Assembly: GCF_013343005.1 (NCBI RefSeq) | Contig: NZ_CP054491.1 | Location: 3,144,501-3,208,500, forward strand | DNA from: Candidatus Reidiella endopervernicosa | GTDB lineage: Bacteria; Pseudomonadota; Gammaproteobacteria; GCF-013343005 | DNA length: 64,000 nt | Direction: 5' to 3' | Shown: piece by piece, positions 1 through 64,000 of the stretch | Position numbering within the stretch: the first letter of the stretch is position 1 | Layout of the letters: the number at the start of each line of letters is the position of its first letter | Position numbers and translations under genes: made by a program | The notes under the pieces: model-generated | What the model saw: the letters and a program-made list of their open reading frames with translations, nothing else | What the model was told of the DNA's origin: nothing | Database searches by the model: none

Positions 1-1060
1 TGACCTCATAGTCGATGCCCTTCTCTTTTCCCTCCAGTTCGTTAAGACCAACACGGGCCACCTCGGGGTCACAGTAGGTCGCCCAGGGGATCACCGAGTA
101 GTCGACACGGAACCGTTTACGGTGAAAGCGATGACAGCGTACCTCTCTGTGGGCGCGGTTCGGTGAACTGACGTAGGGCCGTGACATCACCGCAGACGTA
201 GATATTCGGGAAGTTGGTGCGTAGAAAAGGATCAGCTTCAACGGTACCGCGCGGTGGAGAGCGGACACCGAGGCGTCAACCGCCATTGGCCTGTGCCCCA
301 GGCGATGTGGTAGTGATCGTAGGGGACCGCTCTCGCCTGCGCAGACCACTAACGCTCCTTCCGTTCTCATCCGTTTTGGCACTGTGCGCCGTCAGCAGCT
401 CAACACCCTCTGCGGAAAAGCGCTCGGCGACCATCGCGAGTTCTCATCACTCGCGGCGGATACGCAGGTCGTGCCTAGTCGTCACCTTGAGCAAACGGTG
501 AAACGCCTTGAGCTCGAACCGTGGGACCACGCACCACTAAGCGTTTCGGTTGTTCGCGTAGCTCCCAGATGGTATCATGGATACCGCTCCCTCGCTCCGG
601 GAGCTGTGTACCAGCGGCCGTGCGCCGTGGCATCAACACTGGTGCGGGTGGTGACACGCCCTCGACCTCGACCTCATAGGAGAAACTTCTCACCACTGAT
701 GCACTCCACGCTATTGTATAGCGTTCCACCGGTCGTCGCTCACCTCAGTTTCGTCACCGCTGCACCGCTCCATAACGGCATTCAAAACGACCTCCGCCTG
801 AAACCGAACTCTTAGCACGTGCGAGCACTAGCGACATCTTGGCTGAACGAATCAGCGCCTTACTGGTATCAGCCGGTTTAAGACAGTCTCCCCCATCTGT
901 GACGGTCAATCATGTGGACTTCGCCTGCCGGCTGCTGCGATATAGGCGAGACCGCCTGCCGAGCCCACCTCCACCAGGTTGTAGTCGAAGCTGCTCGGTT
1001 TTTTATAGGGTTTCATCACCTCTCTTGCCTTGATCCACTCGACCAACTCTTCTGCGCTAG
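1..1060 (-). pseudogene. Decayed flavin-dependent pyridine nucleotide-disulfide oxidoreductase (MerA/Lpd-like), C-terminal end outside window
   Basis: No single frame is open, but several minus-strand fragments align in order with the family. Near 960-1060 is the FAD-binding start (FDYNLV...GSAGGLAYIAAA, a damaged GxGxxG region). Near 520-640 is IWELREQPKRLVV, the strand leading into the NAD-binding motif. Around 330-440 is VAERFSAEGVELLTAH. At 1-120 is the dimerisation-domain signature RVDYSVIPWATYCDPEVARV. Several frameshifts separate the fragments. In many proteobacteria this enzyme is fused to, or follows, a TVP38/TMEM64 membrane domain, which is what lies directly upstream here at 1220-1864. 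I infer one ancestral gene that has decayed, or a low-quality sequence end. The substrate is unknown. Confidence 0.75.
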
Positions 1061-1219
1061 CGTGAATATGCGGTGAACGATCAGCGCCCTCGGCAGAATG
1101 CCGGATAGCAACAGTCCAGTGACGTTCAATCAAGGCGACCGCCTCACGCGACTGACTGACGAAGAAAGACTTCAGTCCTGCAGCCACCAACAATTATCAA
1201 GGTGAGCGAATGCTCGGAA

Positions 1220-1864
1220 TCACGATTCGCCAAGGGTAAAGAATAGCAGCAGCCATCCTTGAGCAGCCCCCTGCGGATCGGGAGATTCGAAATGAGCACT
1301 ACGATCACGCGACCTACATGAGACGATAGTGCCGGGCAACATGCCGACCTGACTAACGAGAAAGTACTTCCAGGTCTTAATCGGTGTCAGCCCCATCAAC
1401 AGATTGATCATAAAGAAGGGGAATATCGGAATCAGTCGCAGGGTAAAGAGATAGAGCACGCCATCCTTTTCGACACCCGCATTGATCGGGCCAAGCTTGT
1501 CGGCAAAGCGACTCTGCACCGCATCACGCAGTAAAAAACGGGCTACTAGAAAGGCAAGTGTTGCGCCGATGGTACTGGCAAAGGAGACCACCACTGTGCC
1601 GACTGCCAGGCCAAATACGGCTGCACCCGCTAGTGTCATAATTGTCGCACCCGGCAGCGAAAGCGCCGTGGCTGCAATATAGATCGCCATGTAGATGGCG
1701 ATAAAGGTAAATGGATTTTCGTGGTAGCGCTCTAGCAGCTCACCACGTTGTGACTGCAGATACTCCAGGGTGAGAAAGCGCCCCAGATCGAAGGTAAAAA
1801 AGACGCCGATCATCAGCGCGATGGCGACCAGCAACAGCAGTCGCATCAGGTTATTATTTTTCAT
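1220..1864 (-). pseudogene. TVP38/TMEM64 (DedA/SNARE-associated) membrane protein, C-terminus frameshifted
   Basis: The open frame codes 214 residues. The first ~180 form a normal TVP38/TMEM64 domain: an N-terminal membrane segment (residues 5-25), a helix pair around 55-105 with LPGATIMTLAGAAVFGL, and the family signature FTLRLIPIFPFFMINLLMGL followed by GMLPGTIV. After GMLPGTIV the expected YVNAGTQLA.. continuation is replaced by unrelated sequence, so there is a frameshift near 1325. The family is a membrane protein of the DedA superfamily, thought to take part in lipid scrambling or transport; its partner reductase remnant follows at once. The frameshift may be genuine decay or an error. 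Confidence 0.75.
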
Positions 1865-1926
1865 CGGCCCAAGCCTTGTTCGGATTCGATACAGACTTAA
1901 AGTTAGCAGCTATTGAAACGCCCCGC

Positions 1927-3978
1927 TCAACCGAGCAGTGAAAACAGCTCCAACAGCAATCGAATCACGCCACTCATCACCAGCGCCACACTCACCGAGA
2001 GACCCACCGAGTAGAACGCCTCACGTGGCCTGAGTGTCTTCAACATCACCGCAAAGGTCGAAACGCAGGGCACATAGAAGGTGAGGAAGATCAGGAAGGT
2101 GGTGATCTGAACCCAATCCATCACCGTACCGATTTCAAAGGTGCCGAGTGCCTGATAGATCATCAGCAGTGAGAGCTCCTTGCGCAACACGCCGAAGAGA
2201 ATCGGCACACCCAGCACCAACGGAAGGCCGAGCCACCAGCTGGTCACAGGCATCAGGAGCTTATTGATCACTGCATCGGCCCCGACAAAACTGAGCAGTG
2301 CGAGTACCACGCTACCGCCCACCAACAGAGGGGTGACGATGGTGAGAATGTCACTGGTACGCAGCCAGGTGGTCTGCAACACACCACGCAGTTTAGGTAG
2401 CGCATAGGGAGGAATCTCCTGCACCTGCCCAGGGATCGGGTCAGGATGGGAGCGGGTCAAAATGCGCCCCATCAACGCAATCACCACCACGGTGATGGCA
2501 AAGATCATAAAGACACCCAGGCCACCTAGATATTTGCCGGCCAGCGCCAGAATGATCGCCGAGCGTGCTGAGCAGGGGACAAAGGTGATCAGCACTGCAG
2601 AGACAAATCGTTCGTGGCCCTTGGTTGAATGCGCTGCTGCGGAGATTGCTGGAACGTTACAGCCAAGACCGAGCAGGAAGGGCACCGCCACACCACCATG
2701 TAGACCAATCTGGTGAAAACCACGGTCGACCACAAAGGCGATACGCTGCATCACCCCCGACTCCTCCAGTACCACCAGCAAAACCACCAATGGAATCATG
2801 TAGGGGACGACGATGCCGACCAGACCGATCAGCCCATCGACCACAGCCTTTCCTACCACACCTGTTAGTGCCGTCGGCTGCCAGACAGAGACCGCATCGA
2901 TCAGTTTTGCGGCCGTCATGGAGTCGAGCCAGGCACTCACCTCAAAGACGATAAAGAGCACTGCCGCGAAGACCAGCAGGCTACCGACCAGACCCCAACG
3001 CGGATGTAGAAAGAGCTCATCGAGCCACAGTTTCCAGCGACTCCCCTCATGCGCTCCACCCAGCCGGGTCACCCCCTCGAACATTACCGCAGCACGGTGG
3101 TGCCGGTCGGCATGCAGCTCATCCTCCAGTGAGCGGGGCAGCGTTGCCTCCGCCTCACCACGCAGACGGGTCAGATCTGCACTCAACTCTGAAAAGTGCT
3201 CCTTGATCTCGGCAGTGAAGTAACGATCACCGGCCACCAGCTGCATCAATAGAAAGGCGTGTGGCACGTTAAAGGCGTGATGAACCCCCGGGTGCTGCAG
3301 CAGATCGCTCAATGGTTTAGCCGCATCGCAGATATGTTTGCTGGCCGGCTGTGGCTGCGGGCAGACGCCCTGACGCACTGCATGCACCGCCGTTTTAAAG
3401 ACATCAGCAATACCGTGACCCATCAGCGCCACCGTAGGCACCACCGGTACACCCAGCTCCTCGCTGAGCGCGTTGATGTTGATATGAATCCCCTTCTCGC
3501 GCGCCTCATCCATCATGTTGAGCGCAATCACCATTGGCCGTCCCAGTGAACTCAGTTCGAGACTAAGTTCGAGGTTACGGTCGAGCGCAGTGGCATCGAC
3601 CACCTGGATGAGTACATCGGGGGCGGCAAAGGGAGCCGGTGGTTGATCGGACTCATGGCGAGAGACGGCGGGACGTTCATCTCCCCAGAGCAGGTATTTG
3701 AGTGAGACCTGGTCATCGTCTGAGAGGTTGTGCAGCGACTGGATACTCGGCAGATCGACCAGCATCGCCTCATCCATGCCTATCTGCACGCTACAGGCGC
3801 GGTAGCTGCGCTCGGTACCGGCCAGTTCACCGGTGTAGATCTCGGTACTGGATACCACCTTAAAGAGGGTGCTCTTGCCGCTATTGGGCTGGCCGATCAG
3901 CGCAATACGCAGACGTTTGTCGCCACGAAACAGGGGGGACTGAAGGGGAACCGAGACTTCACTTTTAGTGCTAATCAC
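1927..3978 (-). CDS. feoB: FeoB-type ferrous iron transporter with a non-canonical G domain
   Basis: This 683-residue inner-membrane protein moves Fe(II) into the cytoplasm. The N-terminal G domain has P-loop GQPNSGKST (about residues 29-37), a G3 motif written LVDLPS instead of the usual DLPG, and G4 NMMDEA near 155. Two Gate-type halves follow (VVPYMIPLVVLLVVLEESG near 390; GLGCNVPAI near 440 with the conserved Cys-Asn-Val-Pro), separated by the FeoB-C region and followed by LFGVLRKELSLLM. It is slightly short for FeoB (usually 700-770) and has no FeoA or FeoC neighbour. No Fur box was identified. The Gly-to-Ser change in G3 and the insert HESDQPPAP near 110 make it an unusual subfamily member; membership itself is secure. 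Confidence 0.9.
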   Translation of the reverse strand: MISTKSEVSVPLQSPLFRGDKRLRIALIGQPNSGKSTLFKVVSSTEIYTGELAGTERSYRACSVQIGMDEAMLVDLPSIQSLHNLSDDDQVSLKYLLWGDERPAVSRHESDQPPAPFAAPDVLIQVVDATALDRNLELSLELSSLGRPMVIALNMMDEAREKGIHININALSEELGVPVVPTVALMGHGIADVFKTAVHAVRQGVCPQPQPASKHICDAAKPLSDLLQHPGVHHAFNVPHAFLLMQLVAGDRYFTAEIKEHFSELSADLTRLRGEAEATLPRSLEDELHADRHHRAAVMFEGVTRLGGAHEGSRWKLWLDELFLHPRWGLVGSLLVFAAVLFIVFEVSAWLDSMTAAKLIDAVSVWQPTALTGVVGKAVVDGLIGLVGIVVPYMIPLVVLLVVLEESGVMQRIAFVVDRGFHQIGLHGGVAVPFLLGLGCNVPAISAAAHSTKGHERFVSAVLITFVPCSARSAIILALAGKYLGGLGVFMIFAITVVVIALMGRILTRSHPDPIPGQVQEIPPYALPKLRGVLQTTWLRTSDILTIVTPLLVGGSVVLALLSFVGADAVINKLLMPVTSWWLGLPLVLGVPILFGVLRKELSLLMIYQALGTFEIGTVMDWVQITTFLIFLTFYVPCVSTFAVMLKTLRPREAFYSVGLSVSVALVMSGVIRLLLELFSLLG

Positions 3979-4122
3979 TGCATTAAACCTAATATTCAGA
4001 GTCTCGTGCGACGCTATCCTTCATGTTGCACGATCACTCGCCGGGACGCGTCTCCCGCACCCCTCTCTCTTACCTGAACAGCGCCTACTCTCAGCACGCT
4101 GCCACGTCGCCAGCCTGTCACT

Positions 4123-4566
4123 CTATATTTTTGCGAGGAATCGGTCGAGTTCGTTAGCAAAGGCGCGACGTTCACTCTGCCCCAGCGCGGCCGGGCCACC
4201 GGTGACCATACCGGTACTGCGCATCTCCTCCATGAAGTCGCGCATGTTGAGCCGCTGACGAATATTCTCAGTGGTATAGAACTCACCACGCGGGTTGAGT
4301 GCGTGACCACCGTTATCGATCACCTCAGAGGCGAGTGGGATGTCGGCGGTGATCACCAGATCACCCTGCTGTAGCTGCTGCACGATGTAGTTATCGGCGA
4401 CATCAAACCCGGCAGCCACTCGTACCGACTTGATCACCTTCGAAGGGGGTGTGCGTAGCGGCTGATTGGCCACCAATGTCGTGGGTACCTTCAGCCGCTC
4501 AGCAGCGCGAAAAAGAATCTCCTTGATAACGCCCGGACAGGCATCGGCATCGACCCAGATGTGCAT
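4123..4566 (-). CDS. yaiI: YaiI/YqxD family protein (UPF0178, DUF188)
   Basis: This 147-residue cytoplasmic protein has the whole family pattern: N-terminal [16 protein letters not shown] (the DADACP motif with acidic residues), a central [11 protein letters not shown], and the C-terminal [15 protein letters not shown]. The fold is PIN-like, and the conserved aspartates suggest metal-dependent nuclease activity, but no function is established for the family. Its ATG overlaps the stop of the upstream secreted protein (TAATG), so the two are probably translated together. Confidence 0.93.
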
Positions 4567-5018
4567 TATTGCGCAGTCTCGACTGGACCACGCTTGATCA
4601 TCTCTCGCAGCCCCTCAACCGTCTTATTCACTGAGGGTGAACCGCTCTGCCATCCCTCACCGCTGGAGAGGAAGTTCTGCCGCTCTTCATAATAGGCGTC
4701 ACTGAGACTCGCCAGTGCATTGATAAACGAGGCGTCGCCCTCCTCACGGCAATAGTCATTGAGCCACTCGAAGGCATCACTCATGGTGTTCGTGCCGAGG
4801 ATGTTATAGGTACCGGGAACGATCAGATTAAAGGCGGAGAGATAACCGAGGATGTAGTTGTTGTAATAGTCGACCTCATCTCCCCCATCGATGGTAGCGG
4901 AGATATAGTCACTACAGCTCTTCGAGCCGAGGCCGAAGGCGGCAAAGCGCTGATTCATATCCTTTGCCGATAACGCCGTGCAGCTCAGTAGCAGGGCCAG
5001 TGCGATTACAACTCTCAT
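4566..5018 (-). CDS. Small secreted protein, possibly Rap1a/HdeA-like
   Basis: 150 residues with a clear Sec signal peptide ([18 protein letters not shown], cleavage after about residue 18). The mature part has two cysteines (SKSCSDY and LNDYCREE), consistent with one disulfide, and a central LGYLSAFN segment similar in spacing to Rap1a/Tai-like small periplasmic proteins. That similarity is weak and I do not assign a function. The stop codon overlaps the yaiI start. Confidence 0.7.
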
Positions 5019-5153
5019 CTAAAACCTTTTCTTTGCTTGAGGCTATTTGCTTAAGTATCGGCAATGTACCAGCGCACTTCAATCGCGTGTCAGCGTACCG
5101 TTAAAAACTGGGTATGAAATCCGCCTGAACATCTGGTCTAACCGCCCACTACT

Positions 5154-6125
5154 TCATTGAGCGCTATAGACCTCACCATCTGGATGAAACGCATACCAGG
5201 CGAACCAGTAGGCAGTTAACGAAGGTAGCTCCACTCCGGCACTGTCAAACACACCGCCACTGCGGAGTTCAACATTAAAACGAACCTCTAACTCCTGACC
5301 AGCAAAGATATCGACCAGCGGCTCCCTGCCCAGCGCCAGCTCCTTGATCGGGTAGGCCTTGAACTGACCGTCGATCTCCACCCCAATCACGATCTCCTTG
5401 GGGTGATAGCGACCATCAAATTTGGCCACCGGAAAGTAGATACTCTCTGACTCGCCGTAGTTTCCATAGGGGCTGCGGCTATAGTCACGACTGAAACCGG
5501 TATCAAATGAGAGCACCAGCGAATCACCGCCGCGTTGCCACTCCTCCCAGCTGGTGTGACTGATCGCCAGCTGTCTGAGCTTATGCCCCTTCATCGGCCC
5601 ACTAATGGAGAGTTTTAGAATCTGCGACCAGAGCGACTCGGTCTCACGATCATAGAGCAATACATCACTGTTATAGAGCAGCCCTGAGACACCAAAACTG
5701 CGTGACTTGCCATCAAGTTTCGCCTCAAAGGCCATGCCGGTGCCGCAGAGTGGGCAGAAGGTGACGACGACTGCCTCGTCCTTAAAGTGATCATTGACGA
5801 TTTCATGGTAGTTCAGGATGCGAATCGGATAGGCCTTGCGCACGCCATTGCGATCAATCCCAAGGACTCGATCACTCCCCTTGAGAAAGGTCGCCTCAGC
5901 CGCAGCAACGAACCTGGGTTTGTCGATCGCAGGAATGCCATCACGCGGTGGTCCGCCATGGTAGATCTCTTCGCTTGGGATCAGTGATGCTTCGAGATCG
6001 AAGCCGTTATCGGGCAGTGCGGCGTTGATCGCACGCATCAGTAGCGGGAAAAATGCGATCACCAGCAGCGAATAGATCAGCCAACGCGCATAGCGATGTT
6101 TAATCAACGTTAGATTGAGTTGCAT
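5154..6125 (-). CDS. DUF3179 domain-containing membrane-anchored protein
   Basis: 323 residues with an N-terminal membrane anchor (about residues 14-34, LIYSLLVIAFFPLLM). The DUF3179 signature is present: a Pro-rich start (IPAIDKPRFV), YPIRILNYHEIVND, then TFCPLCGTGMAF with a CxxC pair, and SGLLYNSDVLLYDRET. The family has no proven activity; the CPLC motif and the extracytoplasmic position suggest thiol or metal chemistry. It is probably co-transcribed with neighbouring minus-strand genes, although a 28-bp gap separates it from yqjG. Confidence 0.9.
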   Translation of the reverse strand: MQLNLTLIKHRYARWLIYSLLVIAFFPLLMRAINAALPDNGFDLEASLIPSEEIYHGGPPRDGIPAIDKPRFVAAAEATFLKGSDRVLGIDRNGVRKAYPIRILNYHEIVNDHFKDEAVVVTFCPLCGTGMAFEAKLDGKSRSFGVSGLLYNSDVLLYDRETESLWSQILKLSISGPMKGHKLRQLAISHTSWEEWQRGGDSLVLSFDTGFSRDYSRSPYGNYGESESIYFPVAKFDGRYHPKEIVIGVEIDGQFKAYPIKELALGREPLVDIFAGQELEVRFNVELRSGGVFDSAGVELPSLTAYWFAWYAFHPDGEVYSAQ

Positions 6126-6153
6126 GAGACTACCCTCCTCTAACAGACCCTCA

Positions 6154-7137
6154 TTAGATCCTCTCTCGCCGGTGCGGTTCCCAGAAATCGAGCTCCGGAC
6201 CCTCTGGAACGATACCGCTCGGATTGATTGAGTGATGACTTCGGTAGTAGTGACTCTTGATGTGGTCGAAATTGACCGTCTCAGCGATACCCGGCAGCTG
6301 ATAGAGCTCTCGGGTATAGGCCCACAGATTAGGATAGTCGATCAGCCTCTGACGGTTGCACTTGAAGTGGCCAACGTAGACGGCATCGAAACGCACCAGA
6401 GTGGTAAAGAGTCGCCAGTCGGCCTCGGTAATTAGCTCACCGAGCAGGTAGCGCCGCTCGCCCAAACACTGTTCTAACTGATCAAGCGCAGAGAACAGGT
6501 TATCGAAGGCACGTTTATAGGCCAACTGACTGCTGGCAAAACCCACCTTATAGACACCGTTATTTACATGATCGTAAATCGCACGGTTAATGGTATCTAT
6601 CTCAGTTCGCAGCAATTCCGGGTAGTAGTCATAGTCATTTGCGCCGATGGCTTCGAAGGCGCTATTGAACATGCGAATAATCTCTGAAGATTCGTTATTT
6701 ACGATGGTATTGCGTTGTTTATCCCATAACACCGGCACTGTGACGATACCGTTATAGATCGGTGCCGCCAGGGTATAGAGCTCACTTAGAAAGCGGGCAC
6801 CGTAGACCCCATCATCCGTAGCCCCCGGATAGGGTTCGAACGACCAGCCCGCATCTCCCATCAGCGGATTGACCACCGAGAGGGAGATCATCGACTCCAA
6901 TCCCTTTAATTTTCTGAATATCAGCGCCCGGTGTGCCCAGGGGCATGCATGAGAGATATAGAGGTGGTAACGCCCTGCCTCGGCCTTAAAACCGCCCACG
7001 CCACTCTGGCCTACCGAACCATCAGGGGTTATCCAGTTACGAAACTGAGAGTCGAAGCGTTTGAATTCACCCGTCTCGCGCTCCGTCTCCGCCTCCAGCC
7101 AGTTGGCAGAGACATCACCATCGACACAGAGGCTCAT
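6154..7137 (-). CDS. yqjG: Glutathionyl-hydroquinone reductase (YqjG/ECM4 family)
   Basis: This 327-residue omega-like glutathione transferase reduces glutathionyl-hydroquinones. The catalytic cysteine sits in SHACPWAHRALI (about residue 65). The other family marks are NPLMGDAGWSF, the NNESSEIIRMFN stretch that binds glutathione, and the C-terminal helical domain ITEADWRLFTTLVRFDAVY. Length is normal. A doxX-like remnant lies just upstream; E. coli has the same pairing (yqjF, a DoxX protein, next to yqjG). Confidence 0.95.
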   Translation of the reverse strand: MSLCVDGDVSANWLEAETERETGEFKRFDSQFRNWITPDGSVGQSGVGGFKAEAGRYHLYISHACPWAHRALIFRKLKGLESMISLSVVNPLMGDAGWSFEPYPGATDDGVYGARFLSELYTLAAPIYNGIVTVPVLWDKQRNTIVNNESSEIIRMFNSAFEAIGANDYDYYPELLRTEIDTINRAIYDHVNNGVYKVGFASSQLAYKRAFDNLFSALDQLEQCLGERRYLLGELITEADWRLFTTLVRFDAVYVGHFKCNRQRLIDYPNLWAYTRELYQLPGIAETVNFDHIKSHYYRSHHSINPSGIVPEGPELDFWEPHRRERI

Positions 7138-7193
7138 GAGTTTCTCACCAGTACCGGCTCTCTACGTGTCATCCTATCCATCCTCAACTCTCC

Positions 7194-7357
7194 TCAGCCG
7201 TTCTTGAAGATCATCAACACCTCTCCCGCCACAGCACTACTCCTCAACAACATGACCCGTGACATCTGATCGGCAACTGGGCTTGGAAGGTGGCTGCCAT
7301 CAGCAGGAAGGGCTGAGCGAATATGCTGCGTTTGATGAGACCGACATACCCACTCAT
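7194..7357 (-). pseudogene. DoxX-family membrane protein remnant
   Basis: The minus strand opens with MSGYVGLIKRSIFAQPFLL, like the first helix of DoxX proteins, and ends with AVAGEVLMIFKNG and a stop at 7194, like their last helix. The middle of the protein is missing and the frame changes between the two pieces. Position just upstream of yqjG matches the usual doxX-yqjG gene pair, which supports an internally deleted remnant. The rest of 7138-7530 shows nothing recognisable. Confidence 0.45.
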
Positions 7358-7530
7358 GGCGACCACCTCCAGTTGCAGTGGATAGATATCACCTACTAGA
7401 GAGCATAGGCCGAATAAATAGATAGAAGTGTACAAAATCCCGATCAGAATGATCGGGCTGAGCGATAGTTAAAGAGAATAGAGACAGATAGTAAGGGACT
7501 GGACGCAGAAAGCGACCAGCCCCTGATCAC

Positions 7531-8031
7531 TCAGTCGGCAAACTCGAGACGCTCCTCAAATTTCGCCAGCGCCTTGAGCGCACACGCCTCATCCTTCTCA
7601 CCACCTGGGGCACCACTCACGCCAACGGCACCCAAACGACTGCCGGCTGCCGAGATCTGCACACCACCGCGCATAACGATAATTCCGTCGATATGGTTGA
7701 GTTCTGGACGTATATCCTCCCTAAGTGCACGAAAGTCCCCCGAACTGATGCCCGACATCACAACCATGTTCGCCTTCTCCTCTGCGATCTGCAGGGTAAA
7801 ACGGGCCGCCAGATCGTCACGCAGTGCTGCCTGTACCGTGCCGTGGCGGTCGACCACCACCGCACTCACCTGATAGCCCATCTCACGACAGGCGATAATC
7901 GACTCAGTGGCAATATCACGTGCCAGCTCCATACCGATCGTCTTTACGGTCAATACATCTCCGGCATTTACAACAGTTGCACCACTTAGTAACAAAAGTG
8001 CCGATAGTGATCTACGAACAGTTTCTCTCAT
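7531..8031 (-). CDS. Exported GlcG/HbpS-like protein
   Basis: 166 residues with an N-terminal signal peptide (RSLSALLLLSGATVVNAG). The GlcG/HbpS domain (PF03928) follows: ELARDIATESIIACREMGY, VSAVVVDRHGTVQAALRDD, then the glycine-rich end LGAVGVSGAPGGEKDEAC. Exported members of the family bind haem or small molecules; cytoplasmic ones sit in glycolate operons. There is no glycolate gene nearby. It stands alone, with repeat A about 200 bp upstream. Confidence 0.85.
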   Translation of the reverse strand: MRETVRRSLSALLLLSGATVVNAGDVLTVKTIGMELARDIATESIIACREMGYQVSAVVVDRHGTVQAALRDDLAARFTLQIAEEKANMVVMSGISSGDFRALREDIRPELNHIDGIIVMRGGVQISAAGSRLGAVGVSGAPGGEKDEACALKALAKFEERLEFAD

Positions 8032-8238
8032 CTCTTTCTCCTGTCAATCAAAACCAAACAAAAACGACACAGAAAACCCACCACCACAACTAATGTCAGC
8101 ACAATCATCAACATTACAACCACTAATATTCACAATAGCACGGCATAGCAACCAGCATTCACCACAACAAAGAACCTTAAGCCACCTCACAACCTTCCAA
8201 CGCCCTAACTCTCTAATATCTCCATACAAGTGGTTCCG

Positions 8239-8518
8239 GGAGTCGCTATTTTTGCGAAAGTTTGTTTTGGGCATCCAAGCCCAAGCAAACAGCAAAAACT
8301 TAACGCGACCGTTTATGCCTTCGGCGCCCGACCGTCCTGCGTACGTTGCGTAATCACCTCTTCGCGGCTCTACACAACTCCCTCAGTGACTCTACGCCGA
8401 CATAAAGCCGCTGCTGCATCTTCTTCGTCGTCCGCTCGCGCTCTCAACTACGAATAGGCAGACGGCGTCGACTATCGGGGACTAACCGCCCTCACTTCGC
8501 TCTCCATGGCGGTCAGCG
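8239..8518 (+). repeat. 280-bp interspersed repeat, copy A (intergenic)
   Basis: Plus orientation, left flank TTCCG, right flank ATCGAG. Right-end subtype 1 (CTCACTTCGCTCTCC loop). It lies between the GlcG/HbpS-like gene and the 60-residue ORF, with no gene broken. It has one base fewer in the GGCGCCCGACC stretch than most copies. Confidence 0.95.
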
Positions 8519-8724
8519 ATCGAGCCCTTTAATTAATGGAATATGAGCATATAGAAGCCTTTAAACTCCATTAATCAGCTCAAACAATCCTTTTAATAGG
8601 GTGTAAGCAGTGATAACTGTAGGCGATACACCTACAGAAGATAGATCAATTCAAGACTTTCCAAACTCAAATCAGCAGCTATATTTACCATCCCTTACAG
8701 AGAAACCGACAACAGGAGTCGGAA

Positions 8725-8907
8725 ATGAAAGATAACTATAACAACACCACAGCCAATAATGCCGTCGCAGGCCTGATCGAACTTAGAGGTCTCTACACCC
8801 ATTCAAAGCTGACTATAGAGGGCAGCTGCGCCAGTGCCATCTACGAAATGAGTGATGTGATGGAGGATGTACAGGAGGCACTAGCGGCCAAGATGAACGA
8901 CCTCTAG
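8725..8907 (+). CDS. Small hypothetical protein (60 aa)
   Basis: An ORF with a good ribosome-binding site (ACAGGAGTCGG, 6-8 bp before ATG). The 60 residues are soluble and acidic, predicted helical in the second half (EMSDVMEDVQEALAAKMNDL), with an Asn-rich start. It overlaps the end of the convergent cvfB gene by 4 bp. I do not recognise a family. Confidence 0.55.
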   Translation: MKDNYNNTTANNAVAGLIELRGLYTHSKLTIEGSCASAIYEMSDVMEDVQEALAAKMNDL

Positions 8908-9752
8908 TCGTCACTGAGCCTGATAGTCCCCTTCTCCAATACGATCTTACGCTGGCGATAGAGCGCGCCGACAGCCATCTTGAACGCCTTCTTGCTGACA
9001 CCAAACAGCTTGTTGATCGTTTCAGGTGGGCTCTTGTCACTGACCGCCAGCATGCCGCCCTCCGCCTTGAGCATCGTAAGGATGCGCTCAGAGAGATCGT
9101 CAACCCGCTTATAACCAACCTTCTGCAGTGAGAGATTGATCTTGCCATCATCTCTAACCTGCTTGATATAACCTTTCACGCGCAGGCCGTAGCGTAGCTT
9201 CTGGTAGATCTCATCGGCGAAAATCACGCCCCAATGTGCGCTATTGATTATCGCCTTAAACCCTAAATCGGTCTGTTCACAGAGCAGCAGATCGACCTCT
9301 TCACCCACCTTGTAGTCAGCCGGTGTGTTATCGAGGTAGCGATCGAGCCGTGTTGAGGCGACGATGCGGTGGCTACGACTATCGAGATAGGCGTAGACAA
9401 CATAACTGCGTCCCTCTTCCAGCGGCCTGTGTTGCTCGCTGTAGGGCACCAGAAGATCTTTCTGCAATCCCCAGTCAAGAAAGGCCCCCGGACCTGCAAT
9501 CGAGACACACTTCACCAGGCCAAACCCACCGACCTCAACCGGTGGCTTCTGCGTTGTCGCTACCAGGGTGTCGTCAGAGTCGTAGTAGATAAAGGCATCC
9601 ACCTCATCACCCACTCCGGCATCTTTCGGACAGTAACGCGTCGGCAGCAGGATCTCACCCAGCTCACCTGCCGAGAGATAGAGCCCATAGGGTGCCTTCT
9701 CAGCCACCTTGAGACGATTTGTCTTGCCAATCTCAGCCACGCAGAACCTCAT
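8904..9752 (-). CDS. cvfB: CvfB family S1 RNA-binding protein
   Basis: 282 residues, the normal length for CvfB/YitL. It has consecutive S1-type OB folds (LSAGELGEILLPTRYCP; GPGAFLDWGLQKDLLVPYSEQ; FKAIINSAHWGVIFADEIYQ; VKGYIKQVRDDGKINLSLQ) and a C-terminal winged helix (INKLFGVSKKAFKMAVGALY). Members bind RNA; the founding protein affects virulence-factor expression in Staphylococcus, and the role in gammaproteobacteria is not defined. It is monocistronic here. Confidence 0.9.
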   Translation of the reverse strand: MRFCVAEIGKTNRLKVAEKAPYGLYLSAGELGEILLPTRYCPKDAGVGDEVDAFIYYDSDDTLVATTQKPPVEVGGFGLVKCVSIAGPGAFLDWGLQKDLLVPYSEQHRPLEEGRSYVVYAYLDSRSHRIVASTRLDRYLDNTPADYKVGEEVDLLLCEQTDLGFKAIINSAHWGVIFADEIYQKLRYGLRVKGYIKQVRDDGKINLSLQKVGYKRVDDLSERILTMLKAEGGMLAVSDKSPPETINKLFGVSKKAFKMAVGALYRQRKIVLEKGTIRLSDD

Positions 9753-9937
9753 TCATAAACGGTTAAATTCAGCTGCGATGATGCGTTGCTACTGCGGTGA
9801 AAGCAACCGCGTAGAGATATGGCTGCAACACACTCCAACCGCTGAGTTTGAATCTGCAACTGATGCCGGTTTATTATCGAGCCAGGCCTGTTGCGACGGC
9901 CATTAAATAGATCAGACAATAATAAAAGGCCATCACC

Positions 9938-10213
9938 ATGGAACAAGAGATCGCCACCTATATTCTTAAGTTAAAAAAAGCAGCTGAGTCGACTCGTCAG
10001 GCCGAGGACCGCCCCCTCTACGAGCGCCATCTCGCCTGCGCCGCAGTGCTGCTTGCACTGGTCATCAGTGATGCGGAACAGACTCGAGTCAGCAGTGAGG
10101 TCGAGGCTCACGAACGCTTATGGGGAACCAGCTGGCTGGCTGACGATGTCTGCAGTGGTCCCAGAGAGGCGTGGCAACAGGTAAAAGCAGCACTGACAAG
10201 CTACACCACTTAA
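9938..10213 (+). CDS. Hypothetical protein (91 aa)
   Basis: A short soluble protein, largely helical, starting MEQEIATYILKLKKAAES. The TTAAATAGATCAG stretch upstream lacks a strong Shine-Dalgarno. No family is recognised; an Ala-rich helix (CAAVLLALVISDAEQ) is the only notable element. Codon use resembles neighbouring genes, so it is probably real. Confidence 0.5.
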   Translation: MEQEIATYILKLKKAAESTRQAEDRPLYERHLACAAVLLALVISDAEQTRVSSEVEAHERLWGTSWLADDVCSGPREAWQQVKAALTSYTT

Positions 10214-10341
10214 CAGTAGGATCCACTCAGGAAAGTAACATCCAAAATACAATCAAAAATCAAGACTAAACTACGCTGTAAACAACCGACAGATCAAATA
10301 AGATTCAATCAGTCAGAGCAGTTTCTCAAGGAGAGAGAACC

Positions 10342-10587
10342 GTGAAAAACAGAACCCTACTTTTTCTACTCGCTACAATCCTCATCAACCCACACAACGT
10401 TGTCGCAGCCTCAAAAGGCAGCCTGGCACAGTGCCAATCTGTTCAGGATCAAATTAACTACTACACCAATCTGCGTCGGGCAGGCGGCTCTGCAAGAACC
10501 ATGGAGAGCTGGAAACGATCACGCCAAAAACAGAAGGACCGTTTCACAAAACACAACTGCAAACAGTGGAGAAACAAACTCAAGTAA
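10342..10587 (+). CDS. Small exported basic protein (81 aa)
   Basis: It has a strong ribosome-binding site (AAGGAGAGAG) and a typical signal peptide (KNRTLLFLLATILI..., cleavage near VVAAS). The mature protein is about 58 residues, very basic (SWKRSRQKQKDRFTKH), with two cysteines that could form a disulfide. It is followed 33 bp later by the SGNH hydrolase gene and may be co-transcribed with it. No family recognised. Confidence 0.65.
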   Translation: MKNRTLLFLLATILINPHNVVAASKGSLAQCQSVQDQINYYTNLRRAGGSARTMESWKRSRQKQKDRFTKHNCKQWRNKLK

Positions 10588-10620
10588 AGGAATTAAATAG
10601 CCACAGCAAGGAGAACTGAG

Positions 10621-11673
10621 ATGGCCGAATACCCCTACTGGAATGAAGATGAACTAATTGCCAGCGACGACCACCCCACCCTTCTCGCTATCGGCGACTC
10701 GTGGTGCTGGTACCCGATCAACAATCTGCTCAATCCGATCAACAACCTGCTCAACCTGCACTCCACCGACTACCACGCCATTTCGTCCGCGCCAACGGCG
10801 CCAGCACAAAAGATCTCACCAAACCCGATCTACTGGAAACTCTCAGTCAGGATCTCAGCAGGGCGGGTGGTTATGGCGAAACCATCAAAGCGGCCATTAT
10901 CTCAGGCAGCGGAAATGATATTGCCGGCGAAAAGAGAATGAAGCAGTTACTGAATCCCGACTGCAGCAACGCGACAACTACCGAGAAGTGCATCAATCAG
11001 CTGGGGGGTCGCTATTTTGCGAAAGTTTGTTTTGGGCATCCAAGCCCAAGCAAACAGCAAAAACTTAACGCGACCGTTTATGCCTTCGGCGCCCCGACGT
11101 TCCTGCGTACGTTGCGTAATCACCTCTTCGCGGCTCTACACAACTCCCTCAGTGACTCTACGCCGACATAAAGCCGCTGCTGCATCTTCTTCGTCGTCCG
11201 CTCGCGCTCTCAACTACGAATATGCAGACGGCGTCGACTATCGCGGACTAACCGCCTTCGCTTCGCTATCCATGGCGGTCAGCGCCGGACTTAATACAAC
11301 AATGCAGAAGATTCGAGACAACTATGCGACCTTAATTGAATTGGCCCATTCCAAACTACCCACTGCCACGATCTTCATTCACAGCTACGACCACCCAATC
11401 CCTGACAGCAAGGCATTACGGCAACCCATGCGCACGTGCAAGGTACCCGTAGATCTGCAACGACCGCTGGCAACAGAGCTCTTCGACCGACTGGCTGATT
11501 TAATGAACGCCATCGCCTCAACCTCAGACAAGATCGAGTTTGTCGACTGTCGCAACACACTCACAGATAACGACTGGCTCAATGAACTCCATCCAACCCC
11601 ACTCGGTTTCGACAAACTGGCTGGACCTTGGGAGATTGCACTCAGAAAACGGGGATTTCTCTCACCCCGTTAA
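10621..11673 (+). pseudogene. SGNH/GDSL-type hydrolase, frameshifted and split by repeat B
   Basis: Start MAEYPYWNEDELIASDDHP, then block I LLAIGDSWCWYP (GDS nucleophile serine). A one-base shift near 10785 moves the frame to FVRANGASTKDLTK; block III follows as SGSGNDIAGEK (GxND). Repeat B then interrupts after KCINQL, and the protein resumes AGLNTTMQKIRDNY... and ends with the His of block V (LHPTPLGFDKLA). All catalytic blocks survive, so without the frameshift and the repeat this would be a normal ~257-residue esterase-like protein. Removing 11005-11284 rejoins CAG CTG-GCC GGA in frame. There is also a short tandem repeat, NLLNPINNLLN. Confidence 0.8.
11005..11284 (+). repeat. 280-bp interspersed repeat, copy B (inside SGNH hydrolase, sense)
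   Basis: Plus orientation, the same sense as the host gene. Left flank CAGCTGG, the only copy not preceded by CG; right flank CCGGAC. The A of GGAGTCGC is G here, and one T is missing in the left stem. Right-end subtype 2 (TTCGCTTCGCTATCC loop). Confidence 0.95.
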
Positions 11674-11822
11674 CTAATGCGTCAGATAATAGACAAGCAA
11701 TCAGCCCTATCTCATAGACGGCTCAGATCTTGACTATCAGATCTATTTCTGACCGACCAGCATCTAAAAATCAGGTCGGAGTTGGAGAGCGACTCCAACC
11801 TCTGTTTAGTTACAAATCGTGA

Positions 11823-12962
11823 TCAAGATTGAAGCACACGCAAAATAACAAATTTCTCGTTCGACTCGATATTTTGCACGCGGCCAAACAGCCGCTTTAG
11901 CGTGGTGTGATAGCCGAGATGACGATTACCGATTACCCACAGCTCACCGCCTCTGCGCAGTACTCGCTTTGACTCCCTGAACATACTCATGGCGATCTGA
12001 TCACCGACCGCCTGCTGCTGGTGGAAAGGGGGATTGCAAAGAATCAAATCAACCGATTCCACTGCAAACTCTTCCAATCCATCACCCACGGAAAATTGGG
12101 CCGATCTTGAATCACCAAAGGCAGTTTCAAAATTCTGCTGCGCAGAGGCGACCGCCATAAACGACTCATCGACAAAGTGGATCGATGCCTGTGGATTTTT
12201 CTCTGCAGCGATCAGTCCGACCACACCGTTACCACAACCGAGATCGACGATCTCTTTCGCTTCTGGCATCTGCGGCAAATGCTGCAGAAAAAAGCGGGTG
12301 CCAATATCGAGTGAGTCGCGTGAGAAGACGTTGGCGTGATTACATATCCGATAGTCACTCCCCTCCAGGGTGTAGCAGTGTGGATAGGGGTTCTCAGGCA
12401 TCTTTAACGAACCATCAGGCTGGGCAATGATCAGCTTCGCCTTCTTCTTGGCCAGCGATGTGGTGGTTGGTCCTACCAAACGCTCGATCAGCTTCCAGAC
12501 CGAGCTGGGTAACAACTTGACCATACCGGCGAAGATCAGCTGACTCGTAGGTGTCAGGTGGGGTGCCAGCTCAATCAGCTGATGCTCCAGCAGTGCCAAC
12601 GTCTTTGGCACCTTGATCAACACCAGATCGAACTCACCCTGCAGTTCATCGAGTGCACTCAACAACGTTACGGCACTGTCTGCTAGACCATTTTCCTGCA
12701 GATTCATTCGAGTTGCTGCCTGCGATAGCCATGAATCACTGATCGCCGTCGGAGCATATTCAGCTAGCGTTACCGCCAGCGCACCAAAGCTGTCATTAAC
12801 GATGGCGACACGAGATCCCGCAACCGGCAATTGCTGCTCATTAAGATGGTTGAGAAGATACTCATCGGCCGCATCCCAGGCGCGTAAAAGTTCGCGTCTG
12901 CGCTTCGGTAGTCGTTTCAGTACGACACTAGCCTGTGGGAAATTTGCCTGCTCTTCTATCAA
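11823..12962 (-). CDS. rlmG: 23S rRNA (guanine-N2)-methyltransferase RlmG
   Basis: The RsmC/RlmG architecture is complete. The N-terminal pseudo-methyltransferase domain begins LLRAWDAADEYLLNHL (the RlmG start pattern). The catalytic C-terminal domain has the SAM loop DLGCGNGVVGLIAA and the NPPFHQQQ motif IV. It would modify G1835 of 23S rRNA. I choose a TTG start at 12962 (LIEEQANFP) because AAGGAG precedes it by about 7 bases and it follows the LysR stop by 4 bases; the longer frame would overlap that gene. The product is about 379 residues, as expected. Confidence 0.9.
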   Translation of the reverse strand: MIEEQANFPQASVVLKRLPKRRRELLRAWDAADEYLLNHLNEQQLPVAGSRVAIVNDSFGALAVTLAEYAPTAISDSWLSQAATRMNLQENGLADSAVTLLSALDELQGEFDLVLIKVPKTLALLEHQLIELAPHLTPTSQLIFAGMVKLLPSSVWKLIERLVGPTTTSLAKKKAKLIIAQPDGSLKMPENPYPHCYTLEGSDYRICNHANVFSRDSLDIGTRFFLQHLPQMPEAKEIVDLGCGNGVVGLIAAEKNPQASIHFVDESFMAVASAQQNFETAFGDSRSAQFSVGDGLEEFAVESVDLILCNPPFHQQQAVGDQIAMSMFRESKRVLRRGGELWVIGNRHLGYHTTLKRLFGRVQNIESNEKFVILRVLQS

Positions 12963-12966
12963 ACCT

Positions 12967-13877
12967 CTACTCCTTGGCATGGCTTTTTTCACGCAGCAAC
13001 TCAACAAATGCCTCGCTTACTGCACTGTTGAGATTGGAGCGGGTACGCGCGATCCACAACGTTCGTTTGATGCGCAGCCCCTGGATCTTGATGTGGTAGA
13101 GCGTCCCGGCTGCGAGTGCATCCTTAACCGCAAAGCGCGGCAGAAAGCTGACGTGTTTGCCGTGCTCAAGAATCTCGACAATGGTATCGGTCGAACCGAC
13201 CTCCATCGCAATCGAGAGCCTTTCTATGCCGATATCGGCCAGCGCCTTATCGAGCAGAATACGCATCGACGATTTCGCCTCACGCAGCACACAGTCGAGC
13301 TCTGATAGATCGGTGACTGGCAACAGATCACCCTCCCAGAGCGGGTGGCTCGACCACAGACCAGCAACAACTCATCGTCGAGCCACTTCTGTACCAGTAC
13401 ATCGGGATGGTCGGGCGCCTGCTCAAGCAGTGCCAGATCGGCCATGCCTGTCGCCAGACGGGTCTGAATACGTCGCGTGTACCCCATACGACTCTCAATC
13501 CGATACTCGGGGTGGGCCTCCGCAAAGGCGATCAGCAACGTGGGTAGCAGATGTTCACCGATGGAGAAGTTGACCTCGAGGCGTAGCCGGTTCTGACCAG
13601 CCTGCAGAAATTCCAGATCGTCGAGCAGCGTGGTCTGATGATCGAGCACCAGACGGGCGTAGGAGTAGACCCGCTTTCCCGCCGGCGTCAGCTCCAGCCG
13701 CCGCCCTTCGCGCTGCATTAACTTAATCCCGTAACAGGTATCGAGCGCACGCAGTCGCTTAGTCACGGCGGGCTGACCGACATGCAGCGACTGCGCCGCC
13801 TCCTCCACGCCACCGCGCTCTACAACCGCTCTCAAGGTAGCCAGCCCCTTCAGGTCCGGAAGGCTTCTATATTCCAT
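12967..13877 (-). pseudogene. LysR-family regulator with one frameshift
   Basis: The N-terminal winged helix-turn-helix is intact (LATLRAVVERGGVEEAAQSL...VGQPAVTKRLRALD), then the effector-binding domain runs to LLLVCG near 13350. One base later the frame shifts, and the other frame carries the rest (HPLWEGDLLPVTDL... to the stop at 12967). The shift may be a sequencing error, because both halves are well conserved. The gene is divergent from the SLC13 permease at 14147, its likely target, and its stop nearly touches the rlmG start. Confidence 0.85.
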
Positions 13878-13913
13878 TTAGGAATATTAGAGTATTTCTA
13901 TTCATTTGAATAG
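13870..13913. promoter_or_regulatory. Two palindromic LysR-type operator boxes
   Basis: Two dyads sit at the start of the LysR gene: TATTCCATTTAGGAATA (13870-13886, overlapping the start codon at 13877) and CTATTCATTTGAATAG (13898-13913). Both contain T-N11-A arrangements typical of LysR sites. They are ~235 bp from the divergent permease start, so autoregulation is the safest inference. Confidence 0.5.
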
Positions 13914-14146
13914 CATCGAGACACTAGGCATTATTCGCCACCATCAATCTATTTCTGGCACGCAACCAGCCATAGTTTGGCACTTGGTTTGACCTTTGTT
14001 TTCCTGTGGGGAATATTTTGGTTCAGACCGAAACCCAACGACAAATGTCTTTTCACGAGAGGCCTTCCCCTCGTGTGGAGCCGTTTTTTGTTCTGCTGTT
14101 GCGTGCTGTTTGACCGTTTTATCAAAGAGTTAGGAGTTATCCCGTA

Positions 14147-16135
14147 ATGAATGCCCTTGCCGATGAAGAGCAGACCAAGGCCCGCCCGACCAAGACCAAT
14201 CTCAAGCAGTGGATCGCTGCCGCGATCTTCGCTCTGATCGCAATCGGCCTCGCCCAGGTGGTTCCTACCATCGAGATCGCCTGGGTCTGTGCGGTACTGA
14301 TGCTGACTATCTACCTGTTCGCCTTTGAAGTAGTCGGTGTCGATGTCGCCGCCGCCTCGGTGATGGTGCTGCTTGGTCTCACCTCGCTGCTCGCCCCACT
14401 CATGGGGCTGCAGCAGGGGCTGGTCGATACCAACAACCTCTTCAACGGCTTCGCCTCTAACGCAGTGATGTCGATCATCGCGGTGATGATCATCGGTGCC
14501 GGGCTCGACAAGACCGGCATCATGAGCAAGGTCGCCGGCTTCATCCTCAAGGTCGGTGGCACCACCGAGGGGCGCATCATCCCGATCATCTCCAGCACCG
14601 TCGGCTTCATCTCCTCGTTCATGCAGAACGTCGGTGCTGCTGCACTGTTCCTGCCGGTCGTCTCGCGCATCTCGGCCCGCTCTGGCCTGCCGATGTCACG
14701 TCTGCTGATGCCGATGGGCTTCACTGCCATTCTCGGCGGCACTGTCACCATGGTCGGCTCAAGCCCACTGATTCTGCTCAATGACCTGATACTCACCTCC
14801 AACCAGGCGCTGCCCGATGCGCAGCAGATGGAGACCTTCGGCCTCTTCTCGGTCACCCCGATCGGTCTGGCACTGGTCGCCACCGGTATCATCTACTTCG
14901 TCATTGCCGGTCGCTTCGTGCTGCCAACCAGTAAAGGTGATGAGGATGTCACCTCGGGCCAACAGACGATGGACTACTTTGACCAGCTCTATGGGGTTGA
15001 GTACGGCGTCTACGAAGTACTGGTGCCCGCCGACAGCCGCCTGATCGGCATGAGCCTTGATGAGATCGAGGGAACCTGCAAGGTTCGCATCGTCGCAATA
15101 GAGAAGGGAGATGGCCTTCGCTTCGGCGCGCAGAGCGTCGACCGCTCCACCGGCATCGATGCCGGTACCGTGCTTGGCGTGCTCGGTGACAACACCAATC
15201 TCGAAAATTTCGTCGAGAAGTCCAAGGTCGATGTAAAGCCCGAGCTCGACATTTTTGCCGATGCCCTGGTGCCGAATAAATCGGGTATCGCCGAGGTAGT
15301 TATCCCGCCCGGTTCGAACCTGATCGGCAAGAGCGCGCGCGATGTCTGGATGCGCAAGAGCTACGGCCTTTCGCTGATGGCAATCCACCGCGGCGGTGAG
15401 ACGATCACCCGAGAGGGTGGCGGCGTACGTGATACCCCGTTCCAGGCCGGTGATGCCCTGGTGGTACACACCACCTGGGCCGATCTCGCCCACCTCGAGA
15501 ACGATCGTAACTTCGTTGTTGTCACCACCGAGTATCCGCACGAGGAGGTTCGCCCCCACAAGCTCGGCTTCGCCGGTCTCTTCTTCGGCATCGCCCTCTG
15601 CCTGGTTCTCTTCACCGACCTGCGCCTCTCGGTTGCACTGCTGACCGGTGCGATCGGCATGGTACTGACCAAGGTATTGAGCATTGAAGAGGCCTATGAG
15701 GCAGTCAGCTGGAAGACCGTCTTTCTACTTGCATCTCTAATCCCGCTCGGCCTCGCGGTTGAAACCACCGGCACCGCCAAGTGGATTGCTGAGCAGGTAC
15801 TCGCCGTTGTCGGTGATCAACCGATCTGGGTCATCCAGGCCGCTGTTGCCGTACTCGCCACCTTCTTCACCCTGGTGATGTCAAATGTCGGCGCGACCGT
15901 GCTGCTGGTACCACTGGCGGTTAACATCGCACTCGGTGTCGGTGCCAACCCAGCGGTGTTTGCACTCACCGTTGCTATCGCAACCTCCAACTCCTTCCTG
16001 ATCCCGACCCACCAGGTCAACGCCCTGATCATGGGCCCTGGCGGTTATCGCGTGCCTGACTTCATGAAGGCGGGCGGCATTATGACCGTGCTGTTCCTGA
16101 TCGTGATGATGATCATGATGAACATCATCTTCTAA
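14147..16135 (+). CDS. SLC13/DASS-type permease with two TrkA-C (RCK-C) domains
   Basis: 662 residues. An N-terminal membrane half (about residues 20-260) carries the family motif NVGAAALFLPVV and GGTVTMVGSSPLILLND. Two TrkA-C domains follow (about 285-455: YEVLVPADSRLIGMSLDEIE and AEVVIPPGSNLIGKSARDVW). The second membrane half has MSNVGATVLLVPLA and ATSNSFLIPTHQVNAL. This arrangement is typical of bacterial sulfate or anion transporters of the SLC13 group; sulfate is possible but not shown. The gene is divergent from the LysR gene and ends at a strong terminator. Its last 23 codons are duplicated at 22655-22723. Confidence 0.88.
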   Translation: MNALADEEQTKARPTKTNLKQWIAAAIFALIAIGLAQVVPTIEIAWVCAVLMLTIYLFAFEVVGVDVAAASVMVLLGLTSLLAPLMGLQQGLVDTNNLFNGFASNAVMSIIAVMIIGAGLDKTGIMSKVAGFILKVGGTTEGRIIPIISSTVGFISSFMQNVGAAALFLPVVSRISARSGLPMSRLLMPMGFTAILGGTVTMVGSSPLILLNDLILTSNQALPDAQQMETFGLFSVTPIGLALVATGIIYFVIAGRFVLPTSKGDEDVTSGQQTMDYFDQLYGVEYGVYEVLVPADSRLIGMSLDEIEGTCKVRIVAIEKGDGLRFGAQSVDRSTGIDAGTVLGVLGDNTNLENFVEKSKVDVKPELDIFADALVPNKSGIAEVVIPPGSNLIGKSARDVWMRKSYGLSLMAIHRGGETITREGGGVRDTPFQAGDALVVHTTWADLAHLENDRNFVVVTTEYPHEEVRPHKLGFAGLFFGIALCLVLFTDLRLSVALLTGAIGMVLTKVLSIEEAYEAVSWKTVFLLASLIPLGLAVETTGTAKWIAEQVLAVVGDQPIWVIQAAVAVLATFFTLVMSNVGATVLLVPLAVNIALGVGANPAVFALTVAIATSNSFLIPTHQVNALIMGPGGYRVPDFMKAGGIMTVLFLIVMMIMMNIIF

Positions 16136-16157
16136 GTGGGCAGAGTCAATCATCTTC

Positions 16158-16183
16158 AAAAAGCCCGGCTCTGCCGGGCTTTT
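16158..16183 (+). terminator. Rho-independent terminator after the SLC13 permease
   Basis: The stem AAAAGCCCGG/CCGGGCTTTT with loop CTCTG is followed by T-rich sequence 22 bp after the stop codon. It could also serve the convergent PilZ gene. Confidence 0.85.
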
Positions 16184-16205
16184 GTTGACTACTCCCTGTT
16201 ACGAC

Positions 16206-16586
16206 TTAACCCTCATCAATCGAGTGCTCCAGAAAAGCGGTCAACAACTCACTCTCTTCCTCGCCAGTCTCTAGCAATAGGAAACCGCAACGGTACTCAT
16301 TCTGCGAACGGCGCTGTTTGTGCACCATGCGACAGCGGTAGTTGAATGTCTTCGTCTCGCCCTGATACGTGAGTGTGAAACGGAGCTCGATCTCGACCGG
16401 GAAGCGCGCTCGCCCACTAACTGGATCGAGAGCCTCAAGGTGGTCGATAGCGGCCTGATCGCACAGCAGTGCAAGCCCCTGTTGCGATAGCTCGATCAAA
16501 TCGACACGTCTGCACATACCCGAGGCGTTGATCGCCTCGGCGCTCAGTGAGAGCGCGATTCGCTGATATCGTCGCCTGTTCTCCAT
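16206..16586 (-). CDS. PilZ domain protein (single domain)
   Basis: 126 residues, essentially one PilZ domain. The N-terminal arginine motif is NRRRYQRI (RxxxR), followed by the (D/N)xSxxG-like ELSQQG near residue 35, so it probably binds c-di-GMP, although the Asp/Asn position is Glu. The window has several c-di-GMP enzymes (34-38.8 kb, 53.2 kb) that could supply the signal. A damaged second copy lies at 22805-23195. Confidence 0.8.
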   Translation of the reverse strand: MENRRRYQRIALSLSAEAINASGMCRRVDLIELSQQGLALLCDQAAIDHLEALDPVSGRARFPVEIELRFTLTYQGETKTFNYRCRMVHKQRRSQNEYRCGFLLLETGEEESELLTAFLEHSIDEG

Positions 16587-16709
16587 TACCTATCCACAAT
16601 CCACAAAAACATATCTATCTTCTCTAAACCTACACTCGGAGAGGATGGGAAACTGTGACCGGAGCAGAGTTTTCCGTACTCTGGCACTTAGATTGCGCCA
16701 ATATGCTCC

Positions 16710-16800
16710 TGTTCGTGTAGGCCTGCAGCTTCTCCAGCAGTATAGGCAAGACCGAGGCGTTTGCCGTCAGCCCAGTGACCATGGTGAAGGCGGTGTTATT
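16710..16800 (-). pseudogene. Remnant of an RND transporter 3' end (duplicate 1)
   Basis: The minus strand reads NTAFTMVTGLTANASVLPIL then LEKLQAYTNRS, which matches the last helix of the RND exporter at 24980-27466. Only about 30 residues remain. It follows PilZ just as a second remnant (23314-23460) follows the PilZ pseudogene. The rest of 16587-17010 holds no recognisable gene. Confidence 0.75.
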
Positions 16801-17010
16801 AGAAACAGGTATACTGTTCCGGCCTTACACAAGGCAGAAACCTTCGACCATCTGACCCTCCAGCGAGAAACCGTGGGCCGCACCGTCGACCATGTCGGTG
16901 AGATTGAAGAGATGACCACAGATGAGCGGTCACACTCATTCTATTTATAGAACTTCTACCAACGCAAAGAACCTAGTATCCTGAGCGCCATAAAGAGATG
17001 GAGTGGAAAA

Positions 17011-17790
17011 ATGATGAACACTTTCGTGAAACCGTTTGCCGGCCTGTTACTTTGCCTCAGCCTGGGTTTCTCAGCCACAGCTCTGGCTGCAAAAGAGGCT
17101 ACGGCGAACATGCCTACTGTGCAGCAGACCGACATTAAGATTGGAACGGGCGAGGTCGTCACCCGATTCTCCACACCGAGTGTGCACTACACCGGCAAGC
17201 TGATGGATGGCACCAAGTTCGACTCCTCGCTCGACCGCGACAAACCCTTCCAGTTCACCGTGGGTGCCGGAAAGGTGATCCCCGGCTGGGAGATGGGTGT
17301 AATCGGCATGAAGGTGGGCGGCATACGTGAACTGGTGATCCCATCGCAGCTGGCCTATGGCAAACGCGGTGCCGGTGACGTGATTCCTCCCGATGCCACC
17401 CTGAAGTTCGAGATTGAACTGCTCGCTGTCGAGCCAGCGAAATTTGCCAGTATCGACAACAGCGAACTCAAAACAATGCTGGCACGTGGTGCCAAGCTGG
17501 TGGATATCCGCCGTCCAGATGAATGGAAACAGACCGGCGTGGTCGAAGGCAGTATTTTGATGACAGCCTTTGATAGCAGAGGACGCATCATGAAGGGCTT
17601 CCCGGATAGCTTCTTTGAGCAGTTCTCAGCCGAAGATGAGGTCGTGCTGATCTGCCGCACCGGCAATCGTACATCAGTACTCTCCAACCTGCTCAGCACC
17701 CAGGCTGGCTTCACCAATATCTTCAATGTGGAGCATGGGATTACGCACTGGATCAAGGAGAGAGGCCCGGTTGTAAAAGCCAAACTGTGA
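17011..17790 (+). CDS. Exported FKBP-type prolyl isomerase fused to a rhodanese domain
   Basis: 259 residues. Signal peptide ([19 protein letters not shown]), then an FKBP domain (residues ~40-140: [50 protein letters not shown]; the binding-pocket residues are present). A rhodanese domain follows (~150-255: [12 protein letters not shown], active-site loop CRTGNR with catalytic Cys). It should act in the periplasm, combining peptide-bond isomerisation with sulfur transfer or redox handling; how the two activities cooperate is not known. A good ribosome-binding site is not obvious. It stands alone beside the accessory island. Confidence 0.9.
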
Positions 17791-17907
17791 CTACCGGAAA
17801 TCCAGTAAAGTTGGGTTGTGAACTTTCGGAATCGAAGGAAGTCCAGTCGCTTATTAAAAGCACCCGTTAAACTGGGGATGTTCATACTGACCCTTTAGGT
17901 TCGGTAA

Positions 17908-18288
17908 TTATTGGCTTGTCTTTTCTAAGTAAAACAAGAGAAAAAGAATCAATAACATATGTATACCCGGCAAGACATATATGATGTATACCGCACCAAC
18001 TTCAAAGCCTAGAGTAATAATAAATTTATCACTAAGCACCAAGGACACAACTGGAATTACAGCCAGCAACTTCGAAGCACCTAAATAACTAGCCCTCAAA
18101 TAAAACAACAAAGTAAAGACCGACACCACAACAACAGAAACGAATATTGATACATAAAGATACGTATCACCAAAATTCATCGCTAAAACCCTGTTTAATA
18201 TAACCACCCCAACCACAGAGCCAAGAAACCACAATACAAACTTCTTTCTCGTCATATCAGAAGCAATCATAATAGTGTCAAACATCAT
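17908..18288 (-). CDS. Hypothetical membrane protein (126 aa)
   Basis: Four predicted membrane helices (FVLWFLGSVVGVVILNRVL; VSIFVSVVVVSVFTLLFYL; LLAVIPVVSLVLSD; VLPGIHMLLILFLLFYL). It is AT-rich like the rest of the island. No family recognised; the start may be internal (MTRKKF). Confidence 0.55.
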   Translation of the reverse strand: MMFDTIMIASDMTRKKFVLWFLGSVVGVVILNRVLAMNFGDTYLYVSIFVSVVVVSVFTLLFYLRASYLGASKLLAVIPVVSLVLSDKFIITLGFEVGAVYIIYVLPGIHMLLILFLLFYLEKTSQ

Positions 18289-18292
18289 AAAT

Positions 18293-18703
18293 TTAATGAA
18301 CGGGCAACAATGATGTTGCCTTACATATAGCTGTTGCAGCTAACGAGAGACTCCCATACTTATTAACTAAGGATTTTTCAATATTGCTTGATGCAGCTGC
18401 AGCGGCATCACCCAAGAAAAACACCTTCAATAGGGTTAACTGCCTAATCGATCCTATGATAGGAACATCAGTAGTCCCATAATCCCTCAAAGGAACTGAA
18501 GTATTAAATGTGACTGAACCACCATTTCTTGGATACCAAATCCTCTTCACCTCTTCACCTTCACAACCCTCATCAATTTCTCTACATAAAATACGCAATC
18601 CGCACCCTGAAGAGACATTCAGCCAAAAGGTGCCGGAGTGATTAAATCTTAACCAACTCCCTTTTTGGCCTTCCTCGCGACATTTGCCCAAGCTTAAAAC
18701 CAT
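18293..18703 (-). CDS. Hypothetical protein, uncertain start
   Basis: The frame ends just before the 126-aa membrane protein. The first ~20 codons overlap the tail of the RAYT gene and the REP-like repeat, so the true start, if the gene is real, is near 18620 or later (VSSGCGLRILCREIDEGCEG). Four cysteines lie close together, then a Gly/Ala-rich tail. No family recognised. Confidence 0.3.
   Translation of the reverse strand: MVLSLGKCREEGQKGSWLRFNHSGTFWLNVSSGCGLRILCREIDEGCEGEEVKRIWYPRNGGSVTFNTSVPLRDYGTTDVPIIGSIRQLTLLKVFFLGDAAAAASSNIEKSLVNKYGSLSLAATAICKATSLLPVH
18625..18650 (+). repeat. REP-like repeat on the 3' side of the RAYT gene
   Basis: GGTGCCGGAGTGATTAAA matches the inverted copy upstream of the RAYT gene (19686-19710) and the paired copy at 22606-22655, with one mismatch. 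Flanking REP-like repeats in opposite orientation are typical of RAYT genes. Confidence 0.65.
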
Positions 18704-19622
18704 ACTTTTCTTCTATTTCCACCTTAAACCTATCATCACCAATAGGCTGGCAATACTCACCCGCTTTTCTTCGGGGAGTCGCTATTTTTGCGAAAGTTTG
18801 TTTTGGGCATCCAAGCCCAAGCAAACAGCAAAAACTTAACGCGACCATTTATGCCTACGGCGCCCCGACCGTCCTGCGTTCGTTGCCTAATCACCTCTTC
18901 GCGGCTCTACACAACTCCCTCAGTGACTCTACGCCGACATAAAGCCGCTGCTGCATCTTCTTCGTCGTTCGCTCGCGCTCTCAACTACGAATATGCAGAC
19001 GGCGTCGACTATCGCGGACTAACCGCCTTCGCTTCGCTATCCATGGCGGTCAGCGATGGCATGAACATCATGTTCAGAAAGTTGACACTTAAATAACTCA
19101 CGATAGACAAAACATCGCGACTCCTTGTCTTTGTCAAGTCTTAAGTATTCAGCATGAGGCACGAGCGCACTATCTCTACCCCAGGCATTTACCATATAGC
19201 TCGACCATTTATAATCCTCTGGCTTTGCCACCATGTTTTGCCACAACTGGATTTAACTCAATATAACGCATGCACGTGAGCAAATAACGCTCACTTTGAA
19301 CCAAACTTGATTTATGCCTACCTTCCCAAATTGTGCCACTACGCCTGTAAGTTCGATTAAAGTAATAGGCATACCGACTGCCCACGACACTCATCGCTTT
19401 TGATATCGACTCTTCTGTATCGGGAGTAACAAGAAAGTGTATATGGTTAGTCATCAGGCAATAGGCATGCACTGATACTCCATAGCGCTTCGCACATGTT
19501 TTCCAAAGGCTTAAGTAATACTGGTAGTTCTCTGCGTCAACAAAACAGGCTTCTCGATTATTGCCCCTCTGGACAATATGGCAAGGCAAGCCTGATAGAT
19601 ACATCCGTTCTCTTCTTGGCAT
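18642..19622 (-). pseudogene. REP-associated tyrosine transposase (RAYT, Y1 HUH), frameshifted and split by repeat C
   Basis: N-terminus MPRRERMYLSGLPCHIVQRG, then the HUH motif HIHFLVTP and YIELNPVVA. An extra A in AAAAC near 19230 shifts the frame; the other frame continues MVAKPEDYKWSSY..., up to SEHDVHAI. Copy C interrupts there, and the C-terminal tail GDDRFKVEIEEKYG...RGRPKR resumes at 18774 downward and ends at 18642. The whole domain would be about 230 residues, normal for RAYT. REP-like repeats lie on both sides in opposite orientation. The enzyme is a single-strand transposase that mobilises REP sequences; here it is probably inactive. Confidence 0.88.
18774..19055 (+). repeat. 280-bp interspersed repeat, copy C (inside RAYT gene, antisense)
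   Basis: Plus orientation, opposite to the host gene. Left flank TCTTCG, right flank ATGGC. The host frame is restored if the unit is taken one base shorter. Right-end subtype 2, with TATCGCGGAC before the right hairpin. Confidence 0.95.
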
Positions 19623-19685
19623 TCGCAGCTCCTTTCTTCGACCTAATAAATAGGGCTATTAGGAGATTAACGGATAATTGGTTAT

Positions 19686-19710
19686 TTTTAATCCCTCCGG
19701 CACCTTTATT
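19686..19710 (-). repeat. REP-like repeat on the 5' side of the RAYT gene
   Basis: TTTTAATCCCTCCGGCACC is the inverted version of the repeat at 18625-18650. It lies about 65 bp upstream of the RAYT start. The rest of 19623-19905 shows no gene. Confidence 0.65.
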
Positions 19711-19905
19711 TTCGAGAGGAAACCAGCCAAGGTGGTCAATCTTGCTGGAATACGCAGTTGCAGGCGCTGCACCCGATTGCCCACCGTGCTGCTAACAACT
19801 GACCACCGAAACCGGCGAAGGCTGACCGGGTGCTGCTATTGACCGGTCTGGTCAAAACAATCTTGCACCAAAGATCTGCGCTCTGCTGATCATGTGATTG
19901 GGCAT

Positions 19906-20271
19906 CTATTTCGCAGAATCCTCAAAGACCTTCCCTTTCATGCAATACATGTGAAGCAGTGATAAATTACCAAACACCAATCCTATTTCATTTGTGCTTC
20001 TTTCATCATCCAAGCCCGGCAAGAGCGGTTTGATGAGTTCATTGCAGACCTCCGAAAGCCTTGTTGCATCTTTAGTGCATTCGGCCTTGCTTGAGTAAAT
20101 GTTGCCATTTAACTGAATGCTTTCGCATAAAATCAATACGTTATTACTAGACATATCTCTCAAATAATTATTTATATAGCCAGCATCACCTGCCAATAAG
20201 AGCTTTGGCTCAAATACAATTAATGCAAGTGCAGCAACGAATTTTATATTATTCATTACAATCGCTTTCAT
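19906..20271 (-). CDS. Small exported protein downstream of the Rhs tip
   Basis: 121 residues with a signal peptide (NIKFVAALALIVFEPKLLLA). The mature part has four cysteines (LILCESI, KAECTKD, SEVCNEL, MYCMKG). Its start overlaps the Rhs stop by 23 bp, so it is co-translated with the Rhs tip. By position it could be an immunity protein acting in the periplasm; nothing in the sequence proves this. Confidence 0.6.
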   Translation of the reverse strand: MKAIVMNNIKFVAALALIVFEPKLLLAGDAGYINNYLRDMSSNNVLILCESIQLNGNIYSSKAECTKDATRLSEVCNELIKPLLPGLDDERSTNEIGLVFGNLSLLHMYCMKGKVFEDSAK

Positions 20272-21375
20272 GATAATCCTTACACTGCATCAGGCATTTC
20301 TGAAGTTTTCCGCGGTTATAGTATGTTAGCCCAATATCAGTACCTATTGCAGCAACAGCGCAGTTTCCTACTGCTTGCCTGCTTTTGAATGAGCAATCTG
20401 TGTGGTATCCAATAAGTGTATCCAGTCGGTCTTGCGTATCCCAATCAAATATCATGTTGCAGTCAACAATGCATGCCATGTAGTTGCTCATCAGGCCAAA
20501 CAAATCAAAGTAGTTAATTGGGTTTGCGTTTGAGTACAGATACGTATTTAACCCTCCCTCTAATCCTATAGGATCTGACTGGATGTACCTACCTGTATTG
20601 GGATCATAGTCCCTAAAGTAATTGTAATGCCTCCCCGTCTCCGCATCATAATACTGCCCCGGGAACCTAAGGCTGTAGACAAAGTGTTGCCCATCCCCAT
20701 CCGGATCACTATTTGCGATGGTAGTGCCAAATGGGTCACTAACCCACTGCCAGACAATACCACCTGATGCATCGGTGATAACCCTCGGCGCACCGAGATG
20801 GTCGGTATGTACTGGGTAGATGTTTCCGCTCTGCAAAGTAGCGACCGGCATGCTTCCGAGCCAAACCGTCTCCTGAATCGGATTCCCTGGTTATCATACT
20901 CACCAAGCAGTGCTCCCGATTCGTTGTAAGCGAAGAGTGTTGTTGAGCTACCGCCAGGGTTTTCGGCGGCGAGTTGACGATAGTACTCCGCCTCGGCAAT
21001 GGCTGCACTCTCGAGTTCTCGTTCGGCAAGCGCACCGTCGCTGAGCTGAGAAGACAGAGCATCCAGCGTCGACGCCTCACTTCGTTTGGTAACTGCGGTC
21101 GCTAGATCGGCATCTGCCAGTAGCCGGTTATCTGCTGCCTCTGTGCGTAGCGTTACAGCCATCGCTCGTGCGTCTGCCGCCTCTGCAAGCTGCGTAGCCG
21201 CCAGCGTTTCAAGCCTCTCCGCCTCCGCAATCAGTCCAACACCCTCGGCGCGGATGACATCAGCCTGCGCGATAAAAGGATCGGCCTTCGCCTGCCATTT
21301 GTCCCGCTGGACTCCTAGGTGTGCGATCTTGCTCAGAAGGCGCTGATTCTCCTTGTTAAGATGATCGATCTCACG

Positions 21376-21654
21376 CGCTGACCGCCATGGATAGCGAAGC
21401 GAAGGCGGTTAGTCCCGATAGTCGACGCCGTCTGCATATTCGTAGTTGAGGCGCGAGCGAACGACGAAGAAGATGCAGCAGCGGCTTTATGTCGGCGTAG
21501 AGTCACTGAGGGAGTTGTGTAGAGCCGCGAAGAGGTGATTACGCAACGTACGCAGGACGGTCGGGGCGCCGAAGGCATAAACGGTCGCGTTAAGTATTTG
21601 CCGCTTGCTTGGGCTTGGATGCCCAAAACATTCTTCCGCAAAAATAGCGACTCC
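21376..21654 (-). repeat. 280-bp interspersed repeat, copy D (inside Rhs remnant, sense)
   Basis: Minus orientation, same sense as the host. Removal joins TGG CTA TCG to CGT GAG ATC in frame. Left-stem variant GCGGAAGAATG with CAAGCGGCAAATAC; right-end subtype 2. Confidence 0.95.
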
Positions 21655-21960
21655 CGATAGCCACTTGTCGTTGGACTGCTGCTCCGATTTGGTGACTGGA
21701 TTGGGATTGATGAGTAGTTCGATCTGGGTAATCCGCTGCTCATTATCGGCAATCATCGCTTGATGTGCATCGATTCTGCCCTGGAGTGTGGCGACCTTAT
21801 CGAGATAGCTGCCTGCCTCAGCAGCGACTAGTGCCTCGGCATCACTATAGAGCTGCTGGGCATCGAGGCGCAGTTGTGCCGCCTGCGTTTCCAATAGAGG
21901 TGCCTGTTGCTCCTTATCGGCAGCCTGCTGATCAAATGCCGTCGCTTCGACCTCCTGCCG

Positions 21961-22242
21961 GGGAGTCGCTATTTTTGCGAAAGTTTGTTTTGGGCATCCA
22001 AGCCCAAGCAAACAGCAAAAACTTAACGCGACCGTTTATGCCTTCGGCGCCCCGACCGTCCTGCGTACGTTGCGTAATCACCTCTTCGCGGCTCTACACA
22101 ACTCCCTCAGTGACTCTACGCCGACATAAAGCCGCTGCTGCATCTTCTTCGTCGTCCGCTCGCGCTCTCAACTACGAATAGGCAGACGGCGTCGACTATC
22201 GGGGACTAACCGCCCTCACTTCGCTCTCCATGGCGGTCAGCG
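21961..22242 (+). repeat. 280-bp interspersed repeat, copy E (inside Rhs remnant, antisense)
   Basis: Plus orientation, opposite to the host. Removal joins GCT GAC CAG to CGG CAG GAG in frame. Right-end subtype 1. It lies only 306 bp from copy D, within the same coiled-coil segment. Confidence 0.95.
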
Positions 22243-22605
22243 CTGGTCAGCTGTAGCTCTGAGCGCTACGGCCCACGCATCGCGCTGGTCAGCCTCACTA
22301 CGCAGGGCGCTGGCCGCTTGTGTGGTGGCCATCACCTCTCCCTCCAGTCTTTGCGCCTCTTCGGCATGGCTAGCTGCGAGCGCTTCGGCCTGTTCTGCCA
22401 GTGCCAGATAGTCGGGGCCACCACTGGGCTTCACCTTTGCGATGCGTTGGCCCAGGGCATTGTAGTGATAGGTAGCGACATTGCCTCCATCAACGTCAAC
22501 CAGACGGCTGCGTGCGTCGTAGCGGTAGGTATGCTCTCCATCAGCAAGAGTATTGCCGTTGGCGTCGTGCTGATAGTTGCTGGTTGATGCACCAGGAAAG
22601 GCGGG

Positions 22606-22655
22606 AAAAGGTGCCGGAGGGATTAAATCTTTTAATCCCTCCGGCACCTTTATTA
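22606..22655. repeat. Paired REP-like repeat (BIME-like hairpin)
   Basis: Two inverted copies of GGTGCCGGAGGGATTAAA separated by a few bases form a near-perfect hairpin. It is the same unit that flanks the RAYT gene. It sits exactly at the junction between the truncated Rhs gene and the duplicated SLC13 end. Confidence 0.75.
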
Positions 22656-22723
22656 AGGCGGGCGGCATTATGACCGTGCTGTTCCTGGTCGTGATGATGA
22701 TCATGATGAATCTGGTCTTTTAA
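22655..22723 (+). pseudogene. Duplicated 3' end of the SLC13 permease
   Basis: Reads AGGIMTVLFLVVMMIMMNLVF then stop, against AGGIMTVLFLIVMMIMMNIIF at the end of the intact gene (16071-16135). Only ~22 codons are present. It is followed, as in the original, by a terminator and a PilZ gene. Confidence 0.85.
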
Positions 22724-22763
22724 TCCACCAGGGATAGATAACTAATGAATTAGTTCATCTCGA

Positions 22764-22792
22764 CAAAAAGCCCGGATAGTTCCGGGCTTTTT
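22764..22792 (+). terminator. Terminator after the SLC13 remnant
   Basis: AAAAAGCCCGG/CCGGGCTTTTT stem with loop ATAGTT, a diverged copy of the terminator at 16158-16183. Confidence 0.8.
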
Positions 22793-22804
22793 ATGTGTCA
22801 CCTA

Positions 22805-23195
22805 TCAGAAAAGATCATTCGGCAGCACGCTGATCGATATAAGCAACCAACTTTTCACGATCTCCTTGCAGAAGCTCGAGCAACAGGAAACCACACCGAT
22901 AGTCATTCTGTGAGCGTCGCTGTTTGTGAACCAGCCTGAGACTACAGCTATAACGCTGGATACTCCCTGATAGTCGAGTTCATAATTGAGCTGAATCTGC
23001 ACAGGAAAGCGGGGCGTCCGGTCTTTGGATCAAGCTCCTCAAGATGTTCGATACCCGCCTGATCACACCGCAACGCAACCCCTGCAGCGACAGTTCAACC
23101 AACTCAATCGAGATCGCACTCCCCATGCTATTGGTTGCCTGCGCCGTCAGAAGAGCGCAATTCGCTGGTAACGTCGTCTATTTTTCTCCATCTAC
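22805..23195 (-). pseudogene. PilZ gene, degraded duplicate
   Basis: The nucleotide sequence follows the intact PilZ gene at 16206-16586 through the region coding for HKQRRSQNEYRCGF and onward, but with several frame changes. No full-length frame remains. It shows the second copy is older than a few substitutions and is not under selection. Confidence 0.75.
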
Positions 23196-23313
23196 CCACC
23201 CACACACTGCCTACTGACAAGAGCCCTCACCCAACAAGCTATCCCAGATAGCAATTTAAAACTGTGACTCAATCAATGCTTCTAATAACCACAAATCACC
23301 TGATGCAGATCAA

Positions 23314-23460
23314 TCATTTTGTGAATAGGACCGCAACTTCTCCAGCAGTATAGGCAACAAGATGACGCATGCGGTCAATGCAACAATCATGACAGAGGCA
23401 ATGCGGATGCCAAAGTAGATGGTCGACACAAAGTTGGCAAGCATCAGAATTTAAGAGCAT
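23314..23460 (-). pseudogene. Remnant of an RND transporter 3' end (duplicate 2)
   Basis: Reads FVSTIYFGIRIASVMIVALT then ACVILLPILLEKLRSYSQND and a stop, matching the last membrane helix of the exporter at 24980-27466. The upstream part of the gene is absent. The flanking sequence 23196-23600 otherwise holds nothing I can identify. Confidence 0.75.
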
Positions 23461-23600
23461 ACGGGAATGAATATAAAGAAACCCCACGTTACTCAATAAG
23501 CATGCTCGGATTATTGGGAGAATCTTACACTGGACTCAAGTGTCAGCTGATTACATCGTGTTTTAGCGGTACAACTCGGCGCCTCTGCTAGAAAAATATA

Positions 23601-24860
23601 TCACTCGATACTCGCAAGAGCTGTTCTCTGACCACCTTTTTCTGACACCCCACCTTCAGACACGCTAATAATATCGTCTGGCCACAATTTGGACATCATT
23701 CGCAAGTCATCCTGAAACCTAGCTCTTAGATTAAATATCAACTCATCATCCAGAAAAGTATATTTATCATCCTCAGCATGGGCCAGATTATTTTCATAAA
23801 TACGAGCACACTCCAACTCCCAGCCAGCTGGCTTATCTGCTATCAACAGAGCCATATCTTCGACCTCACTAACAGCACGAAAGGATGGTGTCATTGTTCT
23901 TACTGGAGGAGCAATGACTGGTATACGCTTTATCTTTTCTCCCAATAACTCACAAATAATCTGACACGCGTTATTACGATAATCGTTATGGGTCCAAACC
24001 TTAACATCTACCGATGGCAACAAAGATTTCACACGCCCAATAACATCCACCCAGCTCGAATACACTTGTTTTTAGTGCTATCAACAGGCTCTCCTTTGCC
24101 TTTACCGCACTTTTTGATTGTATTTTAGCGCCGTCGCATAAGCCCCTGGATAGATCTGATCAAAACCACGAATAGATACAAATATCTTCAGGTCGAATTC
24201 AGACGAAAGATGCCTTATAAGTTCCATCCTACGGCTAACATTACTATATGGATTGACTGACAGCGCATCAATCAAGGACCCCAACACATGCTCTTCCGAC
24301 AAAACCATCTTTTCGAATAATTCATCATCTGAAAACAAGATTCTTTTTACTCGTCTCCTTGTTATAGAGTCAGGAAGAAGACTGCGCTTTATTGCCTTAA
24401 ATCCGCGACACTCCTTCATTAACCTAAACAAGCCCGGGGAGTCGCTATTTTTGCGAAAGTTTGTTTTGGGCATCCAAGCCCAAGCAAACAGCAAAAACTT
24501 CACGCGACCGTTTATGCCTGCGGCGCCCCGACGTCCTGCGTTCGTTGCGTAATCACCTCTTCGCGGCTCTACACAACTCCCTCAGTGACTCTACGCCGAC
24601 ATAAAGCCGTGCTGCATCTTCTCCGTCGTTCGCTCGCGCTCTCAACTACGAATAGGCAGACGGCGTCGACTATCGGGGACTAACCGCCCTCACTTCGCTC
24701 TCCATGGCGGTCAGCGGAGGCTGAATAACATCTCTAGGATATATCCAATGACTGACTTGTTTAAATCTGACTGAATTAGATTTAATGTGTCCTGCAAATG
24801 AGTAGTTGCGGTTTTATGCGCACCAACATGCATACGCAACTCACGTTTATCATCATCCAT
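23601..24860 (-). pseudogene. Sulfotransferase-like gene, split by repeat F and frameshifted
   Basis: An ATG at 24860 opens MDDDKRELRMHVGAHKTATT, the HxGxHKTxTTxLQ loop that binds the 5'-phosphosulfate group in bacterial sulfotransferase-like proteins. Repeat F interrupts at about codon 48. The frame resumes GLFRLMKECRGFKAIKRSLL ... FDLKIFVSIRGFDQIYPGAY and shifts again near 24090; the rest (SSWVDVIGRVKSLLPSVDV...) runs to 23601. The family is assigned only from the N-terminal loop and the general layout. It is AT-rich, as expected for surface-polysaccharide modification genes moved by transfer. Confidence 0.6.
24437..24716 (+). repeat. 280-bp interspersed repeat, copy F (inside sulfotransferase-like gene, antisense)
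   Basis: Plus orientation, opposite to the host. Left flank AAGCCCG, right flank GAGGCTG. The host frame is restored if one base less is removed. It carries two 1-base deletions (CCCCGACGTCC and AAGCCGTGC), which break any reading frame inside the repeat. Right-end subtype 1. Confidence 0.95.
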
Positions 24861-24979
24861 CACAAACAGTCCTAAAACTCCTTAATCGAACAGGCGACCA
24901 AGCTCTAAACCCCACCTATGACGACAGACAAAACACCCACCAATAGAACTCACAGACAGCCACCCACACTCTACATATA

Positions 24980-27466
24980 CTAACTGTTGCCATCACCATA
25001 AGGCTGTAGCTTCTCAAGCAGTATAGGCAACACAGTCACGTTTGCTGTCAGTGCAGTAACCATGGCAAAGGCGGTGAGGATACCAAAGTAGATGGTCGGT
25101 ACGAAGCTGGAGAGGACTAGAATCGAGAAGCCGACGGTAATGGTGACGGTGGTGAAGTACATCGCCCGACCGATCGAGTTGTGGGAGCGGAACAGCGCCT
25201 CCTTGTAGTCCCAATCCTTCTGTAACTCTTCGCCATAGCGGTGCACGTAGTGAATGGTGTCATCGACGCCGATACCGACGCTAATCGCGGCGATGGTGAT
25301 GGTCATAATATCGAGCGGTACGCCTAGCCAACCCATCAATCCCAGCACCACCGAAGCGGCGAATAGATTGGGAATGATAGCTATTAATGCAATCCGTATT
25401 GAGCGGAATAGCACCGCAAACATCACCATAATGGCGAGAAAAACGGCACCGAGGGTCAGCACCTGTGATTTAAACAGGCTCTGCAACATATTGTTGAATA
25501 GCACCATCATACCGCTAAGACGCACCTGTTCGTCAGCTAAGCCAAAGTGCGTGGTTAGATCACGGTGGATCTTATCGAGTAGTGCCTGACGCACCATTGC
25601 CACATCTGACTCATAAACACGCACTGCAAAGCGGAGTTGATTGCCATCCTCTGAGATGTAGGGTGAAACCATGCTCGCCTTCACATCCTCCGGGAGTCGC
25701 TTATAAAGAATCGACATAAAGTAGTCGTCGAGCGGTCGCCCCTGATTGAGTTGTTTTAGCACTGACATGCTGGTTGAGAGCGAGAGCACCTTGCCGGTCT
25801 CATTGATGCCGTCGAGATAGGCGTGGATTGCCTCGATCTCATCGAGTGCATAGCTGTTGAACCAGTAGCTGGTGGCGGTGATGCCCGCCTCGCCCTGGGG
25901 TATGTATTGATCTTCCGGATCGAGCTCCTCCTCTTCAAAGAAATCGGAAGGGGCCTCAATCACCACATCGAGCGGCGTGGTCCCACCCAGCTTCTGATCG
26001 ACTAGATACATGCCCTGGAATATCTCGGTCTCCTGTTTGAAGTAGTCGATAAAACGGTTATCAACCGTTAGCCGAGTAATACCGACCGCACTCACAATCG
26101 CACCCACCAATGTCACCAACAATACGGTGGTGCTGTGATTCTCAATCACATGGGCGGTGAAGTCGGTGATGTGGGCGGTGATGTCGTGGCGTTTACGCCG
26201 TTCACCGGGTCGCATCAACATCAGCACAGCCGGGAAGAGGGTAAAGGCGAGCAGGAAGGCGACACCGAGACCTATCACCATGATCCAGCCAAAGTCGATC
26301 ACGGGGCGAATCCCGCTCACCACCAGCGAACCGAAGGCGACCATGGTGGTGATAACGGTATAGAACGATGGCAGCACCTTGCTGTAGACCGTCTCACGGA
26401 CCAGATAGCGCTGCTCGGCATCGGGGTGGAGCATCTGCAGTTCGCGATAACGAACCACCAGGTGGATGGTGAGTGAGAGTGAGAAGATCAGCAGCAGGGT
26501 AATGAAGTTCGAGGAGACGATCGTGATGCGCCACTCGTAGAGCCCTAGTAATCCGACGGTAATCACGCAGGCAACCAGCGCAGTGGTGATCGGCAGGAAT
26601 ACCCAACGTGGCTGGCGAAACGCTATGGTTAATAACATTGCCAGAATCACAATCACACCGACTCCGAAGACCCGTAGGTCATGACGCACAAACTCCATCA
26701 TGTCGGCGACGATCATTGGCAGACCGCCAAGATGCAGCTCGGCACGATTGCGATGTTGATCGAGTATCTCGCGAATCTGCGCGATATCGACCTCCTCCTG
26801 CACCATCAACTCACTGCTGTAGCGTTTAAATTGATCGGTCAGCTGAGTCAGTTGCTCTGATTGGTGCTGAGAGAGTGGCTGCTCCAGCTCACGTTCACGC
26901 AGCGCATCACGTTCACTGCGCAGGCGCAGGTAGGTCTCATCGCGTTTGAAGTTGACCTGTAGAGCGGTGGTATCGCCCTCCTCCCCAACCAGTCGATTGC
27001 GATAGAGCGGACTCTGCTGCAATTCAACCGCAGCGAGCTGTCGATCAACACCTTCACTATCGAGTGTTGGCGTCTGCCGCTGTAACTCTTGAAGTCCAAT
27101 CGGTGGACTCTCCAGCAGTGGTACATCGAGAATTGAGAGCACCGACTCAACACGCTCTATCTTCAGCAGCGCGTCACGCAGGCGACGAAGATCATCGAGC
27201 GTCTGCGCCTCAAACAGCCCACCCTTGGGTGAGTAGGTAATGATCAGATAGTCATCTGAGCCATAACGAGCTCGGATCGCTCGGTAGTAGTGAAGATCCT
27301 CATCCTGCTCCAGCACCAGAGAGTCAGCAGAGATATCGAGCTTGAAGTCGGGTATAAAAGAGGCGAAGAGCAACGTTGCCAGCAACACCATTAGCAGTGT
27401 CAGTTTTGGACGATCGAGCACTAGACGATCGTACAGATTCTGCAACGTATCTTTCATCGACACCAC
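24980..27466 (-). CDS. RND superfamily exporter (MMPL/HAE3 type)
   Basis: 828 residues, two repeats of the RND plan. TM1 (residues ~18-36, LTLLMVLLATLLFASFI), a large periplasmic domain, then five helices from ~265 (VFGVGVIVILAMLLTIAF ... LLLIFSLSLTIHLVVRYRE). The second periplasmic domain follows, and the last helices end GIGVDDTIHYVHRYGEE and LTANVTVLPILLEKLQPYG. The GVDDTIH motif is the sterol-sensing/MMPL TM-10 signature. Members of this group export lipids or hopanoids; the substrate here is unknown. There is no adjacent membrane-fusion protein. Pieces of its 3' end are duplicated at 16710 and 23314. Confidence 0.9.
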   Translation of the reverse strand: MVSMKDTLQNLYDRLVLDRPKLTLLMVLLATLLFASFIPDFKLDISADSLVLEQDEDLHYYRAIRARYGSDDYLIITYSPKGGLFEAQTLDDLRRLRDALLKIERVESVLSILDVPLLESPPIGLQELQRQTPTLDSEGVDRQLAAVELQQSPLYRNRLVGEEGDTTALQVNFKRDETYLRLRSERDALRERELEQPLSQHQSEQLTQLTDQFKRYSSELMVQEEVDIAQIREILDQHRNRAELHLGGLPMIVADMMEFVRHDLRVFGVGVIVILAMLLTIAFRQPRWVFLPITTALVACVITVGLLGLYEWRITIVSSNFITLLLIFSLSLTIHLVVRYRELQMLHPDAEQRYLVRETVYSKVLPSFYTVITTMVAFGSLVVSGIRPVIDFGWIMVIGLGVAFLLAFTLFPAVLMLMRPGERRKRHDITAHITDFTAHVIENHSTTVLLVTLVGAIVSAVGITRLTVDNRFIDYFKQETEIFQGMYLVDQKLGGTTPLDVVIEAPSDFFEEEELDPEDQYIPQGEAGITATSYWFNSYALDEIEAIHAYLDGINETGKVLSLSTSMSVLKQLNQGRPLDDYFMSILYKRLPEDVKASMVSPYISEDGNQLRFAVRVYESDVAMVRQALLDKIHRDLTTHFGLADEQVRLSGMMVLFNNMLQSLFKSQVLTLGAVFLAIMVMFAVLFRSIRIALIAIIPNLFAASVVLGLMGWLGVPLDIMTITIAAISVGIGVDDTIHYVHRYGEELQKDWDYKEALFRSHNSIGRAMYFTTVTITVGFSILVLSSFVPTIYFGILTAFAMVTALTANVTVLPILLEKLQPYGDGNS

Positions 27467-27608
27467 CCAAACAGCACGAAAGCACCCCCTACTGATTGAA
27501 CGCTTCCACTGACGACACGTTGCATCTTCCCTCCCCCATCTGTGGGCTATGAGTATAGAATGGACAGATAATAAAAGTCGCCTAATGTTGCTTCAGGAGC
27601 CCCACCTA

Positions 27609-28069
27609 ATGGATCTCAAGAATCTGGCAATCCCCACTGCCGTTATGCGCGCCGGGATGAGTATTGGCGAATTCCTTCGTGAGTGTGTAAAGAGCGATGT
27701 ACCCGGTCTCCCCTTCGCCAATGAACAGGGTGAGATTGTCGGTCGAATTTCGATACGTCACTGTTTCAAAGAGTGCTGCATTCCCCATTTTATGATCGAC
27801 ACCGCCCACCTGCTGGGCGATGAGATTGAAGCGGTCAATATCCCGCATATCGACGCCCGACGACTACTCGACGAGCCTGTTGAGCGCTATCTGCTCAGCG
27901 ACTTCCCCCATGCCACCCCAACTCACCACTTATCAAAGGGCTCGCCTTTATGGAGCAGCTCAACAGCGCCTACATCTTCCTCATCGAGGATGGCAACTAC
28001 CGCGGCATCGTGACCCACATGGCGATTTCAAAACGGATTATTGAGTCCACTGGCCATCTGGAGCTGTAG
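27609..28069 (+). pseudogene. CBS-domain protein with one frameshift
   Basis: The ATG at 27609 is chosen because CAGGAG precedes it by 9 bases. The first frame carries IPTAVMRAGMSIGEFLRECV and the first CBS motif (GLPFANEQGEIVGRISIRH). Near 27930 the frame shifts by one, and the second CBS half continues as LAFMEQLNSAYIFLIEDGNY and GIVTHMAISKRIIES. It stops 3 bases before the permease ATG, so the pair forms an operon. CBS pairs sense adenosyl ligands and probably gate the permease. The frameshift could be a sequencing error. Confidence 0.8.
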
Positions 28070-28072
28070 AGA

Positions 28073-29401
28073 ATGGAAGCGATGATTGCCGAGACGGCAC
28101 ATCCACAGTTCATGTGGTTGGCAGGAGCCATTCTGCTCGCCACCTATCTGATGATCTTCAGTGAGGTCTGCCACCGTAGCAACGTCGCCATTATCGGCGC
28201 AGTCGTGATGGTCGGTTGTGGCACCATGTTCGGCTTCTACAGTCAGGAGCAGGCGATGCAGGCGCTCGACGGTAACACCCTGTTACTGCTCGCTGGCATG
28301 ATGATGGTGGTGGTGGTGATGCTGCGCTCTACCGGTGGATTTGAGTATCTCGCCATCAAGATCGCCAAACTCTCTGGTGGAGATCCCCGACGCCTGTTGA
28401 TCTACCTCACCCTGGCGGTGAGTGTGATCTCGATGATTCTCGACAACGTCACCACGGTACTGATCTTCGCCCCGCTGACGGTCCTGATCACCCGCATACT
28501 CACTATCAATCCAATGCCCTACCTGATGGCCGAGGCGATGCTCTCCAACATCGGAGGCGCTGCAACACTGGTCGGCGATCCACCCAACCTGATGATTGGT
28601 AGTGCAGGCAACATCCCCTTTGTCGAGTTCTTTATCCACATGGCACCGATGGTGGCGGTAATCTGGATTGCAACCACACTGCTGCTGCTCATCCTGTTTC
28701 GTAAACAGCTCAGCAGCGAAAACCCTATGACGCTGCTCGATCTTGACGAGACACGCGCCATCACCGATCCGGCAGGACTCAAACGCGGCCTGTTTGCACT
28801 GGCTGTCGTCATCGTTCTCTTTTTTGTCCACCACCGCATCCACCTCTACCCCAGCTACGTCGCCTTTGTCGGTGTGTCGATTGCGATGTTGCTCAATCGC
28901 CCTGCACCCGAGCCACTATTCGGCAAGGTCGAATGGTCGGTGCTGATCTTCTTTGCCGGGCTATTCATTCTGGTCGGTGGGGTTGAGGCCTCGGGGCTAC
29001 TTGATCTGATCGGCCATCAACTCGCCGCAGCCGCACAAGACCCTGAGCAACTGCTAATAGCCTGCCTGCTGCTAATGTGGGTCTCGGCACTGATCTCAGC
29101 CATGGTCGACAACATCCCCTTCACGGTGGCGATGATCCCGATCATCACCGGCCTGGAGTCGAGTGGCGTCAACATCACCCCGCTCTGGTGGGCATTGGCA
29201 ATCGGCGTCGGTCTGGGTGGCAACGGTTCTCACATTGGCGCTACAGCCAATATCATCTGTATCAGCGAATCGGAACGGTGTGGCATTCCCGAGGCACGTA
29301 TAACGCCGATCGCATGGTTGAAGATCGGTATACCGGCAATGCTCAGTGGACTGATGATCTCCTCCGCCGCCCACCTGCTTTTCTTCAGCTACTTCGCATA
29401 A
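28073..29401 (+). CDS. ArsB/NhaD (ion transporter superfamily) permease
   Basis: 442 residues with about 11 membrane helices. Family motifs are MILDNVTTVLIFAPLTVLIT, MLSNIGGAATLVGDPPNLMI (the GDPPN signature of NhaD/ArsB/P proteins), and in the second half SAMVDNIPFTVAMIPII with GLGGNGSHIGATANII. The exchanged ion (Na+, arsenite or organic anion) cannot be read from sequence; no ars genes are near. It is translationally close to the CBS protein. Confidence 0.9.
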   Translation: MEAMIAETAHPQFMWLAGAILLATYLMIFSEVCHRSNVAIIGAVVMVGCGTMFGFYSQEQAMQALDGNTLLLLAGMMMVVVVMLRSTGGFEYLAIKIAKLSGGDPRRLLIYLTLAVSVISMILDNVTTVLIFAPLTVLITRILTINPMPYLMAEAMLSNIGGAATLVGDPPNLMIGSAGNIPFVEFFIHMAPMVAVIWIATTLLLLILFRKQLSSENPMTLLDLDETRAITDPAGLKRGLFALAVVIVLFFVHHRIHLYPSYVAFVGVSIAMLLNRPAPEPLFGKVEWSVLIFFAGLFILVGGVEASGLLDLIGHQLAAAAQDPEQLLIACLLLMWVSALISAMVDNIPFTVAMIPIITGLESSGVNITPLWWALAIGVGLGGNGSHIGATANIICISESERCGIPEARITPIAWLKIGIPAMLSGLMISSAAHLLFFSYFA

Positions 29402-30169
29402 TCACAACCAGTGTGAGTCCATCGTCAGAAGAGCTCTCTTGGCGTACTATGCTCACGATCAGTGAATGGACATATTGAGTATTTGAAGTGAAATCCGAAA
29501 TAAACGGCAACCCGACAGACCTACAAAGCACGCAGCAGAAACGTCCTAACAAAACAGCCAATCAAACGATTTTCATTTTAATAGCAGCTCTGCTATTTGC
29601 GCTTAGCTTCACCTACAAACCACTCTACACCGACAACCAGAACACTAAGTTCCTGATTGCTGCCGGGCAGACCAATCATGGCCAACTAAGTCAGGACTGG
29701 CTCGCAAACAGTATCGATCCACTTCCCATCTTCACCGCAATCATCAGAGCCTTCTATGAGTTGAATACGATAGAACTCAGCTATGCAGCATTTTTATTAC
29801 TGCTACTACTCTACTTCCTTTCACTCAACGCCATCGCCGAAAAACTATTCTCAATTCAAACCGGCAGCCGAGCGTCATTCATATTTATCCTGCTATTTTT
29901 CTCCTTACACTACGCGATACCAAGCGTTGCCACAGGAGGCATGGCTTACCAATATCTTCTGGGCAACTACTTTCAGCCCTGTGTTTTTGGTATTTTTGTT
30001 TTTCTTTCGATCAATAGCTTTCTTCGCAAACAGACCCTTTTCAGCTCGCTGTGGCTTAGTGTAGCGGCACTGTTACACCCTGGCGCGTATATCTTCCCCT
30101 CACTACTACTGACAGCCAGCTATGGCTTCATCATCTACCGCGAACAACGATCCCTGCTTCGCGCACTCA

Positions 30170-30448
30170 CGCTGACCGCCATGGAGAGCGAAGTGAGGGC
30201 GGTTAGTCCCGATAGTCGACGCCGTCTGCCTATTCGTAGTTGAGAGCGCGAGCGAACGACGGAGAAGATGCAGCAGCGGCTTTATGTCGGCGTAGAGTCA
30301 CTGAGGGAATTGTGTAGAGCCGCGAAGAGGTGATTACGCAACGTACGCAGGACGGTCGGGGCGCCGCAGGCATAAACGGTCGCGTTAGTTTTTGCTGTTT
30401 GCTTGGGCTTGATGCCCAAAACAAACTTTCGCAAAAATAGCGACTCCC
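30170..30448 (-). repeat. 280-bp interspersed repeat, copy G (antisense in membrane-protein gene)
   Basis: Minus orientation, opposite to the host. Removal joins CTC ACG to GCG CCT in frame. Right-end subtype 1. One base is missing in the hairpin loop (GGGCTTGATGCCC). Confidence 0.95.
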
Positions 30449-30856
30449 CGGCGCCTGCCATTATCTTTAGCGCTCTGCTGGCACCGCTACTTATCTACTA
30501 CTTCGGTGCGCTTGGCCCAACCAGCCCAGAAGCGTGGCAACAGTCGATCGACATCCTTTCCAGAGAGCGCATCCCCCACCACACACAGGTCTCTCACTGG
30601 CTTAGTCTCTCTACTGCAATTCAACTGGGTATATGCATCAGCGCACTCTGGCTACTTGGAAGAAAATCCAGACTCTTTCTACCACTCACCGTTCTGTTTT
30701 CATTTATTACCTTAGCCATCATCGCCCTCTATCTCTTTGAGTTGCCAGCCATCTCTTTTGCAACACCGTGGCGTATCTCGGTCCTTTTGATACCGCTATC
30801 CAGCACCGTTGTTGCTGGCTGGATTGGGAATCACCTTGCAAGATGGTTAGATCCCG

Positions 30857-31136
30857 GGGGGTCGCTATTTTTGCGGAAGCTTGTTTTGGGCATCCAAGCC
30901 CAAGCAAGCGGCAAATACTAACGCGACCGTTTATGCCTACGGCGCCCCGACCGTCCTGCGTACGTTGCGTAATCACCTCTTCGCGGCTCTACACAACTCC
31001 TCACTGACTCTACGCCGACATAAAGCCGCTGCTGCATCTTCTTCGTCGTTCGCTCGCGCTCTCAACTACGAATAGGCAGACGGCGTCGACTATCGGGGAC
31101 TAACCGCCTTCGCTTCGCTATCCATGGCGGTCAGCG
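30857..31136 (+). repeat. 280-bp interspersed repeat, copy H (sense in membrane-protein gene)
   Basis: Plus orientation, same sense as the host. Removal gives GAT CCC GAT CGA in frame. The left stem shows the paired change GCTTG/CAAGC instead of GTTTG/CAAAC. Right-end subtype 2. Confidence 0.95.
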
Positions 31137-31705
31137 ATCGACTCCCGAACAGAGCGCTATATCTGATAGGTGCACTACTCATCATCCCCGCAATCATGTC
31201 AGGGATTAATAGCACTAAGGGAAAATTTAAACGTTACGCCAATAACGGAACGGAGCAACTCATTCAGACCGCAATCGCTCTGGCGGGTCAGGACAATCTG
31301 ATTCTACTTCCGGTACGTGATCAGAGGCTCTATGCTTTCAGACTCGATACAGGCATACCGATTCTGGTGAACTGGAAATCACACCCCTACAAAGACACGG
31401 AGGTCATAGAGTGGCATAAACGTGTCGGTCTAGCAGATGATTTTTATTATTCAGATACAGCTACAGAGAGGAGAGATGCACTCACTCAGCTCATTGCAGA
31501 GTATGGGGTGACACACGTAATAACGACTCAGAAAATGGACGACCAGATGGCATCGCTATTCGCGCAAAAACCGGTCTACCAGGATGAACGTTATCGCCTC
31601 TATGAGGCCAGGATTGGAATAGCCAAGCCCATACTCCGTAAACCAGACCAACAGATCGGTGAGATGACTATTGGTACTGGTCGCTACGGAGGTTAATCAA
31701 GGGTT

Positions 31706-31927
31706 CTAAACGTGCTCAGCCTCTTTACGCAGCTTCTCTGCCTGCGCCACTAGCGTATCTGCCGTGTGCTCCATCGCCTCAAGCACGGCGGTACTGATCG
31801 CCGACTCCACCAGCAGAGCCAACTCGTCAAAGTGACGACCACCCACATGCTGGCGTCCGCTATCGCTGAGCTTCTCTTTAAAGACGTCGACCACATGCTG
31901 TGCATGGATCAGATGTTTGCGTGTCAT
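31706..31927 (-). CDS. Small helical hypothetical protein (73 aa)
   Basis: Starts MTRKHLIHAQHVVDVFKEKL; almost entirely predicted alpha-helix, with an Ala/Glu-rich end (TADTLVAQAEKLRKEAEHV). Its start is preceded by GGAGATACAGAC. It is convergent with the membrane-protein gene and sits ~60 bp downstream of ppk2, possibly in the same transcript. No family name recognised. Confidence 0.6.
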   Translation of the reverse strand: MTRKHLIHAQHVVDVFKEKLSDSGRQHVGGRHFDELALLVESAISTAVLEAMEHTADTLVAQAEKLRKEAEHV

Positions 31928-31989
31928 GTCTGTATCTCCAGATAATTATTAACTATGTTCCATCGTCTCTGGCTTGAGGATAGAAGGCG

Positions 31990-32901
31990 CTATTCATCCG
32001 CCTCTGTAATCTCTCTGGCGCTGCCAACGATCAGGTGATCGGGATCAGAGACAACCTTGGGGTCTTTGTTTGGATAGTCGAGTCGATTGAGGATGTGGCG
32101 CAGCGCATTGATTCGCGCCCGTTTCTTGCAATCGGACTTGATCACCGTCCAGGGGGCATCAGCGGTATCGGTATAGAAGAACATCGCCTCCTTCGCCTCG
32201 GTGTACTCATCCCATTTATCAAGCGAGGCGAGATCAATCGGGCTCAACTTCCACTGCTTGAGGGGATCGTTGCGACGCTGCTGGAAGCGGCGGAACTGCT
32301 CTTCACGGCTGACCGAGAACCAGAGCTTGAAGAAGGTAATATCACTGCGTACCAGCATCCGTTCTAATTCGGCTGCCTGACGCATAAACTCAAGATACTC
32401 TTTCTGGCTACAGAAGTTCATCACCTTCTCAACACCGGCACGGTTGTACCAGGAGCGGTCGAAGAGCACGATCTCACCCTCAGTGGGGAGGTGTTTGATA
32501 TATCTCTGGAAGTACCACTGCCCCTTCTCTTGCTCGTTCGGTTTCTCCAGCGCGATAACGTGGGCGCCACGTGGATTGAGGTGCTCCATAATGCGTTTGA
32601 TGGTGCCGCCCTTACCGGCCGCATCACGCCCTTCAAAGAGGATCACGATTCGCTGCCCGGTGTCCTTGACCCAGCTCTGCATCTTCAGCAGTTCGATCTG
32701 CAGCTCCGCCTTGAGCTTCTCATACTCACGTCGCCCCATCTTCTCATCGTAGGGGTAGTTACCATGCTTGAAGATATCGGTCTTGGTCAGCGGTTTGTTC
32801 TTCGTCTTACCCTTGGTACGCTTTGTGGCCGGAGCACTCTTTTTGCCCTCATCACCCTCAGCCGCTCCAGTCTCCAATCTTTGAACATTGTCAGTCGACA
32901 T
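31990..32901 (-). CDS. ppk2: Polyphosphate kinase 2
   Basis: 303 residues. The PPK2 core is complete: Walker A GRDAAGKGGTIKRIMEHLNP, the lid-side VIALEKPNEQEKGQWYFQRY, and Walker B EIVLFDRSWYNRAGVE. The C-terminal FSVSREEQFRRFQQRRNDPL and DTADAPWTVIKSDCKKRARI are also typical. The ~60-residue Lys/Ala-rich N-terminal extension is not part of the catalytic fold. It transfers phosphate between polyphosphate and nucleotides (class I PPK2 prefer diphosphates) in the cytoplasm. Confidence 0.95.
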   Translation of the reverse strand: MSTDNVQRLETGAAEGDEGKKSAPATKRTKGKTKNKPLTKTDIFKHGNYPYDEKMGRREYEKLKAELQIELLKMQSWVKDTGQRIVILFEGRDAAGKGGTIKRIMEHLNPRGAHVIALEKPNEQEKGQWYFQRYIKHLPTEGEIVLFDRSWYNRAGVEKVMNFCSQKEYLEFMRQAAELERMLVRSDITFFKLWFSVSREEQFRRFQQRRNDPLKQWKLSPIDLASLDKWDEYTEAKEAMFFYTDTADAPWTVIKSDCKKRARINALRHILNRLDYPNKDPKVVSDPDHLIVGSAREITEADE

Positions 32902-33104
32902 AATCGCTTCCTATCACTTCGGTAAATTCAAGTCTCTAAGACTATTCGCCTCGACGCCATCAAGCAAGCACAACCATCGCCGAAGCCACTGTTTTTTATA
33001 TGTATTCTCTGAATTGAACAGGCATATTCGTCATAATTCAGAGTCCACATCTAATAATATCGACACATCTCTCAATCAATGTAGCCCCAATCACAATAAT
33101 CCAC

Positions 33105-33382
33105 CGCTGACCGCCATGGAGAGCGAAGTGAGGGCGGTTAGTCCCCGATAGTCGACGCCGTCTGCCTATTCGTAGTTGAGAGCGCGAGCGAACGACGGAG
33201 AAGATGCAGCACGGCTTTATGTCGGCGTAGAGTCACTGAGGGAGTTGTGTAGAGCCGCGAAGAGGTGATTACGCAACGAACGCAGGACGTCGGGCGCCGC
33301 AGGCATAAACGGTCGCGTGAAGTTTTTGCTGTTTGCTTGGGCTTGGATGCCCAAAACAAACTTTCGCAAAAATAGCGACTCC
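33105..33382 (-). repeat. 280-bp interspersed repeat, copy I (intergenic)
   Basis: Minus orientation, right-end subtype 1, several 1-base deletions (GCACGGC; GACGTCGGGCGCC). Left flank on its own strand TGTCCG. No coding frame is visible on either side, so no gene appears broken. It is 204 bp upstream of ppk2. Confidence 0.95.
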
Positions 33383-33882
33383 CGGACAACCGTCACTCAG
33401 CATTCACCACCAATCAACGAGTTACGCTTAATCTAGTGACAGTCCACCTCACTTTTAGCTATCAAAACAGATAAAAGAAAAATACCAATCAGAATAAGCG
33501 CCCGGCAATCGAGATGCCAAATCCAAACCTGTCGTCACTCATCAGCGGAACAGTCGTTACGTGGACCATCTACGTCCCCATATCGTCAGAGCATGGCGCA
33601 GCCGTCGGTATTCCTCCACTTGATCCTCACAAAAACGACAAGAGCCTCTCTATTCACACACCATTCTTACGCAGATCCAACCATCGATTGTGTACCCGCA
33701 TCATGAAATTAGAGAGATCGCATGACCTTCTGATAATGACATCGGGAGCGCAGTGATTGGTGAGTTACAAAAAAGCGTGAGGACGACATTGTCTGTGGCT
33801 CTAATCCCGGGGCTATTTAATATGAGACAACAATTCGCAACTCGATATGGAGCGCCTTAGTCACGCCTCATTTATTAGGCCG
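33383..33882. other. Long non-coding gap
   Basis: A short ORF at 33514-33756 has no ribosome-binding site, no recognisable motif and unlikely composition, so I leave it out. I see no RNA gene or repeat here. Confidence 0.5.
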
Positions 33883-33908
33883 AAAAAAGGGGAGCGTTTG
33901 CTCCCCTT
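33883..33908 (-). terminator. Terminator of the lysine-rich small protein gene
   Basis: Read on the minus strand, AAGGGGAGC/GCTCCCCTT with loop AAAC is followed by TTTTTT, 50 bp after the small ORF. Confidence 0.8.
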
Positions 33909-33957
33909 ATCTATTCTGGTCCGTAGCAGACTAATAAAAGCTCTGCATGCCGGTCCA

Positions 33958-34074
33958 TTATTTCGCTTTCTTTAGTGCCTTCTTCAATTTTTTGAGTTTC
34001 TTCTCCTGCTTGGAGACCTTACCCTTACGTGCCTTAATCTCTTTTTTCAGACCTTTCACTTTCTTTGAAGCCAT
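33958..34074 (-). CDS. Lysine-rich 38-residue protein
   Basis: A perfect Shine-Dalgarno (AAAGGAGGT) precedes ATG by 9 bases, and a terminator follows. The peptide begins MASKKVKGLKKEIKARKGKV and ends KKLKKLKKALKKAK: 19 of 38 residues are Lys and two spaced Leu/Val faces suggest an amphipathic helix or short coiled coil. It could bind nucleic acid, ribosomes or polyphosphate, given ppk2 nearby, but this is guesswork. It is too short for ordinary ORF calling. Confidence 0.75.
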   Translation of the reverse strand: MASKKVKGLKKEIKARKGKVSKQEKKLKKLKKALKKAK

Positions 34075-35827
34075 ATCGAACTACCTCCTTTGAAAACATC
34101 TAAAGTGATGTTGGAATAAACGACTATCACACAAGCTCTCTGCAACAGCAATCAGACCCTGCAGAAACGGACATCCTCTGACCGCGCAGTAAACGTAGAC
34201 CACTAATGCGACTTATGTTGAGACAACTGCTATTGCATATGAGATGAGAAAGCATCGCGTATATGACCGCGCAACTGCTGGTCATCCCATGGCTTAGCGA
34301 GGAAGCGGTAGATCCACCCCCTATTGACTGCTTCGGTCACCGTATCAAGATCGGTATAACCACTCAGTATCATGCGAACGGCATCGGGATAGAGCTCTTT
34401 AACAATATTCAATAACTCAACGCCATTCATCTTTGGCATACGTTGATCCGAGACAATCACATCCACCTCATTTTGGGCCAGCAGCTCAAAGGCCTCGTCC
34501 GCACTCTCTGCTGCGAGAATGTGATAACCCTCATCCCTGAGCGTACGTTTCAGCGCTCTCAGGATATTCGGCTCATCATCAACCAATAGAAGCGTAGGCG
34601 TACGCGCTCCTTCGTCATTGGGTATATCGATCACGTTACCGTTCTGCAACATCTCTTGTGCCTGGGCACTCTCAACCGATCGACTAAAGTAGTAGCCCTG
34701 AATATCGTAACAACCATTTCTACGTAATATCGAAAGTTGTGACTCGGTCTCCACCCCTTCTGCAATCACATTCAATCCCAGCCCCTGAGACATGGCGATG
34801 ATGGTACGTACGATCGCTGCACTCTCTGTCTCATGAACCAGCTCGGCGACAAACGACTGATCGATCTTGAGCCGACCGAAGGGGAAGTGTTTCAACTGAC
34901 TGAGGCTTGAATAACCGGTACCAAGATCGTCCAGAGCGATCATAACCCCCATGTCACGTACCTTTTCCAGCAACTTTCTCACCCCTTCAGGATCATCCAT
35001 CAGCGCACTCTCTGTCACCTCAATCTCTAGTTGTTCTGCTGGCAGTTGATGCCTTTTTAGAGCCGCCGCAATGGTGTGATTAAACTCCAGACTCCGCAGT
35101 TGATGCATTGAAACGTTGATCGACATCACCACGGGCGGCAGCCCCATCTCCCGCCACGCCACAGCCTGGGCACAGGCCGTTTGTAACACCCAGTCGCCAA
35201 TCGGGATAATCAGCCCGGTATCCTCTGCCAACGGAATAAACCGATTAGGAGGAATCAGACCATGCTTGGGGTTCTCCCATCTCAGCAGCGCTTCAAAACC
35301 GGTGATTTTTCCACTGACCAGATTCACCTGTGGTTGGTAGTGGAGTAACAACTCATCGTTTTCAATTGCACGACGCAGCTCACTCTCAAGTGTCACACGC
35401 TCCATCACTCGCGTATTGAGCTCCTCGGTAAAGAACTGGAAGTTATTACGCTCCAGCTCCTTGGCACGATACATCGCCGCATCGGCATTCTTTAGCAGAG
35501 TCTCACTATTACTTCCGTCACGAGGAAAGATGCTAATACCGGCACTGACGGTAATATGCAGATTGATATCTTTGTAATCGATTGACTGCGCTACATCTAC
35601 CAGTAATCGATTCGCTATCGGTGGAATATCATCAACACTCCCCACATCAGCAAAGACCATCACAAATTCATCCCCACCATATCGGGCTACCGTGTCGCCT
35701 TCGCGAGCAAAGGTTTTCAGCCGGTCACCAAATATCTTCAGCATGTGATCACCGACCGAGTGACCCAGACTGTCATTGATCACCTTGAACTGATCAATAT
35801 CGATAAACAGCACCGCTGCCATGCTCG

Positions 35828-36108
35828 GGGAGTCGCTATTTTTGCGGAAGCATGTTTTGGGCATCCAAGCCCAAGCAAGCGGCAAATACTTAACGCGACC
35901 GTTTATGCCTACGGCGCCCCGACCGTCCTGCGTACGTTGCGTAATCACCTCTTCGCGGCTCTACACAACTCCTCAGTGACTCTACGCCGACATAAAGCCG
36001 CTGCTGCATCTTCTTCGTCGTTCGCTCGCGCTCTCAACTACGAATAGGCAGACGGCGTCGACTATCGGGGACTAACCGCCTTCGCTTCGCTATCCATGGC
36101 GGTCAGCG
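35828..36108 (+). repeat. 280-bp interspersed repeat, copy J (antisense in GGDEF domain)
   Basis: Plus orientation, opposite to the host. Removal rejoins HRYQPSMAAVLF in frame across the GGDEF domain. Left-stem variant GCGGAAGCATG with CAAGCGGC; right-end subtype 2. Confidence 0.95.
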
Positions 36109-37187
36109 GTTGATAGCGATGCGCATAGGCGATCGCCTGACTGAGACGATCCTGCATCAGGTTACGGTTGGGCAATCCGGTCAGGTCATCATGGTTGGCC
36201 TGGTATTCAAGCTGATTCTCATAACGTTTGTATTCGCTAACATCATTGATAATGCCAACATAGTGCGTCACCCGACCATTCTCATCCTGAACCGGTGCAA
36301 CATGGAGATCATTCCAAAACAGCGATCCATCCTTACGATAGTTTCGCAGCAGTGCGCTGCCGGTACGGTGTTCGGCAACGGCCTGGCGGATCTTCTCCAA
36401 CTCCGGCTGCTCCTGCTCCATTCCCTGAAGGAAATTTGGATTTTTCCCAATAACCTCCTCTGCACGATAGCCCGTGATCAGTTCGAAGGCTGGATTGACG
36501 TAGGTAATACGGTTATTTGGGCGTATTGCATCGGTAATCAACACGCCATTGAGTGTTGCCTCAACGGCCCGATTACGCAGCAACAACCCCTCTTCACCCA
36601 TCCGCCGCTCGGTTACATCGGTACCAGAACTCAGAGTGCCTATCGCCTTTCCCTCTACGTCTCTCTGCAGTACGGTATTGGACCACTCGATTAATCGCCG
36701 TTCACCCGAGCTGTTGATAATCCAGTTCTCATGGGTAATCACACCCATCTGATGTTGCCCCGACAGCAGCGGTGTAAACACCTCACCCCAGAGCCGCTCC
36801 TGTTCAGTTACCGAGATGCAGAGATCAAACCAGTTACGCCCAACCACCTCATCTTCGTTATAACCGACAATTTCCAACCCCTTGCGGTTAATCATCATCA
36901 CGTTTCCGTCGTGATCAAGCGCCAACATCATCACACCGGCAATATCGAGATAACTCTGCGCTATATCACGCTGCGCTTCAGCCTCCTCAGTAGCGTGTTT
37001 AAGGTCGGTAATATCATCAAAGGTGGTAATCACCTGGCAGGGCTTCTTCTCGTCAGGCTCAAACTCTGGAACGCTGTTAACCAGTATCCATCGGTGTCCA
37101 CTCTCGATTGGGTTGTACACCCCCATTACTACATCCTTGACCACACGCCCTGAATGCAGAGCCACCATTGAAGGGTGTGTCTCAACG

Positions 37188-37469
37188 GGAGTCGCTATTT
37201 TTGCGAAAGTTTGTTTTGGGCATCCAAGCCCAAGCAAACAGCAAAAACTTCACGCGACCGTTTATGCCAGCGGCGCCTCGACCGTCCTGCGTACGTTGCG
37301 TAATCACCTCTTCGCGGCTCTACACAACTCCCTCAGTGACTCTACGCCGACATAAAGCCGCTGCTGCATCTTTCTCCGTCGTTCGCTCGCGCTCTCAACT
37401 ACGAATATACAGACGGCGTCGACTATCGGGGACTAACCGCCCTCACTTCGCTCTCCATGGCGGTCAGCG
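37188..37469 (+). repeat. 280-bp interspersed repeat, copy K (antisense in PAS domain)
   Basis: Plus orientation, opposite to the host. Left flank CTCAACG, right flank ACGGGAATTC. Frame restoration needs a unit one base different from the standard boundary. An extra T lies in CATCTTTCTCC. Right-end subtype 1. Confidence 0.95.
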
Positions 37470-38796
37470 ACGGGAATTCAGACCCATCGATGTGAATCGC
37501 CTGCCACCGCGAATCGTTCGAGTGGCGCCCGTTCAACTCCGTCCTTTCAAGACCAAGAATTCTCTCAGCCGCCGGATTATTAGCGGTGATATTTCCTTCT
37601 ACATTCTGGTAGACCACTCCCTGCGCCATATTTTCAAACAGATAACGAAAGTGCTCATCACTCTCCTGAGTAGCGCGAAACTGGCGCTGCCAAGAGTAGA
37701 CATATATGGCAATAAATAGGGTTGTAAACACCCCTCCCACTAGCAGCACCCAGGCGGCATAGCCTAACTGCGGTTCAAAGTAGCCAGATGCTGGCGCCGT
37801 GACTATTCGCCACTCACCTCCGGCCACTTTGATCGTCTCCGCCTTTACGAATCGAGCATCGGAAGATGCCATCGCCCTGATCGATTGACTGGCGATGCGG
37901 GATTGATGTCGATAGATTTGTTGTAATTCCCCATCCTGTGATCGCTCATCAATCCAGATATCGATCCCACGCGGCTTCAGGATCGATATCGCCTCCTCCA
38001 CCATATCGTTAATGTGAAAAACTCCCAGCGCAAACCCGAGCAACCTATTACGCCGCCCTACAACAGAAGCTGGTGGCTCTACACCTTCATAGACAGGCAC
38101 ATAGAGAAGGAAAGCTGCGGCACCGTTCACTTCTTGTACAAGTTTAAGTGGATCGGAAGTTGACGACTGGCCACTATCACGTGCCTGCTCAAGCGCAACA
38201 CGTCGGCCCATCTCTGAGGCAAGATCAAAACCCAATGCACTCTCGTTTCCATCCGTCGGTTCGATATAGAAAACGAGGAAATAGATATCACGCTCTGCAG
38301 CACCAACCAGCACCCCCTCCTCACTGATCTCACTGATTTGAAAGCCTGGGTAGAGTTCGCTCGCAGATCTCTCAAATGCTGTCCGCTGATCATGGGTTAC
38401 GCGGGGTATCCATTCGAGAGCCTGAAAATCACCATGTGACGTCAGCAACTGGCGAACATAGGTGCTGTAATCGGCCTTGGAGACCTTGGGGTTGGTTTTA
38501 ACAAAGGCTGAAAGGGCGCGTACGATCTGCTCATGACGCGCCAACTCATTACTGATCGCATCAATTCGCTCGCCAGCCGCAGTTTCAAATTCAACGGAGA
38601 GAGAGATCTCCTCGACCTGCCGCTCATAAAGGTAAACACCAATAAAGGCCGAGATCGCCACCAGTGCGGTTGCAATAACAACAGTCTCAGGGGGAATACG
38701 CCGTAACAGGTGATCAATCGCCGCTATTAGCGGCGTCTCTCGCATCTTTGTTCTCATGCCTCTGAATATAGACAAGAAAACAGAGAGTTTCTTTCG

Positions 38797-39077
38797 GGGA
38801 GTCGCTATTTTTGCGAAAGTTTGTTTTGGGCATCAAGCCCAAGCAAACAGCAAAAACTTAACGCGACCGTTTATGCCTTCGGCGCCCCGACCGTCCTGCG
38901 TACGTTGCGTAATCACCTCTTCGCGGCTCTACACAACTCCCTCAGTGACTCTACGCCGACATAAAGCCGCTGCTGCATCTTCTTCGTCGTTCGCTCGCGC
39001 TCTCAACTACGAATATGCAGACGGCGTCGACTATCGCGGACTAACCGCCTTCGCTTCGCTATCCATGGCGGTCAGCG
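38797..39077 (+). repeat. 280-bp interspersed repeat, copy L (upstream of c-di-GMP gene)
   Basis: Plus orientation, about 40 bp upstream of the CHASE-PAS protein start and pointing away from it. It probably separates that gene from its promoter. Right-end subtype 2. One base is missing in the hairpin loop (GGGCATCAAGCCC). The 260 bp to its right hold no gene. Confidence 0.95.
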
Positions 39078-39338
39078 TTTGACTCAAACCAGCGCCAGCA
39101 TCTGGTTAGTTGTTGTTATCCAGCCCATTTAAACCTGATGCCATTGACTTACAGCTACCGCCTACAGACGGCGTCAGAAAACCACCTACAAACCAGGCAT
39201 CACCCGGTTAGAGACTGACAATACAACAAGATAACGTGAATATGAGATATGGAGACAAACATCCCTGAGAGCAGGTAATGGGAGTGCTACAGCGCATGCA
39301 GTGAACACCGGACATTCACCAAAGATCAACTCAAATGC

Positions 39339-40071
39339 TTAACGAAACATGTTGCCCATATAGTCCGCCGGGTTGGAGAAGGAGTTCACGCCACGATCGA
39401 TGTTGTAACCCATTCGGTTCATCGACGGCCCCATACTCGCAACAGAAGGCGCCATAATCGAGACATTACGGGCAAGTGAATCAAGGTCATCTGACATCAG
39501 CACATACATGTCCGACATATGGGTATCCACCTCGGCGATCTCCTGCTCCATCTCGGTCATCTTCACCGCCATGGTGTTCATGCCGCCTTTCATTTCACCC
39601 ATATCACCCGACATGCTGCCCATGTCGGTCTGCATCGCCTGCATAGATGACATCATGGCGTTCATCGACTCCTGCATATTCAGCATCGCATTCATCATCA
39701 CGTACATAATGGTGCACATCACCGCCCCACCGATCCATGAGCCACCGACAATAACACCGGGAGTCGCTATTTTTGCGAAAGTTTGTTTTGGGCATCCAAG
39801 CCCAAGCAAACAGCAAAAACTTCACGCGACCGTTTATGCCTGCGGCGCCCGACCGTCCTGCGTACGTTGCGTAATCACCTCTTCGCGGCTCTACACAACT
39901 CCCTCAGTGACTCTACGCCGACATAAAGCCGCTGCTGCATCTTCTCCGTCGTTCGCTCGCGCTCTCAACTACGAATATACAGACGGCGTCGACTATCGGG
40001 GACTAACCGCCCTCACTTCGCTCTCCATGGCGGTCAGCGAACGTTCCAAGATTTGAGCTCTTCTCAACCAC
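39339..40071 (-). pseudogene. Methionine-rich membrane-associated protein, split by repeat M
   Basis: A GTG start at 40071 with AGGAG nine bases upstream gives VVEKSSNLGTF; copy M interrupts there, and the frame resumes GVIVGGSWIGGAVMCTIMYV (a membrane helix). Removal leaves 453 bases, exactly 151 codons without a stop. The rest is a helical, Met-rich rod (NMQESMNAMMSSMQAMQTDM ... MAVKMTEMEQEIAEVDTHM), more than a fifth of residues being Met. The spacing suggests a coiled coil. No established function; Met-rich proteins may bind copper or sense oxidation, which is speculation. Confidence 0.65.
39760..40039 (+). repeat. 280-bp interspersed repeat, copy M (antisense in Met-rich gene)
   Basis: Plus orientation, opposite to the host. 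Removal joins GGA ACG TTC to GGT GTT in frame. Right-end subtype 1; one C fewer in GCGCCCGACC. Confidence 0.95.
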
Positions 40072-40186
40072 CGTTTCTTCTCCTATCACAAACTAAGTCG
40101 ATAACCGCGAAATCGAAATATCTCCGCACACACCAGTCTCTTCTACAGCGCATACGGAGACATCATTGATAATCACATAAAGCCAG

Positions 40187-40659
40187 CTACTTATCTTGTT
40201 TAATAATTGTTCCAGCCTTCAGGTGCTTGACATGATATTTACCTTCATACGCCTGAAGTTTAAACAATGAATTTCTCGCCATGAGTATTCCCATCTTCGG
40301 GTCTTGATGGATATAGATAATATCTCCAGAATTCGCCGTAACATTTGTCTCGGCCCAGTTCTCCGCTTTAGAAAGAATCTGATGTTCACCAGGATCAACA
40401 GTGAAGTAGATATATTGATTCCCCTTGTATAACCCATCTCTGATTCGGGCTGCTGATCATCGACAAAGACATTAAATCGTATCAATCCGCCCAGACTCGA
40501 TGGCCGGACAACATAGACAATCGCTTTCCCTTCCTCTGGCAATTTTGGCAACTGATAGTCAACCACATCGCTTCTCATCTCCTGAGCAGTCGGTAACGAT
40601 GCACAACCGACTAAAAACATTGTCACAAGCAGAATGACACTCCTTACAGCACTACGCAT
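40187..40659 (-). pseudogene. DUF2846 lipoprotein with one frameshift
   Basis: ATG 40659 with AAGGAGAG upstream. Lipoprotein signal VILLVTMFLVGCASLP with lipobox LVGC. The DUF2846 domain starts GKAIVYVVRPSSLGGLIRF and continues to SEMGYTRG; one base later (near 40440) the frame shifts and the remainder reads YIYFTVDPGEHQILSKAENW...KMGILMARNSLFKLQ to a stop at 40187. Length after correction (~157 residues) is normal. The shift may be a sequencing error. Membrane-anchored periplasmic protein of unknown role. Confidence 0.75.
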
Positions 40660-40914
40660 AATTCTCTCCTTGGTATTTTCTTCAAAACAGCAGCCACACC
40701 GACACGCCGGAGGTGATACCCTGAGTTCGTTAGACTGATAAAAATGGAGCAGTTCTTTAAGGCGGACGGCAGATCCATGCCAATAACTCTCCATTGCGGA
40801 GAGAATAATAGTGCATTTACTTGATTGAGTTAAAACGTATGAGCATAGCTGAGAGGATATGGCGGTATAGCTGAGTTGTTCACAACCAATCTCAGCCACT
40901 CGTCTTACCAATTC

Positions 40915-42891
40915 TCATCCGGTAACGATTCGCCAAGCTTGTGATAACTTTTCGCGCACTGTTGTGGTACGGATGGTTTCAACCAGCTCCCTCACCTTGA
41001 ACTGGTGGTGCTGCTCGTAGGCGACGCCGAGCTGCGGCATATCGGCGAGACCGACTTCACGCGCATGCTCGACAAACCCTCTGTTCTTCCAGAAGAAGGC
41101 GCCGGGCATAGTGGTGGGAATCACCAGTACATAGAAAAGCGCGCGACCGATGGTTGAGCTGACCAGCGCCATTACTGCCAGCAGTGCGAAGGCCCAGCCG
41201 TCGATCAATCCCATCAGCGCCATGCCGACCGCAACGATCAGTGAGACCGCCAGCAGGCCGTTGCGCAGCCAGTAGGCGTAACCGAAGGTGGTCGACTGCT
41301 CGTAGAAGGAGGCGGCACCTTCACTCTCATGCCCCTTCAGATCCCTGGCGTGGTAGAGCAGTCCCACGCCCTCCAGCGCCAGACCAACACCGGCGATCAT
41401 CGCCAGCAGACGGCCCAGCTCCGGCGTCATCTGAGCGGTAAGCAGTGCGATTACCGCCAGTAGCAGTGCACCGAGACTCAGTGCACTACCGGCAAAGGTA
41501 GCGGCGGTCTGCCAGTGGTCCCAGAAGGGGCGCGCCGGAATGCGGTAGAGCTTGTACATGAAGTAACCGCCAATAGCGGCACCCGCCAGACCCAGCACCG
41601 CGAATACATCCTGGATCACCACCGGGAAGTTGTGACCGAAGAGTTCATCGGAGAGGGCGAAGAGGGCGAAGAGGGCGAAGAGGGTGAAACCGGCCAGGCC
41701 GACAAAGAAGAGGGTGACCCCCGCTATCTCACGACTCACCGGCGACATGCGCAGGTTGTAGAAACCGCGATAGAAGCGGTGCGGTTTGCCCAGATGCATA
41801 TTGAGCTTGAACAGACCGACCGCCATCATCACAAACATCACCGACAGCGCTGGCACAAAGGCGGAGCTGGCGGCGAAGTTAGCGATCGCCTCCTGACCGA
41901 ACCAGCTGCCGAGTACCAGCATGGCAAAGGCACCCATTACCGTCTGCACACTCAGGGTGAAGGCAATATGGGCATTCTCATGCGAACCGAGCAGCCTCTT
42001 CAGGTTCCACTCACGCTTGAAGCCGTGCTTCGGATCGAGTGCCGGACGGAACCTGCCCTCGCTATCGTCACGGTGGTACTTGAGCGGGGTACTGTCGACG
42101 CGCTGCATGTCGCGTTGGGTGGTGCGCGTCTGCTGGAAGCGGATGTTGGGGTTGGTGATGTCGGTGCGCGGGAAGCCGGGGATCTCCGCCTTCGCCTGGG
42201 TTCGCCCCTCGGGCACGTTCTCGATCACACCGAAGTCGAGCGCCTTGCCGAGACAAGCGGAGGCGCAGGCGGGTTTGAGTCCTACCTCAAGACGGTCGAC
42301 ACACATATTACATTTAGTCACCTGCCCCTTCACCGGATCGAGCTGCGGCGCGTTGTACGGACAGACCCAGGTGCAGTAGCCGCAGCCGAAACAGATATCG
42401 GGGTCTTGCAGCACCGCACCATACTCGGCGAACTTGGTATAGGCGCGGGTCGGACAACCTTTCAGACAGACCGGATTGTCGCAGTGGTTGCACGCCATCG
42501 AGATGTTGAGGCGCTGATAGGCGGGATAGCTACCCCCCTCGACAAAACCGACCGAGCGGAAGGCGATGTGCGCCGGGTTGTCGTTCTTCTCACTGCAGGC
42601 CGCCTCACAGGCGTGGCAGGCGATACAGTTGTCGGCGTTGAAGTAGAAGCCGTGCTGTTTGTAGCGGTTGGGATTATCGCCAATCTCAGGATTTTCGTTG
42701 ATCTTGAGACTGACACCGTAGCGTGGGTCTTCCTCAGTCACGGTCTCTATCGACCTTCCGTAGCGGTTATGTGTCTGACTACTCGGATCATTGAGCAGCG
42801 CATAGGTCGGCTCATTGGCACGCGCTTTGAAGATCGGCGCTTCACCTTCGATGCTCTGCTCTACTGCTGAATCTGTCACTTTAACTAACAT
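40915..42891 (-). CDS. Fused four-cluster ferredoxin / DmsC-like membrane anchor of the nitrate reductase
   Basis: 658 residues in two parts. Residues ~80-255 form a DmsB/NrfC-type domain with four cysteine groups (CIACHACEAACSEKN; CNHCDNPVCLKGCP; CFGCGYCTWVCPY; CNMCVDRLEVG...CASAC) for four 4Fe-4S clusters. From ~320 onward eight or so helices form a DmsC-type quinol anchor (LGSWFGQEAIANFAASSAF; GAAIGGYFMYKLYRIPARPF). These are normally two proteins. It lies 9 bp after the nitrate reductase gene, so it likely passes electrons from the quinol pool to that enzyme, replacing the usual ferredoxin or NADH partner. No Tat signal is present, so the iron-sulfur part faces the cytoplasm. Confidence 0.85.
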   Translation of the reverse strand: MLVKVTDSAVEQSIEGEAPIFKARANEPTYALLNDPSSQTHNRYGRSIETVTEEDPRYGVSLKINENPEIGDNPNRYKQHGFYFNADNCIACHACEAACSEKNDNPAHIAFRSVGFVEGGSYPAYQRLNISMACNHCDNPVCLKGCPTRAYTKFAEYGAVLQDPDICFGCGYCTWVCPYNAPQLDPVKGQVTKCNMCVDRLEVGLKPACASACLGKALDFGVIENVPEGRTQAKAEIPGFPRTDITNPNIRFQQTRTTQRDMQRVDSTPLKYHRDDSEGRFRPALDPKHGFKREWNLKRLLGSHENAHIAFTLSVQTVMGAFAMLVLGSWFGQEAIANFAASSAFVPALSVMFVMMAVGLFKLNMHLGKPHRFYRGFYNLRMSPVSREIAGVTLFFVGLAGFTLFALFALFALSDELFGHNFPVVIQDVFAVLGLAGAAIGGYFMYKLYRIPARPFWDHWQTAATFAGSALSLGALLLAVIALLTAQMTPELGRLLAMIAGVGLALEGVGLLYHARDLKGHESEGAASFYEQSTTFGYAYWLRNGLLAVSLIVAVGMALMGLIDGWAFALLAVMALVSSTIGRALFYVLVIPTTMPGAFFWKNRGFVEHAREVGLADMPQLGVAYEQHHQFKVRELVETIRTTTVREKLSQAWRIVTG

Positions 42892-42900
42892 CGCAACACC

Positions 42901-45095
42901 TCAAAATTTTCTCATTTCCATGCTCAGACGCGCGGCACCGAGTTGATCGGCAATCGTCTCGATGCGAATCGCCGACTGCTTGTAGGCGGGCTGACGCGAG
43001 TGCGGATCGAGCAGCCCCAGGGTGAGGCGGTTGGCACAGTCGTGGAAGTGGAACGGAAGGAAGACCATGTTCTTCGGTACACGGTGGGTCGGCTGCGCCA
43101 TCACCACCGCATCGGAGCGGCGCGAGACGAGACGCACATAATCACCGCGCTCAACCCCCAGTTCCGCTGCCAGATCGGGATTGATCTCGATGAACGGAAT
43201 GGGACTGTATTTGTTGTTGTTACCGATCTTGCCGGTCTTGGTACGGCCGTGCCAGTGCTCGATCAGACGACCGGTATTGAGCCAGACGGGGAACTTCTCA
43301 TCCGGCACCTCGTTGTTATCGATAAAGGGGAGCGGTATCAGCTTCGCCTTGCCGTCGGGATAGCTGAAAGCGCCATCCTCGGTGTAGAGGCGCTTGCCAC
43401 CCTTCGGCGGTGCCTCACCCCTCTCCAACTGCTGCTCGGTGTAGGGCCACTGAACACCACGACTCTGCTCCAGCAGTTCGTGGTTCATGCCGGAGATATC
43501 ACAGAGACGCCCCTTCGAGAGTGAACCCATCTCGAGAAACACATCGGGGGCGCGTTCCGGAAAGCTCACCCTACCCTCCTTGTTGAAACGCTCCGCCATA
43601 CGATTGAAGACCCACAGGTCGGGCTTCGCCTCACCCGGCGGGGTGCTGATCGGTGTAACCAGATTGATGCGCCGCTCGGTGTTGGTCATCACCCCCTCCT
43701 TCTCCGCCCAAGTACCGGCAGGCAGATAGACATGGGCGTAGTGGGCACTCTCGGTATCTTCGTAGCAGTCCTGCACAACACAGAACTCGAGTTTCTCCAT
43801 CGCCTTGCGCACCCGCGCACTGTTGGGCAGTGAGGTAAGCGGATTGGTGGCGATCAGCCAGAGCCCCTTGATCTGACCCGACTCAATGGCGTGGTAGATA
43901 TCGGTCTGGAACATGCCTCGCTGCTTGGGGAAGAATTCGGGATCAACGTTCCACGCCCTGGCGATCTCCGCACGGTGTTCGGGATTCTCCAGCACACGGT
44001 AGTTAGGTAGACCGGAACAGGAGGACCACTCGCGGGTACCCATCGCGTTGCACTGGCCGGTGATCGAGAGGCTGGTGCCACCCGGTTTGCCAATGTTGCC
44101 GGTGAGCAGCGCCAGGTTGTTGATACCGACCACGCCGTCGGAACCGTGGGTCGACTGATTAATACCCATGGTCCAGATCTGCATCGCCGCACCGGCGTTG
44201 CCGAAGAGACGTGCCACCTGGCGAATCGAATCCTCGTCGATACCGCAGATCTTCGAGGCGGTCACCGGGTCGTACTTTTCGACCTCCGACTTCAGCGCAT
44301 CAAAGCCGTTGGTATTGGCGGCGATATAGCGCTCATCGATCATCTGCTCCTTGATCAGCACATGCATCAGCGCGTTCTGCAGCACCACGTCGGTACCGGG
44401 CGTGATCGGCAGATGGATATGGGCATTCTGTGCCAGCATGGTGACACGCGGATCGACCACTACCAGCGGGAAGCCGCGCCGCTCCTGCGCCTCCTTCATA
44501 CGCCAGTAGATGATCGGATGTTGCTCGGGCAGATTGGAGCCCCAGGCGATCAGGCAGTCGGTGTGCTCAAAATCGTCGTAGCAGCCAGGTGGGCCGTCGG
44601 AGCCGAAGGAGCGCTTGTAGCCCGAGACGGCCGATGCCATGTATTGCCGTCGTAGTTGTTGGTACCGATCAGGCCGCGGGTCAGCTTGCCGAGGGTGTAG
44701 AACTCCTCGGTCAGCATCTGCCCGGTGGAGATCACCGCCACGGAGTCGCGGCCATACTTCTGCTGGATAGAGACGATCTCGTCGTGCACCTTGTCGAGCG
44801 CCGCATCCCAGTTGGTCTCGGCCCACGGCTGGTGCCAGTGCTCGCGCATCTTCGGCGTCAGGCCTCGTCCGGCGGAGTCGAACAGTTCGTGCTCAAAGAT
44901 CCCCTTCAGGCAGAGTTTGCCCTGGTTCACATTGGCATCGGCAACGCCGCGCGAGGCGACTGCCCTGCCGTTACTGTCGAGACCCACCTCAATGGAACAA
45001 CCGGTGGAGCAGTAACCGCAGGTGGCGTACTTCCACTCCTGCACATCCTTATTGGCGATCGTGATCGGGTTCTTCTTCTGACGACCAAAAAGCAT
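42901..45095 (-). pseudogene. nasA: Assimilatory nitrate reductase catalytic subunit, deletion at the Mo-ligand cysteine
   Basis: The N-terminus has the 4Fe-4S motif YATCGYCSTGCSIEV...CLKG, then WDAALDKVHDEIVSIQQKYG and LIGTNNYDGNT. Here about 10 bases are missing: family members continue N-S-R-L-C-M-A-S-A, but the sequence goes from AAT AC directly to ATG GCA TCG. The next frame continues MASAVSGYKRSFGSDGPPGC to the normal C-terminus (PFHFHDCANRLTLGLLDPHS). The lost stretch includes the cysteine that coordinates molybdenum, so as written the gene cannot make active enzyme. Everything else looks intact and operon genes are present, so a sequence error must be considered. Cytoplasmic (no Tat signal). 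Confidence 0.88.
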
Positions 45096-45152
45096 CTATC
45101 TCACCTCAGTTCGTTGGAAACAGGTAGTACGCAGACACTACCCGCGTAGCGT

Positions 45153-45479
45153 TTAGCAGTTTTTATTGGCAACCGTGTTGAGCGAGATCACACCCGCCTC
45201 AACCTTCACCTCATAGGTCGGCACACACCCTTCATCGGGCGCGACAACCGCACCGCAATCGATATCAACGTTCCAGTTGTGCAGCGGACAGGTCACTTTT
45301 TTACCGTGCACAATCCCCTCGGAGAGCGGCCCGCCCTTGTGTGGGCACTTGTTGCGCAGGGCGAACAGCTCATCATCTGAGGTGCGGAAGATCGCGATCT
45401 CTTCATCACCACTCGCCACAACCCGTGAACCCAAACGGGGAATATCATCAAGCTTTCCAATCTCAACCCAGTTCGACAT
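45153..45479 (-). CDS. nirD: Nitrite reductase small subunit NirD (Rieske type)
   Basis: 108 residues with the Rieske pair CPHKGGPLSEG and CPLHNWNVD, which bind one 2Fe-2S cluster. Length and N-terminus (WVEIGKLDDIPRLGSRVV) are typical. It partners NirB in NADH-dependent reduction of nitrite to ammonium. It lies between the globin and nitrate reductase genes rather than directly after nirB. Confidence 0.95.
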   Translation of the reverse strand: MSNWVEIGKLDDIPRLGSRVVASGDEEIAIFRTSDDELFALRNKCPHKGGPLSEGIVHGKKVTCPLHNWNVDIDCGAVVAPDEGCVPTYEVKVEAGVISLNTVANKNC

Positions 45480-45509
45480 TATTTAATCCTCTATCAATTT
45501 CGCTCTGCA

Positions 45510-45878
45510 CTATCTGCAGAGCACATCGTCACGTATCGATTCGGCAATTGATGCCGCCTCACCGATCAGTTCAGCAGGAACATTCAGCGCCTGCAGCGCG
45601 GCACCGAGGTTCTCGATCACCGCATCGAAGTGACTATCGTTAAGACCCAGTTTCTTAACCAGCGGAGCATGCGCCTCGCGCATTCCCCGCCCGGAGTAGT
45701 TCGGCAAGCCACCGAAGGCGAAGCTAAGAAACTTCTTCTGGTGGCCACGCTGCCTGGCCATATCGGTATTTTCAAAGAAGTAGTTGATGCGCTCATCGGC
45801 CATCACGTTGTTGTAAAAGAGATCGACAGCGGCATCGATCACCTTTTCACCACCCAAACGTTCGTAGAGAGTGCTCAT
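45510..45878 (-). CDS. glbN: Truncated haemoglobin (group I)
   Basis: 122 residues with the 2/2 globin signature: LYERLGGEKVIDAAVDLFYN, then FFENTDMARQRGHQKKFLSFAFGG. The proximal His is in MREAHAPLVKKLGLND, and the Phe-Tyr/Gln distal pocket residues are present. Group I truncated globins bind O2 and convert NO to nitrate. Its place inside the nir-nas operon suggests protection from NO formed during nitrite reduction. Confidence 0.92.
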   Translation of the reverse strand: MSTLYERLGGEKVIDAAVDLFYNNVMADERINYFFENTDMARQRGHQKKFLSFAFGGLPNYSGRGMREAHAPLVKKLGLNDSHFDAVIENLGAALQALNVPAELIGEAASIAESIRDDVLCR

Positions 45879-45905
45879 ATCGGTTCTCCGCTGATTGATC
45901 TGAAA

Positions 45906-48366
45906 TCAGCCGTTAGCAACGACCTTCTCCTCATCTTCGTTAAAGGTTTTCATCGGTACGAATTCGAGACGATGCTCAGGCTTGGTATGCTCGGCCCAGG
46001 GGTCCTTCTGCGAGATCTCCTGCGAGATCAGGAAGCGGGCACTGAGTGCCTTACGATTCTCAACATCATCGACGAGGCGCTCCTTCACATAGTTGAGACC
46101 GACACGCTCGATCCACGGCGCAGTACGCTCCAGATAGCGCGCCTCTTCGCGATAGAGCTGCATGAAGGCCGCGGCATACTCGAGCACCTCACCATCGGTC
46201 TCGACACGGGCCAGCAGATCGGTGACACGTACCTTGATACCGCCGTTACCGCCGATATGTAGCTCATAACCCGAGTCGACTGCCACCACGCCAAAGTCTT
46301 TGATAGTCGCTTCGGCGCAATTACGCGGACAGCCGGAGACGGCCATCTTGAACTTGTGCGGGGTCCAGGAACCCCAGCTCAGCTTCTCCAGATCAATACC
46401 CATCGCGACTGAGTCCTGAGTACCGAAGCGACAAAACTGTGAACCGATACAGGTCTTAACCGTTCGCAGCGCCTTGCCGTAGGCGTGGCCAGAGACCATG
46501 CCGGCATCATTCAGGTCTGACCAGATCGCCGGTAGTTGATTCTTCTTCAGACCAACCAGATCGATACGCTGACCGCCAGTCACCTTGACCATCGGCACCT
46601 CATACTTATCGGCCGCATCGGCGATGGCACGCAGCTCATCGGGGGTGGTGACACCGCCCCACATACGCGGCACGACGGTGTAGGTACGATCCTTCTGGAT
46701 GTTGCCGTGGGCACGCTCGTTGATGAAGCGCGACTGCGGATCATCGACCGCCTTGGTCGGCCAGGAGGAGATCAGGTAGTAATTAAGCGCTGGACGACAG
46801 GTGGGACAACCATTCGGATTGCGCCACTCCAGCTTCTGATAGACCGCCTCCATTGAGGTCAGCTCACTATCGACAATCGCTGCACGCACCTGATCGTGGC
46901 TGTGATCGGTACAGCCACACATCGGTTTGACCTTCGGATGGGAGAGATCGCTACCAACGGTTGCGGCGAGAATCTGTTCGACCAGACCACTACAGCCGCC
47001 ACAGGAGGCCGAGGCCTTGGTATGCGCCTTCACCTCATCAAGGGTAAAGAGTCCTTCGGTGGTGATAGCGTGCACGATGTCGCCCTTGGTGACACCGTTA
47101 CAACCGCACACCTCGGTGTCATCCGACATATTCATCACGGTATTACCGGCACCGTGGCCCGAATCACCGAGGTGGCCCTGACCGAACATCAGAGTATCGC
47201 GGAAGGCGCTGACATCGGCCTCCTCACGCATCAACTGGAAGTACCACGGACCGTCCATGGTCGAGCCGTAGAGCACCGCACCCTGGATGCGGTTGTCCTT
47301 CAGCACCACCTTTTTATAGATGCCCTTTGAGGGGTCGCGGTAGACAATCTGCTCACACTCATCGTCACCGACAAAGTCACCCGCCGAGAAGAGATCGACA
47401 CCGGTCACCTTCAGCTTGGTCGAGGTGACCGATCCCTCGTAACGACCGTAACCGAGCTGGGCGAGGTGGTTGGCACAGACCTTGGCCATCTCAAACAGCG
47501 GTGCGACCAGACCGTAACACTGGTTACGGTGCTGTACACACTCACCCACCGCGTAGACGCGTGGGTCATAGGTCTGCATGGTGTCGTTAACGACGATACC
47601 GCGACCACAGTAGATACCGGCCGACTCGGCCAGGGCGATGTTGGGACGAATACCGACCGCCATCACGACCAGATCGGCGGTCACCTCACGACCATCTTCA
47701 AAGGTAACACCCTGTACCCGTTTGCGGCCAAGGATCTCCTTGGTCGAGGCGCCCATAATGAATTCAACGCCGCGCTCCTCCAGCTCCTGCTGCAGCAGGG
47801 TGCCAGCCTCTGTATCGAGCTGCTGCTCCATCAGGGTGTCGCGGATATGCACCACGCGAACCTTCATACCGTGTTTCTGCAGACCGTTGGCCGCCTCAAG
47901 ACCGAGCAGACCACCACCTATGACTACTGCATGGCGATACTGCTTCGAGGTCTCGACCATCGTCTCGACATCCTTCACGTCGCGGAAGCCGATCACACCT
48001 TCGAGCTCGTGACCAGGGACGGGAAGAATAAAGGATTAGAACCGGTAGCGACCAGTAGTCGATCGTAAGCGGCCTCGGTCCCGTCATCGGTTATAACGAG
48101 ACGGTTTTACGATCTATCCTCACTACCGTCTTACCGGTATGCAGAGTGATGTTGTTCTCGGCGTACCACTCGGGGGTGTTGAGCATGATCTCATCGAGCG
48201 TTGCCTCACCGGTGAGCATCGGCGAGAGCATGATGCGATTGTAGTTGCCGTAGGGCTCGGCACCGAAGACGGTGATCTCATAGGTATCGGGTGCGATCTT
48301 CAGCAGCTCTTCGAGCGTGCGCACACCGGCCATGCCGTTTCCAATCAGTATCAATCTTTCTTTCAT
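45906..48366 (-). pseudogene. nirB: NAD(P)H-nitrite reductase large subunit NirB, two frameshifts near the N-terminus
   Basis: The start MKERLILIGNGMAGVRTLEE is the FAD-binding motif (GxGxxG). The frame shifts near 48100 (after DRKT) and again near 48025 (TGSNPF/ILPVPGHE), each by one base, with LVITDDGTEAAYDRLLVATG in between. From 47996 the frame is open to the end: NADH domain (VVIGGGLLGLEAANGL), two BFD 2Fe-2S regions (CGCNGVTKGD; CGGCSGLVEQ), and the sirohaem/4Fe-4S block (GSQFCRFGTQDS; SGCPRNCAEATIKDFG). All catalytic residues survive. The two shifts are probably sequence errors or recent mutations. It leads the operon and has a sigma-54 promoter ~40 bp upstream. Confidence 0.9.
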
Positions 48367-48407
48367 AGTGAGTATTCCGTTGTTGCAGTGAGCTTGTCCC
48401 TCTCTAG

Positions 48408-48423
48408 AGCAAGGGGCATGCCA
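48408..48423 (-). promoter_or_regulatory. Sigma-54 promoter for nirB operon
   Basis: On the minus strand TGGCATGCCCCTTGCT fits the GG-N10-GC rule (-24 GG, -12 GC; consensus TGGCAC-N5-TTGCW), with transcription expected ~30 bp before the nirB start. Confidence 0.75.
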
Positions 48424-48519
48424 GTGTCATCCACCCATCAACGAACTTTTATTTATCTATGCTTTTCAGTTGGTTATGAAATACCAATAAATTCACTATG
48501 TCTTCAACACCCCCCTTAA

Positions 48520-48534
48520 GCACCAGATCGGTGC
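48520..48534. promoter_or_regulatory. NtrC-type enhancer dyad between nirB and narK
   Basis: GCACCAGATCGGTGC is GCAC-N7-GTGC, the NtrC half-site arrangement (compare the enterobacterial glnA sites). It lies ~100 bp from the nirB and ~150 bp from the narK sigma-54 promoters, suitable for both. Confidence 0.65.
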
Positions 48535-48682
48535 GTTCATCGGAACAGGTGCGCGGCAACAGCGCAGAGACAACCCCCCTTTTGGTGCAGAGAGGTTAGA
48601 GCACGCACCACCACCCAGCGAAGCGCCGTGCGAAAGGAAACAAAATCAGCCAAAACAGGGCTTTTTTGCCACTTTGAAAAGC

Positions 48683-48698
48683 TGGCCCGGAACTTGCT
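48683..48698 (+). promoter_or_regulatory. Sigma-54 promoter for narK
   Basis: TGGCCCGGAACTTGCT has GG-N10-GC spacing and ends ~42 bp before the narK ATG. Confidence 0.75.
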
Positions 48699-48739
48699 AA
48701 TAGAGGTTCATCAACTTCAATGACGGAGACCTAATTCCA

Positions 48740-50209
48740 ATGTCGGAATCGAAACTCAACCTGTTTTCCTTTAGCGGAAAGACACGCATCCTGCACCTCA
48801 GCTGGTTCGCCTTTTTCCTCACCTTTGTTGTCTGGTTCAGCCATGCACCATTGATGGCATCGATCCGTGAGACCTTCGGTCTGAGCGATCAGGAGGTGAA
48901 GATGCTGTTGATCCTTAATGTGGCGCTGACCATTCCGGCGCGCATCATTATCGGTATGCTGGTTGACGCCTTCGGACCTCGCCGCATCTTTTCGATGCTG
49001 CTATTTGTCTCAAGCTTCCTCTGTTTCGGTTTCGCCTTCGCTGATGATTTCGAAACGCTGGCGATGATCCGCTTCCTGCTCGGTTTTGTCGGTGCCGGTT
49101 TTGTGATCGGTATTCGCATGATCAGCGAGTGGTTCCCTGCCCGTGAGGTTGGTCTCGCTGAGGGCATCTACGGTGGTTGGGGTAATTTCGGTTCCGCCGC
49201 AGCCGCGCTCACCCTGCCAACACTCGCACTCTGGTACGGCGGTGATGATGGCTGGCGTTATGCCGTTGCCACCACCGGTGCAATGATTCTGATCTACTCG
49301 GTGGTCTACTTCTTTAGCGTTACCGACACCCCCAAGGGCTCGACCTACTTCAAGCCGAAGAAAAACGGTGCGATGGAGATCTCCAGTCGCGGCGACTTCT
49401 TCCTCTACCTGCTAATGAACATCCCGCTCTATGCAGCACTGGCGCTGCTCACCTGGAAGCTCGGTCCAAGCAACCTGAAGATGCTGGGTGATGCTCCCGC
49501 CACCATGATCTATGCCTCACTGATCGGTCTCTACATCTTCCAGACTATTCGGATCTACCAGATCAACAGCCACGTCTTTAATGCACCGGTACCGGAGATC
49601 GAACGCTACAAGTTCAAGCAGGTTGCAGTACTCGACCTTGCCTACTTCGTCACCTTCGGCTCCGAGCTGGCCGTGGTCTCGATGCTGCCGCTCTTCTTCA
49701 TGGACACCTTCGAACTCTCAATCGTCCAGGCCGGCATGCTCGCCTCCGGATACGCCTTCATGAATCTGGTGGCACGCGCCTCGGGTGGTCTCGCCTCCGA
49801 TAAGATCGGTCGAAAGAAGAGCCTCGCGATCCTGATCACCGGCCTCTCGATCGGCTACTTCGTTATGAGTCAGATCGATTCGAGCTGGCCGATCACAGTA
49901 GCAGTACTGGTCACCATGGGTTGCTCATTCTTTGTCCAGTCGGGTGAGGGTGCGGTGTTCGCGATGGTGCCACTGGTCAAGCGTCGCATGACCGGACAGA
50001 TCGCCGGTATGGCGGGTGCCTACGGTAACGTCGGCGCGGTCACCTTCCTCACCATACTCTCCTTCGTCTCACCCTCGATCTTCTTCATGGTGATCGGTGG
50101 CGCGGCGATCGTGGTACTGGCAGCGGTATTGCTCTTCCTCGATGAGCCAGCCGGCCAAATGGCCGAGGTGATGCCTGATGGCACCGTGCAGATGATCGAC
50201 GTCGCCTGA
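48740..50209 (+). CDS. narK: Nitrate/nitrite transporter (NarK/NasA-type MFS)
   Basis: 489 residues, 12 membrane helices. The nitrate-nitrite porter signatures are present: an Arg on helix 2 region ([20 protein letters not shown]), then [19 protein letters not shown] and [19 protein letters not shown] (nitrate signature G-W-G-N-x-G). The second is [16 protein letters not shown] near residue 425. It imports nitrate through the inner membrane, in a sense the low-affinity counterpart of the ABC system at 54-57 kb. It has its own sigma-54 promoter. Confidence 0.92.
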
Positions 50210-50229
50210 TCATCTTTCAACAAACCACA

Positions 50230-50274
50230 GCGGGCGGCGTCTGTAGCAGCTACAGCACCGCCCGCTTCTTTTTG
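50230..50274 (+). terminator. Terminator after narK
   Basis: Stem GCGGGCGG/CCGCCCGC with an inner CTGTAG/CTACAG stem, followed by TTCTTTTT. The next gene starts 26 bp later, so it may only attenuate. Confidence 0.8.
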
Positions 50275-50300
50275 TCTCATCCGGGGTACTATCTAACGCC

Positions 50301-52013
50301 ATGAGCAGACAACTCACCATCACCAGCGGTCAGTACAGCGTCGCTGGCATCAAGGCAGAGAATGAAGATGCCTGCGGCATCCTCACGCCCGAAGGTTCGG
50401 CACTCAACACCAAGGGCATATCGATCGTGATCGCCGACGGTATGAGTGGTTGCGAGGCGGGACGTGAGGCGAGCGAGGCGTGTGTCAGCGGATTTTTTAA
50501 CGACTACTACAGCACGCCGGAGAGCTGGACGGTAAAGAGTTCAGTACAGAAGGTGCTCTCAGCACTCAATCGCTGGCTCTATGGTAATGGACAACGTGAG
50601 TACAACAGCGCCAAAGGGATGGTCACCACCTTTAGCGCACTGGTGCTCAAGTCCAACACCGGTTACCTGTTCCATGTTGGTGATACGCGCGTCTATCGAC
50701 TACGCAATAACGACCTGGAACGACTGACCACCGACCACCGCATCCAGATCGCCAACGATCGCAGTTACCTCAGCCGCGCGATGGGTATCGAGCCTCATAT
50801 CGATATCGACTTTCGTACGATCAATCTGGAACAGGGCGATCAGTTTCTACTGCTTAGCGACGGCGTACACGAATTCATCGACGATGCCACGCTGAAACGG
50901 ATGCTCATTGAAGGCGGCAGAGAGCTGCAGACAACCTGCGAGGCAATCGTTAAACATGCCGAACAGCAGCAGAGCGATGACAACCTCACCTGCCAGCTGG
51001 TGAGTGTCGAGTCACTGCCCAATCAGAATGAACAGGAGTTCTATCGCAGCCTCACCGAACTCCCCTTCCCGCCCTCACTCTCGGCCGGTATGCGCATCGA
51101 TGGCTATCGGGTGCTGCGCGAACTCTTCTCCAGTAAACGTACCGAGGTGTTTCTTGTTGAGGATGAGGAGAGCGGTGAACGACTGGTACTCAAGGCCCCC
51201 TCGGTCAACTACAACGACGACCCCGACTACATCAATCAGTTTCTGCATGAGGAGTGGGCGGGACGACGTCTCAACAGCGACCACGTATTGAAGGTTGTCG
51301 ATCAGCCGCGTCAGCGTCACTTCCTCTACTACCTCACCGAACATATCGAGGGACAGACCCTGCGCCAGTGGATGAACGACAACCCACGCCCTCATCTACA
51401 ACGGGTACGCGAGATCGTGCATCAGTTGGTTAATGGACTGCGTGCCTTCCATCGACTCGAGATGATCCACCAGGACCTGAAGCCGGAGAACATCCTTATC
51501 GACGGTCACGGCACGGTGAAGATCATCGACCTCGGATCGACCAAGATCGCCGGTATCGAGGAGATCGCCACTCCACTGGATGATGACAACCTGCTCGGTA
51601 CCGTTAACTACACCGCACCCGAGTATCATCGCGGTGATATCGCCACCAGCCGCTCTGACCTCTTCTCACTCGGCGTGATCACCTACGAGATGCTGACCGG
51701 CAAGCTCCCCTACGACCGTGAGCTCAATGCTCGCAATCTGATGCAGGTGCGCTACGTTCCCGGCAAACGCCACTTCCCGGAGCTGCCCTTCTGGATGGAC
51801 AAGGCGTTGGAGCGTGCCGTTCGCCTCGATGCGACACGCCGCTACGACATCCTCTCCGAGTTCGAGCATGACCTCAGCCACCCCAACCCCGCCTATATCA
51901 AAGAGGCGCAACAGCCACTGATCGAACGCAATCCACTCGGCTTCTGGCGCGGGCTGGCGATTGCACTACTACTGATCAACATGCTGCTAGTTGCGCTACT
52001 GGTCACCGAATAA
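50301..52013 (+). CDS. Bifunctional PP2C phosphatase / serine-threonine protein kinase, membrane-anchored
   Basis: 570 residues. A PP2C domain (1-~240: AENEDACG, IVIADGMSGCEAGREAS, HVGDTRVYRLRNNDLERLT, LLLSDGVHEFID supply the metal-binding Asp residues) is followed by a kinase domain (~265-530: LVLKAPSVN with the Lys, MIHQDLKPENILIDG catalytic loop, IDLGSTKIAG metal loop, NYTAPEYHRGD). A single C-terminal helix (GLAIALLLINMLLVALLV) anchors it in the membrane. This fusion is often found next to nitrate transport genes in proteobacteria and may modify the transporter or its regulators; the target is unknown. It probably shares narK transcription. Confidence 0.92.
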   Translation: MSRQLTITSGQYSVAGIKAENEDACGILTPEGSALNTKGISIVIADGMSGCEAGREASEACVSGFFNDYYSTPESWTVKSSVQKVLSALNRWLYGNGQREYNSAKGMVTTFSALVLKSNTGYLFHVGDTRVYRLRNNDLERLTTDHRIQIANDRSYLSRAMGIEPHIDIDFRTINLEQGDQFLLLSDGVHEFIDDATLKRMLIEGGRELQTTCEAIVKHAEQQQSDDNLTCQLVSVESLPNQNEQEFYRSLTELPFPPSLSAGMRIDGYRVLRELFSSKRTEVFLVEDEESGERLVLKAPSVNYNDDPDYINQFLHEEWAGRRLNSDHVLKVVDQPRQRHFLYYLTEHIEGQTLRQWMNDNPRPHLQRVREIVHQLVNGLRAFHRLEMIHQDLKPENILIDGHGTVKIIDLGSTKIAGIEEIATPLDDDNLLGTVNYTAPEYHRGDIATSRSDLFSLGVITYEMLTGKLPYDRELNARNLMQVRYVPGKRHFPELPFWMDKALERAVRLDATRRYDILSEFEHDLSHPNPAYIKEAQQPLIERNPLGFWRGLAIALLLINMLLVALLVTE

Positions 52014-52107
52014 ACAGAACATCTTTCAAAAACCAGCCGCAAAAAACACAAAGGTTTTTAGGCTCGATCACCCAGCCGTAGGGTGGGTACACTTCTGTGC
52101 CCACACG

Positions 52108-52998
52108 TTAAAGCTCAAGATCTCTATCGCTTTGAAAGAAACGCCTCTCTCCACTAAAGGGGTCTTCAAAGGCGATCGTTTTAGCTAGCAGCTGTAGAGG
52201 GGCGGTAAAATCATCTCCCCTTTCAGATTGTAGTTCCGGATAGCTTTTATCATTAAGAATCGGAACGCCCAACGCCGCCATATGCAGCCGCAGCTGATGT
52301 TTCTTTCCTGTGACGGGCCGTAGACGATATCGACTGATATCGCCGTGCTGTTCGATCAGCTCGATAAACGTCTCGGAGTTGGGCTCACCCACCACCTCCT
52401 GCATGCGGAAAAATGGATCACCTTTCTCTATTCAAGAGCGGTAGGTTAGTAGCAGTGGCCGATCCGTCAGCGTGGGTGCTATCGCCTCATAGACTTTACT
52501 CATCTCACACTGCTCAAACAGTGACGCATAGGCACCACGACTCTCTGGATTGTGTGAGAAGAGCACTACCCCAGCCGTCTCTCGGTCGAGCCGATGCAGT
52601 GGGATCAGGTGTTCAAGCTGAAGTTTATGTTTTAGCCGTACCAGTAAGGTCTCATGCAGAAACCGACCGGCTGGGATAACGGGAAGAAAGTGCGGCTTGT
52701 CGACCACCAGTAGATGTTCATCCTGAAACAGAACCACTTCATCAAAAGGTACTGGAGTCTCTTCATCCACTTCACGGTAGTAGTAGATCATGGTGCCAGC
52801 TTGATAGGGATCATCGGGCGCTAGCTTCCCGCCATTCGCATTGACCACCTCGCCGCTCTCCATACGAGCAAGCCAGATCTCACGCGACACATTCGGAAAG
52901 TAGTCGAGTAAAAACTCCAGCATAGAGCTCCAGTCACCTACTGGTAGGAAGTGTTTGCTCGCAGATACGCCGTTGCGGATCGGTAGGGGTGATTGCAT
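52108..52998 (-). pseudogene. RluA-family pseudouridine synthase with an in-frame TGA
   Basis: N-terminal S4-like region (SMLEFLLDYFPNVSREIW), then LLVVDKPHFLPVIPAG and the catalytic HRLDRETAGVVLFS with the active-site Asp. At 52432-52434 a TGA stops the frame after LLTYRS, but the same frame continues IEKGDPFFRMQEVVGE ... RYRLRPVTGKKHQLRLHM to the expected end. No shift is needed, only a TGA where Arg (CGA) is likely, a C-to-T change. The protein would be ~296 residues. The rRNA or tRNA target cannot be told. Confidence 0.85.
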
Positions 52999-53115
52999 AA
53001 AGAGACATCGTCTTGTTTATTAATCACTGAAGCCAGATGGCGATGAACAGCGATAAGACAATCATCATAACAAGGTCAAACAACATGCTGTTACTGAAAA
53101 CACCAGAACAGCTGT

Positions 53116-53214
53116 GTAGCCCGAGACTACATTTACCGCAGTTCGGATGGAGTAAAACGAAATCAGGGTGTATGCGTAGTTTCCCGGATTACACTTTGCT
53201 CCATCCAGGCTACG
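53116..53214. repeat. REP-like hairpin element (GTAGCCCGGAT family)
   Basis: Contains GTAGCCCGAGAC at the left and CCCGGATTACACTTTGCTCC..GGCTAC at the right, a degraded pair of the GTAGCCCGGAT repeat common in gammaproteobacteria. A better copy is at 54887-54968. The rest of 52999-53236 holds no gene. Confidence 0.6.
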
Positions 53215-53236
53215 TATCTACAAACCAGGCACCCGC

Positions 53237-53947
53237 TTAACATCTCTCCACTGCTGGCTCGATGTAGTGGTGACCATTTTTGATCGATTTATCACGATAC
53301 ATGCGTTGATCTGCAGTTTCGATCAACGCCTTGATACTCTCACCATCGGCAGGATAAATTGCACAACCTGAACTTGCGCTGACAGATAGCTTTAATTGAT
53401 CCAGTTCAACACTGACGCACAGAGAGCTCTCTAATTTTTCAGCAACCCCCTCACAGCTTCCAAGGGAGTGTGTGAAGCGAGTCAGACAGAGAAACTCATC
53501 ACCACTGAGACGAAAAACCTCATCACTTTTTCGAATGTTTGCCTGTAAGCGATCAGCCACTGCGATCAGCGCCTGATCACCCACACCGTGACCATACTGG
53601 TCATTGATCTGTTTAAATCGATTCAGATCGAAAAAGATGAGACCAAACATCTCTCCATTCCGCCGACAGAGGGTGATCTCCCTCTCAATCTGCAGTTGCT
53701 CCTCACGTCGATTATAGAGGTTTGTTAATGCATCAAATCGAGCCTCGTCAAATCGCCCCCTGCAATAGTGAAACTGCCCACGTAGTCTTAACAGCAGATA
53801 GAACGCGGCAACCAGTGCCATCATCACCATCAGTATCGATACGCCCCACGGATAGTTATCCGTCACATTCCATGCCGCTGTAACAATGATAAACAGCACG
53901 ATCCAGGTAATGGACACCAGTCCGACTAAACGTTTTATGCAGTCCAC
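53237..53947 (-). CDS. GGDEF diguanylate cyclase with two membrane helices
   Basis: 236 residues. Two short helices (residues ~5-25 and ~32-52, VSITWIVLFIIVTAAW and ILMVMMALVAAFYLLL) precede a GGDEF domain (DALTNLYNRREEQLQIE; FFDLNRFKQINDQYGHGVGD). The active-site motif is SGDEF, still functional in many cyclases, and the RxxD inhibitory site RKSD is five residues before it. It probably makes c-di-GMP with product inhibition. No sensor domain beyond the membrane part. Confidence 0.88.
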   Translation of the reverse strand: MDCIKRLVGLVSITWIVLFIIVTAAWNVTDNYPWGVSILMVMMALVAAFYLLLRLRGQFHYCRGRFDEARFDALTNLYNRREEQLQIEREITLCRRNGEMFGLIFFDLNRFKQINDQYGHGVGDQALIAVADRLQANIRKSDEVFRLSGDEFLCLTRFTHSLGSCEGVAEKLESSLCVSVELDQLKLSVSASSGCAIYPADGESIKALIETADQRMYRDKSIKNGHHYIEPAVERC

Positions 53948-54011
53948 TCTTACACTCCGCAGTCAACACTACCCAGAAAACACACAGAGCTGATTACGCC
54001 ACCTCAACGTT

Positions 54012-54863
54012 TCAACCTGCCGCCAACTTCAGCTTCGGTCCACTTCTCTCTTCATCACTCTTCTTATTAACCGGCACATCGGGCTGCGCGTGGCGTTCGT
54101 GCAGGAAGCGCAGCACCTCGGCGCGGTAGTGGTTGTAGGTAGGATCATCGGCCAGCATCAGTCGGTCACGTGGGCGCTGCAGTTCGATATCGAGAATTTC
54201 ACCGATAGTGGCTGAGGGTCCGTTGGTCATCATCACGATCCGGTCGGAGAGCAGCACCGCCTCATCGACATCGTGGGTGATCATGATCACGGTGTTATTT
54301 AACTCCGACTGGATCTCCATCAGTGAGTCCTGCATGTGGGTACGGGTCAGAGAATCGAGCGCACCGAACGGCTCATCCATCAGCAGTACCTTCGGCTCCA
54401 TCGCCAGGGCGCGGGCGATACCAACACGCTGCTTCATACCACCAGATATCTCATCGGGACGCAGGTTCAATGCGTGGCTCATATGCACCAGCCCAAGGTT
54501 ATGCAGTGTCCACTCATCGCGCTCCTGCTTGTTCTTGGTCTTGCTAAAGACCTGATCGACAGCGAGTCATACGTTGTCATAGACCGAGAGCCACGGCAGT
54601 AGCGAGTGGTTCTGAAATACCACCGCACGGTCGGGTCCGGGTTCGGTGACCTCCTTGTTCTCCAGTAGCACACCACCGGTGGTGGCGTTGAGCAGACCGG
54701 CAACAATATTTAGCACCGTCGACTTACCGCAACCGGAGTGTCCGATGAGTGAGATAAACTCACCCTTATCGACCTTGAGTGAAACATCATTCAGTACATT
54801 CAACGGGCCGTTATCGGTGTCGAAGGTGATACTCATATTTTCCAGACTTAGATAACTGTTCAT
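54012..54863 (-). pseudogene. nrtD: Nitrate ABC transporter ATPase (NrtD/NasD-like) with an in-frame TGA
   Basis: ATG 54863 has AAGGAG nearby. Walker A GHSGCGKSTVLN, Q-loop VVFQNHSLLPWLSVYDNV. At 54567-54569 a TGA stops the frame, but the same frame goes on LAVDQVFSKTKNKQERDEW. The signature EISGGMKQRVGIARALAMEP, Walker B VLLMDEPFGALD and switch TVIMITHDVDEA all follow. Arg is expected at the stop (VYDNVRLAVD), so a CGA-to-TGA change is likely. It would energise nitrate import with the permease and binding protein downstream of the same promoter. Confidence 0.88.
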
Positions 54864-54886
54864 GACAGCTCCTTGATAGATCTTGT

Positions 54887-54968
54887 GTAGCCCGGATGAA
54901 ACAGCGTGTAATCCGGGAAGCTTATTGTTAACAACACCCCGGGTGTCGATGCGCGACATCCGGGCTAC
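54887..54968. repeat. REP-like hairpin (GTAGCCCGGATG ... CATCCGGGCTAC)
   Basis: An imperfect palindrome bounded by GTAGCCCGGATG and CATCCGGGCTAC, with an inner CCCGGGTGTCG arm. It lies between nrtB and nrtD, where such elements often stabilise or attenuate operon mRNA. Confidence 0.75.
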
Positions 54969-54975
54969 AAATCAT

Positions 54976-55998
54976 TTAACGCAGTACTGCATTGCGATCC
55001 CAGGTGGCCCAGCGCTGTAGCATCAGCATGCCGCGATCGAGCAGGAAACCGAGAATACCGATCACCAGCACCGCCACCATGATGCGCGAGAGCGAGTTGG
55101 AGCTACCGTTCTGGAACTCATCCCAGACGAACTTTCCAAGACCGGGATTCTGCGCCAGCATCTCGGCCGCGATCAGCACCATCCAGCCGATACCGAGCGA
55201 GAGACGCAGGCCGGCAAACATCATCGGCACCGATGAGGGCAGTACGATCTTCATCGTCTTGGTGAACCAGCCGAGACGCAGCACACGGCTCACATTGATC
55301 AGGTCCTTATCGATCGATGAGACACCGACGGTGGTATTGATAATGGTCGGCCAGACACAGCAGAGAGTTACAGTGATCGCTGAGGTAATGAACGACTTAT
55401 CGAACATCGGGTCGTCACTCACATAGACCGCGCTCACCACCATGGTGACAATCGGTAACCAGGCCAACGGTGATACGGGTTTAAAGATCTGAATGATTGG
55501 GTTGAGCGCACGGTAGAGCGTAACGCTCATGCCGCAGACAATTCCGATCGGAATGGCAATCAACGAGGCGATAATAAATCCGGTTGCCACCGTAATCAGG
55601 CTGGTGAAGATCTGATCGATAAAGGTCGCCTTGCCGGTGTAGGGACGAGTCTTGATTGTTGCATCGGGATTCTTCGCCAGCTTCTTGGCGTTGCGCAGAT
55701 CCTGGCGCTCATAAAAAGCGACCTCCTTCTGTCGCTCCGCCTTGTGCTCTGCATAGAGCTGAATCGTCTGCTGCCAGACCTGTGCAGGCCCTGGCAGCTT
55801 ACCCAGCGATGTTGTAACGCTGGATGCCCCCGTACTCCATAGCGCCAGAAAGATAACTACTGCTATGAGTGGAATAAGTAGAGTTTTTGTTAGTGATGCG
55901 GTGACCTTAACCAGTCGGTCGCCCTCGAGAAAGGCGAACAGTGAATAGAGCCACTTCACTTCGAAACTTTTGCTCGGGTTGATAATCGTTGCGTTCAT
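54976..55998 (-). CDS. nrtB: Nitrate ABC transporter permease (NrtB/NasE-like)
   Basis: The ATG at 55998 is preferred (MNATIINPSKSFEVKW, AAGGTATCT upstream) over the longer frame, giving 340 residues. About seven membrane helices, with the family's charged periplasmic segment between helices 1 and 2 (residues ~80-125: KAERQKEVAFYERQDLRN). The ABC permease loop is AAEMLAQNPGLGKFVWDEF (EAA motif). It lies 60 bp downstream of nrtA in the same operon. Confidence 0.92.
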   Translation of the reverse strand: MNATIINPSKSFEVKWLYSLFAFLEGDRLVKVTASLTKTLLIPLIAVVIFLALWSTGASSVTTSLGKLPGPAQVWQQTIQLYAEHKAERQKEVAFYERQDLRNAKKLAKNPDATIKTRPYTGKATFIDQIFTSLITVATGFIIASLIAIPIGIVCGMSVTLYRALNPIIQIFKPVSPLAWLPIVTMVVSAVYVSDDPMFDKSFITSAITVTLCCVWPTIINTTVGVSSIDKDLINVSRVLRLGWFTKTMKIVLPSSVPMMFAGLRLSLGIGWMVLIAAEMLAQNPGLGKFVWDEFQNGSSNSLSRIMVAVLVIGILGFLLDRGMLMLQRWATWDRNAVLR

Positions 55999-56057
55999 AA
56001 TAGATACCTTGATTATTCGATTAGGCATGTCCCCCTCCGCATCGCGGAGGGCATTAC

Positions 56058-57491
56058 CTAAACCTTGTCGCCACCCTTGAGTCCGATATCGAACTTCTTC
56101 AGATAGTCATTTGGTTTTTTGCCATCGTAGGTAATTCCATCGATGAAGTGAGTCTGTGGTGCGCGGAAGCCATCTTCACTGGCGAAGTTCGGGAACTCAC
56201 TGGCTGCGATCTTGCCCTCTGCAATTAGCTCCTTGGCCGCCTGCGCATAGATGTCGGGACGGTAGACCTTCTTGGCAATATCCATGAACCAGCTATCGGG
56301 TTTCTGCTCGCCGATCTGTCCCCAGCGACGCATTTGCGTCAGGTACCAGATCGCATCGGAGTAGTAGGGGTAGGTGACGTTGTAGCGGAAGAAGACGTTG
56401 AAGTCTGGCACATCGCGCTTGTCACCCTTCTCATACTCAAAGGTACCGGTCATTGAGTTGGCGATAACATCGTAGTCGGCACCGACGTAGTTAGACTGTG
56501 AGAGGATCTTCACCGCCTCGGGACGGTTGGCGTTGTTCTTCTCATCGAGCCACTTGGCGGCACGAATCATCGCCTTCACCACACGGATGTGGGTGTTAGG
56601 GTTCTTGTCGGCCCAGCTCTTCGACACACCAAAGACCTTCTCCGGGTTGTCTTTCCAGATCTCGTAGTCGGTTACCACAGGTACACCGATTCCCTTAAAG
56701 ACGGCCTGCTGGTTCCACGGCTCACCGACGCAGTAGCCGTAGATGGTGCCCGCCTCCATGGTGGAGGGCATCTGTGGCGGCGGGGTTACCGAGAGCAGTG
56801 CATCGGCATCAACGTTACCGCTGGTATCACCCTTTTCAGGTGCGTAGTAACCAGGATGGATTCCGCCGGCCGCGAGCCAGTAACGCAGCTCGTAGTTATG
56901 GGTCGAGACGGGGAAGACCATACCCATCTTGAATGGCTTACCCTCATCCTTGTACTTCTCTACAACCGGTTTGAGTGCATCGGCCTTGATCGGGTGAACC
57001 GGCTTGCCATCCTTGTGTGGTACATGCGGCTTCATCTGCTTCCAGATATCGTTGGAGACGGTGATCGCATTACCGTTTAGATCCATCGAGAAGGCGGTAA
57101 TGATATGAGCCTGGGTACCGAAACCGATAGTCGCGCCGAGTGGTTGACCCGCCAGCATATGTGCACCATCGAGCTCACCATCAATGACACGATCGAGCAG
57201 CACCTTCCAGTTGGCCTGAGCCTCAAGGGTGACGTAGAGCCCCTCATCCTCGAAGTACCCCTTCTCATAAGCGATGGCGAGTGGTGCCATATCGGTCAGC
57301 TTGATGAACCCGAATTTCAGATCCTCTTTCTCAGGCTCCCTCACCTCGGCATGTGCAGCGCCTGTCATCAATGCACCGCTAGTCATCATGCCGGCACTCA
57401 GCAGCGCCACACTCAGCTTCTTCATAAAGGTACGACGCGGTTTCACCGAAACCTCAGAGACTGCATTAACCACCTGATCACGCTTTTCCAT
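56058..57491 (-). CDS. nrtA: Nitrate/nitrite-binding periplasmic protein (NrtA/NasF-like)
   Basis: 477 residues. The N-terminus has a twin-arginine motif ([18 protein letters not shown], cleavage near GAAHAE), then the NrtA fold: [59 protein letters not shown] with ligand-binding residues, and [13 protein letters not shown]. It captures nitrate or nitrite for the NrtB-NrtD importer. It heads the operon; its expression is set by the sigma-54 promoter and leader described at 57527-57702. Confidence 0.93.
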
Positions 57492-57526
57492 TAATTACTC
57501 CCAACTTTTATTACCCAAAAAACAGA

Positions 57527-57674
57527 AAAGGCGCCCACCACTACAGGTTAAGTATCTAACCTGTTGCGATGGACGCCTTTGCCCAATTCAACTTTGTATT
57601 GTCTCTTCCGCCTGTGCGTACCCGTCGTTGGGTCGCTGCTGCGGAAGCTGTCTGGCCCTCTTGGCCAATCAGTT
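57527..57674 (-). promoter_or_regulatory. ANTAR-type antitermination leader of the nrt operon
   Basis: In transcript order: hairpin P1 (57667-57653, TGGCC/GGCCA, five-base loop AAGAG); hairpin P2 (57647-57605, CTTCCGC/GCGGAAG with inner ACCC-AACGAC-GGGT). The six-base loop of P2 has A at position 1 and G at 4, as in ANTAR-binding RNAs. Then comes a two-tier terminator (57580-57527: AAAGGCGTCC/GGGCGCCTTT outside, ACAGGTTA/TAACCTGT inside) with a T-rich tail. The ANTAR protein gene lies 0.4 kb away. P1's loop is one base short of the ideal. Confidence 0.75.
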
Positions 57675-57685
57675 ATTTCTGATAT

Positions 57686-57702
57686 TGCAACGCCTGTGCC
57701 AA
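57686..57702 (-). promoter_or_regulatory. Sigma-54 promoter of the nrt operon
   Basis: Minus strand TTGGCACAGGCGTTGCA: TGGCAC-N5-TTGCA is an exact consensus. The predicted start is ~12 bp downstream, just ahead of hairpin P1. Confidence 0.85.
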
Positions 57703-57829
57703 TGCCGCCAGATTTTCACAACCAATTGTTTTCAATTAAATTTACGAAACATATGAAAATAGTTGCGACGCTTGGGTGTCGGTTGGGTGCACAGCCCGCG
57801 CCCTAGAATTGCACCAAGAGCCTGGCTTC

Positions 57830-57844
57830 GCACAAGATCAGTGC
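57830..57844. promoter_or_regulatory. NtrC-type enhancer dyad for the nrt operon
   Basis: GCACAAGATCAGTGC is GCAC-N7-GTGC, ~130 bp upstream of the sigma-54 promoter. Further half-sites (TTGGGTGCA, TTGCACCAA) lie between. The rest of 57703-58073 has no gene. Confidence 0.6.
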
Positions 57845-58073
57845 AGAGAGTCTCACATCACTATTATTGGACTGCTGTAGTGCAATTCACTCGGTCACAG
57901 AGTGTCGAAGTCGTTCCCAACTCATCCGCATGCGCTTTTGATAATTCGATTATTTAATTTGTTCATAATATTTCTGCACGCTCTGTTTGAGAGTGACAAC
58001 ACAAAAAGAGGTCGGAGTGGTAACAACTGCCGCCGCTAGTTTAATAATTCCATTACAGAGATGACGTTACGCG

Positions 58074-58610
58074 CTACCTCAGCCAGTTTTTTCCCTGATC
58101 CATCGCCAGCTTGCGCAGAGCCTGGTGGGCCTCGTTCTCGCCCATTCCCTTCTTCTCCATCAGTAGTCCCTTGGCACGCTCAATCACCTTGCGCTCCTGC
58201 AATGTGCTCCTGGTTTTGGCCAGCTCATCAAGCAGTGCCTGTGTCTCTCGAAAACGGGCGGTTGCAACATCCAGAATGGGGCGCAGGCGCCTGACATCAA
58301 AACCGTCGACCACATAGGCGTGCACACCTGCACTTACCGCCTCTCCAATCGTCTCGCTATCGCCCTTACCGGCAAACATCACCACTGGGCGCGGTACGCG
58401 GCTGTGCATACGCTTGATCTCTTCGAGCACCTTTCGGTCGGGAGAAACCATATCGACGAGAATCACATCGGGCATCAGACGCTCGACATGCTCAACCAGC
58501 TGCTCCGGCTTCGAGAGGGTCTCGGCTATCTCGTAGCCAGTCTCATGCAGCGCCTCAGCGAGCAGCTCGGTATGCTCCGCACTCTCATCAATCACCATTA
58601 CGCGCTGCAC
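58074..58610 (-). CDS. nasT: NasT-like response regulator with ANTAR RNA-binding domain
   Basis: I choose the GTG at 58610 (QRVMVIDES) because GGAG lies eight bases upstream; the longer frame has no good start. The ~178 residues form a receiver domain (phosphoacceptor Asp in VILVDMVSPDRK) and a C-terminal ANTAR domain (STLQERKVIERAKGLLMEKK, MGENEAHQALRKLAMDQGKN). NasT-type proteins bind paired hairpins and prevent termination in nitrate-assimilation leaders. The leader of nrtA 0.4 kb away is the likely target. The usual sensor partner NasS is not in the window. Confidence 0.88.
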   Translation of the reverse strand: MQRVMVIDESAEHTELLAEALHETGYEIAETLSKPEQLVEHVERLMPDVILVDMVSPDRKVLEEIKRMHSRVPRPVVMFAGKGDSETIGEAVSAGVHAYVVDGFDVRRLRPILDVATARFRETQALLDELAKTRSTLQERKVIERAKGLLMEKKGMGENEAHQALRKLAMDQGKNWLR

Positions 58611-58964
58611 CACCACGACTCCAAATCGTCTAACTCTTAACTCCCCTATGCAGCGCCTGTGCCAACCTGACATAGCTAATAAATCGCAACATTTGTTCGT
58701 TTTTCCAAATGAATACGACCAATCCCGCACCATATGCGCGCGCCACCCTCCACACACGCACCAGCGACAACCACGACACAATATGAATTTCTGCAATAAA
58801 ACCGTCCATCTCTCCAGAATTATTTGCATTGGATATTTCGGACAAATAAACCTGTCGATTAAACGCCATCAATTGGTCCAATGATTACAGGGGGCAATCT
58901 GTGGTTTAATCGGGGATCTTCACTGGAAGATAGTCACCATTCATAAGGTAGATGAGTTCAATCC

Positions 58965-60974
58965 ATGAAGGACCTCCATCCCAAAGCACACCAGGGCGAC
59001 CTCTCTCTGTTCGACTACATCAGATCCGTGAGCGACGATCTGGTCTCATACGTTGCGGCTGACTACACCTACCAGGCGATCAATGCATCCTATCTGGAGT
59101 TTCACCAAATGGGACGCGACGAGGTCATAGACCACACGGTTGCAGAGATTCTTGGTGAAGAGATATTTAGTAGCACCATCAAGCGACAGATCGATCGCTG
59201 CCTCAACGGCGAACACGTCAGTTTCGAAAAATGGTTTGAGTTCAGCAGTGTTGGCAGACGCTACTTGTCGGTCACCTACAATCCATTCATTCCCTCCGGT
59301 AGTGATGACGCGATCGGCGTTGTTGTTACCGCACGAGACATCACTGAGTACCAACTGCAACAAGAGCATCTTGAGCGTATAGAAAACGAGTTACGTCTGA
59401 GTCAGAAGAGCCTAAAAAAAGCGCAAAGGATTGCCAGCATCGGTTCCTGGGAGTGGGATTTAACCACGGATATCACCACCTTCTCAGATGAGTATTTCCA
59501 CCTGTTTGGTTTCGACGACAATGATCACGCCACTCGCGAGGATTGTCTGGGCCATATCCATCCCGACGATCTTGATGCCGTCAACAAGGCCGTGAGCGAT
59601 GCCCTTGATAGCTCTGAAAAATACTCCATTGAGTATCGAATAAATCTACCCAACGGCGAACAAAAACATATTCATGGCATGGGCCAGACGGAACAAGATA
59701 ACAGCGGTCAAACCGTTCGATTTTTCGGTACGGTTCACGACATCTCTGATCGTAAATGTGCCGAAATCTTGCTACAGAAGTCCCATAGTGAGCTTGAGAG
59801 ACGCGTTAAGGAGCGCACCCGTGAACTCCAGCAGACAAACACACAACTGGTTGAGGCCAACCAGGCAAAATCACAATTTCTAACCCGCATGAGCCACGAG
59901 CTACGTACCCCACTCAATGCCATTCTCGGCTTTGCCCAGCTACTGCAATCCGATCACGAAGAGCCGTTAAGCGAACGCCAAACACAGGGTGTCGAACATA
60001 TATTAAATGGTGGCTGGCACCTGCTTGAGGTGGTTAACGATCTGCTCGACCTGGCGGCCATTGAGGCCAACAAGATTGAACTACAACTTAAAACTATCCA
60101 TCCCGCCGAGTGTATTGAGTCGTGCATCGAGCTGATGTTGCCCCTGGCAAAAGAGCGCGCCATCGTTCTAAACGCTTCGATTAGTGACTGTAACAACTAT
60201 AATCTGCAGGCCGATCTGGTACGACTCAAGCAGATGTTACTGAACCTGTTATCCAACGCGATCAAATACAACCATGAGGGCGGCCGCGTCACACTGAACT
60301 GCGAGCTGACCGACACTGAGCAGCTGCGAATCTCAGTCACCGACACCGGGCCCGGCATCGCCGAGGGTGATCTACCGATCCTCTTTGAACCATTCAACCG
60401 GCTCTATCTGAACAATCACTCTGTTGAAGGAACTGGAATCGGACTCACCATTACCAAGCAACTCATCGAACGCATGGGCGGCAATATCGGCGTTAGCTCC
60501 GAGTTGGGTCAAGGCAGCACCTTCTGGCTTGAGTTTCCTGCCTATCGAACATCACTACCGCAGGGCGAACAGCAACGTTCCAGGTCGTCAGCCGCCGTCC
60601 CTCCAGATAGCAACACAACCATCCTCTACATCGAAGACAGCCCCAGCCATATTCACCTGATGGAGGGACTGATTCATAACATGCAGGGTGTACGCTTGCT
60701 GACCGCCTCCACACCGTCACTTGGCCTGGAGCTGGCACAGGCTCACCGGCCCGATATTATCCTGACCGATATCGGGCTACCCGACATGGACGGCTTCGAG
60801 GTGCTGGAACAGCTGCAAAAGAGTGAGGCGACGAGAGCGATTCCCGTGATTGCGGTCAGTGCCAACGCCTTCGACCGAGATATCCGCAAGGGGCTAGAGT
60901 CAGGCTTCCGCAACTATCTAACCAAGCCGCTCGATATCGGTGAATTCTACAAGGCGATCAACGAACTCCGCTGA
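58965..60974 (+). CDS. PAS-PAS hybrid sensor histidine kinase
   Basis: 669 residues. PAS 1 (~25-130), PAS 2 (~150-270: RIASIGSWEWDLTTDITTFS), a coiled coil (~275-315), and HisKA with the phosphorylated His in RMSHELRTPLNAILGFAQLL. The ATPase domain has LLNLLSNAIKYN (N box), VTDTGPGIAEG (G1) and EGTGIGLTI (G2). A C-terminal receiver has IILTDIGLPDMDGFEVL and TKPLD. There are no membrane segments, so it is cytosolic. It is divergent from nasT and separated by ~350 bp without a gene. The ligand is unknown; a nitrogen role is only suggested by position. Confidence 0.9.
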   Translation: MKDLHPKAHQGDLSLFDYIRSVSDDLVSYVAADYTYQAINASYLEFHQMGRDEVIDHTVAEILGEEIFSSTIKRQIDRCLNGEHVSFEKWFEFSSVGRRYLSVTYNPFIPSGSDDAIGVVVTARDITEYQLQQEHLERIENELRLSQKSLKKAQRIASIGSWEWDLTTDITTFSDEYFHLFGFDDNDHATREDCLGHIHPDDLDAVNKAVSDALDSSEKYSIEYRINLPNGEQKHIHGMGQTEQDNSGQTVRFFGTVHDISDRKCAEILLQKSHSELERRVKERTRELQQTNTQLVEANQAKSQFLTRMSHELRTPLNAILGFAQLLQSDHEEPLSERQTQGVEHILNGGWHLLEVVNDLLDLAAIEANKIELQLKTIHPAECIESCIELMLPLAKERAIVLNASISDCNNYNLQADLVRLKQMLLNLLSNAIKYNHEGGRVTLNCELTDTEQLRISVTDTGPGIAEGDLPILFEPFNRLYLNNHSVEGTGIGLTITKQLIERMGGNIGVSSELGQGSTFWLEFPAYRTSLPQGEQQRSRSSAAVPPDSNTTILYIEDSPSHIHLMEGLIHNMQGVRLLTASTPSLGLELAQAHRPDIILTDIGLPDMDGFEVLEQLQKSEATRAIPVIAVSANAFDRDIRKGLESGFRNYLTKPLDIGEFYKAINELR

Positions 60975-61191
60975 ACCTGCTCCACATGAGCACTGCCCGA
61001 TTGAAGCGCACGTAGTTACCTGCTGCACCACTGCAAAGCACAGCTACGATAGTCGCCCCCCATATCTCACCACCTCCAGTCCCTCATCCCTGGAACGATG
61101 CTTGCGCTGATATTCGCCATATAGTGGCACGGATAATTTCAGCACCCACCTGAAGATTCAAAAGTGGGAGCAGCACTGATCTTTGATAGGA

Positions 61192-61804
61192 CTATTTCGA
61201 TCGTACAAGCCGTCGGAGATGAGGCAACGGTCGAGGCATCAATTCTGTTTCAGGGGTCAAGGTCCGGGAGTCGCTATTTTTGCGAAAGTTTGTTTTGGGC
61301 ATCCAAGCCCAAGCAAACAGCAAAACTTCACGCGACCGTTTATGCCTGCGGCGCCCCGACCGTCCTGCGTTCGTTGCGTAATCACCTCTTCGCGGCTCTA
61401 CACAACTCCCTCAGTGACTCTACGCCGACATAAAGCCGTCTGCTGCATCTTCTCCGTCGTTCGCTCGCGCTCTCAACTACGAATATACAGACGGCGTCGA
61501 CTATCGGGGACTAACCGCCCTCACTTCGCTCTCCATGGCGGTCAGCGGGCGATGGCGTCCACCTCAACCGCTGCCTTAACGACAAGGGGTAGAGATCTCT
61601 GCCGGTAAGCAGATCGGATATGACAGCAAACGGAATCGCAAGCGCTTTACATTCTCCGATGAGGGCATCGTGGAGGTGCCCAAGGGTCATGTTTTTAGCT
61701 AAACCCGTATCGACCCAGCTGCGCCAACAATCGGAGTATTTGCGGATAGCTACCCCGCCACCACGACAATGGTCATATATATAGGACCATTCACTGATAC
61801 TCAT
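61192..61804 (-). pseudogene. Unknown protein gene split by repeat N, one frameshift
   Basis: Start MSISEWSYIYDHCRGGGVAI at 61804, then DALIGECKALAIPFAVISDL. After LLTGRD the frame changes by one, to LPLVVKAAVEVDAIA; copy N follows, and beyond it RTLTPETELMPRPLPHLRRL runs to a stop at 61192. The continuity across the repeat suggests one ~110-residue protein. I do not recognise the family. Confidence 0.5.
61267..61547 (+). repeat. 280-bp interspersed repeat, copy N (antisense in unknown gene)
   Basis: Plus orientation, opposite to the host. Left flank GGTCCG, right flank GGCGATGG. Removal joins GCC ATC GCC to CGG ACC. One extra T in GCCGTCTGC and one A fewer in the left stem. Right-end subtype 1. 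It is 21 kb from the next copy, M. Confidence 0.95.
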
Positions 61805-61940
61805 CTGGGCGGGCCAACCACACACGCCCGACCTTTCAAAACACGTTTTTCTTCATAAATTCAACAACTAAGCACAACCAATACACTCCGTAATTCACAA
61901 TTCAAACAAGTGTTTTGATTTTGTTGAAAGAAATAATTTG

Positions 61941-61967
61941 TAAAGATTATTGGCCGTAGGACGATAA
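61941..61967 (+). promoter_or_regulatory. Sigma-28 (FliA) promoter for the chemoreceptor
   Basis: TAAAGATT-N11-GACGATAA, compared with consensus TAAAGTTT-N11-GCCGATAA, at a spacing of exactly 11 and ~100 bp before the start. Expected for a late flagellar/chemotaxis gene. Confidence 0.75.
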
Positions 61968-62066
61968 CCTACACATATAGTAGGAATAGTCCTATATTAA
62001 CTACTCACTAATAGGTAGTAAGCACGACGCACACGCTGTGCATAACATCTGTCTGGAGCGACGATA

Positions 62067-63643
62067 ATGAAAAAGAATCTTCCCATCAGCAACGTTGAGC
62101 GCGAATACGCCGCTACAGCCAACATTCTTTCAACAACTGATCTGAAGGGTGCGATCAGCTATTTCAATGATGATTTTCTGGCGATCAGTGGCTTTGAGCC
62201 CGATGAGCTGACCGGCAAGAATCACAACGTCGTGCGCCACCCCGAGATGCCGTCCGCTGCCTTTGATGATCTCTGGAATACCGTCAAGGGTGGTAACTCA
62301 TGGATGGGCATCGTCAAAAACCGCTGTAAGAACGGTGACCACTACTGGGTTGATGCCTACGTCACCCCGATCAGAAGTAACGGCAGCACCATCGAATACC
62401 AATCGGTGCGCCAGAAACCCGACCGCGAACACGTCGCGCGGGCCGAGAAGGTCTATGCGCAGCTGACGGCGGGCAAGGTACCCAGCTCCATCAAGCCTTC
62501 AAAACTTAATACCGGCACCGTGGTGGTGGCGTCTGTCACAGCCTCGCTGCTGGCCAGTATCCTGCTGGTCTCTATCCTTCTCGATGTAGAGCTGATAACA
62601 ACAGCCGCCATGTTCGTCACTACGACTATCTTCTCCTCGGTCGCCACCCTGATCGCTCTCAATCCCATCAAGACGGCTGTTGCCAAGGCACGCCCGTCAC
62701 CGACAACCCGATTGCCCGTCACATCTACACCGGACGCAATGACGATGCCGGTGCTCTGCTATTGGCAATGAAAGCACTCGGTTCCGAGACGGGTGGAATC
62801 GTCGGGCGTATCTCAGACGATTCGAAGAAACTCTCAACGGGTGCCGAGAGTCTCGCCGCCACGGTAGAGATCACCACCCAGGGCATCCAGCAGCAGTACT
62901 CGGAGACCGATCAGGTCGCCACCGCCATCAACGAGATGACCGCCAGTATCCACGAGGTCTCAAGCAACGCACAGCTCACCGCTGATGCCGCCAGAGAGGC
63001 GATGTCTGAGTCAAATAACGGTCGTAGTGTCGTGCAGTCGGCATCCAGTTCAATCGGTAATCTGGCACAGGAGATCGAACGTGCCTCCAGCGTCATCGCC
63101 AATGTAGAGACCAACAGCAATGAGATCAGCTCCATCGTCGATGTCATTCAGGGCGTCGCTGAACAGACCAACCTACTGGCACTCAACGCCGCAATTGAGG
63201 CGGCCCGCGCCGGTGAGCAGGGCCGTGGTTTTGCAGTGGTTGCCGATGAGGTTCGTACTCTCGCCAGCCGTACCAACGGTGCCACCGAAGAGATTCAGTC
63301 GATGATTGAGAAGCTGCAGGCAGGCACGAGTGAAGCGGTCAGCGTGATGTCGAAGAGTCGCGAACAGGCGGTACACAGCGTTGAACAGGCCACCACTGCG
63401 GCACAGTCACTTGAGACCATCGCGGGCTCTGTCGACAAGATCAACGACATGAGCATGACCATCGCCTCAGCCGTTGAAGAGCAGAGCGCCGTTGCCGAGG
63501 AGATCAACCGCAGCATCACCACCATCCGCGATACCGCTGAGAACAACATGCAGGGTTCACGCGATGCCGAAGAGGCAAGCATGACCATGGCGGGGCTTGC
63601 CAATGGGCTGCGCGAACTGGCTGACGAATTCTGGACCAAATAG
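62067..63643 (+). pseudogene. PAS-type (Aer-like) methyl-accepting chemotaxis protein with one frameshift
   Basis: ATG 62067 (TGGAGCGACGATA upstream). A cytosolic PAS domain (~20-115: ISYFNDDFLAISGFEPDEL, NVVRHPEMPSAAFDDLW) is followed by two helices (~155-200). After AVAKAR near 62690 the frame shifts by one: [20 protein letters not shown] then [17 protein letters not shown] in the new frame. The signalling tip is complete ([35 protein letters not shown]). It is Aer-like in layout and probably senses redox or oxygen through a PAS cofactor. The shift may be a sequencing error. Confidence 0.9.
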
Positions 63644-63690
63644 TCCTCACCGCTCTCTGTGCAGAGCACTTCGTCCGTAACACAAAATAA

Positions 63691-63719
63691 GCCGGGGCCA
63701 GCTGCTAGCCGCCCCGGCC
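63691..63719 (+). terminator. Terminator after the chemoreceptor
   Basis: Stem GCCGGGGC/GCCCCGGC with a 13-base loop, ~48 bp after the stop; the T-tract is weak (CTATTAATG). Confidence 0.6.
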
Positions 63720-63880
63720 TATTAATGAGAGAGTTAGATCGATATTTTAAACATCACATCGATAGATGCGCACGTTGTCATGAGTCCGGTCGAGACCTGT
63801 TTATACCCCTTCACTGCCAATCTCCATAACCTCAACCACACTGCACGATATGGTGTAATTCAAAACACCCACCACTTGGT

Positions 63881-64000
63881 TTACAACCAGCATCTCCTAT
63901 ACCTTCTGTAATACAACAGCCAACAGCAGCCGAAGAGCCATTGCGCCCCGAAGGCACCACCACCTGATGCAGCAGATTTAGATTCAATTGGGTCTACCTC
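63881..64000 (-). CDS. C-terminal end of a possible GlyGly-CTERM protein (partial)
   Basis: The minus frame reads EVDPIESKSAASGGGAFGAQ then WLFGCCWLLYYRRYRRCWL and stop: Ser/Gly-rich linker, GGG, a short hydrophobic helix and an Arg-rich tail. This is the layout of GlyGly-CTERM sorting signals cut by rhombosortase. Only 39 codons are inside the window and the reading frame could be damaged. Confidence 0.35.
   Translation of the reverse strand, partial: EVDPIESKSAASGGGAFGAQWLFGCCWLLYYRRYRRCWL

Follow-up and report, generated by a model that had tools for sequence, protein, structure and literature searches.

We found that a gene for a fused DmsB-DmsC protein and a gene for a NasA-type molybdoenzyme upstream of it form a conserved unit, nasA-dmsBC. 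The unit was traced from a 64,000-nucleotide stretch of the genome of Candidatus Reidiella endopervernicosa (contig NZ_CP054491.1, positions 3,144,501 to 3,208,500; hereafter the window, to which all coordinates refer). For the family, the best reading is that nasA-dmsBC encodes a membrane-anchored, cytoplasm-facing quinol:nitrate oxidoreductase, which we consider probable given the domain make-up, conservation, linkage and predicted topology of the pair. The two proteins would then form a complex in which electrons pass from quinol, as the donor, to nitrate, as the substrate, with assimilation as the main use. With somewhat less assurance, we propose that the pair represents a class of quinol-driven assimilatory nitrate reductases that is widespread among Gamma- and Betaproteobacteria which oxidise sulfur, feed on methane or are related to such bacteria. 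In this class, a deep NasA lineage that has no flavoprotein-fed [2Fe-2S] domain would be combined with a cytoplasm-facing DmsB-DmsC fusion.

The fusion gene (positions 40915-42891, minus strand) encodes 658 amino acids and is predicted to be the subunit that oxidises quinol and passes electrons on within the nitrate reductase; the reading frame starts with ATG and contains no internal stop. Its DmsB-like domain (residues 79-226; 42214-42657, minus strand) carries four [4Fe-4S] motifs and matches NCBIfam TIGR02951 with an E value of 1e-45 and 155.7 bits, under the model's cut-off of 214.1, while Pfam Fer4_11 was found on residues 131-222. The DmsC (NrfD-type) domain (residues 302-589; 41125-41988, minus strand) has eight predicted helices and is supported by a fold match and by Pfam PF04976 (E 7.6e-15, 55.5 bits, cut-off 22.3). 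All 16 cluster cysteines are kept in 74 of 74 fusion relatives paired with NasA. The view of the initial annotation that a single partner protein combines a four-cluster iron-sulfur part with a membrane anchor is therefore borne out by the 658-residue frame, the two domain matches and the 16 cysteines. A methionine column of the fusion alignment (M20) is nearly invariant, and the relatives begin there, about 19 codons further in; since ATC replaces this methionine in the window, the start of its fusion is either the upstream ATG or altered.

A chance fusion, or two genes joined by this assembly, was ruled out by the many fused homologues. The fusion occurs in 14 of 94 genomes, its own included, and the other 13 carry 14 copies with 55-72% identity whose matches span both domains, which argues against an assembly join; one of the 13 has two copies, and in another (G055) the last part lies in another frame. 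Matches of about 560 amino acids and about 30% identity were rejected as fusions of the same build, as they proved to be two adjacent genes in L019 and L020, the two loci to which this rejection applies, with L021 and the other matches outside it.

The pairing with nasA is equally consistent. Out of 95 loci in total, 89 have a partner nasA, five have no upstream sequence and one (L035) has none nearby. Hence, in 89 of the 90 testable loci, the window's own counted, the partner nasA is on the strand of the fusion and no more than 2 kb upstream of it, and in 79 loci the distance is at most 250 nt. In the genome of the single exception (G015), the partner nasA is located on another contig, unlinked from the fusion, and all 15 fusion-bearing genomes searched contain a partner NasA. 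None of 74 NasA or fusion N-termini shows a Tat-like motif. Together, the linkage in 89 of 90 loci and the lack of a Tat motif in 74 of 74 agree with the earlier proposal of a cytosolic NasA-type partner. The phylogenetic comparison of fusion and NasA suggested in the initial annotation also came out in favour of a pair: their distances are correlated (Mantel r 0.80 for 74 pairs, with none of 1000 permutations as high), a correlation that partly reflects shared species history.

We then considered the spread of the fusion. Among the best 80 of 541 fusion relatives, a list that leans to the window's kin because it holds the best-scoring ones, titles of the named genomes point to 33 sulfur oxidisers or chemosynthetic symbionts, 18 methanotrophs, 2 Cycloclasticus and 27 others or genomes without such a name. 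By NCBI class, the same 80 comprise 66 Gammaproteobacteria, 4 Betaproteobacteria, 1 member of the Muproteobacteria and 9 without a class. A phylum-wide draw of 200 genomes yielded two with the fusion, namely the window's own and one of another class (G192), in which the partner nasA again lies just upstream. A plasmid search with the fusion returned no record covering 80% of it, and the first plasmid match for NasA (41% identity, Hymenobacter) had no dmsBC among its listed neighbours.

The catalytic partner differs from classical NasA in several respects. Pfam Molybdopterin, Molydop_binding and Molybdop_Fe4S4 domains, as expected for the Mo-bisPGD catalytic subunit of a complex iron-sulfur molybdoenzyme, were found in three of three intact NasA relatives scanned, and Molybdopterin-type Pfam matches also lie on the nasA pieces of the window. 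The Mo-ligand motif reads T-T-L-C-M-[AS]-S-A-V in 74 of 74 rows and thus contains the Cys-Met typical of nitrate reductases; we take its Cys to be the Mo ligand, as in the NapA/Nas family. Two positions before this Cys, however, all 74 partner NasA have Thr, whereas Arg occupies this position in all 14 other rows in which the motif was found (two of them are identical, and DmsA yielded none), so the substrate or chemistry of the partner NasA may differ. In a 28-row tree with formate dehydrogenase as outgroup, the partner NasA form one clade (14 of the 28 rows, support 100/100), which is placed, though weakly (83/70), outside a group of classical NasA and NapA. A topology uniting all NasA was not rejected (p-AU 0.3), and the software flagged the junction of two long branches, those of formate dehydrogenase and NasA-II. 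Reference sampling for this tree was sparse: nitrate reductases were represented by four proteins so annotated on plasmids, and to these were added five second NasA copies taken from the loci, three NapA and two formate dehydrogenases, but neither NarB nor Bacillus NasC. The NCBIfam NasC and NasA models gave 389 and 376 bits for the C-terminal NasA piece of the window, against cut-offs of 1100 and 1000, and do not separate the lineages, given that two classical NasA also score under the cut-offs. No other NCBIfam nitrate reductase model reached its cut-off with this piece either. The partner NasA may thus represent a separate deep lineage, and the label "NasA-type" used in the initial annotation needs care: the missing Tat signal and the Cys-Met motif agree with it, whereas the partner NasA fall outside classical NasA in our trees, although a single NasA clade is compatible with the data (p-AU 0.3).

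Considering the Thr beside the Mo ligand and the DmsBC-like B and C domains, the substrate might be another oxyanion or an S- or N-oxide such as DMSO instead of nitrate, and a dmsABC has been described, in the accessible part of the source, for the Solemya velum symbiont (PMC4287430), whose genome contains no DmsA above the cut-off. We regard this as improbable. The partner NasA groups with NapA and NasA against the formate dehydrogenases, which were set as outgroup (100/100), and is phylogenetically distant from E. coli DmsA; the NasA piece of the window reaches 116 bits with the DmsA model, whose cut-off is 777.7, and is thus not of the DmsA type. In addition, nirBD and nitrate transporters are neighbours.

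The electron supply of the partner NasA also appears to differ from that of known enzymes. Assimilatory nitrate reductases are generally described as soluble and fed by ferredoxin or NAD(P)H-dependent flavoproteins. The C-terminal BFD [2Fe-2S] domain is present in five of five classical NasA and absent in three of three partner NasA scanned, so that the classical electron entry is missing from the latter. It is nevertheless conceivable that the partner NasA is fed by NirB with NADH or by ferredoxin, as textbooks describe for classical NasA elsewhere, and that DmsBC is a mere anchor or passes electrons to quinone; NirBD is, after all, encoded in the same operon. Besides the missing BFD domain, this very unlikely arrangement is at odds with the retention of all 16 cluster cysteines and of the quinol residues, and with the textbook potential of the nitrate/nitrite couple, which is far more positive than that of the quinone pool.

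Quinol as the donor is suggested by the membrane domain. Alignment with E. coli DmsC places the equivalents of its quinol-site residues His65 and Glu87 at His366 (41794-41796, minus strand) and Glu388 (41728-41730, minus strand) of the fusion. Both are found in 95 of 95 aligned rows (94 fusions plus E. coli DmsC), and the equivalent of Arg71 in 94 of the 95. In the available sections of a published study, His65 and Glu87 are listed as the quinol site in DmsC and also in SoeC, and replacement of His65 in E. coli DmsC blocks quinol oxidation (PMC8076601). When compared with known structures, the predicted membrane domain matched ActC of alternative complex III (Z 21-23) and PsrC (Z 17.6). As cytochrome bd chains match in nearly the same range (Z 16-20), this result backs the fold and not the function. 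Within the structure prediction of the fusion, only the membrane part is confident, and most of the iron-sulfur part has a pLDDT below 50.

The orientation of this domain was predicted from loop charges. Lys and Arg residues of the fusions are concentrated in loops 2-3, 4-5 and 6-7, with hardly any in the other loops, and the resulting charge difference has a mean of +10.6 and is above zero in 94 of 94 fusions, compared with 0 for E. coli DmsC with the same loop limits. With widened loops, the fusion of the window reaches +11 and 24 fusions have at least +7, while the controls gave -4 for E. coli DmsC, -6 for YnfH and +12 to +16 for three separate SoeC-like anchors. DmsC and YnfH are the anchors of periplasm-facing enzymes. 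SoeABC is described as cytoplasmic and membrane-bound in the part of the paper available (PMC11172852). Since the pattern resembles that of the SoeC-like anchors and not that of DmsC or YnfH, we place the fusion like SoeC, with the DmsB side facing the cytoplasm. The iron-sulfur domain and the quinol site are thereby predicted to lie on the cytoplasmic side, and a DmsC-type anchor would be used in the orientation opposite to that of E. coli DmsC.

The neighbourhood of the pair points to nitrate. On the minus strand, genes are transcribed in the order nirB, globin, nirD, nasA and the DmsB-DmsC fusion. Profile matches identified nirB as the large subunit (45906-48366) and nirD as the Rieske-type small subunit (45153-45479) of NADH nitrite reductase, and Pfam assigned the gene between them (45510-45878) to the truncated haemoglobins (Bac_globin). 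A divergent gene on the plus strand (48740-50209) encodes a NarK-family nitrate/nitrite MFS transporter by profile match, and further upstream on the minus strand we found an ntrB-type nitrate ABC permease (54979-56106) and an ntrCD-type nitrate ABC ATPase with one in-frame stop (54015-54971), both with matches below the model cut-off. Upstream sequence of more than 5.5 kb is available for 65 loci, of which 56 have a nirB homologue and 44 have nirD; the NirB homologue of methanotroph loci is distant (35-37% identity).

Putting these elements together, we propose that quinol is oxidised at His366/Glu388 of the DmsC domain, near the cytoplasmic face. Electrons would then travel via the four [4Fe-4S] clusters in the DmsB domain and the N-terminal [4Fe-4S] cluster of NasA to Mo, where nitrate would be reduced to nitrite, and NirBD would subsequently turn nitrite into ammonium with NADH. 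The gain may be that hosts with electron entry at the quinone level need not reduce nitrate at the expense of NADH, which they have to make by driving electrons uphill.

The same complex could instead serve respiration or redox balance as a cytoplasmic, electroneutral quinol:nitrate reductase and not mainly assimilation. NirBD also works in dissimilatory ammonification in sulfur bacteria, according to the accessible part of one report (PMC4914600), many titles among the best 80 of 541 relatives name vent, seep or sediment habitats, and 7 of 15 fusion genomes additionally contain a classical NasA. We nevertheless judge this use unlikely, considering that the neighbours are an NADH nitrite reductase and nitrate importers, that the predicted topology would conserve no energy, and that the window's genome has a Nap system (NapA, NapG and NapH above the cut-off) for dissimilatory use.

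The classical NasA in question, recognised by motif, belong to G079, G089, G070, G009, G074, G034 and G087; because of this coexistence, the partner NasA need not be the assimilatory enzyme in these seven genomes. In the other eight of the 15, the window's included, a search of genomes that are in some cases incomplete (76-100%) found no classical NasA, and the window's genome contains no second NasA, its other matches being NapA and weak ones. A second copy in G065, chosen by identity, was discarded as a classical NasA owing to its formate dehydrogenase-like motif, and four genomes (G082, G034, G089 and G079) encode a 900-residue protein with the different motif A-R-M-C-M-T-S-A-V. In some loci, the partner NasA and the classical NasA lie side by side, and in one of them (L108) a gene for a NirB-like flavoprotein precedes the classical NasA, beside the partner-type NasA. 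Such loci juxtapose two electron inputs in a natural setting.

The operon in the window itself is damaged. The initial annotation missed that nasA is split over two frames, because 10 nt present in the relatives are missing at 44640/44641 (minus strand). The N-terminal part (44641-45095, minus strand) contains the [4Fe-4S] domain and no Tat signal, and the C-terminal part (42901-44640, minus strand), which carries the molybdopterin and dinucleotide-binding domains, is out of frame with it. The lesion removes the predicted Mo-ligand Cys, at a site where the relatives read N-T-T-L-C-M-[AS]-S-A-V. Compared with seven relatives, nirB has two 1-nt gaps near its 5' end (at about 48035 and 48109), and in the nitrate ABC ATPase the single in-frame stop separates the two halves that matched. 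Elsewhere in this assembly, rpoB (1390 codons) and rpoC (1412 codons) are open over 8 kb, and open reading frames of at least 200 codons cover 0.55 of the window and 0.41-0.69 of five other 20-kb stretches, compared with 0.68-0.92 in seven relative loci. Based on the open rpoB and rpoC and the low coverage relative to relatives, decay is likelier than sequencing error. With a nasA that has lost both its frame and the predicted Mo-ligand Cys, gaps in nirB and a stop in the ATPase gene, this operon is probably not used for nitrate assimilation in this genome, and the catalytic gene is probably dead. We therefore think it likely that the locus is in decay and has no function here, even though dmsBC, nirD and the genes for the globin and the MFS transporter have open frames and the lesions could still be assembly errors. 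Of the quinol-driven assimilation originally proposed for this operon, the part that stands concerns the family, with its quinol residues and predicted cytoplasmic iron-sulfur side, and not the window's genome with its damaged nasA, nirB and ABC ATPase.

Compared with known systems, nasA-dmsBC belongs to the complex iron-sulfur molybdoenzymes and needs no category of its own. The four-[4Fe-4S] electron-transfer subunit of this group is represented by the DmsB-like domain, with 16 of 16 cysteines in 74 of 74 relatives, and the quinone-interacting anchor by a domain with PF04976, the ActC/PsrC fold and the quinol-site residues, which is predicted to bind quinone. One of the closest layouts is that of SoeABC, which likewise consists of a MopB catalytic subunit, a four-cluster iron-sulfur subunit and an NrfD/DmsC-type anchor, with His65 and Glu87 listed for SoeC in the sections available (PMC8076601); the SoeC-like anchors of three genomes share both quinol residues and the charge pattern with the fusion. 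("SoeABC-like" is our label, as no NCBIfam model scored above its cut-off.) Unlike the fusion, the SoeABC-like sets of L135, L019 and L020 encode B and C separately, and SoeABC oxidises sulfite with a catalytic subunit of another lineage. An identification of nasA-dmsBC as SoeABC was rejected, since the window's genome has a separate SoeABC-like set of its own.

E. coli DmsABC acts on the periplasmic side, with a Tat-exported A subunit and DMSO as substrate. It shares the B and C domain types and the quinol-site residues with the pair, but has separate B and C subunits and a reversed charge of the membrane domain; identification as DmsABC was likewise rejected, the catalytic subunit not being DmsA-type and the predicted charge pattern being opposite to that of DmsC and YnfH. 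With NasA, NasC and NarB, the pair has in common the lack of an export signal, the N-terminal [4Fe-4S] cluster, the Cys-Met motif and the nirBD and nitrate transporter neighbours. Unlike them, the partner NasA lacks BFD, has the distinctive Thr and forms a separate lineage, and DmsBC takes the place of the flavoprotein or ferredoxin. NarGHI similarly performs quinol-fed nitrate reduction facing the cytoplasm. NarG, however, belongs to another lineage, which has an Asp Mo ligand, and its anchor NarI carries haem b, whereas the anchor here is of the DmsC/NrfD type.

We recognised no paper describing the NasA-DmsBC pair among the open-licence literature. One DMSO reductase family survey states, in the section available, that the clade of NasA/NasC, cytoplasmic formate dehydrogenase, AioA and NapA lacks the canonical four-cluster and anchor subunits (PMC7331816); the occurrence of a conserved NasA-DmsBC pair in many genomes runs counter to the statement as given there. 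The accessible text of a later survey mentions partner subunits for nitrate assimilation and names no such anchor (PMC10100899), and that of two papers on sulfur bacteria lists nasA and names no such partners (PMC4914600, PMC11172852). If the proposed function is correct, nitrogen assimilation would be tied to the respiratory quinone pool, and bacteria with electron entry at the quinone level would reduce nitrate without NADH or ferredoxin. The energy cost of growth on nitrate would then have to be recalculated for sulfur oxidisers, whose NADH is costly.

Caution is also warranted in annotation, given that nasA-dmsBC loci can be annotated as DMSO reductase. For the Solemya velum symbiont, the available part of the genome report gives a dmsABC and describes nar genes for assimilatory nitrate reduction as lacking (PMC4287430). 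Its genome contains two DmsC domains, one in the fusion and one in a SoeABC-like set, and no DmsA above the cut-off, the best match of the DmsA model being the partner NasA. Consequently, the published dmsABC is probably either the fusion locus or the SoeABC-like set, and if the proposed function holds, reports of a DMSO reductase or of a missing assimilatory nitrate reductase in some of the hosts, this symbiont being an example, may need revision. The SoeA-like protein of the window's genome shares 76.8% identity over 951 amino acids with the SoeA-like protein of the S. velum symbiont and 25.7% over 269 with the partner NasA of that symbiont.

Three genes for nitrate assimilation in the Reidiella window carry lesions: nasA (44640/44641), nirB (48035 and 48109) and the nitrate ABC ATPase gene (54567-54569). 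Given that rpoB and rpoC are open in the same assembly, nitrate assimilation in this genome seems to be in decay. Within the same window, a single frame (50247-52010), in which a Ser/Thr kinase domain comes after one of the PP2C phosphatase type, adjoins the nitrate transporter gene.

A dispersed repeat of ~250-290 bp is present in five copies in the window (33099-33386, 35825-36114, 37186-37470, 38834-39082 and 39757-40040). When it was used as a query against the genome of the organism itself, at least 42 matches with 96-100% identity over ~244 nt were obtained from the 40 candidates scored out of 372 at first look. Three ORFs with repeat copies between them (34230-38775) resemble fragments of a single PAS/GGDEF/EAL-type gene, the domain names being our own reading. 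The short element has expanded genome-wide, with genes apparently interrupted by its copies.

Elsewhere in this genome, locus L135 (C1:101000-120000) holds a set that we label SoeABC-like, in which B and C are separate genes. A nap cluster lies ~7 kb beyond it; its NapA bears a Tat signal, and NapA, NapG and NapH score above the cut-off.

In the gill symbiont of Solemya velum (L111), the gene order is nirBD-nasA-dmsBC. The genome publication (PMC4287430) presents this symbiont with dmsABC and without nar genes for assimilatory nitrate reduction, which is probably a misannotation.

At several loci, including L108, L030 and L103, a single gene cluster holds two distinct NasA lineages. DmsBC accompanies one of them, the lineage to which the window's nasA belongs, and the BFD domain is found on the classical NasA, which in L108 is preceded by a gene for a NirB-like flavoprotein. 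Four genomes encoding the DmsB-DmsC fusion also contain ~900-aa proteins with an A-R-M-C-M-T-S-A-V motif (L160, L161, L162 and L163), which share 36-37% identity, in partial matches, with NasA of the DmsBC-paired lineage.
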